Positions 1 through 64,000 of a stretch of DNA of 64,000 nt are shown here, in pieces. A model generated the notes under the pieces. It saw only the letters and a list, made by a program, of their open reading frames with translations. It had not been told where the DNA came from and did not search any database. Position numbers and translations under genes: made by a program. The stretch's first letter is position 1. The number at the start of each line of letters is the position of its first letter. This DNA is from Schizochytrium sp. TIO01 (taxonomy: Eukaryota > Sar > Bigyra > Thraustochytrida > Thraustochytriidae), in assembly GCA_004764695.1 (NCBI GenBank), contig SMSO01000005.1, forward strand, positions 1,755,501 to 1,819,500, written 5' to 3'.

Positions 1-1839
1 TTCAGTTTGAATAGCCATAGAACACTTAATTGCACGAACAGCGTCGTTTTCATGTTTTAAGGGTGGTAGACCAAACGCGCTGAGCACAGATGCACCTTTA
101 TCATCCACAATGAAGCGGAGCAATGTGCCTTCGAAAACCTCCACATGTTTGTGCACAACTTCAAATGCACGTTGAACAGTGTCCAAATCACTTTCCCCCC
201 CTTTAAATTCGAGACCAACCAGGCGGCAGAAAATTGTACTGCAGATACGAAGTTCGCCACTCCAAATGCCGTTACCTCCCTCAATTACATTGATTGCTGG
301 AGCTGGCACATAGCACTGCAAAAGCTGCTGCAAGCGTTTATATTGAATTTTGTTACGTGCAGTAAATTCATTGAGCTCTGTAAAGATAAGTTCTTTCTCA
401 CCGAATTCCTCACAAATGACATCGGTTAGGAGAAGATTACCCGATTCGAGACGCTCACCGTCCAAGAAATCGCCAATTAATTCAAAGACTTCTTGAGAAA
501 CAACCGTCTGTCCTGCTTCAGCTTCAGGCTCAGTACTAGAGATTTGGTCCACTGGAGCGCCCGTGGCAACATATTCCCAGCGATCATTTTCACCATGAAC
601 ATGGTATGAAACAATCGTGCCGGTCCCTACTCCACAATGAACACTAAGTTGTACTCCGGAAGCGCCAACTACTGTAAATTTGAATGATGTCAAGTCAAGG
701 GCCACTTGAGCTGCGCACAAGGTAGCATCCTCCAAACTGTTGTCAAAGCTCTCAGCTGGGAAAATAGCAAGAATGGCATCGCCAGCAAATTTGACAACGT
801 CACCACCACGATTGCATATGATGCGAACCATTTGCTCAAGAGAAGCTCCAATATAACGACTCAAGTTTTCCGCGGCGTATGCTTCGTGAGAGATTTCTTT
901 GACAAGGCGCTCTGCAAGATTGCTGAATCCAGAGATATCAGCGAAAAGCGCGGCTCCATCGAAGTTTTCTGAAAACACACGCTTAGAGTGCTTTTGATAC
1001 ATATGATGACGAATTACGCGCGCTGGCACCAATGAGGCGAGAAGTTCAAGTTTTGTGATTTCAAGCTGTAAAGCAAGTTCTGACTTAAGGCCCTCCAAAT
1101 ACTCACGACAACCCTCTGGATCAAGCTCGACGTCATCTAGATCTATCGGCACCTGGCCATCTTCTGATCCCCAGCGTGAGTCTGATGAAGAAGAAGCCTT
1201 CTTTGACATAAACAGACTAGGCGTGCGCCCCGCACGCGCTGTCAAGGTAGTTCCTGTCCTTGAGCGAGCAGATCGTGATGAATCCTGGCGCAGCAAACGA
1301 GTTGGGCCCTTTCGATCAGTGCTCGTGCGAGCCCCACGAGGCGAGTCTCCGTTTCCCTGAAAGACTTTGCCGAACCTAGGTGTGGCTCGCGTGCGAACTG
1401 ATCCAAACAAGCGGCCTTGGCCTGCTGCATTCTTTGATTTATTGCCATAATTATATGTGCCATTTCGTGAGATTGAACCTGTTGACTCCACAGATCTAAC
1501 TGCGTGAATTTCATTTATAAGTTCACTTTGCAATGGGTTAGGGCTACTCACAGGTGAAGGCGTACCTTTGTGAGCACTTCCAAGCTGCTCTTCACGAACA
1601 AGCTGGAAGCCCTCTGAGTTTAAAGTATGTTCAAGATCATCATCCTCGTCATCATATTGGTGCACCTCTTCATCAGACCCAACATCATGCGATGATGACT
1701 GCTCGGTGTCATCACCATCCCCTGTGTAACCAACGTCATAGAGACTGCCTCCTTCTTCGCTCCCACTCCTTTGGTGTGACCTGGAGCTAGACTTTCGCCT
1801 CAGCAGCGAAGCAGCAGACAGCCTTAGGCTGCTCGACAT
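1..1839 (-). CDS. Soluble adenylyl cyclase-type class III nucleotidyl cyclase (3' part cut by the window edge)
   Basis: An open frame runs from an ATG at 1839-1837 to base 1 with no stop, giving 613 residues of a longer protein. An in-frame TGA lies just upstream of the ATG. Residues 1-230 are a Ser/Asp/Glu-rich disordered leader. A first cyclase domain follows at about 285-470. Its FADISGFS motif places a metal-binding Asp at 301, and VVKFAGDA gives the purine-contacting Lys at about 350 and the second metal Asp at 354. A second cyclase domain begins near 530 and contains FIVDDKGASVLSAFGLPP at about 577-594, a signature of ADCY10-type enzymes. Members of this family make cAMP from ATP, are often stimulated by bicarbonate and calcium, and usually continue into an AAA/TPR-rich C-terminus, which would lie outside the window. 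Conversion of ATP rather than GTP is inferred from the family resemblance. No intron is needed in the visible part. Confidence 0.9.
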   Translation of the reverse strand, partial: MSSSLRLSAASLLRRKSSSRSHQRSGSEEGGSLYDVGYTGDGDDTEQSSSHDVGSDEEVHQYDDEDDDLEHTLNSEGFQLVREEQLGSAHKGTPSPVSSPNPLQSELINEIHAVRSVESTGSISRNGTYNYGNKSKNAAGQGRLFGSVRTRATPRFGKVFQGNGDSPRGARTSTDRKGPTRLLRQDSSRSARSRTGTTLTARAGRTPSLFMSKKASSSSDSRWGSEDGQVPIDLDDVELDPEGCREYLEGLKSELALQLEITKLELLASLVPARVIRHHMYQKHSKRVFSENFDGAALFADISGFSNLAERLVKEISHEAYAAENLSRYIGASLEQMVRIICNRGGDVVKFAGDAILAIFPAESFDNSLEDATLCAAQVALDLTSFKFTVVGASGVQLSVHCGVGTGTIVSYHVHGENDRWEYVATGAPVDQISSTEPEAEAGQTVVSQEVFELIGDFLDGERLESGNLLLTDVICEEFGEKELIFTELNEFTARNKIQYKRLQQLLQCYVPAPAINVIEGGNGIWSGELRICSTIFCRLVGLEFKGGESDLDTVQRAFEVVHKHVEVFEGTLLRFIVDDKGASVLSAFGLPPLKHENDAVRAIKCSMAIQTE

Positions 1840-3017
1840 GCTGCTACGCCTGTGATGTTGTCAGAATGTTCAAACAAGGTATGCAAGAACAACAGAACTC
1901 GATCAATATTCTAAATAAAGAATATCAACAGATTGTCTTCAAATCGCCAGGAGGGAAAAGAAAGGAGTTCTATTAACGTTGTGCAGATAGAGTATACCGA
2001 GCAAGAGGATTGACACCGTAGAATCAAGATTTAGGTGAACTAATAATAATTCACAAATGTATGAGTTTCTCAAACAAGGGCTCTTGTAACCCCGGGTACA
2101 AAGCCTTCAATGATTGGGCGGCTGCAACGTGACGTCCGCTAAAACGTATCTAGAAAGCGCCAGTTTCTTGGCTGCGCCCCGAGCAAGGAGAATGTCGGGA
2201 AATGCCCCTGAGAAGCACAAGTGCTTGTAGAGAAAAAGAGGGTAAGAATGGCGAGAGTCCGCTGAGCAACAAGTGATTAACTAATAAACCAGGGCTAGCT
2301 TGGTAACTATAGTATTGCCTGTGACACCGTGCCCCAGCAATAAGGTCACCTCCGCAAAAGTTACTCCGCCACCCCTTCAAAGGTTCTCGTAGGCCTCGCC
2401 CCAAGATCGCTATGGCGCGTGCGGAGTTGAGAGTTTGATTTTCAAAACTATTCATTCACCCTCGACACTATGCATATACTTTTACTATGTCTGATAGCAC
2501 CTAATTAGGGGTAGCTAAGGTAGTATGTACTTACTTACGTATTTACTTACTTACCAAAAACAAAGAAACGGAGGAAAGAAAACGGGGTTACGGAGAAACA
2601 TAACTCATACTGTTGTGTTGGGTTGGTTTAGCCGAGGACCAAGGTTCCTCCGGTGTGCCGTGAATGGTAAATTTGACGAACAGGCCAATGACGATGATGC
2701 AATCTAGGAGGTCAGCGACAGCTCCGTCAGCAACAGTTGTTCAAGAGCGTCTCCATAGTGTTGGCTTGAGGGCGGTGACGAAGGTAGAGGCTGCACATAC
2801 GCGGTGCACCTCTGTTTTTCCAAAAAGTGTTTTCGCACTGCGCGGAGCTCTTAATGAATTTGATCCAAGTTCTACTATTCAGGTAGGTACTTACCTAATC
2901 AGTGAGTGTACTTCGCTAGTTGTGTAATAAAGAGAGAATTCATGTGAATATAATCATAAAAATGCGGGGAACTAATGTGGGGTAATAAAATATTTAAGCA
3001 TGGTTGGGTCAAATTGT
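1840..3017. other. Intergenic: cyclase 5' flank and scaffold-gene 3' flank
   Basis: No gene is supported here. Short open frames on both strands lack coding character. A small acttactta-type tetranucleotide tract lies near 2527-2555, and a caggtaggtactta motif near 2880 recurs elsewhere in the window. The part next to 1840 should hold the cyclase promoter; I see no clear TATA box. Confidence 0.6.
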
Positions 3018-6000
3018 TTAAGTCTGGAGATCGCCTGCTTTCCATGCAGCAATAACGCGTGCCAGAGACTCAGCATCGGCACGAGATGCAGCTCGTAAAA
3101 CGACAGGTTCATTACTGTCTTTTAAGAATAGAGTAAACGAACGAGCAGCGTCAGGGTCGGAGGCCCCCTTCGAATCTTGGACAGTGCCCAAAAGCACCCC
3201 GTCAAGATCATCGCGACAAAGGACCAATCTTCCCTTGCTAAGATGCAGCGCCTTTTGAATTTTGGAAGCCAAAGATATTGACGTTTGGGATATCTCGAGA
3301 ACGCGTGTTCGAACTTTGTCCTTTTTATTTGCAGGTTTTCCGGACTTCAGCTGGGATACAGGGACGCGACGTCCTGCCCAGCGTCCAGCATCCTTATGGA
3401 CAGCGCTTGGGCCTGGACTGTGAATAAAACGTTCTCTCAGATGCCCCGCAATCATAGAAGTGTTTTTACTAGCATTAACGTCTGCAGTGGATACGGTGTT
3501 TCCATTCAAAGTTAAGTTCACCCCCTGAACTGAAGATGAGAACTCCGTAGCTGTAAGTGGATCAGCCTCCGACAAGGAGGATGAACCCAGCATGGAATTG
3601 CCCGCCCCAGGCATGGATTTCTGATCATCGACTTGCATTCGTAATTCTGCGAGGAGTCCTTCAAAGCGCTGAGCGAGGACTTGATCAGACGAGAGAACAT
3701 CTAATGCTCCTGTACAAACTTGGAGAGCCTCTGACGTCCGTCCCAGGGAAGCCAGGGCCAGAGCTTGCACATATAAACCCATAGGCCGAGCAGCTCCGGA
3801 TGATGGCGTGGTACATACTCTTTCAGCATATGTAAGCGCCTTTTGCGCACGACCGGTCTCAAGAAAAAGCTGAGATTTGCTAATGAGAACTTTTAATAGC
3901 ACATCGCGGTACACGGCTTGGGCTTCAAGTTGAAGTTCATGCCTGTATGATTGCTGAGCATCATCAAGAATTCGTTGCAACGAACTTGGGTGAGCTTTGA
4001 TTCGTACGTGATGATGGGCGTCTTGGGTGTCATTATTGCCACCATTCACACCGTTTGTAGAGTGAAATGAGGTGTTTGTAGAACTGTTATTGCCTTTTGT
4101 AGAGAGTTTAGAGCCCGCCGACGAAGTTCCTAGATCTTGAACATCGGGCTTGTGGCTGTACTCTACCGTCTCGCGTAACGCATCAAGAAAAGCATTGCCA
4201 CTCAAAGGCGCATCTTGGGCATCCGCCGTAAAAGCCTCAATCTGATCCTCAACTAAATCATAACAAATCATCGCAGTATCGAAATCTTTGCGATTCAGAG
4301 CGCGATTTCCATAGCCCTTGATGGCGAGGATTTGTACATCAAAATTCCAATCTTCCTCTAGATTAGGCTTGCCTGGTTCATGATTGTCTCCAAGAATGCT
4401 GGCTGTATCATCATCATCATCTCCAGTTAGATACGATAAAGAAGGAACCGTACTGGTTCTGTGAATCCTAGGAAGAGGTTTCTGCCCAACGCACGACCGC
4501 CACACCTGCTTTTGCATCTCGATAACGAACTTGTTATCGTCGCCAAGGTTGAAACACTCAGCTTGGGATTCGTCCGCGAGCATACAAGTATACAGAACAG
4601 CTCTTCCTCGCGTGATAAACCAAGCATGTACCACATCGCCGGAAAGCGGATGGCGAACCGCTTCAAGAGATAACAAGCAGCCATTGCCATTTTCAAAAAC
4701 ATAAGAGCCATTTTTGGTCTCTTGAGGGACATACACGCCATTTGCTGCCTCTGTACCACATCGATCAATATAAACATTGAAAAGAGTTGCCCTCTTTACG
4801 CTCAAAGCTTTGTGTGTGATCTCTCCTGCTTTCCCGAAAAGCAGGTTTTCGGCCGCAAGTCGGGCACCGGAATAAATACCTATGCGAACTACTGTAGGTT
4901 GTTTTGAGATGTCGTCTAATATTCGATGGATATCTTCTGTTTTTCGAACCGGTGTTGAGTTTAGAGTGACTATTTCATCCTGGTCATAGACTTCACAGAG
5001 TTCCAGTTTGCCCATTTCTGGGGCAAGGCGAACCTGAACAATCTCGGAGTTATTCCTGTACCCAGGTTCTAAAGTTACACCCTTGGCTTGAAATAGATCT
5101 TTGTTACATTGGTTGTGATCTTTAAAGAGCAAGACACGATCGAGGAGGAGATCTGGGCCCCATTCCTCTCGCTGCATCACTGTTGATGCTACCGGGCCCA
5201 CCACCTGTTCACCATCAAGTTCAATGTAGGTCCAATTCATTTTTGCAAAAAGATCAGAGAGGCGTTGTTGAAGAACTGCATTTGTGGGATCGACCACGAG
5301 GCCACAAACATATGCAATGCACGCATCGACTGGCTTGCCCATCGCATCTAAAGCCGCGCCTTTGCATAAATAGCTCATAGGCCATTCTGGTTTCAATGCA
5401 CAGCACATTTCTGCATCCTTTAAGGCGGCAAGTGGTTCATGAAGACGCAAGTAGCAAAGGGATCGACTCACTCGAACAGTGTGCGAAAGGGGGTCCCTCT
5501 CAAGAATGCTCGTGTAGACTTGCAAAGCCTGCTCAAACTCGCCTGCAGAAAATTTCAAGTAAGCAGCTCCACAATGGGGGGTGTTTTCGATATCTCCAGC
5601 TCTACTGCTGCTAGCAGTGCTGCTTGTGCTTGTGTAGCTGCTCGCATTGCGATACTGTGCGGATGATGTGTTGTTGCGTCGTAAAGTTCGTTTTGGTGAC
5701 GTGGTTGGAGACTGTGATGACCCTGAGCCACCAGTAAAATAAGACCATGTGGGAAGAGTTGGGAGGTAGCCTCGCCACCCCCCAGCTTGGCGGATTTTGC
5801 CAAAGAGGACCTCATCATCCATGGCATGTGATCTAAGAATTTTCGCCTTCACTTCATGATAATAAGCGTATGGGTCCATGAAGCTGAGCACGACCATAGA
5901 AATGTGCTCAGTTGAGAAGGCGTCCACGTGTAGAATAGAAAGAACATCGGCATGTGGCATTTCATGAACGAGCTTGCCATTGATAGCAAAGAGGACATCT

Positions 6001-6212
6001 CCAACTTCGAGCACAGGGTTAGACTCCGCGGGTTCGGCTCTAATTTTATCGGCTGTGCTACTTGAAGATTGCTCATCAAAGGCTTTTCTTGACAGCTCCA
6101 CGTTGAGAGGCGTTAGCATGGACTTGATAACGGCAGCATTTCCACGAGCATCCGGCTCTAAGAGGATACCCAAAGCATTAATGTCAACGCTGGCAAATAG
6201 TACTTTTTCCAT
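3018..6212 (-). CDS. Multidomain PDZ / TPR / PDZ-like / TPR / PH-like scaffold protein
   Basis: This is a 1,064-residue intronless gene. The frame is open a little further upstream but without ATG; the first ATG, at 6212-6210 (MEKVLFAS), is taken as the start. Residues 1-115 look like a PDZ domain, including VGDVLFAINGKLVHEMP. A Ser/Thr-rich linker runs to about 205. Residues 210-330 hold about three TPR units, with the pattern Y-x-x-G-x-F-x-x-A-L followed by L-x-x-x-P. Residues 375-450 resemble a second PDZ-like fold (DQDEIVTLNSTPV). A second TPR pair lies near 790-890 and includes GRAQKALTYAERV. The last 90 residues end in a PH-like stretch (RSFTLFLKDSN...SRADAESLARVIAAWKAG). It contains no catalytic motif. 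A cytosolic adaptor between membrane or phospholipid targets and chaperone-type clients is inference. It diverges from the CSN7 gene. I do not recognise a named orthologue. Confidence 0.85.
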   Translation of the reverse strand: MEKVLFASVDINALGILLEPDARGNAAVIKSMLTPLNVELSRKAFDEQSSSSTADKIRAEPAESNPVLEVGDVLFAINGKLVHEMPHADVLSILHVDAFSTEHISMVVLSFMDPYAYYHEVKAKILRSHAMDDEVLFGKIRQAGGWRGYLPTLPTWSYFTGGSGSSQSPTTSPKRTLRRNNTSSAQYRNASSYTSTSSTASSSRAGDIENTPHCGAAYLKFSAGEFEQALQVYTSILERDPLSHTVRVSRSLCYLRLHEPLAALKDAEMCCALKPEWPMSYLCKGAALDAMGKPVDACIAYVCGLVVDPTNAVLQQRLSDLFAKMNWTYIELDGEQVVGPVASTVMQREEWGPDLLLDRVLLFKDHNQCNKDLFQAKGVTLEPGYRNNSEIVQVRLAPEMGKLELCEVYDQDEIVTLNSTPVRKTEDIHRILDDISKQPTVVRIGIYSGARLAAENLLFGKAGEITHKALSVKRATLFNVYIDRCGTEAANGVYVPQETKNGSYVFENGNGCLLSLEAVRHPLSGDVVHAWFITRGRAVLYTCMLADESQAECFNLGDDNKFVIEMQKQVWRSCVGQKPLPRIHRTSTVPSLSYLTGDDDDDTASILGDNHEPGKPNLEEDWNFDVQILAIKGYGNRALNRKDFDTAMICYDLVEDQIEAFTADAQDAPLSGNAFLDALRETVEYSHKPDVQDLGTSSAGSKLSTKGNNSSTNTSFHSTNGVNGGNNDTQDAHHHVRIKAHPSSLQRILDDAQQSYRHELQLEAQAVYRDVLLKVLISKSQLFLETGRAQKALTYAERVCTTPSSGAARPMGLYVQALALASLGRTSEALQVCTGALDVLSSDQVLAQRFEGLLAELRMQVDDQKSMPGAGNSMLGSSSLSEADPLTATEFSSSVQGVNLTLNGNTVSTADVNASKNTSMIAGHLRERFIHSPGPSAVHKDAGRWAGRRVPVSQLKSGKPANKKDKVRTRVLEISQTSISLASKIQKALHLSKGRLVLCRDDLDGVLLGTVQDSKGASDPDAARSFTLFLKDSNEPVVLRAASRADAESLARVIAAWKAGDLQT

Positions 6213-7271
6213 CTTGTTGAACTGAATACCAAAAATCAAAAGCAAAGTCTGGTCTTCTTACTGACAATCAGTGAGGACCCAGACCTTCTGCGAGGACCTT
6301 TTCACGCAGTCAGCCTTCTGTCTCTTTCACTTTCAAAATAGCGTCTGAGATGGCACAGCAAAAGAAGAACAAGCCTCGTCAATATTTATTCGTATATTTA
6401 GTTATCGAATGCGGCGGCGATAACAATGAGGTTTCGTCTGCTCCCAGGAAGCGTTTTCCTGACGGGCTACCAAGGAGGAAAAAGATCGGTGAATGCAGTG
6501 CCACCCCCTACGCGGCATGCACGCACGGTCCACTCGAGTGAAGCGAGCGAGCGAGTGGGCTGGCAAGAGAGCTGAGTCCGCGGCTCCCGGCGGCTGAGCA
6601 AAGCAGTTCTGTCTTTAGTTTATCATAACACCTCCTGGTGCATTTGTTTTAATACACATCTCTTTTCTTTCAAAGTATTTACTTTAGAGTAATGGTTATA
6701 AGATGGTGTTAAGGACGAGTGAAACACGCAGGTGGGGTGTATTTAGTAAATATAGATCGAGACAGTGGAATACTACTGAATAACATACAGGAAGCTTATT
6801 TTTGAAATAAAGTGTATAGTACCCCCTAATACTGTCTGAAATATTTATATTATCTTTTTATAGGTCTTCAAGTTAGAAGATCATAATTTCTTCTACAAAG
6901 CTAAATCCGGAATATTTCTTCAGTTTTATGAGTCCTGAAGATCATCCAATGAGGTCTTCTGACTTGTGTCTGAAACCAAGGCTCCAGACAACTGTATAAT
7001 GTACGAACTATAGTATGATTCCCGTCGAATAAAACAACAAGTATAAGGGGAATTTCATACATAGCAACACAAATAACAATAGTCCCTGCTAATCCAATAT
7101 AAAACCTACCTACTATCAAATATAAGAAACGCAATTCTGAAGAGCAAAAGATCACAACCAACTTAAACCTTCTACAGCGGTTGCAGACCACTCCGTGTGC
7201 TCGTCGGCTCGTCCTCGCGGAGGACATATATACACACTGCGACTTCTACACGCTCTCCTTGCTAAATAAAC
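6213..7271. other. Divergent intergenic region between scaffold gene and CSN7
   Basis: About 1.06 kb separates two divergently transcribed genes. It has a GC-richer patch at about 6475-6600 with gagcgagcgag repeats and an AT-rich middle. No coding region is supported. It must carry both promoters. Confidence 0.6.
7225..7233 (+). promoter_or_regulatory. TATA-like element before CSN7
   Basis: The sequence catatatac ends 38 bases before the CSN7 ATG, at the expected place for a core promoter if the 5' leader is very short. The assignment rests on position and sequence only. Confidence 0.35.
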
Positions 7272-8057
7272 ATGGAGGTAGATGACCAGCATTCGTCTGT
7301 GCTGGATGCCGCGCCTTCAGCGACGCTCGTGGCATCTTCCTCCTCTTCGTCCTCCTCTGCAGCTCCCACTTCGTCTCCCGGCGCTAGTGGTAGCTTCGGC
7401 GGCGGAAACGACTACGTGGAACAATTCAAAATCCTCGCCAGGACTACCAGTGGCCGCGCCACTGCAGCTATCCTTGACAAGGTTATGAATCACAAGCATA
7501 TCTTTGTCTTTGCAGAAATCCTCGAGCTCGACCGGGTTCAAGAACTTCGCGGATCTCCTCTCGAAGGAAATTTGCGTGCGCTCGAGATCATGGCACACGG
7601 TGAATTTGCAGACTATGAGGCCGAACAGGCATCGCTGCCTCCATTTAGCGATGTGCAGAAGCGCAAGTTACGGATGCTGACCTTGGTGAGCTTGGCCAGC
7701 CGTTGCAAGACACTCAAGTACGATGTGGTTCGAGCTGCGTTGAGGATGAAAAGCGATCGCGAGGTGGAAGATGTATTCATCGAAAGCATGTATGCTGGCC
7801 TCCTAAAGGCTCGGCTATATCATAGGGAGCGCCAGGGAATCGTGCAGTGGGTTATGGCGAGGGATTTAAAGGATGAGGATCTTGCGTCTATTGCGAGCAG
7901 ACTTGGGAAATGGTGCGACAATGCTAATGATCTCATGGATACACTCAAGAAAGCAATCAAAGAGGTTCATTCTACTCGCGAGGAGGATACCGTAGAGCAC
8001 GCCCTGCTAGCGCAAACGGTCAAGCAACAGGTGCGGCAGTCCGCACCTGCGCGCTAA
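7272..8057 (+). CDS. CSN7: COP9 signalosome complex subunit 7 (PCI domain)
   Basis: A 261-residue intronless gene. Residues 1-47 are a low-complexity Ser/Ala/Gly leader with a run of eight Ser. From residue 48 (YVEQFKILARTTSGRA) to about 230 the protein follows the CSN7 pattern: VFAEILEL at 79-86, FADYEAEQASLPP at 112-124, QKRKLRMLTLVSLA at 129-142, and the winged-helix part of the PCI domain at about 135-195 (VEDVFIESMYAGLLKARL). A C-terminal helix follows. CSN7 is a scaffold subunit of the COP9 signalosome, which removes NEDD8 from cullins and so tunes SCF-type ubiquitin ligases in cytosol and nucleus. The related proteasome and eIF3 PCI proteins are less likely, given the agreement around FADY and the length after the leader. 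The start is the first ATG, just after a TATA-like site. Confidence 0.88.
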   Translation: MEVDDQHSSVLDAAPSATLVASSSSSSSSAAPTSSPGASGSFGGGNDYVEQFKILARTTSGRATAAILDKVMNHKHIFVFAEILELDRVQELRGSPLEGNLRALEIMAHGEFADYEAEQASLPPFSDVQKRKLRMLTLVSLASRCKTLKYDVVRAALRMKSDREVEDVFIESMYAGLLKARLYHRERQGIVQWVMARDLKDEDLASIASRLGKWCDNANDLMDTLKKAIKEVHSTREEDTVEHALLAQTVKQQVRQSAPAR

Positions 8058-8892
8058 GTGCTGAGTGTAAAGCACTTGCCTCAAGTTTCCTTCTGTCATT
8101 TATTAGCTAGCTTATCCATGCTGCGCTCCTTCTGTGAGGCACAACTAGGTTTCCCTACATCTATATCATCTATATTGTCCTGCCCATGTTGCACATATCA
8201 TTTGCATAAAAGGACATGCATACACAGATTAATCCTATGATCAATGGGTTGATATTATAAGTTTGAGAGATGATTCTACTGGAGTCTTTCGATAGAGCAC
8301 AAAAGGCTTAGTACTCATGATGCATGTTCGACACCTCTTGACTGCTACAAATAATTTACAAATAACAAATTGATCTGAAGATTCTGCATTTAAAAAATGA
8401 AGATATCTCCCCGTCACTATTTCTCCTGAAGCTACAGGGATCTGAACGTTTTATAATCTTCTTCATTCCACATCAAGATATACTGGATTAGTTATTTTCT
8501 TTTTTGTTTGAGAATGGCAACCTTCGACTTATGTGGGGATCAATGTATCAAAAGAAGAGATCATGACAAATCACTTTATTGGTTCATAATCAAATTTTAA
8601 ATCTATAGTACCTACCCGCAGTACTACTCGGAGATATTAATTTTCACGTTTGTATAAATGAATACTTTCATTGTTGATCGGGGGCCTTCAATAGTCGGAA
8701 TACTTATTAATGTTCAATTTCATTAGGTACGAGCGAAGACACAGCAAATCTGCCAAGAGCGGGTTCTAGGTGCACCTTGGTCAACCTGCCTTAGTCTTAA
8801 CGCCCCACATTGCGTCCCATCGCATGCAGGGAGATCGTTGGCCCAGAAGATTGAAGGCTCGTATCTCATTCAAGAGGCACAAATATCCAGGC
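8058..8892. other. Convergent 3' intergenic region
   Basis: About 0.83 kb of AT-rich sequence separates the convergent 3' ends of CSN7 and the kinase gene. It should hold both 3' UTRs. I see no gene or notable repeat. Confidence 0.6.
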
Positions 8893-11800
8893 TTAGTTCT
8901 GCTGGAGTTGTGTCTCTGGTATAGTCGGATACAATTCATGTTCAAAGTTTGAAGATACGAACGCATTGGAATAGCTTGTGTATGCAGTGGCACCAGATTC
9001 TGGCGTACTGGGCGCAGACAAAGATTCCTGAGGCGCGACAAAGTCTATTGGCGCCTGCGCAGTAAACTCTTCGCTAAAATTAGCAAGACAGGAAGCATAG
9101 GAATTACTCTCTTCCTGGAAAATGGGGTTCACGGGAACTCGTTCCTCAAGTACATCTTCCCAATTGATACCCATGAACAGGGCATGATTGAAGAAAATGC
9201 TTGCATCAGAACGACGGTATCCCAAACGAGGTTGTTGATCACGCACAAGGAGTCTTCGAATCAGGTCATACTCTGCAGTACCTGGCACGACAGGAGGTGC
9301 GGGTTCAAAGTCCTCGGTACAGATCATATCACAAGTTTCCTGTTCATTTCTTCCCTCATATGGTGGGAATCCAGTGAACAATTCGTATGCAATGACACCA
9401 AGCGACCACCAATCTGACTCATAGCTATGGGTTTTACGACGAAGTACCTCTGGAGCCGTGTAACTAAGGGTTCCACAGGCTGTGATTACCTCGCGACGAC
9501 CATTTTCATTAATCAGAGCTTCATTCGAGTCAAGAAAGATGGAAAGCCCAAAGTCAATCAGACGAACATGACCACGAGCCGACAGAGCAATATTTTCAGG
9601 CTTGAGATCGCGGAAGAGGATATTATGACCGTGTAGGTAATCCAAAGCCAGCGCAATTTCTCCGATATAGAGCGGAACATCTTCACGGCGATGGAGTTGT
9701 TGAGACATAAAAGAGAAGAAATCGCCTGCAGCACAAAACTCCATACCAACATACAATTTCGTTGGTGTTTGGCACGCAAAGACAAAGTCCGCAATAAAGG
9801 GGAAAGCAGCTGCAGTGCGCAAGACTTGGACCTCCATTTCTGCTTGACGGCGGAGCTCCGCGGTGTTCAGGTCACTTTTGCGCATAACTTTGACAGCCAC
9901 TAAACGGTCATCGCGAAAAACCCAAGGCGGTGGTGTAAATACTAGAGGCCTGGAAATCTGAGAGGCGGCGGATGCAGAGGAGGTTGTTATTGTCGGCACG
10001 GAGTCAGCACGTTTTGGAGAAGCTACAGAGGAAGAGGCGACCGAAAACGAGGATGTGAGCGTTGCTTGTACCTCGGGAGACTCGTCATCAATGTCACCAA
10101 ATGACATTAAGGAAGAATCCACTCTGGCGGTGCCTGTAACATGATGTCGGTAATTCCGTGAAAGACTATGTTCAAAGAATAGATCACGGTGCGGCGACCT
10201 CCGCGTGGCCCCCGTTGCAACGCCGTGTGCATCAGCACTGTGCGCTTGCGAAGCTGATGAAGTGCGGCGCATGAATCGGCCTCCGTCAGAGGAGCTTGGG
10301 AGTTGATGTTGTTGATGCTGAAAAGAGTAAGTGGCTGTAAGTGCATCCTCCGCTCGGCCTTGTGTGGCTAAGGAGGCAGCATTTTCATTTTCTGACGTGG
10401 ACGCTGAAGTAGCAGTTGTGGTGACTGGAGAGGAAGCGGAGCGGAGAGCAACCTGGCTGGATGATGCAAGAGTTGACCGTTGAGGAAGGTGGATTTGGTG
10501 ATTCAGACGATGCTGTTGTTGAGTAGCAATGAGCTGAGCGCGCTCGTGAGCATTCCTGCTGTAATTGCGCCACTCGGTGAGGTAGACGCGGCCAAATGCA
10601 CCTTCTCCAATCACTGCCAAGAGCTTAAGTCTATCAAGGACATTCTGCCTTGCAGGAGCGCCAATGGAGAGTTGGTCAAGGTCGTCTTCGTAAGGGTCGA
10701 GTTCATCTTGTTGATGATTGGGAAAAGGCGTTGCGTGGGAATTTTCCAGCGCATAATTGACCCGTTTTGAGCTCTCATCATCATGACCAGATGTCGTGTA
10801 AGTCGGGCCTTCTGCCTCCGCCTCCGTATCCATGTCGACATGTTTGTTACCCGTTTCTGTTGCAAGTCCTTCGTGTTCCCACTGTTCTCGTGTAAATTGC
10901 TGGACATCGTGGTGGCTCGCATTCTGGCCTTTCGCACTACCTGCAGAAAGCCCGGCAAGACGAAAGTGGGTTCTCTGGCTTGAATAAGAACTAGTAGAAG
11001 GGAAGCATGGTGCGGCACCCGGTGAAGAAGAGGAGGAAACGCTAGAGAAAAGGTTCGTCTCGGCGATATTATGGCCTTTTCCGTGAGCGGACTGGTGCTC
11101 AAGTTTTTCAAAGGTTGTCTCGTCTGCATCATTACTGCTGGATAATTGTTGCCTTTCCGCGCTACGTGCTCTTGGGCTTGTTACTGCATTGGGTGACATC
11201 AACATATCAGGATGGGCGGCGGTTTCGTCATCATTTACACTCCTTTCCTCTGTGGCAGCCGCGTCGCTGAGAGTTTCCATGCGTTCACTGTCGCGCTCAG
11301 GGTCAGTGGTGGGACCGGAGGTGTGAGCCAAACCTTCCCGCAATTGATGATCAATGTGGTGGTCTTCTTGGGAGTAGTAGGAGTAAAAGGTTAGAGTCTC
11401 TCGGGTGCTGGACACGAACTTGCTCTTCAAGTAAGGAGCCCTCGTGGACAGCCGCAGCTAGCCTCAATGGGGCAGCAGCGGGTCTTATGTCATTGATGGG
11501 CGGTTTTCCAGCACCAGGCCAGGTCTTGATTGTGTCAGTGCTACTAGAACTTCTGCGAAGTGTCGTAGATGTCTGAACCTGGCGGCTAGTTTCTTGTTGG
11601 TGGAGCGAGAGTGAATTGGAGGCTTCTGTCATCAATGAGCCATGGACTGCAACGTTGTGCTGAGAATTCGCATCGGTTACCTCGAATAACAGTGTGCTGG
11701 GCGAGTCCGTCGAGGACAGTTTTGCGTGAGAAAATTGGGCCGCGAGTTCTCTGCGAACTCTACCATTTTCCTCCACGCGCCGTTGCTGATTGACTTGCCC

Positions 11801-13201
11801 CTGCCAGGGTTCCTCCTTCTCACGGTTTACTTCTCCGTGGTCCCGACCATGTCCAACCAGGCCCCTCTTCACGGCACCACTGCTAGGGGTAATTTTACTG
11901 ACATGCTTCCTTGAAGTGCTTTCTCTATCTTCCTGAACCAGAGTTTCTTTTTTACCTCTCCGTTTTCTATCATCCAGCTGCTGCTCTAGCTTCTGCTGAA
12001 ATTCCTCTTGCTCAAGTTCATGTGCGCTCCGCATTTTTTGTCCTCGCAAGTGCTCCGGCTGCTGATCCTGCTGCTGTACATGCCTCCACTCCTGGTCTTG
12101 GTCTGCGAAACCCCAATTGGCTCTTCCCCACAGTCCTTGTGGGCTCACCTCAGTGCCCCGCACCTTAAGACCATCCACAGTATATGCTAAGCCCTCTCTT
12201 TCCATTCCCGCAGAAATAATAGGGGAACCCGCGGACCTTGGCGAAAGTGAACTCGTCCAAGAACCTGGAGATGTTTGCTCGTGCTGATGCTGCTGATGAT
12301 GATAATGGTCATTCTGCTGCTGCTGCTGCTGCACGCCGTGGTGATGACTTCCATGGCCTCCTCCGCTCTGGTGCTGTTGTACCGACACCAGCATCCGCCT
12401 CGCTTGTGCAGGAGACGCTGGCGGTCTCGGTCCCAGAGGCGGTGCCGGCGTCAACTGCCTCTTGGCGGCCTCCTCTGGTTGCTGCTCTGGTTGCTTGTGC
12501 TGCGGCTCACGAGGTGGAGAAGGAGATAGAGAAGATGCAGGCGATGGAGATAAGGAGTTGGGTTGCAGGGTATGCGAGGAGGTCAAAGACATCGATAAAG
12601 AGGGCGGCAACGGAGCAGAAGAAGGAGAATGGGGATAGGGAAGAGATTCGTGGGAATGAGAGCGAAGTTGGGCTTGAGAATGGCCTCGATGGGACTCGTC
12701 ATCCTCCACAGAATGATGGTGAACGCCGTGGTGGTGATAGCGCTGCTGCTGCTGCTGCTGCTGCTGCTGAGGAGGATGGTGACGAGAGTGATAGGAGTGG
12801 TGGAGAAGGTTTACATCGTTTGAGTCGTGATGGTGAAGAGTTTGGTGAGCCTGATGAGATTTAGGATTGAGATCTGAAGAACGATGCAAAGTTAGATGCG
12901 GGTGATGAGCAGAGGAAACGTGCTGCTGCTCTTGATCTTGGTGTTGGTGGTGCTGTTCTTGCTGAGAATAGTGAGAATACGGATAGTGGGGATACTGCTG
13001 ATCGTCAGAGGTCCGCACGGTCATTTGGGCTCTTGAAGATGAAGATGTCCGCGAGGCGAGAGAAGCAGCACCAGCAGCACCAGCAGCAATGTGATGATGC
13101 TGAGGAGGAAGGATAGGAGCTGGCCTCGGCCCATCGTCCTCGTCAGGGTTATCGGCTGAAGCCCCGTCTTTGCGGCGGCGGGCAGAGGCGAGCCCGTGCA
13201 T
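8893..13201 (-). CDS. AGC-type serine/threonine protein kinase with long Gln/His-rich N-terminal region
   Basis: Two overlapping open segments in different frames make one probable gene. The upstream segment (ATG at 13201-13199, stop at 11351) is rich in poly-Gln and His. The downstream segment runs from an in-frame stop near 11460 to TAA at 8893; its first ATG is 11280. Splicing out 11425-11680 (256 bases, GAG|GTAACC ... CTTGAAG|AGC, phase 0) joins 507 and 843 codons into a 1,350-residue protein. The catalytic domain has GEGAFGRVYL near 10,608, VAVK (Lys codon 9889-9891), ILFRDLKPEN (Asp codon 9607-9609), IDFGLS (Asp codon 9553-9555), an ACGTLSYTAPE activation segment, and an AGC-like tail (QQPRLGYRRSD, then INWEDV and VPVNPIF). 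No canonical C-terminal hydrophobic motif is obvious. It should phosphorylate Ser/Thr; its substrate is unknown. The join is inferred: a one-base sequence error or a separate kinase starting at 11280 are alternatives. Confidence 0.82.
11425..11680 (-). other. Proposed intron joining the two kinase-gene frames
   Basis: On the minus strand a GAG|GTAACC donor at 11680 and a pyrimidine-containing CTTACTTGAAG acceptor ending at 11425 bound 256 bases. Removal restores one frame (256 leaves remainder 1 on division by 3, exactly the shift needed). The length matches the other introns seen here (198, 218 and 276). Against it, the donor is not GTAAGT, the acceptor is AAG, and the upstream frame stays open and coding-like through the proposed intron. 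Confidence 0.4.
12742..12769 (-). repeat. CTG/CAG tract coding poly-Gln
   Basis: About nine uninterrupted CAG codons on the minus strand encode poly-Gln within the N-terminal region of the kinase gene. Shorter CAG and CAC runs around 12,300 encode further Gln and His stretches. Such tracts are length-unstable. Confidence 0.85.
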
Positions 13202-14570
13202 GGAGGCCCCGTTCCTTTCTTCCTCAGTTTCTATATTTTCTACTTTTGAATCTGTGAATTTGAATCTGGGAGTTGGGCCTGCGCGGCACGAAGAGACCTG
13301 GCCTCCCGGCCCTGCGGTCTCGCGGCGCTGCAGACCTTTCTCCTCACGACGCTTTGACCTGTGAGAGTGTAAGCCTGTCTCCTTGCCAGCTGAGAGTCCG
13401 TCTGTCTGCCTGTCTAAAGTCTCTGAGATTCGAAATTTGAAATCCGCTGTGCCGACAAGGCCGCCTTTCGGGTCGCGGCGGGTCTTCGCGCCCTTTGCGG
13501 CGCAGGGTCTGCTGCTGGCGGCCTCCCGGGCCTGCCTGCGGCTTCCTGCTGCCCCTGCTGCGAGCCTAGAGCCTGCGGCGTCGGCTGCTCGACCCGGAGA
13601 CTTTGCGCCGCGAGCGGACTTGGGCGCTCGCGAGTTGTTCTCGCTTTGCTGTCGATCGCCTGAGAAAGAAAGAGAAGGCGAAGGAGAAGTGGCACTTTAA
13701 AAACTACTTTAAGTAAGTAAGACCCAATATTGGTAGAGATAATGGTACCGTGAATATAAAATAATCGAATTTTCTTTTTTATTCTTTTAAAAAACAAACA
13801 AACAAACAAACAAACAACAAATAAACATTTTATTTTAAAAAAATTAAAAGTCATTTGGAAAACTTATCGTGAGCGCTACCACTAATAGCAGTCCACTACC
13901 GCCAGCTAGTAAGTTTAAATATTATGGGTTTTACTTTCTCCTCTTCCTGTTCCTTTGTCCGGTATTTCCGGGAGAAAGTTATGCAAGAAAAGAAAAAGCA
14001 ATTGATTATTTCTTATTCTATATTTAATAGTATATTCAAGACAGAAACTAATAAAATATACACATATTATACATACTTGACAATGAGCAGCGCAAAGAAG
14101 CACTTGGAAAGTTTATCCAAAGCCCATTCCATTGAGACGACTTTTTCTTTTTCTTCCTTACTACCTTCCTACGCTAGCATGATCGATCATGCCTCTTTGA
14201 AAGTCTTCAGCAGGTTGTAATGAAAGGGGTGAAAACCTTGTCTTCGTGCCCTGCTCGTGAAGAAGACAAGGACAAGATGGGTCTGACCTGGGTGACTGCC
14301 TCCCAACTTGTTTTCTCTGTGTCGACCCTCGTGATCTTTCCGTTTTCTCTGTTTCTCCTTCTCCTGCGCTGGTGCCTCCTCGCGTGAATAGGGATGCTCT
14401 TCGCCTTTCTCGCAAGTAATAAAGCAGACGGCAATTGTGCGAGCAAATAAAAAAACTTCTTTGCATATTCTTTCTCCCGGTTCTTTCTTTCTTTCTTTCT
14501 TTCTTTCTTCATTTTTATTTTATACTATTTCCAACTTTACAAATTCAATCAAAATTAAACTCTTAAATTG

Positions 14571-14629
14571 CATACATATATACATACATACATACATACA
14601 TACATACATACATACATACATACATACAT
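14571..14629. repeat. (ATAC)n microsatellite
   Basis: About 14 near-perfect copies of a CATA/ATAC tetranucleotide follow closely on a TTTC array at 14,481-14,509. Read through, the repeat gives meaningless Thr/Tyr/Ile/His strings. Confidence 0.95.
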
Positions 14630-15353
14630 TTGCTTTACTGCTTTAGAAAACATAGCAGGATCCCAAAGGAACAAAGTACCCTATCTATAGTGGTGCTTTT
14701 CGACAATGGAGCACCAAAAGTTCGACGAGAGGATTCATCATCTGTGAATCAATCTAATTAATACTCGCAGCAGAGTGCACGCTGCTGATCATGCATGTTC
14801 GAGTGAAGCAGCGCACTTCTACCCCAAAGCAATGAGCTCGACCGCTCTTCATCTTCATACAGACAGACAAACACATAGTAGCTAGCTGCTTCTTGGCTAT
14901 AGCTTGTCCGCCGAGACTGCGGCCTTCACGAAGTCCACTTTACACTAGCCAGAGAGAGAGAAAGGGGGAGCTAGTAGGAGTCCACTACGCCTGTCTGAGC
15001 GGAGGCGTGGTTGGAAGGGAAGAAATAATAAGGACCTCACCTTTTTTCCTGGTTCTCACTTTTCCCTTGTGGAAGCAAGCTGGGATTCCGCTTTTCCGCT
15101 ATTTTCCTATTACTTTCCACCTTTCCCGCTGTTTCCAATCAGAATTCCTCCTGGATTCCTCTGCTTCTCCGTAACAACAGCCATCTATCTATCTATCTAT
15201 CTGGTGGCAGTCCTAGCCAGCTAGATCCTCAGGCAGGCGAAGAAAGCGGCGGCATACTTTGTCCTTCCACTTGTGGGCTCGCTAGGCCTTCGTTTTAACT
15301 TTGATCTTAGGTTAACTTTACTACTTTTTTTAAAATAAAGAAGAGTAAAAGTA

Positions 15354-15394
15354 GAAAAAGAAAAGAAAAGAAAAGAAAAGAAAAGAAAAAAAAA
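15354..15394. repeat. (AAAAG)n microsatellite
   Basis: Six or seven AAAAG units run into a short A run. It is a purine-only tract in intergenic DNA. Confidence 0.9.
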
Positions 15395-16710
15395 GCACAA
15401 GATGGCCCACCAAGGCACCAAAACTGGTAGTAGCAGTAGGTAGGTACTACCAGGCCCGTTCTTTCGTTCTCGCTTCACCACAGAAGTAGTAAAAAACAGC
15501 AACAACAAAAACAAACAGAGATGATCGTGTGAGTTCAATCAATCAAGGCATAATCGAGGAACTAGAACGGAAGCTCGTCTTGCAGGTAGAGAACAGGAAG
15601 GTTCTCCACCTCAAGTCTGCTCCACAAGTAGGTAGCCAGGTGCCACTGCCTGCCTACCTGTTAGGTCTTCTGTGCCTTCCTTCTCTTCTGCCTTCAGTAT
15701 GCCGATCTCAAGCATCTCTCGCCTTGTTGGCTTGGGATTAAGTGGCTTTGCTTTGATAGAGGCTTTGGCGCTGCATATTACTAATGGAGAGCTAATTATC
15801 TCCCTCTCTCTCTCTATATATATACAGAGGAACTGAATAATTGTGTGAAAGCTGTACCTATCTGATATTGCTGAGGCGCTGCTAAGCCAGCTCAAAATGC
15901 ATGATGCTGACGGCGTCCCTGGTATGGGCAGGCTCGTTACTGCCAGCCCACACCGTCCTGCGGCGAGCTGGTCGGCAGTCTCGCCGTCTGCAAAGCCCCA
16001 AGGATGCACATCACATTCCATGCTGCTTTCCGAATTGCACCCATCATTCGGTAAGTAAGTGCCTTTTCCTTTCCCTTTTTCTTTGATGCTCGTGTTCTTG
16101 TTCTTTCTCGTTTCAATTAAGAACATCAAAAAATTATATCTTTTTTCTCCCTTCTCTTAAAAAAAATTGAAAAGACATTTTAGTTTAACTTGTTGGTTTT
16201 AAGCAGCCTATACTTTAAAAGGAAAAAAGTATTCATGCGATCGAACTAGAAATTGCTACTTCAAACTCTAGGCAGTGAGTGGCAATGAAGAGACTGAGGA
16301 GAACATTTGCTTACAAGGAGAAAGATAAGCAAATATTAGGCACCCACTAACACTTCCTACTTTCATGGCCATCAGCAAATTATCAGAAGAGGTCGTCGGT
16401 TTCGAGGGATGAAGCAGCATCTCGAAATCGAGGATCTCGAAATTCCCGGAATGAACCCAAGAACCCATCACAATCATCAGAAACACCTACACACAAACGA
16501 AACCTGCAGAAGGCACCTCCTCCTTGCCTGGAGAGGAGAAGAACAGGACCGTTGGTGGATCTAATCTATCCATCCATGTTCTGCCCAGGAGCCCACTTCC
16601 TCATATCGACCTAGATTGGCTGCCGTTTTTGTTTGTTGCCCCACAAAACGCCCATTCCTCCACAGACATTCCGTGTTTCTTTCTCTCCATACTCCATAAA
16701 TAAACCATGC

Positions 16711-16777
16711 ACATACATGCATACATGCATACATACATACATACATACATACATACATACATACATACATACATACA
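16711..16777. repeat. (ATAC)n microsatellite
   Basis: About 16 copies of the same tetranucleotide as at 14.6 kb begin with interspersed ATGC units. Confidence 0.95.
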
Positions 16778-17141
16778 CAAAAGTAACGCAGCACGAGCCT
16801 TCTGAAGCAGCTGCCCGTCGTGCCAGAAGGCCTCCAGGGCCGCGTTCTTCGCCGCGATCTTAGACGCTGCTGCTTTCCGTGCCTTCTGGTGCACACTCGC
16901 TGCACCGTGCGCACTGTCTGTGCACTGCGGTCACGATCCCCAAAGTACAGGCAGCCGTAGAGCGCCATACTCCTGCTTAGCACTGGTTATCACAGTCATC
17001 GTGATGTTGTTTGAATTCATTCATATTCATTCACTTTCTGCTTCATTTCTGTCTGCAGAATAGTTTTCAGAGCGAAATGAAAGCACTTTGATTGAAAGGC
17101 AGCTATCGCTAAGCTTAAGAAAGAGAGAAAGAGAGACAGAG

Positions 17142-17168
17142 GGAAAGAAAGAAAGAAAGAAAGAAAGA
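17142..17168. repeat. (GAAA)n microsatellite
   Basis: Six perfect GAAA units lie in a longer purine-rich stretch from about 17,115. Confidence 0.9.
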
Positions 17169-17649
17169 ATAAGCATTAGTAAATGAATATTTTATAATTA
17201 ATCATAAATAATTCACTGAAAAGAGAAGCTGCACGATCGCTCCTTCGTGAAAGAATACGATAGCAGAGGTAATAGGAGAGGTATGTATGTAGTATGGGTT
17301 GTCTGGTGGAATGTAAGTTATGTGGGCTGGCGCAGCGGTCGCTTGGATCCTTTGAGAAGCCCACGATTGCGGAGTCCTGCTCGTAGGCTGCCTTTCACTG
17401 ATGGGCCGGCTGAGACTCGACTCGACTCGAGTCAAGTAGCGTGGCACCTACCAGTGGCGATGGGAGGCAAAGGTTTTAGTTTTGTAAATGTTAGATTGAC
17501 CTCTAGCTAGAGTATGTGGCGCACTCTTCAGCACTCTTGACTCCGCTGCTGCCTGCGAGAGGTCAAGGAAGAATACGTACGTACCTAAATGGCATGAGCT
17601 GAGAAGAAGAGGAAGTCCGTCCTCCCTCCATATCATATGATGAACTTGT

Positions 17650-17688
<39 letters not shown>
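17650..17688. repeat. (CAG)13 trinucleotide repeat
   Basis: Thirteen perfect CAG units occur in sequence with no supported coding frame. A poly-Gln, poly-Ser or poly-Ala reading is possible, but flanking stops argue against a gene. An AGCT array follows at 17,734-17,752. Confidence 0.95.
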
Positions 17689-17689
<1 letters not shown>

Positions 17690-17770
17690 GATCTCCGAAT
17701 AGAAGCAAGTCATCGGCATCGGCATCGACCGGCAGCTAGCTAGCTAGCTAGCTTAGCTTCCTGCCATGCT

Positions 17771-18304
17771 TCAGGGAACGTGAGTGAGCATCGTGAGCGA
17801 TAATCCCATAGAGCTGCTGCTAGGTGGCACTGCACTTTGACTCTCGAAACCGCTCTCGAGAAGGCCAGACTTCTGCCGTACTGAAGTGCCACTTCCGCTG
17901 TCTTTTGACACCGCAACTTCTCTGCAAGTTGTGGGGCAGTGATTCCTAGTCCGTTTGTCCATGCCAGGTAGGACCTGCTTACTTACCGGCATCTCACTCT
18001 CGCTGGTGTCACGGAATAACGCTTGATGATGATGGGCAGAACTAGGCGTGCGCTGCATTTTGCAGGTTACACCTTATCAGTGTGATGTGGCGCTCAGGTA
18101 TGATTGACGTTACCTGAACGTCTGACGAAGATCGCCTGATCCAGCCGATACATTGCATTGTTGACCCCTCGACGCATCTGGTAGACTGGGAACCGTCTCC
18201 GCCGGCGCAAGCCCAGTTCTTCGAGTGGTCGCTCACGGCCGCCGTCGAAACACAGCCATGGTTCTGCTCACACGGACTTACTTTCTTTCTCGAGCTGCCC
18301 ATGA
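17771..18304 (-). CDS. Possible small two-exon gene in a GC-rich island (unrecognised)
   Basis: On the minus strand an ATG near 18,304 (MGSSRKK...) opens a Ser/Cys-rich frame to 18,114. A GTAACG...ATGCAG segment of 61 bases (18,053-18,113) could be spliced. The next open frame runs to a stop at 17,771, giving about 155 residues rich in Ser, Thr and Gln. The island is GC-richer than the surrounding DNA. Against it, the intron would be much shorter than the others in the window, the plus strand is also open for about 60 codons at 18,117-18,308, and no domain is recognised. This is a weak call and could be chance. Confidence 0.18.
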
Positions 18305-18403
18305 TCTGACTGTACGTTCCTACGTAGGTATGAAAACACGAAAGACCCTCGCAAGGTAAGCTAAGCATTACTGGCACAAGAGAGAGCTAAAAATGATTAT
18401 ATT

Positions 18404-18427
18404 ATTGATTGATTGATTGATTGATTG

Positions 18428-18468
<41 letters not shown>
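18404..18468. repeat. (TTGA)n followed by (GTT)n
   Basis: About seven TTGA units (18,404-18,430) abut about thirteen GTT units (18,431-18,468). This is a compound microsatellite. Confidence 0.95.
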
Positions 18469-18469
18469 C

Positions 18470-19427
18470 GTTATCGAAGTGTTTATTCTCCTTCTTCTCA
18501 CATGATAGTACTTTAGGTAGTGCTAACCCTGCTTATGTGAGTGCTAGTTCCTTCTGACTCTGCTTTCCTCAACGGATCGTCCGAATATCTTCTTAGCCTT
18601 AGTTGTCTCTGCTTTGGTTGAGGCCTCGGGCTCGCGTGCAGTACGACGCCCGTGATAGCTCGTCGCGACAAGGACGCAAGTCTGGCAGAAAGAGAGAGGC
18701 AGACGGACATGCCTACGCGCGGCTCTATCTTCGGGGGGAGGGGGAGGGGGAGGTAGCAGACAGCACGCAATCTAGGTGCTGAAGATTGTCATCTGTACAG
18801 GGAGAACTGCCGGATGGGCTCGTGCAGATCGTGCAGACATCCTTTGTTCACGGGCTTCACAGCGAGTCAGTCTGCCACCCAGGACGCTAAACGCCAACCC
18901 GGAGGTCAAGAACCATCAAGAGTTTAGCTGTCCGCCTACGCGAGCGCTGACAAAGCGGGGGGCGGTGTCCATGGCGCAGAAAACGCGCGTGCGCAAATTA
19001 GAATAGCAAAACCAATATACTTAGGTTTGTTCAGATCATGCAATGGCATAAAACACATTTTCAAGAAAAAAAGTTTAATATTATTATTATTTACCTGCTT
19101 TCTTATTTTGTTTTTCTGTCTCTAATATATAAAACAAATGAAGAACTTTTAAAAATACACCTGTCCGATATAGATTTTTAGATTAAAAATTAAAGCATTT
19201 TAAAAATTTATTATCCATCTATATAATTAATAACTTTAATATGGTACCTAGATAAGAAAGAATCGCCGTGCGAATTCTGTGTGTTTTTATTTGTCTTGGT
19301 TATTTTCCTAGTTTCTGACTTTTCTTTTGCAAGTCATCACGTATTTATCATGTTCATCCATTTGGATTGTTGTGATGCTTCGAGTTTGCCACCTCGCTTT
19401 CAGTACCACTTCCGGTCAGTGAGTGAG

Positions 19428-19465
<38 letters not shown>

Positions 19466-22300
19466 GGCCAGCCAGCTAGCTAGCTAGCTAGCTACCACAC
19501 AAGGAGACATCATTGATTTGCGTTACCATAGCGTCAAGACAGACTGGTTAGAATGGAACCCAATTAGGGCTGCTAGGTAAAAAGGTTGAAGCCTGGCCGC
19601 ACTCGGAAAGTTTAGAAAAAGCATATGGTGCGTGAGCCTGGTTTCGTCTTCAAAGTTTTCATCTGGCTTCGCGCTTTAGATAAAAATTACTTTCTTGGCA
19701 TGTTCGCTGCGAAATATAGAATTTCAATGTTACATATTGTACACAAAGAATACTGCGCTTCTTGCAAAGAACCAGGATACATTTTAAGCCTAAACATGAC
19801 ATATGTTGCGAAACCTACACAAAAAGATCAAGAAGAATAAAGTTTCTTATCTTGCCACGAATCAATTAAAATATATAGAAAGCAATACTGTGAAGCTCCA
19901 AAGCGGATTTTTAGCATTGTGTCTTTTCTATTTTTCTATTTTTTTAATAGTCAAAAGACAAATCAATATGGAAGCCAGCAACGTCAACGCTGTCATTATT
20001 TGCTTTACAACTTGAGAAGAGTCGTTCGCCTTGAATGGGTAGGAAAGTTCAACGCTGTATATAGCTCCAGACTACGGCACGCATATTTACCTAGCATGGT
20101 TAGTACTACTATGGTTCTTTGTATGTTCTTTGATATGAGATACCCACAATCATGCAGCGCGTTTCTTTATCTATCAATGGAAGGCGCGGAAAACAAAACA
20201 AAAAATCTCAACAAATGAAGTGATTTCTATCAGTCTCAGATACAAAATATGTACAGAATGGCAGATTTACGATAGCATCTAGAATCTAGAACGCATATAT
20301 AGTGAATGATTCTTACTTTAGTCTCCCTCTACCCCCAAAACAGATTCCATAGCTTAAAATAGTGCCAATGCAAGGTAGCCTTTTGACACGAGTGGTGTCA
20401 CGTTATCCATTCCTAAATCACAAATTCTTTCTTTTATTGGTTTGGTAAAAAATTCGACTTTTATGTAGACAACATCTCGCAAATGTAGCAGTTTATAAGC
20501 CAAGAGTTCAACGTTTAAAGTCTCGGACTTCTGTCTTTGCTCTTTTTTAATTGCCAAAAGTACAGTTCCATCTTACCCATGCAACAACATTCGTTGCAAA
20601 TATTAAAAGACAGGTAGGCGCGTGTTCCCTCAGATTGTGAAATCGACGAATCGAGTTCATGAAACACCATTATAAGCATTTTCATCTCTTCAAGTTTGGT
20701 TAACCTTTCATAAAAGAGATCTGGAATTATGCTTGACTGTTTTGAAAGCAACCAAAGTAGGGTCTTTCCTTTTTGCAGAACCTAGGTACCTAGAAGCGGA
20801 TGATTGGCTGAAAAGTAAAATCTAAGCTAGGCCGGGGATTCACACTCATAACCATCATATTAACAATACGCGACCTTTGCTCAACCATGATTTGCGTTGG
20901 TGTGCGAAAGGAAGCGCGGGCAGTTACTGAGGAGAAGTGATACATTTTGGTAGGCTCGAACAAGGTTTTCTACAAATGAGCTTCCCTTTTGATTTTAACG
21001 TGCGGCTAAGGTAACGGATGCTGGAGATCGAGCTTAGATGCTGGTTGCTTCTCTTGGCCTTTATTTGATAGCAAAAAAGTAAACCGTAGTTTAGAAAAGC
21101 TCAAAAGTCTCAAAGTCTGATGGGGCGTTTACTTTTTTTGCTTTTTTGCTTTTTTCCTTTTAGAAGGTGTGGCGAGAAGGTTCAACAGGAACGCGCTAAG
21201 ATCCTTCAGAGAACGTGTTATTGTCATTTGGAGAGGAGTAGCTCATGTGAAAGACCCTTTAGTCCTAAGCCTATACAAAAATAGTATTCTTTTAAAATTT
21301 ATCATTTTAAAAGAAGAAAAACAAGAAATTGACACCAATCCTCTTTTTGCAAAAGTCTTTTTCAGTGTTTATTTTTAAAATAGCTTTAGATAAAACCTTT
21401 TTAATTGAAATAGTTTTTAAGAATAGTTTTCCTTCGATTGACTCATCTCCAAATAAAATATTTTGCGATAACACAATCTTCAAGTCAGCAATATCTTCAC
21501 CCTAAGAATGGCTGAAATTTAAAAGTCCCTTTCGCACTCATAAAGCGCAATATCCCAGCACGTTCATTCTCCAATCGTTTGTTTATTTATTATTTCGTTT
21601 TATATTGATCTTTTAAAAGAAAGAGGTGGTGGTGCGATTATTGTTCTATTTTCTTAACATTTTTTTTTAATAAACTGTGGGTAAAGTCTCGCAGTAGTAC
21701 AAAAGCTTCAAATTGTCATGTATTAATTAATTATTTATTTATTTCAAGTTATTTCTAGTCACCCTTCTTCCCTAGCAAAAGGGGAATAAAGAAACAAGGA
21801 GCATTCGAAGGCACAATTGTGACCAGAAACACCATCTTCTCTGATTTAGAGCAATTTGTGGAGCCAGCAGCGCCAAGCTGATCGATTTGGCAGCCGGCTT
21901 ATACCATTCTTGCAAAAGACGGTGCATGACTGTTGTTTCTCGTACCACTAGTGCACAGTTCAGCCTCTTGGCCGTAAAGAACGAGGTGTTTGGGGACAAC
22001 CATGGGAGACAAGAAGCCTCATGGCCGGGTCCCTTAGTGTGGATCATATAAAGCGAAACAAAACAAAACAAAAAACTACTCTGCAGATCTGCCACTTAGA
22101 TATGCCGCATCGTTGTCATGTATGACGTCTCTGACGAGCAAAGGCAAAGAGCGATTGATTGCGCTCAGGCTTCTGCTACCGTTGTTTCAAGCTGTAGGGA
22201 GGGCAGTCTAGCAACACATATAGCTAGCTGTCCGCCTCCTGAATGCACAACGGACTTCAAAGTTCACAGCTATTCGTAACAAACAGCGATCTCTGATTTC
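18470..22300. other. Intergenic DNA, no assured gene
   Basis: A GC-rich stretch at about 18,540-19,010 contains open frames on both strands, for example one ending in MAQKTRVRKLE near 19,006, but none has a good start or a recognisable domain. Beyond it the DNA is strongly AT-rich with short open frames only. A CCAG/CTAG array sits at 19,431-19,493, and a perfect 12-base palindrome (CTAGGTACCTAG) at 20,782-20,793. Confidence 0.5.
19431..19493. repeat. (CCAG)n then (CTAG)n tetranucleotide array
   Basis: About eleven CCAG units grade into four CTAG units through single-base change, suggesting one array that diverged. Similar CCAG and CTAG runs recur near 24,730, 41,100 and 41,640. Confidence 0.9.
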
Positions 22301-25300
22301 AAAGAGGCCGGAGTATTTCTCCGTTGTTGCGTACAAGCCAGAATTATATGTCTGCTACTTATCAAGCTGTTATTTTCCATCAATGTTTATCTATAACTTT
22401 TTCTTTTCTTAGTGTTGCTGCTGCTGATGAAAATAAGTTTTTATTAGTGGTAAAATTGGTCAATCAGCTGTGTGTAAGGACACCAAACAGCATGTTTTTT
22501 AAATTGAATGTTAAGATTATAACGGCGTCTGCCGATACTGTAGCTATCCAGTCTTCATCCCGTGCAAGTACCATTGTCTCGTGCTTAGGAGGGAGACGGG
22601 GATTGCTCTTATGTTTTCGGTTCTGGTCCGCCACCACGACTGATCAAAAGGCGAAAAGCTTTTTCAAAGTAGAATATATATAATGTTCGGTGCAAAGAGT
22701 TCCATTGATATGAAAATTTGAGCGATTTGAGCAAAAGAAACCGTTTGCTCTGGGTTTTATGATGAAACCGGGTTTGTTCACATGTTGAATCGTGTGTTTC
22801 AACAAAGCCATTTTCACTTCTACCTCTTCTTCTTCTTTTTCTTCTGCATTCATATACATATATGTATATATTAATATATTGGTTTTCCAAAAAAAATTAA
22901 AAAAAAAGCGTTTTCAATGAATATGCAGTAAGAATTTAGTCTTCCACTCTTAGGCTGTTTTAGTAAAATTTTCGTTCTTGAAGTTTGCCTCTTTTCTTTT
23001 CTTTTCTTTTCTTTTCTGTTTTAATAATCGTAAACGACCTTCTCAATTTTGCCTTTCCCTCGCCCAGATGAGAATCCCTCTTACAAACCAGCCAAGTTCG
23101 GGAAAGGCCAACTGCCATGCAGTTTGTATGCACAACGTGTGGTACTAGAAACCAATGGCAATTCATTTACGTTATTTTCGGAAACTTTCAAATGGCCCAA
23201 CGCGCAAGCATTGTCGCGCAGACACATAGTGCACCGGGACTTGAATGCTAGAAAACACGGCCGGCGTTTTCTGTGTTTCTGTTTTATAATCCATTGATCT
23301 TGCCGTTGTGTATAGTTTCCATCCGCTTATGTAAATAGGTTCTGTCGGCGATAGGTGCAAATTGAAGTTTGCGACCCAAATTGTTCATTAAAAAGACGCG
23401 CCTCTGAAGAGTCATGCAAGGCGTCGTTGTATACTTTAACCAAGCAAGTACGTACGAGGAATCAGTCGGAATCCTAATGCAATTCTATTTCTAATAACAA
23501 AGCTCTCAATAACTTGAATGAGAGGTGGCGATTTACAGTTTGGCCCTAGATTCATTGAACAGCAAATAAATAGAATGATCAATTTATGAATTTGATTTTG
23601 TTCTACATTGAGGTTTGGGCGTTCGTACCAAGTTATGCCAGCGATACTTGCAACCTATACTTTAAAAAACTATAAATAAATTTGCAACGAATGATTGGTT
23701 TGGTTTCATTTTTACCCACGCTAAAAGAGATTTTACTCTGACTAGTCAGAGTGGTACTATGGTCTTTTTGTAGAGTTGCTCGTACCCTACTTGAGTTTGC
23801 AGTGCTCGGGTAGTTACTTTCTAGATAGTACTAAGGATTGTTGAATTTACAAAAGTTTGCAGCGCGAGAGAAAAGGATTACCTCAAATCGTCTGAGCATC
23901 ATTGTCATTATACATCACGCTGCTCGCGCACCGTTGTTCACTTTCTGCCTTGTGGAAAACAATTCATTTATTTTTGAAGATCCAAGCCCTCGCAGCTCTC
24001 AATCTTGCCTCAGTCTGTCTACTGTTGTCTCCTACCCTACATAGGTACTACCTACCTATTAGTGCTGAAACTCCAACTTCATCATCGAATAGATACATGG
24101 AAGATTTCACAGAATCGTAAGGAATCGAAGGTTTAATTTTCAAGTCTCAGATTTTCTACACAACATCAACAGCACTAGTAGTAATATGATTGATTATTAT
24201 GCTATGTTTACACATACTTTGTTTTAATTCAAAGGAAAATGTTTTTATTTATTCATTTCACCTACTATTCGTTTTTATTCAAAACAATTATTATAAATAA
24301 TAAAGTGTGGAGCGTTGCTGAGTTTGTGGCTGTCAATGATCACATACCAGACATTCGCGATACCTGCTGAAGCTCTTCAGTCAGGCATTTGACCACGGCA
24401 GAATTTCAGGCCTTCAGACTCGGGCCATTCAGTACATCCAGAGTGGCTCTTCCAGCATTTCTAACAATTTGACTTAGCCAGCAGCAGCTTCTTACGATCC
24501 ACCAGCGAAGCATGCATCCCGAATTAATGACAAGCACCACCCAAAATAACAACTAAACTTGAATAGAAGAACCACAAATGAATTATACAGCTAGTTCACC
24601 ATAGTAGTTAGGTACCTACCTACCTACCTACCTACCTCATGGTCACGGTGAGCCACGACGATCCCTCTCTGGATTGAGGTATGCTTTCTGCGTATTTGTT
24701 GGCGTTGCTTGTACTAGCAAGACAGCTAGTAGCTAGCTAGCTAGCTATTCATGGGGAGTGTTCTGATTCTCTCCAGGCTTGTGGAGGTTCTTGATTCGGC
24801 TGGTTGGCTGGCTGGCTGGCTGCCCTACTAGGTATTATAACTTGCTTGGCCTGGGTTATGTATCTGTATCTCCCCCGTTAGCTTCTTTATAAGGAAATAA
24901 GAAAAGAGAACAACCAGGTCACGTTAGTATAGCATTGCTCTGGTGTCGCTGTTCCTAGAAACAGAGAAAGAATGAAAGAAATAGGAAAGTTTTGCTTTTG
25001 CTTCTTCGTTTGAACGAAACCATTGACTATGAAATAACATACCGACACGCGCCGATCATCGGCGTTGCGTTGCTTTGCTTTAGCTTTGACTTTTGTTTTC
25101 GCTTTCCTTTGCTTTTTGGATTGCTTTGGCTTTGGCTTTATCTGGAGTTGCTAGGACTATGCAGAAAGAAGGCTTTGGGGTCCTCAGCAATTGCTTTTAT
25201 AGAAGCAGCAGTGTGTCTATCTACCGCCGTGCTTGTATTTTGGTACACAGGGATCTATTTGTATATGTATCCTTGGCCGCCTGTTCTTCACAACGGTTTG

Positions 25301-28300
25301 GGAAAATGATAATGGATTGCGCATTTCGTGACGACAGTGGGTGGCCCATCAGGGCGGTATAAAGGCGCAGGTGTACCATGTCGAAACATCTATCTCTGGC
25401 GGGCAGTGGCGATGCGAAGATCTTAGCGGCGAAAGCGCAAGAGGAACTAAGTTTGGTTGACAAATTCAACTCCACCACCACGAATGATGATGATCTTTGC
25501 TGTGTCGCCCATAGTCGCCATGGATTCACTGCTGGAATCACACTAATGAACAAATGCGCAAAGTCGTCATGCTAGAAGCACAGAAGCCTTAGCTAACGAA
25601 CTTTAAACGAGTCATATATTTCCAGACAGCAAGTTCAACTTATACCTAAACGCTACCGCTAATTGTCAAACAATAGACTGATGGGAATGACAAGTCAATT
25701 TCCATAACATGACGAACTTGATCTGGTCATCTTTGTTATATCGTTGCTGTTATCATTGGTTGATCGTAATTTCCGACGATATTACTATTCTATTATTTTT
25801 TATTTATTTGAAATTAGAAATACCTTTGGTAGACCCTATCATGGTAGTACAATTAAGCTAATTGCCGGTTTCCCCCCCCTTTAAAAAAATAAAATAAGGG
25901 AAGCAACAACACAAGTTTTTCTCATCTTCTATCTTTACTTTAGCCTTATCTCATTTTAGGTAGCATCAGTGATCATGATGCTTTTAAAAAAATTAAAAAA
26001 TTAAAAACGTTTTGAATTTCTTCCTTCATTTCTTTTAACTAGAATAAATGAAGGAGTCTTTTCGTCAGCGTTTATCCCTTTTTTATTCCCTTTTTATTTA
26101 AACCCAAACTCAAGCGATATACACGTATATATATATACACATATTTCTTTTAATGACCACTGGCAATAAGTGTGATTCTCTTCTACCTAGGTAGGTCACA
26201 GAAAAGAGAAAGCGGAAAGGAAGTCAAAGAAAAGTGGCGAGTCTGTGAGTTGCACTCTTGGAAACTAATCCCACAGCGAAGTGTCAGCAGTAGCACTAGT
26301 TACCAGGCATATGGAGGTAGGCAGTAGTAGCGTTTGCTTAGTAAAAAGTCTGTCTCTTTTGAAGAATTTTGAACAAGAGCTTTCTTAGGAGACAGCACCT
26401 CTCTGAGCGAATGATAGAAAATATGCATGCCTCGGGTTGAGTCTAGTAAACAAAACACGCTCAACGATTGCGCGTATCCGCATGTAAGGAAGTCTAATGC
26501 GCTCGCAACTTGAGAGCCCTTATACAAAGAGTAATCAAGCTAGCTGCGGAGTTACTGATAAGCAACCAGACGATGAGCCGTCGTTGGGTTGACCTGGAGC
26601 CTCCCTCTTTGACTGATGTCAAGTCTTCTGTTGGCATGTTGTCTCTGGGTTGTTGCGGACACTCGGTGCTAGGAGCTCCGTTTCCGACAATGGTGATTTT
26701 GGCCAGGTCTTTGGCGGTCTGCTACCTCGAAAGTAAAAATGCTCAAAGCGTCAGTAGTACCTACTTGCCTTGATTCAGGCGCTATCCCAAATCGCTGCGG
26801 CATTGTGTTCCTGAGAGAACGCGTGATAAAGGGCTGCCAGAAAACTCACAGCGCAGATCTAGGTTGTATTATTATTGACGTGCTTGTTCTTCAACGATGC
26901 GTGCAAACTTCTGAGAGGCTAGCCGATTAAGGATTTCACTGCATTCGCATTGGTCCCTTTTCCTCCGTACTCCAGGCTTTCTTCATCTTCCAAGGAGACA
27001 TCTTGCAGGTCTTTCAAAGTTGAGGGGTAAGATACTCTACCTATTACCGTGTCCAGTGGAACGTTGTAGTAGCAACTCGCTGGAATTTCAATCGGGTGGG
27101 CATTCTAAGATATATTTGCTTCCCAGTGGCAATACGTGTGATGAAAGATGGCATTAAAAAACAAAAAAGAGCATCTACAATCTGTTCAAATATTCAACTT
27201 TGTTTACAGTTCATGTCGCAAGCACTCGTCGTCAAGTCGTTCACGTGCCTACAAAATAGTAAACTTTATCTTTGTAGCTATAATATTCATAGAATTACTA
27301 GTGGAAACCTTGAATTCTCATGGTATAGATTTACTCATTACGAGCCAGGTTGCTCTACATGCAAATGAATTTGGTTTTTTATTTTTACTTTTCAAGTATG
27401 ACTTACGAGCAGAGTATTTTATGCAGATATGTGACTATGCATGCATTGATGTCTACAAAATAACTCGCCAGCCACCGCATGGCTCCGGCTTTACCGCCAG
27501 TGCTCTTCAGTATATCCAATGTAAGTAAGCGCAACGATCGTTTGAGAGTTTTTCAGAATACATTCATCAAATGAAAACTTTGAAATAGTACAAAGGGCGG
27601 CTTGTAGTAGTTGCAGTAGTCCATGCTTATCTATGTTTTCAGCGATCTTACAGAAGTTTATTTTATGTATACATGGTCTTTCTTTTCAAAGTCTTCTTTC
27701 TCCTTCTTTTTACTATTATTATTTTTGTTTGTTTTTAATAAAGTTGGGTAGACAGATTGATGATGTGTTGACCCAGATGCCCAGGTTTAGGGAATTATAA
27801 TCGCATCAATAAACAGAAGCATAATATTGTATGCTGCGACCCATGGATGTAACACCCGTTTCTTCTTTTAAAACAAGCTAACCTATCATTGGCAAGCAGA
27901 GAAACATCTTATATTTAGTAACAGATAGCTAGATACCTAGCAGAGGTAGGTAACAAAGAGCACAATGTTTCATTTCCATACCGGTTAAGAAATAGAGGAG
28001 TCAAGTGAGGTGTAGTTATCGCTGTCAATCTACCGAGCATATTATCAGATCTATGTTGTTAATTAAAAAACGATTCGACCTTTTTACAGAATTTCAAGCA
28101 TACTTGTCAGAGATTAATTTGTTGAGGTCCTAGACACCAGAGCCCACGCTCACACTTCGTCAATAAGAACAAACGCATCAAAAGCATAATATATTTTTTA
28201 TATAGCTTCGCTAATTTTTATCCCATCATCAGAACCAATAACCTAGGTACCTAGTACTACCTAGTTTATCTCATTCTCTGAAAAAAACAGAACAAAAAAG

Positions 28301-28900
28301 ACTAGTATAGTGTAGTATCTAGGAAACCCACCATCTCCGTATTCACAAAGGCCATCAAGTCTGCAGAGCCCAGTCAATCAACTTTATGGTGAGTCGTCGC
28401 CATCCCAGTCTCCTATAGATAAACTAGTAGAGCAACAAAAGCAAAGTCAGGGCTTCGAGTTCTTCAAGAAACGAAGTGAACAAGACCCACTTTCACCCCT
28501 CAGAGACAACTCCTAAATGTGTGTTTGTCAAAAACTTGGGTTACAACTCCAGCTAATACTAAAACACCCATCAAACAAGGCGTGATGATGGTGATATATC
28601 TACTTTTGCCCACCTGCGTATAGTTTGGCCAGTTAGTATGCGATAGGTGCCTAAGCTGTTTGGGCCTTTCCGATGAACTGTGATGTAATGAGAGGGGAAC
28701 CCGTTCGCGGAGTTTTAAGCATCCATTAGCCTGTTTATCTATTCCTGCTTAAATAGAACAAGCAGGCAACCTCGAGGGTAGAACCCTCTCTAGAGCCAGC
28801 AGAGGCGACGAACCTTTGGGCTTGGAAGCTCCTCGTGACCCAGCCATCTTCATAGTAGGATGACTCAGGCTAGGGCCGCTCAAGATAGGTAGATACGCTA
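22300..28900. other. Intergenic AT-rich DNA, no gene seen
   Basis: The longest open frame (27,148-27,528, plus, 126 codons) starts with ATG, but its composition matches the background and it has no recognisable domain. Simple repeats include CTAC at 24,611-24,637, CTAG at 24,730-24,747, GGCT at 24,799-24,822 and a short TA run near 26,130. A second perfect copy of the CTAGGTACCTAG palindrome is at 28,243-28,254. Confidence 0.55.
24611..24637. repeat. (CTAC)n tetranucleotide array
   Basis: Six to seven ACCT/CTAC units. It belongs to a TAGG/CCTA family of short arrays scattered through the intergenic DNA of this window. Confidence 0.9.
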
Positions 28901-28946
28901 TCTATCTATCTACCTATGCCTTCTATGCCTACCTACCTACCTACCA
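28895..28946. repeat. (ATCT)n and (CTAC)n short arrays
   Basis: A run of four ATCT units is followed after a short spacer by about five CTAC units. It belongs to the same CCTA-type repeat family as the array at 24.6 kb. Confidence 0.8.
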
Positions 28947-28949
28947 ATT

Positions 28950-31800
28950 CGACAGAACTCGAGGACAAACGATCCCCAATTGTCGTGAACCTCGACCGTC
29001 GCGGTTCGCAATGCTTGGTCGCTGCTCTAGCCAGCTACTAAATAAATGGCAGTTGATGAAGGCCAACAATGAATGCCTCTATTCCATGATACGTACCTAC
29101 CTACCCAGAAAACCGGGTAGGAAGGAAGGAAACACGAAAAGCGAAGAAAACAAGCCCATATATATATTGATATATGTAAAGGTGGGCAAAGACGAATTTA
29201 AAAAGAGTTTATAGGAGTGGCAGATTGAAGAAAATTTGAAGATGGGTGGACCTATGAATTCCCTTGAGCAGTAAGTGCACAGCGTCTGCTCGAGATCAAG
29301 TAAACGGCAGTTGAATAGCCCACTAGGAATGCTTTTGTCCGGGTCGCGGTCAGCGCGTTTGTAACTTTTGATCATTGCAAATGTACCTGCCAAAGTTCTT
29401 GGGTCACTCAATTCCTATGTGAGATAGAGCGATGTGCAAACGGAGTTTCATCTCGGTCCTTCCAATCTCTCGCTATATCTCGACAATTTCGCTAGGATTA
29501 ATACATGGGCATCAGTCTTCAGCTTTATACGATCAGGAAAATTGGCGAGGTTTTTCATATTATAGGAATTCTTGTTTTGCTCTCATTAGTTGTGTCCAAG
29601 TATTTAGTTTCTCTTACATTTATTCAGTATGTCCAGGTAAAAGGAAAAAGGTAGGTAGGCGGCCACTAACTTGAACTCCTAGTGATCAGCACATGCAATA
29701 CCAAGAACAAGCGAAAGAAACTTGGCAGAAACTGGAACCTTACCCTAAATCGAGCTACGACTTGAAAATGCCGTGTACCACAACTTCTGAAACAGCTATC
29801 ACCTGACTGCCAAGAATTCTCGAACTCCGGTGGTGGTCATAGGTATTGTAGTCTTCGTCTCGATAGGCTGCTTTATGTATACCGCAAAAGGCACTTCGTA
29901 CTCTTCTTGGACTTGAAACATGTATCATTCTTCATGGTTTTCTGCTTCATTGACTTTACAAGTCTTGATTTGCATCGAAGAACATGCCCTTTTGTGAAAG
30001 TTTTTTGGGGCTTCGTTTGGGAACGCGTTGAAGCTTTCTACTGCTTAGAGGTTCTTCAAATATAAAGAAAAAGTAAGTTATCCATGCCGCTAATTCTTTG
30101 CCACTCCGAAGAAGAAATATCGTATAACTCGATAAACATGACTAACTTTTCACCCAAAGCATATAGACCGATCGCTCGTTTTCACTTATTTATGACTACG
30201 AGCATGAGCAGCCAGCCTTCTTCTTTCCAAGCTATGAATTGAAGAGTTTTCTCTTACAGCTCTATTACTGCTTATCTTGAAATTCTGCTCTTCACTCCCA
30301 TCCATCCAACCTGCGCCGTAGATGACGCTTCGAGATCCCCTCGTGACGCACGATCGTGACACAGCCTTTCATCACGGCACTCTAAGCAACCATAGACTCC
30401 AATGCATCTCCATTCTCTTATTGTTGCCATTAGCTCTGGTCGATTTTGCCATTCATAGTCAGAAAAGGTAGTATCCATACAGTTGAGGTTGCAGCGCTTG
30501 AACATACCTACTTTGTGGCACTCCAACGAATGAGTTTATACTTGAGAATGAGATTTATTTTATTGAAAAAAACGATTGAAAGAATGAATGGATGTTTAAG
30601 TGTTTCACAGGCGCAAACGAGACGCGAGAATTCGGCCGCGTCATTGCCTCAAGATCGACGACACAGCCGCGTTCGCGTCGTCTTCAAAGGAGCCGCAGGA
30701 ATGGTCCGGGACCTAGTGTTACTGAACTTTCTTGTGACTTGAATTACATTCGTTTTGAGCCATTCTTCTGTTTCCAAGCAAGTTCGTTCCAGTCTCAAAC
30801 TAGAATCTCAGTGAAGCCCTGTGGAAAGGCTGTCTTTTCAGGTACTTTTAGTCTTTCTCTAAGTTAGGTTGCTGACACCATTGGTGAATAAATAGCACAG
30901 TGTTCCCAGTGCAGATTTGCAAAGTTTTGTTTCGAAACTTGCATTAAAAAATAGACAGATATGTCTGATTAATGAAAAGTTGTATTCACCCTTCATATGT
31001 AATTGTTTCTATTTAAAATAATTAACTTTTAATTAAAAAATAAGTAAACCTAAAAAATAAATACGTAGCTAGCGAAGAGAAAGGATGAGAGCGCCTAGAA
31101 GTAGTAGTTAGTTGGTGTATCCGTCCGCCATGGTGTAGAATAATGATCAACGATGTCTGCTATATCACTGCCTGTCTCCTGTGAGAGTGGGCATCCAATG
31201 AGTAGCGCATGTTCATGTCACCGTAAGCACTCCTCTGAAGGAATCTGCAAATCGTCTGTCCCACCAATCTACGCACGCATGGATTCTATTCTCAGTGAGA
31301 TGCCCTCGATTGGAATTGTCTTGGCTTGAGATTTCAATCAAGATAAGCAAAATGATTGGTGGCCCGTTGATTGACTGGTCGAGCGGAGGGCCTGAAGTCT
31401 GATGACGAAAATGGCTTGGAAAAGAACATCAAGTGCACGCCATCTTATGTGCTAAAACAAAGTTTTGGCCAGAAGAAGAAACTTCAAGGATGGATGAGCC
31501 CTACTCTCGTAAGCACCTGTTAAGAATTTGAGTTGAGGGTTTGCTTGGAAAGACTCGCTGTTGTTCATAACAAATTAGCAGCGTAAACAGCTACCAAAGC
31601 GTGGGTCTGCTTGTCGAAAGGCGAAAAGGCGGAAAGGCAGTCAGGTAAGTTGGCGAAATCTTAGAGAGAAGAGAGTGGGTTATGAAATGAAAATTCTCTG
31701 CGCATGTCAAGTAGAAAACTCATCTCCTCTACGATAAGATCTCCAGAGCTCAAGACGATGTCGTTGGATATGCATCGCAATGCCTGAGCGTTGGCCTGCC
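28950..31800. other. Intergenic DNA, no gene seen
   Basis: Only short open frames of background composition are present. A slightly GC-richer patch at about 30,610-30,730 is open in two plus-strand frames, but without start or domain. Confidence 0.5.
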
Positions 31801-31804
31801 CTGA

Positions 31805-32032
31805 TTAAACCATCATATCCAAAAGAACCAAGGCTATATTGTGCGCAAAGCCTGCGGGACGTTCACGACAGTTTGCCGCAAGAGAGGTATCGTTTGGATC
31901 TTCTGAGATACCTGCGTCTTGAACTTCCTTGACAACACCTCGCTTGACACGCTCGGAGTGCGTACAACACTTTCCGTCGTCGTCCAATCCATTAAAACAG
32001 AGTTCAAAGCAGCAAACCTCATCAGGCCACAT
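31805..32032 (-). CDS. Possible small ORF, 75 residues, unrecognised
   Basis: The frame starts MWPDEVCCFELCFNGL and is rich in Asp, Glu, Lys and Cys, a composition unlike the AT-rich flanks. It is open for 11 more codons upstream of the ATG. An overlapping frame starting at 32,040 is open over the same stretch, which lowers confidence. A W-x-D-E pattern near the start recalls the first acidic motif of Tc1/mariner transposases, but this is too little to call one. It could be a transposon relic or chance. Confidence 0.2.
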   Translation of the reverse strand: MWPDEVCCFELCFNGLDDDGKCCTHSERVKRGVVKEVQDAGISEDPNDTSLAANCRERPAGFAHNIALVLLDMMV

Positions 32033-32461
32033 AACGCCACAATTGGGTAGGTTACCTCTGATTCACGTTGCAGTATTGCGCAAGAGTGATTAGGGGCCGC
32101 ATATGAATAATCCCGAAGCGAGTGAGTGCTCCAACTGACTTTGTGATGAGCTCTGTATAGCTTGCACTAATCAAGCTCCGAAAGTACGACATCCTCAAGC
32201 GATTTAAATGCTTCCTCATAAACCCTTTTCTTCAATCTATTTATCTTCGAAATTAGTAAAAGAAATATTTTTAATTTTCTCTTAAAGTCTGCTAGTCTAT
32301 GATTATGGGAAAACTGAGATAAAACAAACAAAGTATGGTACTCATGAGAAAGCGATAACCGTCGTGCCCAGGTTTGTGATTCCGGATTCTTCGAAACAAA
32401 GCCCCCATTGCAAAGAGGGTGACGAAGCATCAGGCAAAGGACTTGAGAACTAGTCGCAGCA

Positions 32462-32722
32462 ATGAACGCAGAGCTAAGAGCACGCACAGAGGAGCTCCAG
32501 GGCGCCGTGGAGCGGCTTGGTTCACTGCTTCAGGAAACCTCATCGCGCATGGACAGAGCAGGCTCTGCGTTTAATTGCGCAGTCGATCTCGGCGCACTTG
32601 CCGCCCGTCTTGCGGAACAGCAAGGCTGTGTAAACGCAGAACATACAATAGCATCGCAGATGAAACCACCAGCTCAGGGACTCGCCCCAGGCAGCAACCA
32701 AAGCACCGGGGAAAACCAATAA
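32462..32722 (+). CDS. Small coiled-coil protein, 86 residues (hypothetical)
   Basis: An ATG in a purine-rich context opens 86 codons to TAA at 32,720-32,722. The segment is clearly GC-richer than its surroundings. Residues 1-54 form one predicted amphipathic helix with hydrophobic residues in heptad spacing: Leu5, Leu12, Val16, Leu19, Leu23, Met30, Ala33, Phe37 and Ala40. The C-terminal third is polar and disordered (PPAQGLAPGSNQSTGENQ). There is no signal peptide or membrane segment. Small helical subunits of multi-protein assemblies look like this, but I recognise no family. It lies isolated in a gene-poor region. An extra 5' or 3' exon cannot be excluded. Confidence 0.45.
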   Translation: MNAELRARTEELQGAVERLGSLLQETSSRMDRAGSAFNCAVDLGALAARLAEQQGCVNAEHTIASQMKPPAQGLAPGSNQSTGENQ

Positions 32723-35700
32723 CGACTTGGCAAAACTATCTCTTTCGAGAGGCAATATTATCATCATGTTTTACGAATCCATCGTCTTCTATGTAACTTA
32801 GCAGGTCGCCGATGGATAGATCTCATGATGGTGATGAAAGTACGAAACGAGAATCTTTGCAACACCGAGTTGTGTGATCATATATACCATAATATTCTGC
32901 CGAAAAGTAATTAATTGCATTCTATAAAGGCCCAAAAATCGAAGGCCAGAGCTGGAACGACCTCCAGTGCCAGGCTCAAAAATATTGCTAGTTGGTGGCA
33001 GTGACTAGTCTCTTAGTGCTTTAAAATTTCAACTAGATCTTGGAGGTCGAAAGCTTCAAGAGCAATAAAGGTGGAATGAAACGGGAGTCCTTTTACTCAT
33101 CTACACTCGTCGCGACTCGTGAACATGATTGCAATGTCATGGCAAAGATCCAGGAGACCTTGCCTCCCCGAATTACAACTTGGCGTGCTAGGATCAGCCA
33201 TCGCCACATCAAATCACTGTTCCTACCCCCCTGTCGCAACTTAAAGAACGACACCTCTCCGTGAAAAGGTGAAAAGGTGAGAGTGGGCCAGAGTCTTTCT
33301 TTCGCGCGAGAGGGTTAACTATAGAAACCGTCTTGTGCAAATGCAGTGATTAAATTTCCAGGTCCATAGTACAGATAATCCACGTTTGCTGTCTTTCTAA
33401 AAACAGCATGAGCAATTGGTGAAACTGCTTATACTCCGCTCTCCGTTCCCATCTTGTTTTACGTATCATTGATAACTCTTGGAGACGAAAATGGCACTAC
33501 TTCTTCGTGACCCATCGCCGTTAGATTTTAATTACAAAGCTTCAATCTAACTATATCCAAGAAGAGGACCCCAATCTAATCCTTAATAAGTTTCTCATCA
33601 TGACTTTCTATGGGAAGCAGAACTCTTGAAAAAGATGCCCTGCGCAAGACGCCAAACACGGCATTGCAAAGGTGTACTTGCTAGCACTTCAAACATGCCT
33701 GCCTATAACTTGCGCTCCCTGGAAAACTCTGACACGAGAAAATCTCGTTCAGTCCTATCACACTTCTCTTTTTCTTCTGATTCCCATCTTTCATATCTGG
33801 CCCTGGGGAACTCGCAACAATCAAGAATTCAACCTAATCAAAAAACATTCTAGAAAGTACGGCGTTCCGAGCACCGATATAGATAGGTAGGGCATGTCTA
33901 CGAAGTTACAAACTGCAGAGGCTCGTTTGTTCGCTGAGGCCAAGGCCACACGGACACCAACATTGATTGGGCTGCACTTGCGGTAGAATTGGCATTGTTG
34001 ATCCCAACTGTTTAGGGTAAGACAAGGACGCTTCTGAACTTTTTTGCGGATATTGGCTTGTGAACCTACTACTGTCTGGAAAGGGGATCTTAGAATTTGA
34101 GCGTGAGGGGGTGCTGTCCAGAGCAGAGACTTTCACGCTTCGTGAAGTTGGTTCACGTGAGGTGCTGAAGTGCTCTGGCAAAGAAAGTAGACGCACCTGG
34201 TAAATACGCCGCAAATGATCAACTCATTTTTGCGGAAACTTTAAAAAGATCCTATAGACAGGGGTACTGGAAACGACTGTGTACCTATTAGTCAAGGCAC
34301 TGACCAGGAGAAAGGGTTTTCGGGCACAATCTGTGACTGATGAGAGTCATGGCCAGTAGAGACTTTACGGTACTCCAGGCTACAGTCAAAGAAGAAATGT
34401 GAAACCGTGTGTAAACCACTAAAGCACCTACCATAAGAGAAAGTGATGCCAATCGACTTTACGCAATTGGAAATTGTAGGTACCTTCAAATTGTACATAG
34501 ATGGCTGACTACCTGTAAAAAAAATATCAATCATAACCGTACTTGGACAATTTATGCCCCATATTCCTGTAACATACTTTTGTTTTTCACTTAATGTAAT
34601 CTTGAGTTCTTTGCTCAAGCCCCAAAGCTCAGGCTAAGCGTTTACAATTCTGAAAATCCAGTGACTGCTGTGCATACTCACTAATCGTGATATACACCTT
34701 TCTTTCAAGGTTTAGAACTCAAGACGGAATAAATCACTCCTTAGTCAGACAGAAAGTAATGAATGTAACCTTTTAGCTTGGTAAAAAACCCGGGCCAAAA
34801 CAATCAATTGGGCCATCATTTCTTTTCGAGTTGGAGTAATACTAGAACTAAGGACCTTAGTATCACAACGCCAAAGATGAGATAATTATAGGACAGAAAA
34901 ATAACAACCAAGACTGAGACAGGACTCAAGATTCAGGCCTCATCAACACTCTTTCACATGTGCCACAGCATTCAAATAAAAGATGCCGCCATGGTTTATT
35001 GGAATTTCATGAATTGCGGTTATTCACTGCTGAATCGGAGGATTCGTTTCTTCAGGATGAAGCTAGTAGGGGAGAGGTAAACCCCTAAATAAACCAAATG
35101 ATGCATGCTTCTGGACCAACCAATTGTTGTCCAGATGTGTAAAAAAACGCCAGCGACAGACTTCCTAGCAAGAATGAAATTAAAGACAAGAGAAGAACAA
35201 CCTACTAGTATTTATGAAACCAATAAAATCAAAAAAATCATCAAAGTGGAGGAGAATACATTTAAATTCTGTTATTTGTTTTGTTTCTTTAAATAAAACA
35301 TTTCGAAAAGCATATTTCAAAATTAATGATAAGCCACAACATCGTGCTGTTTAGGATATACTGTCAACAAGCTACCCACCCGAGACGAACTTCGAAGGGC
35401 CACATGCCTATGTATGCGCATACAAATGTGATTGTTGCGTAGCTATTTGGAACTACTTTTATCATGAAATTTAAAGAAAGAGGTGAACCATGAATTTTGT
35501 TTGACCTATGAGAAAGACTACCAAACGTTGGAATCAAGCTATAGCAGAAACTTTTATAAATAGCTCCCATACATTGCGCAGTTCAGCCGTGCAGGCCAAC
35601 ATAATCAAAATCTAAATTTAAACTCAATGACACTTGATTGAGAAACTCCGGATCGTTTTTTCTGTGATCTTGGAACCTAAGATTAAAGTCGAGCGACGTA

Positions 35701-35889
35701 CCTCCTCCACATAAACCAATAAATTGAAAAACAATATGCATTTATTCATGCATACCACTGCAAAAACTCGAGAATTTTATCCATACGAAATGAAATATAA
35801 AGTAAAAAACAAAGGTGAAGAAGAGATAATGACGTGTGCAAAACGTGAATCATCACGGCATGTCGCAAATCATAGCTTCAGCTTCTGAT
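32723..35889. other. Intergenic DNA, 3' flank of glycosyltransferase gene
   Basis: Open frames are short and of background composition. The one at 34,292-34,618 (minus) begins at a non-ATG codon and shows no domain. No repeat array stands out. The final few hundred bases should include the 3' UTR of the glycosyltransferase gene. Confidence 0.55.
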
Positions 35890-37605
35890 TTACATATTAG
35901 GTCCCTCCTCGAGGAAGCGACCCACATTCTTCTTGTGGCCGTACGGTAGATCCACCGAAACAAACGGAGGGTAGAAGCCACTTCGCGCGACCATGTATTC
36001 ATAGGCAACCCAAGCCACTGAAGATGCAAAAGAGCCAACAAAGGCATCACAATGTCCCATAGCCCAGATGTCACTTGCGATTTCGTTGACTTTGTCTGGC
36101 TCATTGAATTCTCCACGCACATCCACACCTTCGCTATCCCCGGTCTCATAGAATGAGCGATCCTGTGACTGGTATACGATGTTAAATTCGTCCTCGTACT
36201 CTTTCGCATCCTTGATGACACGGGGGTCATCTGTAGCGAGATAGACCTTATCGTACGGGCCATAACGCTGTGTGAGCTTGCGAACACCGTCCATAAAATT
36301 GGACAAGGGCAAACAGACACGGTGATCCTGGTGCTTGTCGTGACAGGAGTCGCCATGGCGCACGTGTACAGCAACACAGCGTAAACCAGGCTTCGTAAGG
36401 CCAAGACGTTCCCTGATCCGGTCATTGTGGGCTTTGGTTCTGCTGTTGTGTAAAAGATAATAGATACTTTGGGCATGCTCCCACAGGAAACCGTGACGCT
36501 TGCGGAGCTCCCCAATTTCAAAGTGAACAGGGTTATAGGTGTTATGAGGGTTTTCTTCGCCTGGAGCATTGTTCGCAAACCAAACCTCGTCACCCTGAAT
36601 TGCCACTGCCTTGTGGGCCTCGTAAAACTCTGCATGACCGCGCTTACGCTCAATCGTGAGGTCGATTGCAGAATATGGTTGGCAGAATGAATAGCGCGCA
36701 TCAGAAGCGGGGAGGAACAAAGGTGGACAATCACAGCGACCATATTCCATGAGATATTTACCATGTGGGAGACACAGCTGGTCCATGGTCATGACTTCCT
36801 TTGGTGTTATGCCGATGCCGTACACCAAAACCGAGGAAGGGTCAACGTCGGTGACCTCACAGCTTGTGAGCTCAGATAGCTCACAGGAATACCCACGACC
36901 GCACTTAAAGTCTGTGAAGCGGTATTTACTGTTGCCCACAAGCACTGGGACTCCCGAGTTCCAGTGATTCTGAGCACTCCATGAAAAGACAAAGAGATTG
37001 TAAGCCCAACCATGATTGAGCCAGTTAAGTAGGTGCCATTTGGGTTTAGAAGGGTCTGTTTTGGTGCCTGTGCCGTGGTGGCGAGCCCATGCGCCTGACT
37101 TATCTTTCACAGGCGTCCAGTCCGGTTCCAGGAAATCCTTTGACTTTGGCTTTTTGCAATCACTCGGGTGCTGCAAATTATATATTTTCCGCTGCAACCT
37201 GGCAGCATCCTTAGCCCAAACCAGCGGTTTGATCTTTTCCAAACATGTCATGATTTCTGCATCAGGCATGTATTCGAGGTTTTCGGCGATGTTGAAGTCA
37301 CATTCGAGTTGACCATCTGCTACACGCGTTGGGAACAACTCATTGCTCTTGCATGTGTGGTAAATATCTGCAACGAGCTCACAAAAGGGGTCTGTCACCG
37401 TGAGCGAGGCTGTCAGCGGATGATGAGAAACGGTGGGATCAACAGCAGCCCACCATAACGTGTTTAATAGCATCCATCCTAAGAAGACTAGCCCTGAAAT
37501 TGCGCCAAAGATTTGCCACAGGGGGCTCTGATGGGTTATAATAGCCCGACGCTGGGCATACTCTAGCTTGCTAAGAGGCCTCGCTTGTGTGACACGAGCG
37601 TACAT
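35890..37605 (-). CDS. Type II membrane glycosyltransferase, GT23 / alpha-1,6-fucosyltransferase-like
   Basis: A 571-residue intronless gene starting at ATG 37605-37603. Residues 29-52 (PLWQIFGAISGLVFLGWMLLNTLW) form a single N-terminal membrane anchor after a short basic cytosolic tail, the layout of Golgi glycosyltransferases. The lumenal part has many Cys. Residues 410-425 hold CVAVHVRHGDSCHD, matching the donor-phosphate-binding HxR motif of GT23/NodZ-type enzymes. YDKVYLATDDPRVIKDA at 451-467 and the GHCDAFVGSFASSVAWVAYE stretch at 517-536 match motifs II and III of FUT8-like proteins. By family it would transfer fucose from GDP-fucose to an N-glycan or other acceptor in the Golgi lumen; the acceptor and even the sugar are inferred. 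I see no SH3 domain like that of animal FUT8. A different GDP-sugar transferase of the same fold remains possible. Confidence 0.78.
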   Translation of the reverse strand: MYARVTQARPLSKLEYAQRRAIITHQSPLWQIFGAISGLVFLGWMLLNTLWWAAVDPTVSHHPLTASLTVTDPFCELVADIYHTCKSNELFPTRVADGQLECDFNIAENLEYMPDAEIMTCLEKIKPLVWAKDAARLQRKIYNLQHPSDCKKPKSKDFLEPDWTPVKDKSGAWARHHGTGTKTDPSKPKWHLLNWLNHGWAYNLFVFSWSAQNHWNSGVPVLVGNSKYRFTDFKCGRGYSCELSELTSCEVTDVDPSSVLVYGIGITPKEVMTMDQLCLPHGKYLMEYGRCDCPPLFLPASDARYSFCQPYSAIDLTIERKRGHAEFYEAHKAVAIQGDEVWFANNAPGEENPHNTYNPVHFEIGELRKRHGFLWEHAQSIYYLLHNSRTKAHNDRIRERLGLTKPGLRCVAVHVRHGDSCHDKHQDHRVCLPLSNFMDGVRKLTQRYGPYDKVYLATDDPRVIKDAKEYEDEFNIVYQSQDRSFYETGDSEGVDVRGEFNEPDKVNEIASDIWAMGHCDAFVGSFASSVAWVAYEYMVARSGFYPPFVSVDLPYGHKKNVGRFLEEGPNM

Positions 37606-40570
37606 GATTTTGCAAGGTTTTGTGGTGGAGATTTACCCTAGCTAGCCTCTGTGACGGTTGTTTTATCTATCTGTGTGATGTGATTTCGTGCTGCTATCAG
37701 ATAGCAATGGATATAGTTCAACAAGACAAATTTGATTTCGCGAAATGGATTGAGTCCTTCTAATGTCCTCAAATTCGAGCGGATTGAAAACGAAAGCACA
37801 AACAATTCCACACCCTTGCGTGTATTCAATTGTGTTGTAAGTTTCTTCCTCGGCGCAAGTTGTTTTCACGCCTTGTCGGATGGTTTTAGAGAGAGAAAAA
37901 TGAAGATGGCTACAGCTTCAGCACCCCGACTCCTTACTCTCTGTACTTCGCTTCTGGCCAAGCTGGATGGATGGACGGCTCACCACCACCTCCTTGAAGC
38001 GAGAAGTGAATGGTCTTTGACGTTTGGCAGCCAACGAGGGCCTTGCCAGACGTTGATTGCCCGTTTGCCAGGCAACCAAGCAGTGGTCCGCTGCCGAGCG
38101 AACGCTGCGAAAAATAGTCGATCGATCAGCTGCGTTGATCGAGCGATTGTTGTGTGTCTGTCTGCCTGTTCTGTTCGTTTCTCAGTTTCTATAATTCATT
38201 CGTGCATTTTTCCTTCAAATGTATTTCTTACATAATATCTCTCACTGAGTATTCAATCGTCTTTTTTTTCTTTCTTTCTTTTTTTCTATTTCTTTAACTA
38301 TTTTCTTATTATCTTTCCAAGTGCCAAGCTCGGCTGCAGAACAAGCAAGCCGAAGAATATTGCAGCGACTTGAAATGAGCGACTTTCTGGGTAAAGGTCG
38401 ATCCATTCACCAGCGATGACTCTCTTCACCGCTAATCTCAACCCTTTTCTCAATCCCTCCTTCAACTGCTACGACATAATTAGCTGGTAGGCAGAGGTAG
38501 GTTTCCAGGTGGTTATCTGAAAATATAAGTTTATAATATCCCATCCCCGTGACTTCAAGTTCTTTTTTTTAATATTATATTTTTTTTTCCCCAATTTTTT
38601 TAATAAAAATTTATTATCAAACAACAAATGTTAAAAAAGTAGTTCAATGACTAAATTTGTTTCCATCTCTCTTAAACTGGCCAGAAACGAGCGACATAGG
38701 TCTCTATCTGTGTTTCTATAGCCTTAAGTTTGGATTTTGTCTAGCAGCTCGTGTCATGTCATGAGGAGTACCCAACCGAATCGAAGAGCGCCGATTCTAA
38801 ATACAGGAAGGAGCTCTTTCTCATTTGAGTGTGCTTTTTCTTTTCCCCTTGTTTCCCCTTTTTTTTTTTTTTAATTAAAAATGTTGGAATTTTATATTTT
38901 TAGAAAATGCTTTTGAGGCAAGCAACAATTGCTCTGTCTTCAAGCCTAAAACTCGTCGACCTTGAGCCACGCCAGCTTAGAACCAGTGCAGTGGCTGTGC
39001 CGAGCATGACTTCCGCAGTCCATAAAGACCATAATCGCCAGCCTGCCTGTCCTTAAATTGGATGACCATACCTACCAATTGACCTGACCTTCGCAGCATT
39101 GCACGATTTTTGCTTTTACTATTTGCTCGGCACATTGGCTTTAAAGTTTCTGCTAAACAAGCTTTATTCAATTTATGAGAACTCTGGAAAAGAATCGATA
39201 CCAAAAGTTGCAGTGGAAAGAAGAGACCGCGTGCATCTCGTGCATACGAAGCAGCCAATGATGGTGCAGCGAGCTCTTAGCACTCCAGCGGCTCTCCGGC
39301 AAGAGGAGGAGCCTCCGAAGCGGCGTCAGCTCGCACGGTGACCTATGGCGGCCAGCCAACCTCGATCAGCTTCGACAAAGGCACTTCCATTGCCAAACTA
39401 ACCGGCACAACTTCTTCTGCTACCTAAGTTCTGCCTTGCGACTTCTTCTAGCATGCACTGGCTGGCTGACCTTGTGCGCAAACCAAGGCAGATACTTCGT
39501 GACAAGCTGCCAGGCATCATGGTGGCCTTCGTGGTGGCAATGCTGTTGACAAGCAAGCTGGCGGGCACGTTGAACGAGAACCACGAAATACACAGACAGC
39601 CATGCTGAGGTTACCATATCGATCTCATAACTGACTGTCGCGATCTGTGCGAAGCTTGGCGGACCACAGCGTCAACGATGGGGCAAACAGCGTGGTCCAC
39701 ACCACCGAGAACCAGCGAGACCATCCATCGCCAGAACTCCTAGCGAGATGACACGATCGTGGAGGGAGTGCCACTTTCATTCTTCATTCTTCATTCTCGA
39801 TTCCAATTTCTCAACAGCAAAACTGAAAATAGTAACATGTTAAAATTGGCCAACTCAGGGACTTTCGATGATTCCGAGGTTCATCGCAAACACCCACCCA
39901 CCTACCCAATGGCTGCACTCCGCGCCGTAAGCTCCAGCCCGCGTGCGGGAAGGCCCGCGTAGGCCAGCGTGGACCCGAGCTGAGGAAGACCTGGAGGCGT
40001 GGAGGGTTCGAGGGATTCTTGTTCAATGAACCAATGTTTGGCCGGAGAGACCATCCGAGCCCATTCGTCTCCTGAGAAAAGCGAGGTTGGTCAGTTTCAG
40101 GCTGACTTACTGATTTGTTATTGGGTTATTTAGTATTGTCTTCACGAGTTGCAACAACTTTCTCGAGTTGCAACAACGGTGAAGTGGCAAATTGAGTTCT
40201 GTTGAACGGGCCAAACATAGGACACAAGCATACTATAAAGTAAGTACACTGGCACAGAGGCACTAGGTTAGTGCATGCATTAGTACATGCATTAGTACAT
40301 GCATGCATCGCTCATGAAGTCTGCAGACGATGCAGGCTGGGGAGGGCCAATTTAGATTGTGAATGACGAGTCTGCTTGCAGGAGCTTAGAGCTTGCTCAA
40401 CCTCAACGCTTGGCTGTGAATGGTGACAAGGAGTTGGGCAGGAGCATGGATGTATGAGCGGACTACGATATCGTTGGTTTTTATTGCTATTATTTTAACT
40501 AAAATTAAAATAAGTTGATTTTTATTTTTGTAATTAAAAATTAATATTAATATTAATATTATTCTAATTT
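37606..40570. other. Intergenic DNA, glycosyltransferase 5' flank
   Basis: The start holds the glycosyltransferase promoter. An imperfect inverted repeat (CGATCGATCA at 38,119-38,128 with TGATCGAGCG at 38,136-38,145) lies about 0.5 kb upstream of that gene. Poly-T and poly-A-rich tracts occupy 38,250-38,900. Bases 39,200-40,000 are GC-richer with open frames on both strands but no recognisable protein. Confidence 0.5.
40269..40304. repeat. 12-base tandem repeat, three copies
   Basis: Three tandem copies of TTAGTRCATGCA, the first differing by one base, are followed by a further ATGCATG half-unit. It is a small minisatellite. Confidence 0.85.
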
Positions 40571-40581
40571 GTTTTCTTTTT

Positions 40582-40582
<1 letters not shown>

Positions 40583-40616
<34 letters not shown>
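40583..40616. repeat. (GAAA)n microsatellite
   Basis: About eight perfect GAAA units lie next to an AT-rich TTAATA stretch at 40,540-40,560. Confidence 0.9.
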
Positions 40617-40617
<1 letters not shown>

Positions 40618-42082
40618 GAAGAAAAAAACTACTAACATAGTAGGTATAGCATAGGTGTCACTTTTGTTGATGAATGAACGTTCAGGGAAAAGAATGGATG
40701 AAGACACTTGGCTTTCCCTGAATTTTGCTGCCAGCAGAAACTGGCGTCTTTTTGACAGCTCGTGTCGAAAAGCAGCTCTTCCAGGACCCCTGCTTTCAGT
40801 CTTGGTTTTGGTTTTCGGTTTACAGCTTCCAGATTTCAGTCTTTGGCTTCCTTCTTTTGTCTTCTTTTTTTCAGGAATTCTAGTTCTGCACTACCTTCAG
40901 GATTTCTTCGAGCTGCTTGTGGGATCCCTAAATTCGTGCGGAAGACAGCGATAGAAGAGCCATGGCGGACGCCTGACACACGAGGACCAAGCCTCCAACA
41001 CTCGCTGGCTGGAACTCGCGAAATCTCCCCTCTGTAGCTTTGGTGCGAAGGCTGCTGACCTACCTGCTTCAAGCGAACCACCTCACGAAAAGCGCGATGA
41101 GCTAGCCAGCCAGCCAGCCATAAACACCCCGACTGCACGCTTGCTTTCGCTAGCGCTCGCAAAGGGAAGAATCGAAGTCCGCCTGTTAATTAACTTGGGC
41201 AGTCGTGAGCCGTGACGAGCGACCTTGACAATCGCTGAGCCTAGTGCTTCCCACCCTCAGGCCGCCCGGCCAGCCAAGTCCATCACGAAACCAGCAGCAG
41301 CAACAGCAGCAGCAACAGCAGCTTGGCAAAACACCAGCCAGCTCGCTTTACGTCAACAAGGCCTTTCGCTTCTTGGCAAGGCCATTGCTGCCAACGTGTT
41401 GGCGCCTTCTGTCACTTGCGGTGAGGTGTCCACCCTCGCCTCAGTCTTGGGCTCCGCCAACCAACCCATCGTGGCGATGTTGTCTGCGAGCCCGCAGAAA
41501 GACACGAACGATGCCAACAACCAAAGCAGCCTCGAAACTCCGCAAGTCAAGTAAAAAATCTCAGGCTCGGGATAGCTCAGGTGTGGTGGCAGAGGCGGAG
41601 TCAGCGGAGGAAGACCTCCCGCTTCTGAGCTGCCGGTAGCTAGCTAGCTACCCAGGTAGGAGCAGCGAGAGAGACTTCGTAGGTACCTTCGTAACTCCAT
41701 GGCTCCAATTCCTTCGATACAGGTCCACTGCATATGGAGGTAGGCCTCACGAGATCGATGAGTTAGCTCCACGAAATGAATGAAATCGACAATCGAATGC
41801 AGAGCGCCGCAAACGCTGTAATTCAATTGCAGCTACGCCTGGAAAGGAAGGAAGGAAGGAATGGATGTACCTGCTGCAGCTAATTTGGTTGGCATGGCGA
41901 GGGATCACTTGGTGGCGGGAAAGGAATTGGAAATGAATGATCGATGGCTATTCATATAGCAAGCTGGCTAGCTCGTTCACGCGACGCGAGGTCGGCTTTG
42001 GAGGGCACATAGTCGGCGGAGGTGGGAGCAAAGGCGTCTCGCAAGATGCCCCGCAGAACCATTGGCGAGTGGAGTTATCTAG

Positions 42083-42157
42083 ATGTATGCATGTATGTAG
42101 GTATGTAGGTATGTATGTATGTATGTATGTATGTATGAATGAATGAATGAATGAATG
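42083..42157. repeat. (TATG)n then (AATG)n array
   Basis: About eleven TATG-type units, with two TAGG variants, pass by one base change into five AATG units. Confidence 0.95.
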
Positions 42158-42378
42158 TCTACCGATCTGGGCTTGCGAAACCATTAGAGGTGGCGGTGGT
42201 GGAGAACGCAGCATGAAATACCTGGCTAGCTGGCGACAGAGCGAGCGGGATCGCCGATTGCAAGGATTACCAGCTGCAGCGCAGAGCTGCAAACGTCTTT
42301 TCGATGCGAATCAAAATGGCGATGACGTGAGTGAGTTCGTGCGCAAGCAGCCAACTGCTTAGCCTGCCCGAACTGGTA

Positions 42379-42413
42379 AAGAAGAAGAAGAAGAAGAAGA
42401 AGAAGAAGAAGAA
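42379..42413. repeat. (GAA)n trinucleotide repeat
   Basis: Eleven to twelve perfect GAA units occur in non-coding DNA. It is a purine tract of the kind that can form triplex structures. Confidence 0.95.
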
Positions 42414-43899
42414 CGACAGCATGTGGACGACAGCAAGCTGCGTGCCTAATGGCAGGACAGGGTCGAATGAGATCGAGGTGCGGCTGATCCTCGAGGAAGG
42501 TACATAGCTAGGTAGGTAGCTGCCTGCATTCATACCTTCTCGTTGCGAGTGAACTTGCAAGAAGCCACGAGTCATTCAACATGGAGCACTACTCGCTGGA
42601 GACTGAGTTGAGTTAACCTTCGGCGGCGCCGTGGCCTGGAGGCGCGGCGATGAATGCTAATACCAACTCCACTGGCAAATACCTCTACAGAGGTAGGTAG
42701 GTGTTGAAGTGGAAGACAAAGTGCGATTGTAAGCCAGAAAGGCACATTAAGAATCGTGACGCACAAGTAACGCGTCCACCTTACCCAAAGTCGCCCTGTC
42801 GGAAAAGGCCAAGCCAAAAGGCACACGCTGTATGCATAGTCTCCCGTCACGGGCAGTTTAAGCAAAAATGCCCCAGAGCTCGCACGAGGCTGCACGGGGT
42901 CCACCTCGCGCAGCAAGACTTCTGTAGGTTGATGAAGAAAAGCCAGCTTAGGAGAAATGACCAGCTTCCCGAGGGGTTATGACTCGTCCCGAGTTCCCGA
43001 GAAAAGGTCTCTTCTTTCTTAATGAATGAATGTTTTGGCTTAATTGAGTTTTTACCCAAGTTAAAAGATTTTAACTCATTACCTTCGACAAGGGAGAGCG
43101 CTTGCGGGGCTTGTACGAATTTCTGCGCAGTTTTTGCAGGGTGGGAGAAACAAGATTGATTCGTTTTCGTTTCTGAACATCTAGCTACCACTCGGTAAGT
43201 ATGCACCTATCTGGGCAAAACAGAGAATCAATCTATAGGCAGACCAGCTTGGGTATTGCAAACATTAACAGTTGGACCAGCGTTATTATGATAGTCCTCA
43301 GAGAGAACTTGATCTGTTCATAGGAACAAGATTGTGCTTTGTACCTGCAAGCTCGTAGATCCACGTCAATTGTCATTCTTAGTCATTAGATATTGCTATC
43401 GGCATTGCTAAAGTTGATAGCTAGGCGAGATTGGAATACACAGAAAGAGATCAACGTGGATAAAAAAAAAAAGCGGTGCTACTTTACATCGCAACCTCAC
43501 AAACCAGCAAGAACTGCTATATTTAGGAAATGAATATTACAATAACATAACATTCAGTACACTGTAAGTGCCCGTTGAGCCTGAACCGATGGCTAATGCA
43601 AGTCCGGGATTTGCAATATTGCATTTCCTTGTTTCCCTTTGTGAACTGAGTTCAGATGTATTCGTGCCTTGGATTCAAACTTTGAACTATAGGTTGTGCT
43701 CTGCATGAAAAGTTTTGCTGAAGATGTGTTTAGAGTAACACAACTACAATCACTTGCTGTGAGTGAGTAAGCTGATCTAGTGTTACAAAATTGGGTTGTC
43801 TCGTGAGGAGATGTGCAAGCGAAGCTGTCAGCTGTTGAGGCTTCTTACCTGCGACAAGCATTAGTTTATGTTACTGGAGTATACAACTATAATCCAGTG

Positions 43900-46800
43900 G
43901 GCGTGGTCAGCGGTCTCTGCCTTTCCAAAAATTCTCAGGACAAGCTTTGGAGCAACAAGAGCTTTCTAGCTGTATCCCTCTACAGTTGAACAAAGACCAA
44001 CCCTCTTTGTTATCTGTTATTGCATTAGAGCGAAATTCTGAACAGCAGCCAAGCGAAGACATCTACCCTTTGATTTGCGCAGCAGCAGAAGAAGAAGACT
44101 CGTGCATATTTGCAGTTGTGGCTCTGTCCATAACAGTTTGTCAGATCAATATCATTATATTGGTGATTGGTACTCCAGAGCAGTGCATGGCCAAGGTAAG
44201 AGTAAGCCATGAACTTCTTCTTGGCGCTCAACCATGTCCTTGAAGGTGAGAAGGAGTACGGATTTCGCCATAGACCACCTTGACCATGACATCGTACTGC
44301 AAACTGTGCGTATACACATTTGACCAGTCCTCAACATTTGAAAATCATTACCAGGATTCAATTCTGCAATGCCAAGGTTCTTGCAAAAGGTCCACGTTGT
44401 CTACTTTACATTAAGAGCTGCAGAATGGCGCGCGCCTCAAGGGCGGCGGGCTTTGAATGCAGGTTGAGATCAAGAAAGGCATTGTCACAATAGGACCTTT
44501 CGAGCGACATAGTCTCTAGAGCGCGAAGAGAACTACGATGGGGTTTAGAAATCAAGAGAGAAAACGATTGCTAGCAAGTTGTTTTCAAGGTGTTCTGGTT
44601 CCAATCTGTCAAACCTTTAAAAATAATCGTGAACGTTCTATAAAATAATAACTTCACCTTTCTTGAACTTTCCACTGCAAAATCGGTCTAACCATAGATG
44701 AAAGTGCTCCAACCATGAATTTATCATTGGAATTTTGCACTGGTTTGTGTATACGCATTTAAAATTCTCAATCTTTGCGACCAAAATAACTGACGGAAAG
44801 GATGAATATATAACGCCAGAATAGTATTATTGCCTGTAGTTTAGCATGCCTCCTTAATCTCATGAAGTCATTTAAGTAAACTAAGATACTTCAAGATCGG
44901 AAACTATTCCTTTCGAATAAGACTGGATATGTGTAAACCTAAACTGAAATTAGTTTGATCGACATCAAGACGTAAACATTTGAATGGTCTTCAACGTGTC
45001 GGCATCGCTCACTCAAAAATAGTATCATAAACACCCCATATTTACAAAGGTATAAGATTTTATTGTTTTTCGAAAGCGGAAATCAGCCAAAGTATTTGTA
45101 GAGCACACTGCAACGCAATGTTCACAAATCTCCGGCGGTGCGAGTTGCTCAAGTAGCTGTCAGGTTCTGCTTTGTTGGACGGATGTTGACAGCCTTCAAA
45201 ATCTACCCTGCGTCTCCAAAAAAAGACATGGAATAATGGATATACTAAGATGTTCTTTAGAAATCCACGATTGATCTTCTATGGGTCATTCTGTTTTAAA
45301 ATTTAAAACTGTATTTTCTACCATGATGTTATCTTAAATTATCTGAAAAACCCCTTGATCTTGACGGCAATTTCTAAGTGAGTGGTGCGCTTGCAAGTCT
45401 TGCAAGCATTAATCATAAGAACCTAATCTATTGGATAAGTCCTCACTGCATAAAACAGTCTCTTTGAGGCAAATAGACTTTCCATGAACATTTACTGTGA
45501 TGAAAAGGAACGAAAAATTCTTCAAGACCGTCCATCAGTTCCTCCGGTGTTCTCTTCCACTGTTCGATTGGCAGTACTACTCTTGCATCATCATGTAGCC
45601 TTCAGGGTGAGTGAAAACGTGCAGCATTACGAGTGTCTCGGTGCAGTTCCAATCATATAGGATGAAACATGACTCGTTGTATATAAAAAGTGTGGCAATA
45701 CCATCGCTACTTTAAAATTAAAAAACTAATAGAATACGAGCGATTCGTTTTGATCCTACATTCTGAGGCCAGACCTGGTAAGCCTGGCTGCATAGCAAAT
45801 GCTAGCAAAGAAGCTGGTTTCTTTATTTCATGTTGGGTGCAATTCTGCAAGCTCAGGACCAACGATTTCGAATCTGAGAAAATACAGTTTACAAACCGCC
45901 TATTTGGAAGAAAGCATTCTGAAGTTACGAAAGGAGGGCAAGAATTCTATAGCAGGTTAAAGGCATGAGCCACATTGAGATCGTCTCAACAAATTCTACC
46001 TGCCAGAATAGGTGGCCAATAATTGGATGACCTTGACGAATGGCAGTGGCGAGTTGGCCTTGGAGCCACAAAATCACTGGTCATTGATGGACAAACAAGG
46101 GACGTTACAATGCTCATATTTTGTCCTCACCAGGTCGCATTTTGAAAATGCTGGATTTTGCTTTCAGGATCGCCACGTGTTGAGAAATTTAAAATACATC
46201 GAGATGGCTCGCGAGGAGATGGTTCGCGAGATGCAACGTAGATTTCGAGTATCAAGTGTGCCCAATTTATCTTACTTATATTGTGCCGTTTGTCTTTGAA
46301 TGTTATGAGAGCCACAAATGTAAAGCATCAGTGCATGATAAACCAGATTGAAATTTCGGTGCGCGGTTTCATTTCGAAGACTTGAATCAGCCACAGTTAT
46401 CAAATCATGAGCAGTTGTTGGGTATAATTTTTATGCTTCTCATCCTCATGACATGTGTTGAAACAGTTTCTTTCAGTCCAGGATCATAAATTTGGTTGAT
46501 TTATTTTGCGACGACTGAATATTGGAATAATTGATGAAATGAATGTAATTGCTATAATAGCAAGGCTATCTTCTCAAGGGGCGACACACCATGATTACAT
46601 AATTTCAAGCTTTAGAAATGAATAAGTTTTAAATGCCATACTGTCAAATAACATTGGCCTAGCCACTTGTTTACGTGCACTTGTCACAGTATGCTGACTT
46701 CCCCAAAAAGATCTTGGACTCCTGAAGTGTCATATGAAGCAAGCGAAACTCTTCCTAGTCTTAGTCCTCTCATCGAGATTGCTGGTCTGGGCACGTTTCT

Positions 46801-48146
46801 CGCAGTCTTCCAACCCGATCTTCAAACAGCACTTACTTCAAGTTATTAGAGAGCTGGCAGTGTAGAATACGTGTCCAAGCACCTCGCGCCAGGCTGCAAG
46901 TCGTTGAGAGCCGCACACCCGTATGGCCCTGGGAGACTTTGCAAGACCAACTTCAATATGGTCCTTCTAGGCATGTCGACTTTGGCAACAACCGTGGAAA
47001 CTTTTGCACTCCCTCGCGGAGTCTCAGACCAACTCGCAAGAAACTGCAGCAACTTGTACGAGCTGGACGATTCTTGTAATAAACACGTCATCAGCCCTGA
47101 TCCCGCCGCACTTTCCAACTTCAAAAACTCTCTGTAGAATAGAAAGAAGTTAGAACACGAACTAAAGATCTCGGCCTTCGTCTAACAAACAACTCACTGC
47201 GACTACTAGTAGAAAGTTAGTTTTGACACTCTCTGTGAATGTGCCGAAACGCTTGATCAGCGCATGCAGTGACTGACTGACTGTGAAATAGCCATATGCC
47301 TAAGAGAAACTTGAAGGCGAACTAACTCGCTGTGCGTGCCTTCCAACACTGCAGAAGTTAGATCATGTATAGGCTCGCTGCAGTCTGCAGCGCTTAAACT
47401 TAGTTAGTGAGTGCCTGGCCGTGAGGCCGGGAGGAGGACTTGAATAGAATTGAAAGGGAAGGCAATCAGAAGTGACGAGGAAGGGTTCGCGGGCTCAGCA
47501 CGTGCAGCGAAGTCCTCCGGGCCAGCTGCAGTGTCCGGCTGTAGCGATTCTGAAGGTGAATTGATTCAGGCAATTCATGCAGGGTTCACAAGGCTCGGTA
47601 CTAGCCACTAAGTCTCAACGTGACTTGAAACGCAACTGCAGCGTTTCAATTCTACTAGAAATATGCTATAGCGAACCTTGCCTTGCAGGTACCTAGCTTC
47701 AACAAGTAGCTAGTTGATTTGTAAAAGTGTTCCTTACGGGGATCGTCTGTCTGAAAGTTCAAGATCTCAGAGAGGGACACTTCGTTTTTTGAGAATTGAT
47801 TGAAGTTGAAAATCTTTCTCTACGAAACTCAATTCCTGTAAATTTGGCTCTCAGGAGGGATTGTGATGTGCGCTATTTTCCTGAAACTAAGCCTAAGGGG
47901 TACACAGGGCGTTTCTTCCTATTCCTCCTATGAAGAGACTACACAAAAACCCAACCTACTCCTAGCATAATCAGTAAAATAAGTTATATAATAATCCCTC
48001 ATAAAAATTTGCTGCTAGATCCGCAGCAAATTGCGAGTGCCCCTGCACGTGCAAGAGCTGCGCGCACAATGACAGCAAACCTGCAACTCAACAAGCTCCA
48101 AGCAAACCAACAACAAGTCTAAGCTCAACTCAAGTCAACCAGAAAA
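43900..48146. other. Intergenic DNA, metallothionein 5' flank
   Basis: Short coding-like segments with no start or end signals occur, for example a minus-strand frame near 45,490-45,610 (…IEQWKRTPEELMDGLEEFF…) and a plus-strand frame at about 46,854-47,137. They may be decayed coding or transposon DNA; none is called as a gene. The last 200 bases contain a TATA-like TATATAATA at 47,985-47,993 and a Cys-rich cryptic frame at 48,032-48,061. Confidence 0.45.
47985..47993 (+). promoter_or_regulatory. TATA-like element upstream of first metallothionein gene
   Basis: TATATAATA lies 154 bases before the ATG. It is the only good TATA-like sequence in the last 200 bases. The GC-rich TGCACGTGCA palindrome (48,044-48,053) and TGCGCGCA (48,059-48,066) sit between it and the gene. 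Its role is inferred from position. Confidence 0.35.
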
Positions 48147-48463
48147 ATGGCCTGCTCCTGTGGAAACCAGTCTTGCCAGGTAAGTAACTAATCTAAAAGC
48201 AGCAGCAGTGCGAAAAGTAGAAGTTTTGAAAATGTCTAGTCAGTGATTATATGCATATGATCACCGTCAGCAGAAGTAAAATGTCTTCATCCTGGAGTCT
48301 AAAACAGCGAATATCTGGTTTGGCCTATGAAGTTTGTGAATATATTGACTAACGTACAGTAACTTGACAATGAATTTTATCTGCCTATGATGAACAGGGC
48401 TGCGGCTCCGGCAAGTGCAACTGCGACCCCAAGAACTGCAGCTGCGGTTGCAGCAAGAAGTAA
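48147..48463 (+). CDS. Soluble metallothionein, 32 residues, two exons
   Basis: Exon 1 is 48,147-48,179 and exon 2 is 48,398-48,463, separated by a 218-base intron with CAG|GTAAGT and GAACAG|G boundaries, phase 0. The product begins MACSCGNQSCQ and ends in CSCGCSKK. It has 9 Cys in 32 residues (3, 5, 10, 13, 18, 20, 25, 27, 29), with four C-x-C motifs, no aromatic residue and no His, which is typical of metallothioneins that bind Zn, Cu or Cd in thiolate clusters in the cytosol. Codons in both exons nearly all end in C or G, unlike most neighbours, which points to high expression. Each exon is too short to be noticed as an open reading frame. It lies upstream of a second, membrane-anchored Cys-rich gene on the same strand, 1.4 kb away. 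Confidence 0.88.
48180..48397 (+). other. Intron of the first metallothionein gene
   Basis: A 218-base intron, GTAAGTAACTAA... to ...TGATGAACAG. It contains a 22-base near-perfect palindrome at 48,243-48,264. Confidence 0.85.
48243..48264. promoter_or_regulatory. 22-base near-perfect palindrome in metallothionein intron
   Basis: Centred on ATGCAT. Ten of the eleven base pairs match and the remaining pair is T/G. It could bind a dimeric regulator or fold in RNA. Function unknown. Confidence 0.6.
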
Positions 48464-49852
48464 GAAGTTCTTACTTATCCAATCTAAGCCACAGGTGAAG
48501 ATACTTATACCTTTGGACGAAATACGCCAGAGGGCCCAGGCTACATCGTGAATTCTGCGTGTGCCTCATGCCAATGACTCTAGCACAACCACTTCTGTTG
48601 TTGCCCCTTGTTCTTTGACTCCTATCTCCTATATTCAATCTATTAATGCTGCAGATATTGTGCAGAGCTAAGCAAATGTCATCAATCTATTAACCTTCAG
48701 GAACCTTGTCTTTAGTTGTAATTTTCGAGCAAAACCATACCCTCATAGTTTGGCCTTACCACCACAAGAACTAACAACAGATCGTACATGTTGTGAGGGC
48801 GGTTTCCGCCTGCTCAAGGTGCTCCAGTCCTAGTGGAACTCTGAGGTCCTCAGGTCGATTGAAACTCGATGGCGCACCCTATTCTGCCTCCGCATCCTAA
48901 GCTTGCAAATTATAATATCAACAGTGCCCTAAACAGTATGAACGATATCTGTTGTGCCGATATACTCCACTAGTTGGACCTTTTATTTGGGTAACAAAAC
49001 AGACGGTCACTCATAGTTAGTGGCAACGCAATGATTGGCAAGCAGTACCTAGCAAGGTACATTTTCAATTTGCCCAAATGTAACATTTTGTGCTCCGCGG
49101 GAACGCCTTGAGACTCAGTCGTGAAGCACTCACCCCTGGAATCGTCTCGAACAGGAGCCCTTTCATGTGACTCAGACCGAGCCCGGGCTAGCAGTGAGCT
49201 ACTTCTGCACCCTGATGAACCTCTCCTGAGCCCAAGGTCCTTCTCCAACGCATTGCCTCGAGCTCTTCATACCCACCAGCAGAATAAATGCAAATGTAAA
49301 CGAACCAAAGAAAGTAACGTGTCTTACGATGGCATGGCGTCTTTGAGTGTAATTCCATTTTCTGCGGACTCGAGCCCAGCTCCTTGTGGTTTTGTTTCTT
49401 AAACCTAGCTCAAGTCTGACTCGTGCACGATCTTCATCGCCATGGTCTCCTTAGTCATGGCGATCCTCGACATGTGATCTATCACATGCCTAAGTGGTCA
49501 ACTCTGAGGTTCCACCTTCTTCCTTGAAGCTCTGCGGGTTTTCCCTGCGTTCCCTTTGAATAAGTTTCCTCAGAGGGGCATTTTGTGCGTAAAAGCTGCT
49601 TGATGAAAAGAATATGATATGTGTAGTATGGACAGTGGCGCAAGAGGAGATCAGCGACGACAAGAATCGTTATGTACACCTTTGGATGGACTTCGTTTAC
49701 TGCGAATTTGGCGTTAAATTGGTTCTTTCCGCGCGAAGTTTGACGAGTAAAGAAGATTGGGATATCCAAAACCAAAACGAGAAATCCAACGCACCGACGA
49801 CTGAGTAGAGCCTGCTGGGGAAGAGAGAAAGAGAACTACAACGACGAAGAAG
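48464..49852. other. Intergenic region between the two metallothionein genes
   Basis: It holds the 3' UTR of the first gene and the promoter of the second. Two open frames on the plus strand (49,121-49,402, non-ATG start; 49,614-49,808, ATG start, 64 codons) have semi-plausible composition but no domain. The second could be an upstream reading frame in the leader of the next gene. A double inverted repeat lies at 49,436-49,488. Confidence 0.45.
49436..49488. promoter_or_regulatory. Two adjacent perfect inverted repeats upstream of the anchored metallothionein gene
   Basis: ATCGCCATG (49,436-49,444) pairs with CATGGCGAT (49,456-49,464) around an 11-base loop. Six bases further, CATGTGAT (49,471-49,478) pairs with ATCACATG (49,481-49,488) around 2 bases. 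Both are perfect. They lie 365-417 bases before the ATG. They could be regulator sites, or RNA hairpins if transcribed. Confidence 0.65.
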
Positions 49853-50392
49853 ATGACCTGCAAGTGCACCGACTGTGATTGTGGCGATAACTGCAAGTGC
49901 TGCGAGGTAAGTTAGTTACGAAGACGCTGAGAGGGGCTTCTGTTAAAGAAATGTCTTTATATGGAGATGTACCAAGTATCCAAGTTTTAGCTCGAGGAAA
50001 GGTCTGTTGAACTCGAAATGTTCACGCGTACCTGGCAGATCCTGACGAAATTCAATTGAAACAGGATCTTCTGGATGATTTGGTGTCAGCAAAAGCCCTC
50101 GTGAGAGCGTCCAAGATGTTTTTATTTTTGCAGACAAACTCATTAAAAATTGCTATGCTCGAACAAATAATCGATAACACAGTGCTGCAGCGGCGGCAAG
50201 TGCACGTGCCCCCCGGGTAAGTGTAAGTGCTGCTCATCCTCGTCGAAAAAATCTGGTGGATCGTGCTGCAGTAGCGGCGCATCTGGTGACATGAAGGCTC
50301 GTGTCAAGGATAACCTCCCTGCGATTGCCATGATTCTTGGCGCTGGTCTCCTCGTAGGTTTCGCGCTCGGCAAGTCTTCGGCATCCAAGTAA
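49853..50392 (+). CDS. Tail-anchored metallothionein-like protein, 87 residues, two exons
   Basis: Exon 1 is 49,853-49,906 and exon 2 is 50,183-50,392. The 276-base intron has GAG|GTAAGT and AACACAG|TGC boundaries, phase 0. The product starts MTCKCTDCDCGDNCKCCE and has 16 Cys in its first 47 residues (3, 5, 8, 10, 14, 16, 17, 19, 20, 25, 27, 32, 34, 35, 46, 47), with C-x-C and C-C pairs as in metallothioneins. A Ser/Gly/Lys linker and a short charged stretch (DMKARVKDN) follow. Residues 63-81 (LPAIAMILGAGLLVGFALG) are one hydrophobic segment with a G-x3-G-x3-G zipper, then the tail KSSASK. No signal peptide is present, so the Cys-rich part should face the cytosol, with the protein inserted by its C-terminus; the target membrane is unknown. 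The anchor also resembles the C-terminal segment of bacterial ElaB/YqjD proteins. Metal storage at a membrane is inferred. Confidence 0.82.
49907..50182 (+). other. Intron of the anchored metallothionein gene
   Basis: A 276-base intron, GTAAGTTAG... to ...GATAACACAG. Its removal places two Cys-rich blocks in frame, which would be most unlikely by chance. Confidence 0.85.
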
Positions 50393-50710
50393 AGGTTTCC
50401 TTATACTCCAGCGATCCAGCCCGCCTTCTTATTCTTCCTCAGGAGTAAGAGACAACGCAGAGAGGAATTTTAACCAAGTGCAAGCTCCAGGAAACGCACC
50501 TTCGCATCCGGCGCTATTACACCATGCGAGGTCAAGTGCTTGCCCTTTCCTCCTTTGCTTTATAAATACTTGTATTGGAACGTATTAACTCATCAATTTT
50601 CTTTCATTTCATTAACTCTACTCATCTATAATTTACTCAAGATTGTCACCGCTGTATTTAGAAACGAGAACATGGCTCGCCCATACTCTGAATCAGCTGT
50701 GCTGCATTGC
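50393..50710. other. Convergent 3' region
   Basis: 318 bases separate the stop codons of the anchored metallothionein gene (+) and the WD40/FN3 gene (-). No further Cys-rich exon is seen here. Confidence 0.6.
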
Positions 50711-53700
50711 TTAAGCTGGGCGAACTATCGAAACAGGAGAACTGTGATCGCTGGCAGCACTCATTCCAACCGCATTCTCTGCTACTACACAAAACGTATA
50801 TGGGACATCATCTTCCATGAAAAACTCCTCCCTAGGTAAGAGGTCTTTGGAAAGCTCTTCGCTTGTAGCGGGCAGAAATCCAGGTAGAACATTAACAAAA
50901 TATGGTCCAGTTGGGGCTACTTGTGCTAATGTTGCGCACGTACCCTTTGACTCACCATTTTGAAACGCATTGACATGGAAGCGTACAACAGGGTAACCAC
51001 CATCAAAGCTAGGGGGATTCCAGTGTAAACGAACTGCACGGAAGTCTGCACCAAGTACCTTCGGTGCATCAACAGCATTCGGTACTTGTGCTGGCAATGT
51101 TTGAATTGGTGGGCATGGTGTACTTCGTAAGCCCTTACCAATTTCATTTTCCGCCAGTACTGCGAACTCGTATACAGTTGCCGGTTCAAGTTTTTTGACA
51201 ACAAATTGCTGCCTACTTGCATTCACTGTATCCACAAGGATGAAAGGACCTAGCTGTCGAGACCTTATGAAGATATGGTATTCAAATACAGCACTGCCAA
51301 AGGTTTTCAAAGGTGGATCCCATGAAACATTGAGGGTAGAAATACTTGGATCAGAAGCGCGCACGTTGATTGGCTCCCCTGGAGGCCCGCGCTTGACAGT
51401 AAATGGCCGGCTGGCTGGGGAAAAGTCTCCAATGCCTCGATCATTCACTGCACAAACTTGAAATCTGTAAGACTCACCGGACTCAAGCCCTTCAATCGAC
51501 GCGTGTGTAACTTTGCCCCCCACTTTATTAGTTGCCAACGAACTTCCTAGAATTTCACGTCGTCTTCGCCATGCCATTGTTGATTGAGACAACAATGGAT
51601 ATATTTCCTTTTGGTAGATGTTAACATCATAGTCCACGATTGCTTTCATCCATGCCACAAGATGCTGAGAAATTGCGAGCTGAAGGCTGCTCGTGTCTTT
51701 TCCTAGAGCCTCTACCATTGCTACAACATGTTCAGGAAGTGGCAAAAACGCAGGGCGTAAGGTCTGTCCAAGTTCAGCATCACGAGTGGCGAGACGAAAA
51801 CTCCTTACACGTCCTAAAAATTGTTCAGGGTGTCTCATTGCGGATGTTACCTCGCTGAGTTGAGGTAGGGACTTTTGCATAGAAATTTGTGCATTCTGTC
51901 TCTTTTCTGCCTTGAGTCTGTCTTCTTGTGATACTGGTGATTCGGATGATAAGTCTTCCAATGACTTGTCTCCCGGGCTTGAATTGGTCGACTCACAAGC
52001 GCTAGTGTTGTGATCATCGTCATCCATAACATGCATCAGTAAGACCAAAGCGACCCGAAGAACATGAAAGTCTTGGTCAGATAATTTTCCCGCCATTTTA
52101 AACTCCACAACTTGCTTTGTATTAAAGTGCGACATGAGTTCATCAATCTTTTGTGTAGCTTCTGCGACTGCAGTATCTTTGCGCAATATGAGCCCAGCTT
52201 TGTCTGCAAAGCTCTCTTCCTTATCTTCGCAGTCTAACATTTCGTCCACGATGGTGGTAAGCGCGTATCGAATAATAAAAGCTGTCAACGCGCACCCGTT
52301 ATCCCGAGGTGCTTGCCATGCAATAGTTAAGCTTGTTAGAGCGCTACCTTGCAACCATGGTGCTTCTACCATTGGATCTGGTGCGCAAGTTTCAGTCACT
52401 GCAGAAATTGATGGCGCAGACCAGACTCCTCGCCCAAGTTTATTCTCTGCAACAATGGAAAACTGATATGCCATACCAGGCTCCAACCCAGTTACTCGAG
52501 CACTCATTTCAAGCAATTGATCAGCTGTTATACCCTTTCGAGAAGCAGCAGAACCATTGGCCGACAATGCCACCTCAACTAAGACACGACGTTGGTTCGT
52601 CAGGTTTTCCTCTTCCTTAAGTTTTCGACGGACGCGTAACGTCTCTTTAGCACCCAGATGCCGATTCTCATGCAGCCATGTTTCGAGCTTTTCTCGTCGA
52701 GCGGCAGCAGCAGCAAGTTCCCTCGACGCGTTGGCTTTGGCATCTGCCCAAAGTAAAACAATTTCCTCGGAATCTTCAAAATTTCGCGCACGCACACCAC
52801 CTCGTGCACGAATTATAAATTTATTAATATGCGCTCCCATGGAGTCTGGTGCCAACCATGTGATGTCCATTGTTGTCGTAGTAAGGCCACTAATAATTGG
52901 AGCATCAATGCGTCCTGGAACAGCTGCAAGGCATCTCCTTGTAGCTGATGGTAAACTCCACGGCCCTTGCCCATGCTTGCTAATTGCTGCAACACAATAT
53001 TCGTACGTACTACCAGGATGAAGAGCCGTCATGCGACGCTTGAATGTAGTCAGATTCTCTTTCAAATCAAGCTCAACCTTAGCTACTTCGTCGAATTCCC
53101 CAATCTCATTTTCACGTTGCTTAATGACAAAGGCCACCACGGAACTTCCATTTTGCACAGGCATTTCCCATCTCAAAGTCATTTCTGTTGGCTGCGTCTC
53201 TTCGACAAGTGGCGGTGGAGGAGCAAAAGGTAATCCTGAGCCTAATTTCCATGTTCGTATAGTGCCATCGTAGCTGCTTGTGCGAAGATAGTTACATACA
53301 TCAGCCTGTTCTGGGTTGTTTTGGGCTTTGTCATTAGCAAAGCGCCCTCCGTGCAGAAAAGTAAGGTCAACCACAGAGTCTTCATGCCCTCGTAAAGTTT
53401 GAAAAGCACATTGTCCTTCAATATCCCAGATCGTTATTGTTGAGTCCGCACAGCAAGTGACTAAAACATCGATAGGACTATCCTGAAAATCACTAACCAC
53501 CCCTAATGCACAGCTCGTCACCCAGTCTTTGCTTTTGAAGCGACAAAGTAAACGGCCTTCCGGGAATGTCCATACTTTTGCAAAAGTGTCTGAACCACAC
53601 GATGCAGCTAAAGAGTTTCCTTCATTTAGCGTCACAACATTGATCCAATCTCCGTGAGACGGTGGACCATCGCGACCCAAATAATGAGGTTGATGCTCGT

Positions 53701-55123
53701 GAAAGATGCGGATCGCGCCACCGTGACAGTGTGCAAAATCTGGTGTGTCCTCCATGGCTTGCTCCAAAGCATAGATTCTGGTATTCTCCAAGGCATCAAT
53801 AGTTGAATTGTGCTCTTTCCCAGCCTCGTTCTTTAGTTTATATTGCTTTTTGTGATTGGATTTTTTGTACAATGATGCCTGGAATTCTGCCGTACGTAAG
53901 AGATCATCTTCGGCAAGCTCAACTCGCCTCACAAGATCACAACCATCGCAGGCATGATCATACCATTGATGCTCATGTTGCTGTTCAATACTTGCTTTTT
54001 TGTCTGTTGCTGGATACGTGGCATCCCAAAGGCGAATGCGGGGATCTGATGTGTCTCCAGCACTGAGGAGATATTGCCCGTCGCTAGAAATTACGCAAGA
54101 TGTCACACCTCCATGAGTGCCTTTGTATGTATGCAATAGTTCCCCGGTTTCTAATGACCACTTCTTGATGGTTCCATCAGCAGACCATGAGAACAACCAG
54201 TCCCCATGATTGAGTAAGCCATAGACAATATCTGCATGATCCGGTGGTGTGTCTTCGATAGGTGGAAGTTTAGGCAGCTCTGCTTGCCAGTCATCGTCCA
54301 GCTTCTTTTCTGTTCTTGTATTGTCCGAAGACTCTGGTGGGGTTGGAGCACCGATCTGTGCTTTGAATAGCTTTTTCCAATGGTCCCACCCACAACGTAT
54401 ATAACCATCACCGCAGGCATACAAAATTATCCAGCCAAGCTTCTTGTGCAAGCTACCAGTGCGCAATAAACATGATGACAAGACAGGCACCTCGTCAGGC
54501 GCTCGTCCGACAACAAAAATACTTCCTGTACTACGACGGTTACTCTTTAACGAGTAAACAATGAGACGAACAGCTCCATCACCACACGCTGCGAGAACAA
54601 CATCGCGCTTGATAGGTTCAGTTCCTGTCATTACGGGTGGGTCTCCAGCGAGAAGATCAACGGGAACTCCTTTTAGATCTTCCTCATTTAGCCAGATAAA
54701 CTGGCGCACAATAGAACCCACGGTAAATGTTTCAAAGAGTTCGGTACTATCACGCCATTTATACATTGTTGCTGTTCTATGAAATCGAAAGAGTAGCCCA
54801 TCTTCGCGAAGTAATGCAAGCTGCTTTTCTTCTTCTTGTGCGTTATAAGCTCTTTCACGAAGCTCACTTTGTCTTGCTTCCTGAAGAATTTTGCTTGTCC
54901 GGTGTTGGACCTCCAGAGCCATGGAGCGCGCATCCTCACGAGCCATTGAATTTCGCTCATCTTGTTGATTAAGCATGGCCGATCTCTCGAGTGCCCGCTG
55001 CTCCTCGGCACCTGTTCGACCGGCATCTCTTCGCTGCTTTCGAGCAGCTGCTTTTTTCGCCTTCCGCCTGGCACGGCGTGCTTCGCGAGCCTCATAGATC
55101 GAAACCGCAATATCACGTAGCAT
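50711..55123 (-). CDS. Large WD40-repeat / fibronectin type III protein
   Basis: A 1,470-residue intronless gene starting at ATG 55123-55121. Residues 1-105 are highly charged (Arg/Lys/Glu/Ala) and likely a long helix. Residues about 110-630 carry degenerate WD40 repeats, the clearest being DWLFSWSADGTIKKWSLETGELL (about 308-330), VLVTCCADSTITIWDIEGQC (553-572) and YLRTSSYDGTIRTWKLGSG (612-630). From 635 to the C-terminus come five FN3-type domains (about 635-735, 738-910, 915-1245, 1248-1345, 1350-1470), each with the late tyrosine-corner pattern such as TYEYCVAAISKHGQGPWS. Domain 2 carries an insert of about 75-95 residues with a helical, charged stretch. Domain 3 carries an insert of about 250 residues. 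No signal peptide or membrane segment is visible, so it is probably intracellular. A cytoskeletal or ciliary scaffold role would fit the architecture but is inference. Confidence 0.85.
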   Translation of the reverse strand: MLRDIAVSIYEAREARRARRKAKKAAARKQRRDAGRTGAEEQRALERSAMLNQQDERNSMAREDARSMALEVQHRTSKILQEARQSELRERAYNAQEEEKQLALLREDGLLFRFHRTATMYKWRDSTELFETFTVGSIVRQFIWLNEEDLKGVPVDLLAGDPPVMTGTEPIKRDVVLAACGDGAVRLIVYSLKSNRRSTGSIFVVGRAPDEVPVLSSCLLRTGSLHKKLGWIILYACGDGYIRCGWDHWKKLFKAQIGAPTPPESSDNTRTEKKLDDDWQAELPKLPPIEDTPPDHADIVYGLLNHGDWLFSWSADGTIKKWSLETGELLHTYKGTHGGVTSCVISSDGQYLLSAGDTSDPRIRLWDATYPATDKKASIEQQHEHQWYDHACDGCDLVRRVELAEDDLLRTAEFQASLYKKSNHKKQYKLKNEAGKEHNSTIDALENTRIYALEQAMEDTPDFAHCHGGAIRIFHEHQPHYLGRDGPPSHGDWINVVTLNEGNSLAASCGSDTFAKVWTFPEGRLLCRFKSKDWVTSCALGVVSDFQDSPIDVLVTCCADSTITIWDIEGQCAFQTLRGHEDSVVDLTFLHGGRFANDKAQNNPEQADVCNYLRTSSYDGTIRTWKLGSGLPFAPPPPLVEETQPTEMTLRWEMPVQNGSSVVAFVIKQRENEIGEFDEVAKVELDLKENLTTFKRRMTALHPGSTYEYCVAAISKHGQGPWSLPSATRRCLAAVPGRIDAPIISGLTTTTMDITWLAPDSMGAHINKFIIRARGGVRARNFEDSEEIVLLWADAKANASRELAAAAARREKLETWLHENRHLGAKETLRVRRKLKEEENLTNQRRVLVEVALSANGSAASRKGITADQLLEMSARVTGLEPGMAYQFSIVAENKLGRGVWSAPSISAVTETCAPDPMVEAPWLQGSALTSLTIAWQAPRDNGCALTAFIIRYALTTIVDEMLDCEDKEESFADKAGLILRKDTAVAEATQKIDELMSHFNTKQVVEFKMAGKLSDQDFHVLRVALVLLMHVMDDDDHNTSACESTNSSPGDKSLEDLSSESPVSQEDRLKAEKRQNAQISMQKSLPQLSEVTSAMRHPEQFLGRVRSFRLATRDAELGQTLRPAFLPLPEHVVAMVEALGKDTSSLQLAISQHLVAWMKAIVDYDVNIYQKEIYPLLSQSTMAWRRRREILGSSLATNKVGGKVTHASIEGLESGESYRFQVCAVNDRGIGDFSPASRPFTVKRGPPGEPINVRASDPSISTLNVSWDPPLKTFGSAVFEYHIFIRSRQLGPFILVDTVNASRQQFVVKKLEPATVYEFAVLAENEIGKGLRSTPCPPIQTLPAQVPNAVDAPKVLGADFRAVRLHWNPPSFDGGYPVVRFHVNAFQNGESKGTCATLAQVAPTGPYFVNVLPGFLPATSEELSKDLLPREEFFMEDDVPYTFCVVAENAVGMSAASDHSSPVSIVRPA

Positions 55124-55743
55124 ATTGCCATCTGACCAATTCCATTTCTATTTACGGGAACAGTTTGTTGTTGTCGTGGGATAGGTGCTCGCCAAACATG
55201 ACCAGAGTTGGTTGTTTTGTGCTTGTCCGTTAATGAGGTAAGGTCATCGATGACCTCATTGACTCCATCCCAAGATATTCATTCTCGTCAGAGATTATGA
55301 AATAGAGTTTTGCAGAGGATAGTATGCAAAATAAATAGGTCAAGATCTCAAAACAACAAAAGAATAAAATATATTTGAAAGCCACGAGTTGCAGGGCCTA
55401 TAAAGCAGTTCCAGTAAGCTATCTGCTATTGATTGATTCTTCATTAATTTTATTTCAAACTTTGTTTTCTAATTAGTTTTAATTTTCAGGTTGATACATT
55501 ATTTTCAATTAAGAAAATGTGTGCTACAATACATGATAATTTCATTGCAATGTGAGATTCTTGGGCACCATCTACCTGAAATTATGACTGAGCAACGGCA
55601 GTCTAAGTTTGTCTAGTCTTTATAATTAGAATAATGATAAATAGTTTTCATGCTGGAAGGCTTTAAAAAAAAATTAAAACCAGTAACCTATCTATATATA
55701 CGCCTTGGAGAGGCCATGATTACAACCAAGGTAATGAGCTTGT
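55124..55743. other. WD40/FN3 gene promoter region and AT-rich spacer
   Basis: It includes a palindromic cluster at 55,232-55,260. The rest is AT-rich with no coding frame. Confidence 0.6.
55232..55260. promoter_or_regulatory. Palindromic regulator-like site upstream of WD40/FN3 gene
   Basis: A perfect 14-base palindrome GGTCATCGATGACC (55,242-55,255) overlaps a second inverted repeat, AATGAGGT (55,232-55,239) with ACCTCATT (55,253-55,260). It lies 109-137 bases before the ATG. TGACCTCA differs by one base from the CRE/bZIP site. Function is inferred. Confidence 0.5.
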
Positions 55744-55816
55744 GCTCGGATAGCTCAGTTGGTAGAGTGACAGTTTAGTAAGCTGTTGGTCCCGAGTTCG
55801 ACTCTCGGTTCGAGCA
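55744..55816 (+). tRNA. tRNA-Thr (anticodon AGT)
   Basis: A complete 73-base cloverleaf. The acceptor stem GCTCGGA/TTCGAGC has one G-U pair. The D arm is GCTC-AGTTGGTA-GAGT. The anticodon stem is ACAGT/GCTGT with loop TTAGTAA, so positions 34-36 are AGT, reading ACU threonine codons (A34 normally becomes inosine). The variable loop is TGGTC, the T arm CCGAG-TTCGACT-CTCGG, and the discriminator base A. There is no intron. Internal A and B boxes are intact (TAGCTCAGTTGG and GAGTTCGACTC). A T6 run follows. Confidence 0.95.
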
Positions 55817-55820
55817 TTTA

Positions 55821-55826
55821 TTTTTT
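55821..55826 (+). terminator. RNA polymerase III terminator of tRNA-Thr
   Basis: A TTTTTT run begins five bases after the discriminator base, the usual Pol III stop signal. Confidence 0.8.
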
Positions 55827-56100
55827 ACCTTTTGTGAAATTATATTTTTAAAAATAAATATCGTATTTACAAAGTTATATAAATATAAGGTATTCAAACA
55901 ACTTTGAAATAAAAATGAAATAAAAACAAATCACAAAAATTGTGTTTCTGTTGTATCTCGCAGACGGAACTCTCTTTAATTTTTTTAATTAAAAATAAAT
56001 AAATAAATACTGAAGAGACAATTTTATGTAAAGGAAAGCGTTTTAGTGTGGTGCAAAGAAATGAAAATACGTCAAACAAGATAATGATGAATATGGTAAA

Positions 56101-57267
56101 TTAAAGGCTGGATTTGGCGTTCTCCTTTTCATAGTTGCGGAAGGCATAAGCAGCAAGGTGACCCATGCTTGGGGTGGCCTTGCCGACAGTTTCAGCGATG
56201 GGCGAGGAAGCCTGGCCAGACACAAAGCGTGCAGCAATGCCTTGCAAGATTACAGCGTTCTTCCAATAGTAAAAGGTGACGTAGAACCAGATGCGTTTGA
56301 GTTCCAGAGAGAAATCGAAAGCAGGTTTGCGAGAAGCACAGTAGTGCTTGAGCAGCTCTGCGCGTGAAGGGAGTCCAAGTTCTGCGGCCTCCTTCTCAGA
56401 AATTGCTCGCATGATGGAAAGAATTCCCTTCGCACCATCGTCATCCATGTCCTCAAGACTCGGGGTGTACAGTGGAGCCATGCAGTTGCCAAGATCAGCA
56501 CCGTAGTGACCAATGGTGGAGAGCTCCCAGTCAATGATAGCAATCACACGAGGCTCCGTTGGGTGAAAGATGACATTGTCCATCTTGTAGTCGCCATGGC
56601 AAATAGAGACCTTATCCTCAGGACGATCAGAAATGATCCGTTCACCAAGCTCTTTGAACTTTGGGATCTTGGGCACCTTGACAGGATCGACAGCCTCCTG
56701 GGCTTGCGAGACCTTGCTGAGAGACTTGACCTGGCGTTCGAAATATCCACCAGCCCGGCCGAAATCTTCAAGACCCACAGCGCGGAAATCGACATTGTGG
56801 ATGCGTGCCAAAGACTCAAGGAGAGATCGCCAGCAGGCAGCACGTTCTTCACGAGGCAGTTCTGCCAGCGAGGCGTCTTTGAAAATGCGACCTTCGCAAA
56901 ACTCCATGATGTAGAAGGACTTGCCGATGATGTTATCGTCCATACAGAGATGGTACATCTCGGGAACAGGGACATCGGTGCCGTTGAGAGCCTTCATCAT
57001 CTTGAATTCACGGTCAATACGATGTGCTGTCTTGCTGATAATGTTTCCGGGGGGCTGTTTACGTAGCACGAAAGGGCGCCCTTTGCCATTGTCACAGCGC
57101 AGGAGGTAGGTAGGGTTGCTCTGGCCATGCCCGAATTGCTTCACCATAAGTGGTCCCTTAAACCAGTCCTTGACGCCATCCTGCTTCTCCAAATAAGAGC
57201 AGAGCTTTTCCACGTCCATCACGTGCGCAGCCCGCACTTCAGTGACGTCCTCTGCTGTGCTCGCCAT
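56101..57267 (-). CDS. APH-fold phosphotransferase, ACAD10/ACAD11 N-terminal type (stand-alone)
   Basis: A 388-residue intronless gene. The frame stays open a few codons upstream, but the first ATG is at 57267-57265 ([10 protein letters not shown]). The fold of aminoglycoside phosphotransferases is clear. [12 protein letters not shown] at 45-56 serves as the nucleotide loop and VLRKQPPG (Lys70) as the ATP lysine. CHGDYKMDN at 223-231 is the catalytic loop (Asp226, Asn231), and [11 protein letters not shown] holds metal Asp246. [28 protein letters not shown] matches the ACAD10/11 kinase domain. In animals this domain phosphorylates 4-hydroxyacyl-CoA ahead of a fused acyl-CoA dehydrogenase; here the protein ends after the kinase domain, so the dehydrogenase would have to be separate. 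No clear mitochondrial or peroxisomal signal is visible (ends KSSL; an SKL-type PTS1 is not evident). Substrate is by homology. Confidence 0.88.
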
Positions 57268-58665
57268 GATATCCTGACGCAAGCCTAAAAGTCAACTCGT
57301 TCAAGCTGATCTCTTCTAACGCACCTGTCCTGACACCTGTCGAAACAGCTCCAGAAAGTCAGAATATAAGAAATTCGAGGCAGAGGCACCGCAAACAACC
57401 TGGAGTCTCTTGGGTATGTATTCTTCAATCCAAAGTTCAGGTTCTGGCTGTAGCTTTGCTCGTAGTTCCCGTGGTGAATTGTGCTCTTCCTTCCCTACTC
57501 GTAATAATTCGCTACTACTAGGTAATAGGACTCCCTACAGAGTACCAGGTATTTCCTACTCTATTCTAAAGAAATTATAAACGACCCTGAAATAAAAAGT
57601 AGAAAGCCCCAAGCAAGTTGTGTTGTGCCGTGCCAAGCGTGATTCAAACTAGAAGGTATAAGTTAAGCAAACTCCACCACTGCACTGCATCGCACATGCC
57701 ACTCACAACAGGAGCAGAGTATGCATCATAGCTCGCAAAGTTTTCATGCCACGTACAAAATTGCTCATATTAATTACCAAAGCGCTTCGGCCTTTTTCTG
57801 TCTCATTTCATTCTTTCCTTACATACATACATACCCCTACTGGACTCTAACTAACCCTTACCTTCACTTGCTCATCCCGATCTCTCAGTCTGCCTCCTCG
57901 ATTCCGATCCTCGTTGGCTAAGACCACATACCGTTAACAGCATAAGACAGCCTCCTGGGGTCCCGCCATCGCGATGGAGGTGGACTTGGAGAAGGTCGTT
58001 TTGCAGAGAGAGATATGTTGGTTTCAGAAACCGCCTCATGGACATCATGGCAGTCTCCAAGATGGCCTTTTAGCGAGGTACCGAATGGGTATGAATGTAC
58101 TACGTATGTGAGGTCAGTTGATGTCATCTCCATGCTCCATGGGCAGTACAAGCTCCCCGCATGATGATGATGCTGCAGCAGAATAGCAGTAGCTCTGATT
58201 GTGTTTGAGGGGTCATATAATTGGAGCGATGCAAAGCCGGGTTTTAATTGTCGTGCTGCGGTGGCTTGGCAGTCCGAAGAACTGCGTATCTATGCTCTGC
58301 TCGGACTGGGATGACCAGTAGGTAGGCAGGCACACACACGATGAAGACCATGAAGGCTGTCTTTTTGTACGTTCCAAGTTGGCCTTGTTCAAGAGGACCT
58401 ACTATGCATCACGTCTCCGTCGATTCTCTGACCTTGGTTACCAGCTTTGCTGAGGATGCGTCAGCCCAGTCAGCGTGTAGCTTGCACGAGTGCGTCCAGG
58501 GCTTTGTAGAATCTGCGGGGGCAAGAACTCAACACTACAAAAATGCAGAAGCAACTTGGCGATGGAAAGCAAAGTAGATAGACGTTCATACTTAGGAGGG
58601 TGCTAGGCAATAGTGCACAACGCAAAGCTGACTTTTGAGATATAGCGCGGTAGCTTACAAACTGC
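57268..58665. other. Divergent intergenic region
   Basis: About 1.4 kb separates the ACAD10/11-type kinase (-) and the pfkB gene (+). A 78-codon ATG frame at 58,341-58,577 (MKTMKAVFLYVPSW...) ends 89 bases before the pfkB start. It could be an upstream reading frame or chance, and has no domain. The rest shows nothing. Confidence 0.5.
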
Positions 58666-59925
58666 ATGGCGCTGCGTTCTTTGCGTGGGCTTATACGTCG
58701 GACGTTGGGCTTTGGAAGGATGCAGCCTCACGTGGCTGTGCTCGGCGAGTAAGTTTCTATATCACGGCGCTCGACCTCCGAGCGTGCACACAGGCATCAG
58801 TATCCTCGTAGATCTATCTAAACACTCCTCGCGAATAGGCTTGCTCTCTCACCTGCTATCGAATTATCTGCCGAGGCATCTGATAGACGTTCTGCTTAAC
58901 GGCCTGACTAACTGACACCATGTCCCATCCATGTGTGACTCCTCAGCGCCTTTGTGGACATTTTCTTGCCCGTCGGCAGCAAACTCCCATTCTGGGGTGG
59001 AGACGTACTTCTTCAGGGTAATGTTGAGCTTAAACCTGGGGGGTCTGCATCTAATACAGCATCACACCTTGCCAAACTCGCAGAGACCTCTGTTTCGTCT
59101 ACTAGTGACAACAACGCCTCCATTGCGGGCCAGATTTCCGTGAGTCTGCACACTGCTTTGGGGAATGATGAGTGGGCTTTGGTGGTAGAGAAGCACCATG
59201 CTCGAACGGGCGTGCAGCTTGTGGACAAGCGCACCCCTGGTGTGGGGACGGGTGTATGTGTGGTCTTGAGTGGGAAAAGTGACCGTGCGTTTATGACGCA
59301 GAATGGCAGCATGGCAGCACTTACATCGGATATGCTAGATCACACGAAGCTACAACAGGCTCAACACTTGCATATTGGGGGCTTCTTTTCTGTACCAAAA
59401 TTGCAGGAAGGACTGGCCCCGCTTGTTCGCGCACTGAGGGAGACAAATCCAGACTTGACTGTCTCTTTAGATACGAACTTTGATGCCTCTGGAGACTGGG
59501 GCAAAACCTCAAGTCATCTTGGGAAATTACTCGGCGAGGTGGACGTCTTTTTACCGAATGAAACTGAGGCTGCTGCAATCTCAGGGTGTGAGGATATTCA
59601 AGAGGCTGCTGAACTGCTGTGCAAGAGGCTCCGCAAGCCAAATGGCATTGCAATTGTTACCAACGGAGAGCATGGTTGCATTGTTGCCAGACAAGCTGAA
59701 GAAGGAGTTGTGGTGACACGTGTACCTGCTCCAAAGGTTGAGACATTTGTGGATGCTACTGGTGCTGGCGATGCCTTCAATGCAGCGTTCCTACACGCAT
59801 GGGTTCAGGGTGCATCGCCTGAAGATGCCGCCCGCCAAGGCGTGAAAGGTGGATGTGTTGCTGTCGCCCATTCTGGTGCATGTGATACGCTTCTAACTCG
59901 GGAGCTTCTGGACTCTTTGCAATAA
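58666..59925 (+). CDS. pfkB-family (ribokinase-like) sugar kinase, two exons
   Basis: Exon 1 is 58,666-58,748 and exon 2 is 58,947-59,925. The 198-base intron has GA|GTAAGT and CCTCAG|C boundaries and splits a codon (phase 2). Splicing gives 353 residues and restores the family's first strand, VAVLGDAFVDIFLP at 23-36; the downstream frame alone has no ATG at this point. GGSASNTA (59-66) is the substrate-binding signature. VDATGAGDAFNAAF contains the anion-hole GAGD with catalytic base Asp303. Residues 1-19 (MALRSLRGLIRRTLGFGRM) hold five Arg and no acid, like a mitochondrial presequence; a second Met at 19 could give a cytosolic form. The sugar substrate cannot be told from sequence; ribokinase, fructokinase, ketohexokinase and adenosine kinase share the fold. 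Confidence 0.87.
58749..58946 (+). other. Intron of the pfkB gene
   Basis: A 198-base intron, GTAAGTTTCT... to ...GTGACTCCTCAG. Its removal is required to join the conserved first beta strand. Confidence 0.85.
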
Positions 59926-60898
59926 CACGACTAATTCTCAGAGACATAGCCTGTATATCCATCCACCTTTGGGACTATAATACAGGCAAGCTCTTTCATA
60001 GAGTGTACAGCCTCTCTGCTGCTTGACCAACTTAGCCAACCAAGTGCGACCATTTTCATTTTTTATAGATAGAGATGTATCACACTTGCCCGATAGCGTC
60101 TGTTGCAATAAAGGAAGAAAGAGCGATGAAAAAACCAGAAGGCTCTTAATCAGATCAGATCTTAAGAAAAATGTATTCATGTTGTTTTTGATGTAAAAGT
60201 TTAAAGCAAGGATGATTCTCCAGCATTATCATCTTTTCTCGGCTCATATTACTATGTACTGAGCAAGTAGTGTATGAACAACCATAAATGACATGAATCC
60301 ACATGAACTTTTTTCAGTTCGGTTTTCAGGAGTAATTTCGAACAAATTCAAATTGCGAATAGGTAGATTCTCAAGGATCAAGCACTGTGAATTTAAAGTT
60401 ATGCTGACGTTGTCTACTAAATACAAACTCAGGTCCACGCGACGAGAGGAAGCAGAAAGGACACAAGCAAGATTAAACAAGCAAGTCTCACCTACCTAAG
60501 CAGGAGTCGAAAGGAAATTGCAGGGGTAGTAAACAGGCACTGTAAAATGGATGTATTCACTAAATTGATGATGTATTGGGTTGTCGCAGGCGCAGCGAAG
60601 CTCCCTGAGCTGCCCTGAATCACAGCAGGAAAGGAATGCAACGGCATTTATTTGTGCATAACGTGGGATCCACGCCATACAAGGAGAAGATACCATGCAA
60701 ATCATTAGCGAGTGACATGAAGAAACGAGTGAACGATTTTTGAGTGCATTTCGAGTTAGCTTTCGGCCGGGTACAAACAAGTAAGCGTTCCGTTTTGGCA
60801 AGCGCGGAGGACCAAGCGAGCAGTTAAGCAAACATTTCGAAGCATGGATTGATTACGGGGCGATTGATTGATCGATGGATTTGATTTGATTCATTGAT
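59926..60898. other. Convergent 3' intergenic region
   Basis: About 1 kb separates the pfkB and IF1-like stop codons. Open frames here (for example 60,496-60,831 minus) start at non-ATG codons and show no domain. It should hold both 3' UTRs. Confidence 0.55.
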
Positions 60899-61192
60899 TT
60901 AGTTGCTGCCGTGCTTCCACTCGAGAAGGTCGTGGATCTGCTCCGGGGTGAGCTTGTGGTCGGCGGGGAGGATCTCAAGGAGGGTCTTGAGCTCCTTCTT
61001 GAGGAGGCCCTCAGAGAAGTTCTTCTTGGTCTCCTCCTCGAGGTGGCGGAAGTACTGCTCCTCGATGGCGCGGCCGCGCTTGTTGAAGTCAGTGCCCTCA
61101 GTGGAGAAGAGGCGCGCGTTGTTGGCGACAAGGGCGCGGGGGGCAGGGGCGCGGAGGCCCACGCGGGCGGCAGAGGCGACGACACGCTGCAT
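60899..61192 (-). CDS. Mitochondrial ATP synthase inhibitor IF1-like protein
   Basis: A 97-residue single-exon gene starting at ATG 61192-61190. Residues 1-32 (MQRVVASAARVGLRAPAPRA, then LVANNARLFSTEG) look like a mitochondrial presequence with a typical cleavage context around RLFSTEG. Residues 36-55 (FNKRGRAIEEQYFRHLEEET) match the inhibitory core of IF1, which has the pattern R-x-x-E-E-x-Y-F. IF1 plugs the F1 catalytic interface and stops ATP hydrolysis when the proton gradient falls. The C-terminal half (LLKKELKTLLEILPADHKLTPEQIHDLLEWKHG) differs from the coiled-coil tail of animal IF1 and looks like two helices. Codon use is extremely C/G-ending, suggesting high expression. The match is short, so another small matrix protein is possible. 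Confidence 0.62.
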   Translation of the reverse strand: MQRVVASAARVGLRAPAPRALVANNARLFSTEGTDFNKRGRAIEEQYFRHLEEETKKNFSEGLLKKELKTLLEILPADHKLTPEQIHDLLEWKHGSN

Positions 61193-61448
61193 GGTGTAGA
61201 GAGAGGAGGCGAAAGAACGACTTGGGATGCGAAGTGAACGCGGACGGAGTAGTTAGCGGTCTGCTCCTCTGTGCTTCTCCTCCTTATTCCTCCTTATCTT
61301 CACTCCTCATATTCTGTGCAGACAGAACAAACACTCACTCAATGAAGATCAATGAAGATCATAACTAACCATAACAAATATCAATCAACAACAGTAAACT
61401 ATCTTTATTCATTCATTCTCATTCATTCATTACTAAATAAATCAATCA

Positions 61449-61476
61449 ATTAATTAATTAATTAATTAATTAATTA
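61449..61476. repeat. (TTAA)n tetranucleotide array
   Basis: About seven perfect TTAA units, self-complementary, lie next to ATTC-type repeats near 61,405-61,430. Confidence 0.9.
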
Positions 61477-62100
61477 CTATCATGAATAAATAGATGAACT
61501 TTCTACATCTACTAAGAAGAAATAGAATAGTAAGGAAGAAGTGCCCTCTCTTCTGCTTTCTATCCTTTCTTATACCTGGGCACTAACACCTCCTACAGTC
61601 GTTCATATTCACTCACTCATTCATTTTCATTCACTAGGCCGCTCCTAAGAGTTGGCTATCCACGTATCCACTGCCTTTGCAGCAGACCCAAAGATAGAGA
61701 AGGTCCACTCTACCGCACTGCTAATGGTAAACCGTAGGTGTCAATGTTTGAAAGGATGAAGGCGAAGAGAAGAGAGATTGCACAAGTGGGCTATAGCTGT
61801 CCCATTGTCTACTTTGGGCATCTATAACCCATATTGAGGGAGGCGGGAAAGTGGGTTATACGGGGTGCTATTGGGTGTCCCTGCTCACTTGCTTTTTCGA
61901 AGTTTCTTTCTGCCTTCGGGGCTCTCTGGTTTCTTCTCCTTCTTCTCCTGGTTCTGGGGGGAAGACCAAACTAAACTTGCAGGCGGGGTTTGACAGAGAC
62001 ACGTTCAAAGTGCAGCGAGAGCCGACTATATTTCGGGCGACACGATAGATAAAGTCTGCCTAAAACACGGGTTATCACAGAGTGAGCGCGCTTTTCTCTT

Positions 62101-62126
62101 ATTTCTTTCTTTCTTTCTTTCTTTCT
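62101..62126. repeat. (TTTC)n microsatellite
   Basis: Six TTTC units, the same unit as at 14.5 kb. Confidence 0.9.
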
Positions 62127-64000
62127 GCGCCTCATCGAAGCGTCCTTGTCAGCCGGATAAACTAGATCTCCCGACCACCCCCAACTACCATAAAAACCTG
62201 AAGGGTTCTATGGGTGCGGGGTCGGGGAAACTCAGCCTACGGCTAAGATAGGCCGAGCAGGGCAGGAGAAAGCTAAACTGGGAAGCACTAGTGGTAGCTA
62301 ATGTAAACGGTAGAAGGGGGCCGTCAGGAAAGATCCAGAAAAGGAAGAAAATCATTACTGCTTGCAATAAATTGGGAAGGAAAGTGTTGGTAAGGGTCGC
62401 TTATTGATACAGTAGGGCTTATTGTCGAGGCTGTTGCATATTGAAAACAGTAGAAGAGGGGGAAAGTTGGGGTAAAGCTATATATTGGTAACGCTGCATT
62501 GACATGAATAGGGAACAATAGAGGCGCGAAGAGATGAAATGAATGGAATCCAACGAATCGCAGCATCGAAGAGGAAGCTAGGGGGTACTATAGTAAACGA
62601 TAGAAGGCGCTCGATCGTAATGCTCTTTGCTTTGATTGATTGATAGGAAGCTTTGTGCCTCCTTCCTTACTGCCCTTATCCACCTACTTACTCATTGCAC
62701 TTACTGGTATTCGGACGGGAAGAGAGAAAAGACGAGAGCTACGTCTGGCGAGAGGCCAACGAAAGGCGAAGAAGCCGTGCTGACTGACGAGAAAGGGGTC
62801 CGGCAAGAGCCGGCTGTTCTGCGACCATCGGCCCTGAGAGGAGCTCCTTCCCTCGAGGCTGTTACGAGTACGAGCAAGCTCGCAGTCGGCCGCTAGATCC
62901 TGCTGCCATTCTTGTACATGTAACTGATGGGAGGGGAGGGGAATCGGCCTTAGGGGAGTCCTAGCGCAGCTACAGCACGGCCGCAGAAGACGCCAAGAAC
63001 GAACTGGTGCAGACAGAAGCTTTCGTGGACGTGGACGTGGCGAGGCTCGGGCGGCGCTGAGGACGCTTCTCTGTTCTGGCAGACCCGCCCTCGGGCTTTC
63101 TCAGATCAGGGTGTGGTTTCAAGGGAACGGCTAGGCTCAAACTGGGGCCATGAATGTAATACATGCGAACCCGCTCCACATTAGTGGCGGGTGGGTAGGA
63201 GTTAAATAGTACACACTAGTACTACTGAAATCTAGGATACGGATACGATGAAAATATAATGTTCGTGTTCTAAAGAGGTGCTCATGGTGACGATTTGGGG
63301 TATCATACGGAGTCGCGAGTGCGTTGAAAGAGTGGAGACGACAGTGGACCACAGGTCGTTTTGAAGATATTTCTTTCACGGTACGGTCAAGCTCGTGGAC
63401 AACCGACGAATCGGGAAGGGTTGTTGTTGAAGTTTGAGGAAGGGCGATTGTGAAGCTCTGGTGTTTGATTAGGAGCCAAGAAAGAAAAATCGCTGTCGAA
63501 TTCTTCGTAATTTGTATGCGTTTTATATCGAGGCAATAATGATGCGTGCCTGTTTCCTTGTTTCTTTGGAGTCTAACGCACAAGAGTGAATCTCCTGGGG
63601 CTTGAAAAACGTGAAGTTCTTTATGATGTTTGAATCTGTAAACAAAGACGCTGGAGGCCCAACAAAAGTTAATTGAAATATGCTGAGATCGCATGCATGA
63701 CTGGGAGGGAAAGAACTAGAAGCAAAGACCTTTTTTAATTAAAATTTCAATTTTAAAAATATAAAAAATTAAATTGGGAAGTTTCAGAATTTCAGAATGG
63801 CATTGACGAACGGGGACATGGACTTGATGGCCTAAGTTTTTTGAAGGGGAACACGCAACTCTCAGTGGAGAGCTCATGATAGTTCGTAGGCCTAAAACAG
63901 ATTTCATATAGCATAAAGTGAGTAGGCAAGCCAGCCCGCTAGCCAACAACTCATTAACTCAAATCACAATCATAAATTACGCATCTGGTTTGGCAGGCAG

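Follow-up and report, generated by a model that had tools for sequence, protein, structure and literature searches.

A candidate single-copy gene predicted to encode a small tail-anchored metallothionein-like protein in the genome of Schizochytrium sp. TIO01

The window we analyzed, by which we mean the whole stretch of 64,000 nucleotides, sits on contig C4 of an assembly of 37 contigs, and a short two-exon gene candidate lies on its plus strand. When the gene model of the first-pass annotation (ATG at 49853, exons at 49853-49906 and 50183-50392) was recomputed from the sequence, the result was identical. By direct reading an in-frame TGA at 49802-49804 lies 51 nt 5′ of the ATG, and exon 1 closes with TGC GAG at 49906, immediately followed by GTAAGT, so placed that the junction to exon 2 falls in phase 0 and the predicted spliced product is 87 aa long. 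A gene with a first exon of 54 nt is one that gene finders could readily overlook. The features to which we refer are as follows:

49853-49906, plus strand: exon 1, 54 nt, with the start codon, 18 codons and 7 Cys
49907-50182, plus strand: proposed intron of 276 nt, GTAAGT...AACACAG
50042-50046, plus strand: CTGAC (A at 50045), the one YTRAC-like sequence that the proposed intron contains
50065-50100, plus strand: possible 12-codon cassette exon DLLDDLVSAKAL, with AAACAG before it and GTGAGA after it (donor 50101)
50119-50133, plus strand: tract TTTTTATTTTTGCAG of a rival acceptor at 50134, use of which would give 46 aa with 7 Cys and no anchor
50183-50392, plus strand: exon 2, 69 codons and TAA (50390-50392), with 9 Cys, linker, hydrophobic segment and tail
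50315-50371, plus strand: codons of the hydrophobic segment LPAIAMILGAGLLVGFALG, residues 63-81, mean Kyte-Doolittle value 2.15
50372-50389, plus strand: C-terminal tail KSSASK, six residues with a net charge of +2

The N-terminal part of the predicted product is dominated by cysteine. Our recount agrees with the 16 cysteines in CxC and CC spacing that had been claimed for the first 47 residues (positions 3, 5, 8, 10, 14, 16, 17, 19, 20, 25, 27, 32, 34, 35, 46 and 47), which amounts to 34% of that region (16/47); the region also contains seven lysines, seven serines and six glycines. Histidine, phenylalanine, tryptophan and tyrosine are all absent from residues 1-47. Exon 1 contributes seven cysteines in the pattern CxC-x2-CxC-x3-CxC-C and exon 2 another seven as CC-x4-CxC-x4-CxC-C, followed by a separate CC pair. 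The metallothionein-type motifs CxC, CXCC and CCXCC all occur in this domain, and they are among the nine metallothionein motifs given in the excerpted text of a review of microalgae (PMC7216689). The two seven-Cys modules resemble one another (KCT..C....CKCC); we rejected an internal repeat between the exon modules as the likeness is within the range of shuffles (p 0.07). Seen against what characterizes the metallothionein superfamily, the candidate has the high cysteine content in CxC/CC motifs and the lack of aromatic residues in its Cys domain (residues 1-47) but departs from a soluble protein made up entirely of metal-binding domain, in that it carries the hydrophobic segment at 63-81.

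Residues 48-87 are devoid of cysteine, and no acidic residue follows position 61. A linker of Ser/Gly/Lys composition leads from the Cys domain to the segment. Averaged over 19 residues, hydrophobicity is highest at 63-81, and the top five windows are all at 62-66. These results bear out the linker, single 19-residue segment and six-residue tail described in the first-pass annotation, whose transmembrane range of residues 60-84 contains the segment but is slightly loose relative to the computed window. Nothing resembling a signal peptide was seen in the sequence, again as had been claimed. The segment is the only one of its kind in the product and lies close to the C terminus, as in tail-anchored proteins. 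Can its orientation be read from the flanking charges? With +2 on the tail and +1 on the 15 residues N-terminal to the segment, topology is not fixed by charge. The G-x3-G-x3-G zipper noted earlier is present, but the oligomerizing role proposed for it is indistinguishable from an effect of composition: 4.4% of shuffles of the 19 residues also carry the motif, which makes it weak evidence. DUF6520 was considered as a family for the tail and rejected (E 0.17-0.28, under the cut-off).

Searches for families and relatives returned little. The predicted protein had no match above the cut-off in Pfam, NCBIfam, PHROGs, PADLOC or the PDB sequences, and none of the curated metallothionein models of Pfam and NCBIfam matched at E <= 10. 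The missing Pfam match says little, because a copper metallothionein sequence of the Neurospora crassa type has no Pfam match either. A search of the candidate's own 64-Mb genome gave one match to exon 1 and no paralogue, and the gene is single-copy there. Among viral and prokaryotic contigs, which are poor collections in which to seek relatives of a eukaryotic gene, 11 and 188 pattern matches, respectively, yielded none that was confirmed. A PF00131 match on contig C30 (E 0.056, under the cut-off) was rejected as a CTG-repeat frame, and a search with PF12749 found nothing but carries no weight, its control likewise being positive in 0 of 14 genomes; both searches are blind to the candidate gene itself and so would miss similar genes. 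Nine exact genome matches to CKCCxCC (one for a control pattern) were all translated and, on visual inspection, set aside as being either repetitive or no more than short frames. One, L009, has CCKCCKCCKCKCKC in a 124-aa open frame (1372-1746, minus strand) and is probably a short TGCAAG-type repeat. Another, L006, has a frame at 1477-1620 of 47 residues lacking Met, with the Cys-rich stretches GCWCSCCCCKCCKCC and SCCCWSCCSCCW, and is repeat-like.

How does the candidate compare with known systems? The seven-Cys copper metallothionein of the Neurospora crassa type combines three CxC pairs with one lone Cys, an arrangement to which the exon 1 and exon 2 patterns given above bear a likeness in an unaligned comparison; the candidate differs in its spacing, its two modules with an additional CC pair and its anchor. 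DUF883/ElaB-YqjD proteins are bacterial membrane proteins with a short, basic, Gly-rich C-terminal membrane segment and are not known to have a Cys domain. Their segment has a look similar to that of the candidate, and their Pfam model was not matched by the candidate at E <= 10.

The nearest described kind of protein is CYSTM. The earlier statement that a tail anchor is known from none of the described families was too strong, as it overlooked these small, Cys-rich, tail-anchored proteins, which the available portion of one article links to metal stress (PMC10217909). According to the same portion, the membrane helix of CYSTM proteins itself carries their five to six cysteines, an acidic residue comes next, and the N-terminal part is a variable linker; the group includes yeast Mnc1/YBR056W-A and YDR034W-B (PMC10217909), and Digitaria CDT1 is an example tied to metal stress or tolerance in an extract of a further article (PMC3808331). 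The candidate shares with these proteins its small size, its richness in cysteine and a predicted C-terminal membrane helix acting as a tail anchor. Unlike theirs, its helix is free of cysteine and has no acidic residue after it, and its cysteines lie in a separate, metallothionein-like N-terminal domain. We rejected membership of CYSTM on the grounds that the helix lacks Cys and the Pfam model went unmatched. A further parallel is artificial: the engineered yeast myrGFP-MT is a metallothionein anchored on the cytosolic face of a membrane, and cells bearing it accumulate metal, as described in the accessible part of Ruta et al. (2017; PMC5451056). The candidate would likewise be a metallothionein on the cytosolic membrane face, although it has a C-terminal helix in place of N-terminal myristoylation and GFP. 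Our searches of the open-licence literature brought up, in listings and excerpts, no naturally occurring metallothionein that bears a membrane helix, and the microalgal review, with metallothionein entries for several stramenopiles, does not contain the stem 'labyrinthul' (PMC7216689).

A question that precedes any interpretation is whether the anatomy described above exceeds chance. Within exon 2, a single unspliced frame carries nine cysteines over 29 residues together with the hydrophobic segment, and the pairing of these features is therefore independent of the splice. When exon 2 was dinucleotide-shuffled 20,000 times, the resulting 60,000 forward frames included 2 with at least nine cysteines in 29 residues, 286 with a hydrophobic window of at least 2.15 and none with both. 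Across the six frames of the window, with CCC runs left out, there are two regions with at least eight cysteines in 29 residues, of which the candidate alone has a hydrophobic window within 69 codons downstream. Codon usage gives the candidate frame no backing: with a score for which the long ORFs of the window supplied 4,772 training codons, and in which rare Cys codons penalize the candidate frame, the exon 2 frame reached -0.1 and two antisense frames 5.1 and 6.5, and a score restricted to synonymous choices was near zero (0.5 over the 69 codons of exon 2). The 1 kb scanned for a metal-response element contained one TGCRCNC (at 49206) against a window rate of 0.875 per kb, and thus gave no signal.

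To judge the junction 49906/50183 we used as references introns from this genome's Ras and ubiquitin-conjugating genes, placed by joining exon matches. Exon pairs came from 12 loci, of which L042 and L051, representing one gene, were dropped for want of a model (L051 had a low-scoring model in an earlier placement and none in the final one); the remaining 10 loci correspond to seven distinct introns, with the donor of L036/L053 uncertain. GTAAGT is the commonest donor in this set (5/7) and is also that of the candidate. A YTRAC branch-point motif lies within 60 nt of the acceptor in all seven, with an expectation by chance of about 14% per intron, and in one it is just 9 nt away. The acceptor at 50183 has no YTRAC within 60 nt, the nearest approximations being CTCAT (A at -41) and ATAAC (A at -6), and the acceptor at 50134 has none within that distance either. 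Between -20 and -4, pyrimidines make up a fraction of 0.35 for 50183 and 0.65 for 50134, relative to 0.47-0.76 in the placed introns. The proposed junction, in phase and with a typical donor, is plausible, but judged by splice signals alone it is not the most convincing one. Among the acceptors that were tried in combination with exon 1, only 50183 yielded 16 cysteines; those at 50201, 50222, 50228, 50297 and 50309 keep the segment with fewer cysteines, and the cassette exon would keep both features. This survey makes an anchored product likely, as far as can be predicted from the DNA.

What, then, does the locus encode? The explanation to which we would assign a probability of about 0.58 is that this is a real single-copy gene of two (or three) exons for a small, tail-anchored, metallothionein-like protein that may act as a local metal buffer. 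This is in essence the reading of the first-pass annotation, whose anatomy fits our results, whereas its assertions about the lack of a described family and about the zipper were not supported. An alternative that we regard as unlikely is that the main product is the soluble 46-aa seven-Cys peptide made via 50134, with the anchored form minor or regulated and acceptor choice serving as a switch. It draws on the better pyrimidine tract, TTTTTATTTTTGCAG, before 50134 and on retention of the seven-Cys module of exon 1; however, 50134 lacks a properly spaced upstream yTnAy, and the nine cysteines and the segment of exon 2, hard to attribute to chance, would be left unused.

Rather improbable, to our minds, is a three-exon gene in which the 36-nt cassette at 50065-50100 inserts DLLDDLVSAKAL between the Cys modules to give 99 aa with 16 cysteines and the anchor. 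Support for such an arrangement can be found in the position of the sole YTRAC of the intron (CTGAC), 20 nt upstream of the 50065 acceptor, and in the GTGAGA that comes next, in phase. Yet its second intron relies on the same weak acceptor at 50183 and, at 82 nt, would be shorter than the shortest placed intron (92 nt), and the arrangement itself surfaced by enumeration as one of eight three-exon models. The cassette form would refine the tail-anchored metallothionein-like reading, not overturn it. We consider it very unlikely that the product, though Cys-rich and membrane-anchored, has some role other than metal buffering, such as redox sensing or service as an Fe-S or thiol scaffold: cysteine content by itself is no proof of metal binding, but the density of CxC and CC, the 34% Cys and the lack of any aromatic residue give the look of a metallothionein. 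Chance open frames in non-coding DNA are scarcely credible, for although the codon score is neutral, the locus has a start codon, a donor in phase and a further exon rich in cysteine, and the two features of exon 2 coincided in 0 of 60,000 shuffled frames.

If the locus does encode a tail-anchored metallothionein-like protein, how might it work? A hydrophobic segment that ends six residues from the C terminus does not emerge from the ribosome until termination has taken place, and would thus have to be inserted post-translationally, like that of a tail-anchored protein. Its position would place the Cys domain in the cytosol, where the cysteines may hold Cu(I) or Zn(II)/Cd(II) in thiolate clusters, with each exon probably supplying one seven-Cys module alongside the additional CC pair. 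A chelator fixed to the membrane in this manner could be a local buffer, capturing metal as it enters the cytosol or at the surface of an organelle. As to which membrane, our guess would be the mitochondrial outer membrane or the ER, with which the modest hydrophobicity and the +2 tail are compatible. A bolder proposal, and one we hold to be a long shot, is that a natural tail-anchored metallothionein with two seven-Cys modules exists here in soluble and membrane-held forms set by the choice between acceptors 50134 and 50183.

Metallothioneins are usually viewed as soluble sponges, and an anchored one, if real, would localize metal buffering near transporters or an organelle. Within the open-licence literature searched, membrane-fixed metallothioneins have so far been solely artificial, and the candidate would be a natural version and, if confirmed, a natural anchored scaffold for bioremediation.

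Several observations concern the surroundings of the candidate gene. Convergent with it on the minus strand is an ORF of 1478 aa, stop to stop (window 50714-55147), with WD40 repeats and fibronectin type III matches, and a tRNA-Thr (AGT) at 55743-55817 is the sole tRNA called in the window. GC content is lower (0.376-0.409) at 20001-28000, and from 16986 to 35853 there are no ORFs of 130 aa or more. Elsewhere on the same contig (C4:611495-614707, in L054), ten tandem ACP-domain matches spaced about 330 bases apart lie in one 2172-aa frame, which we take to resemble the layout of a thraustochytrid PUFA synthase.
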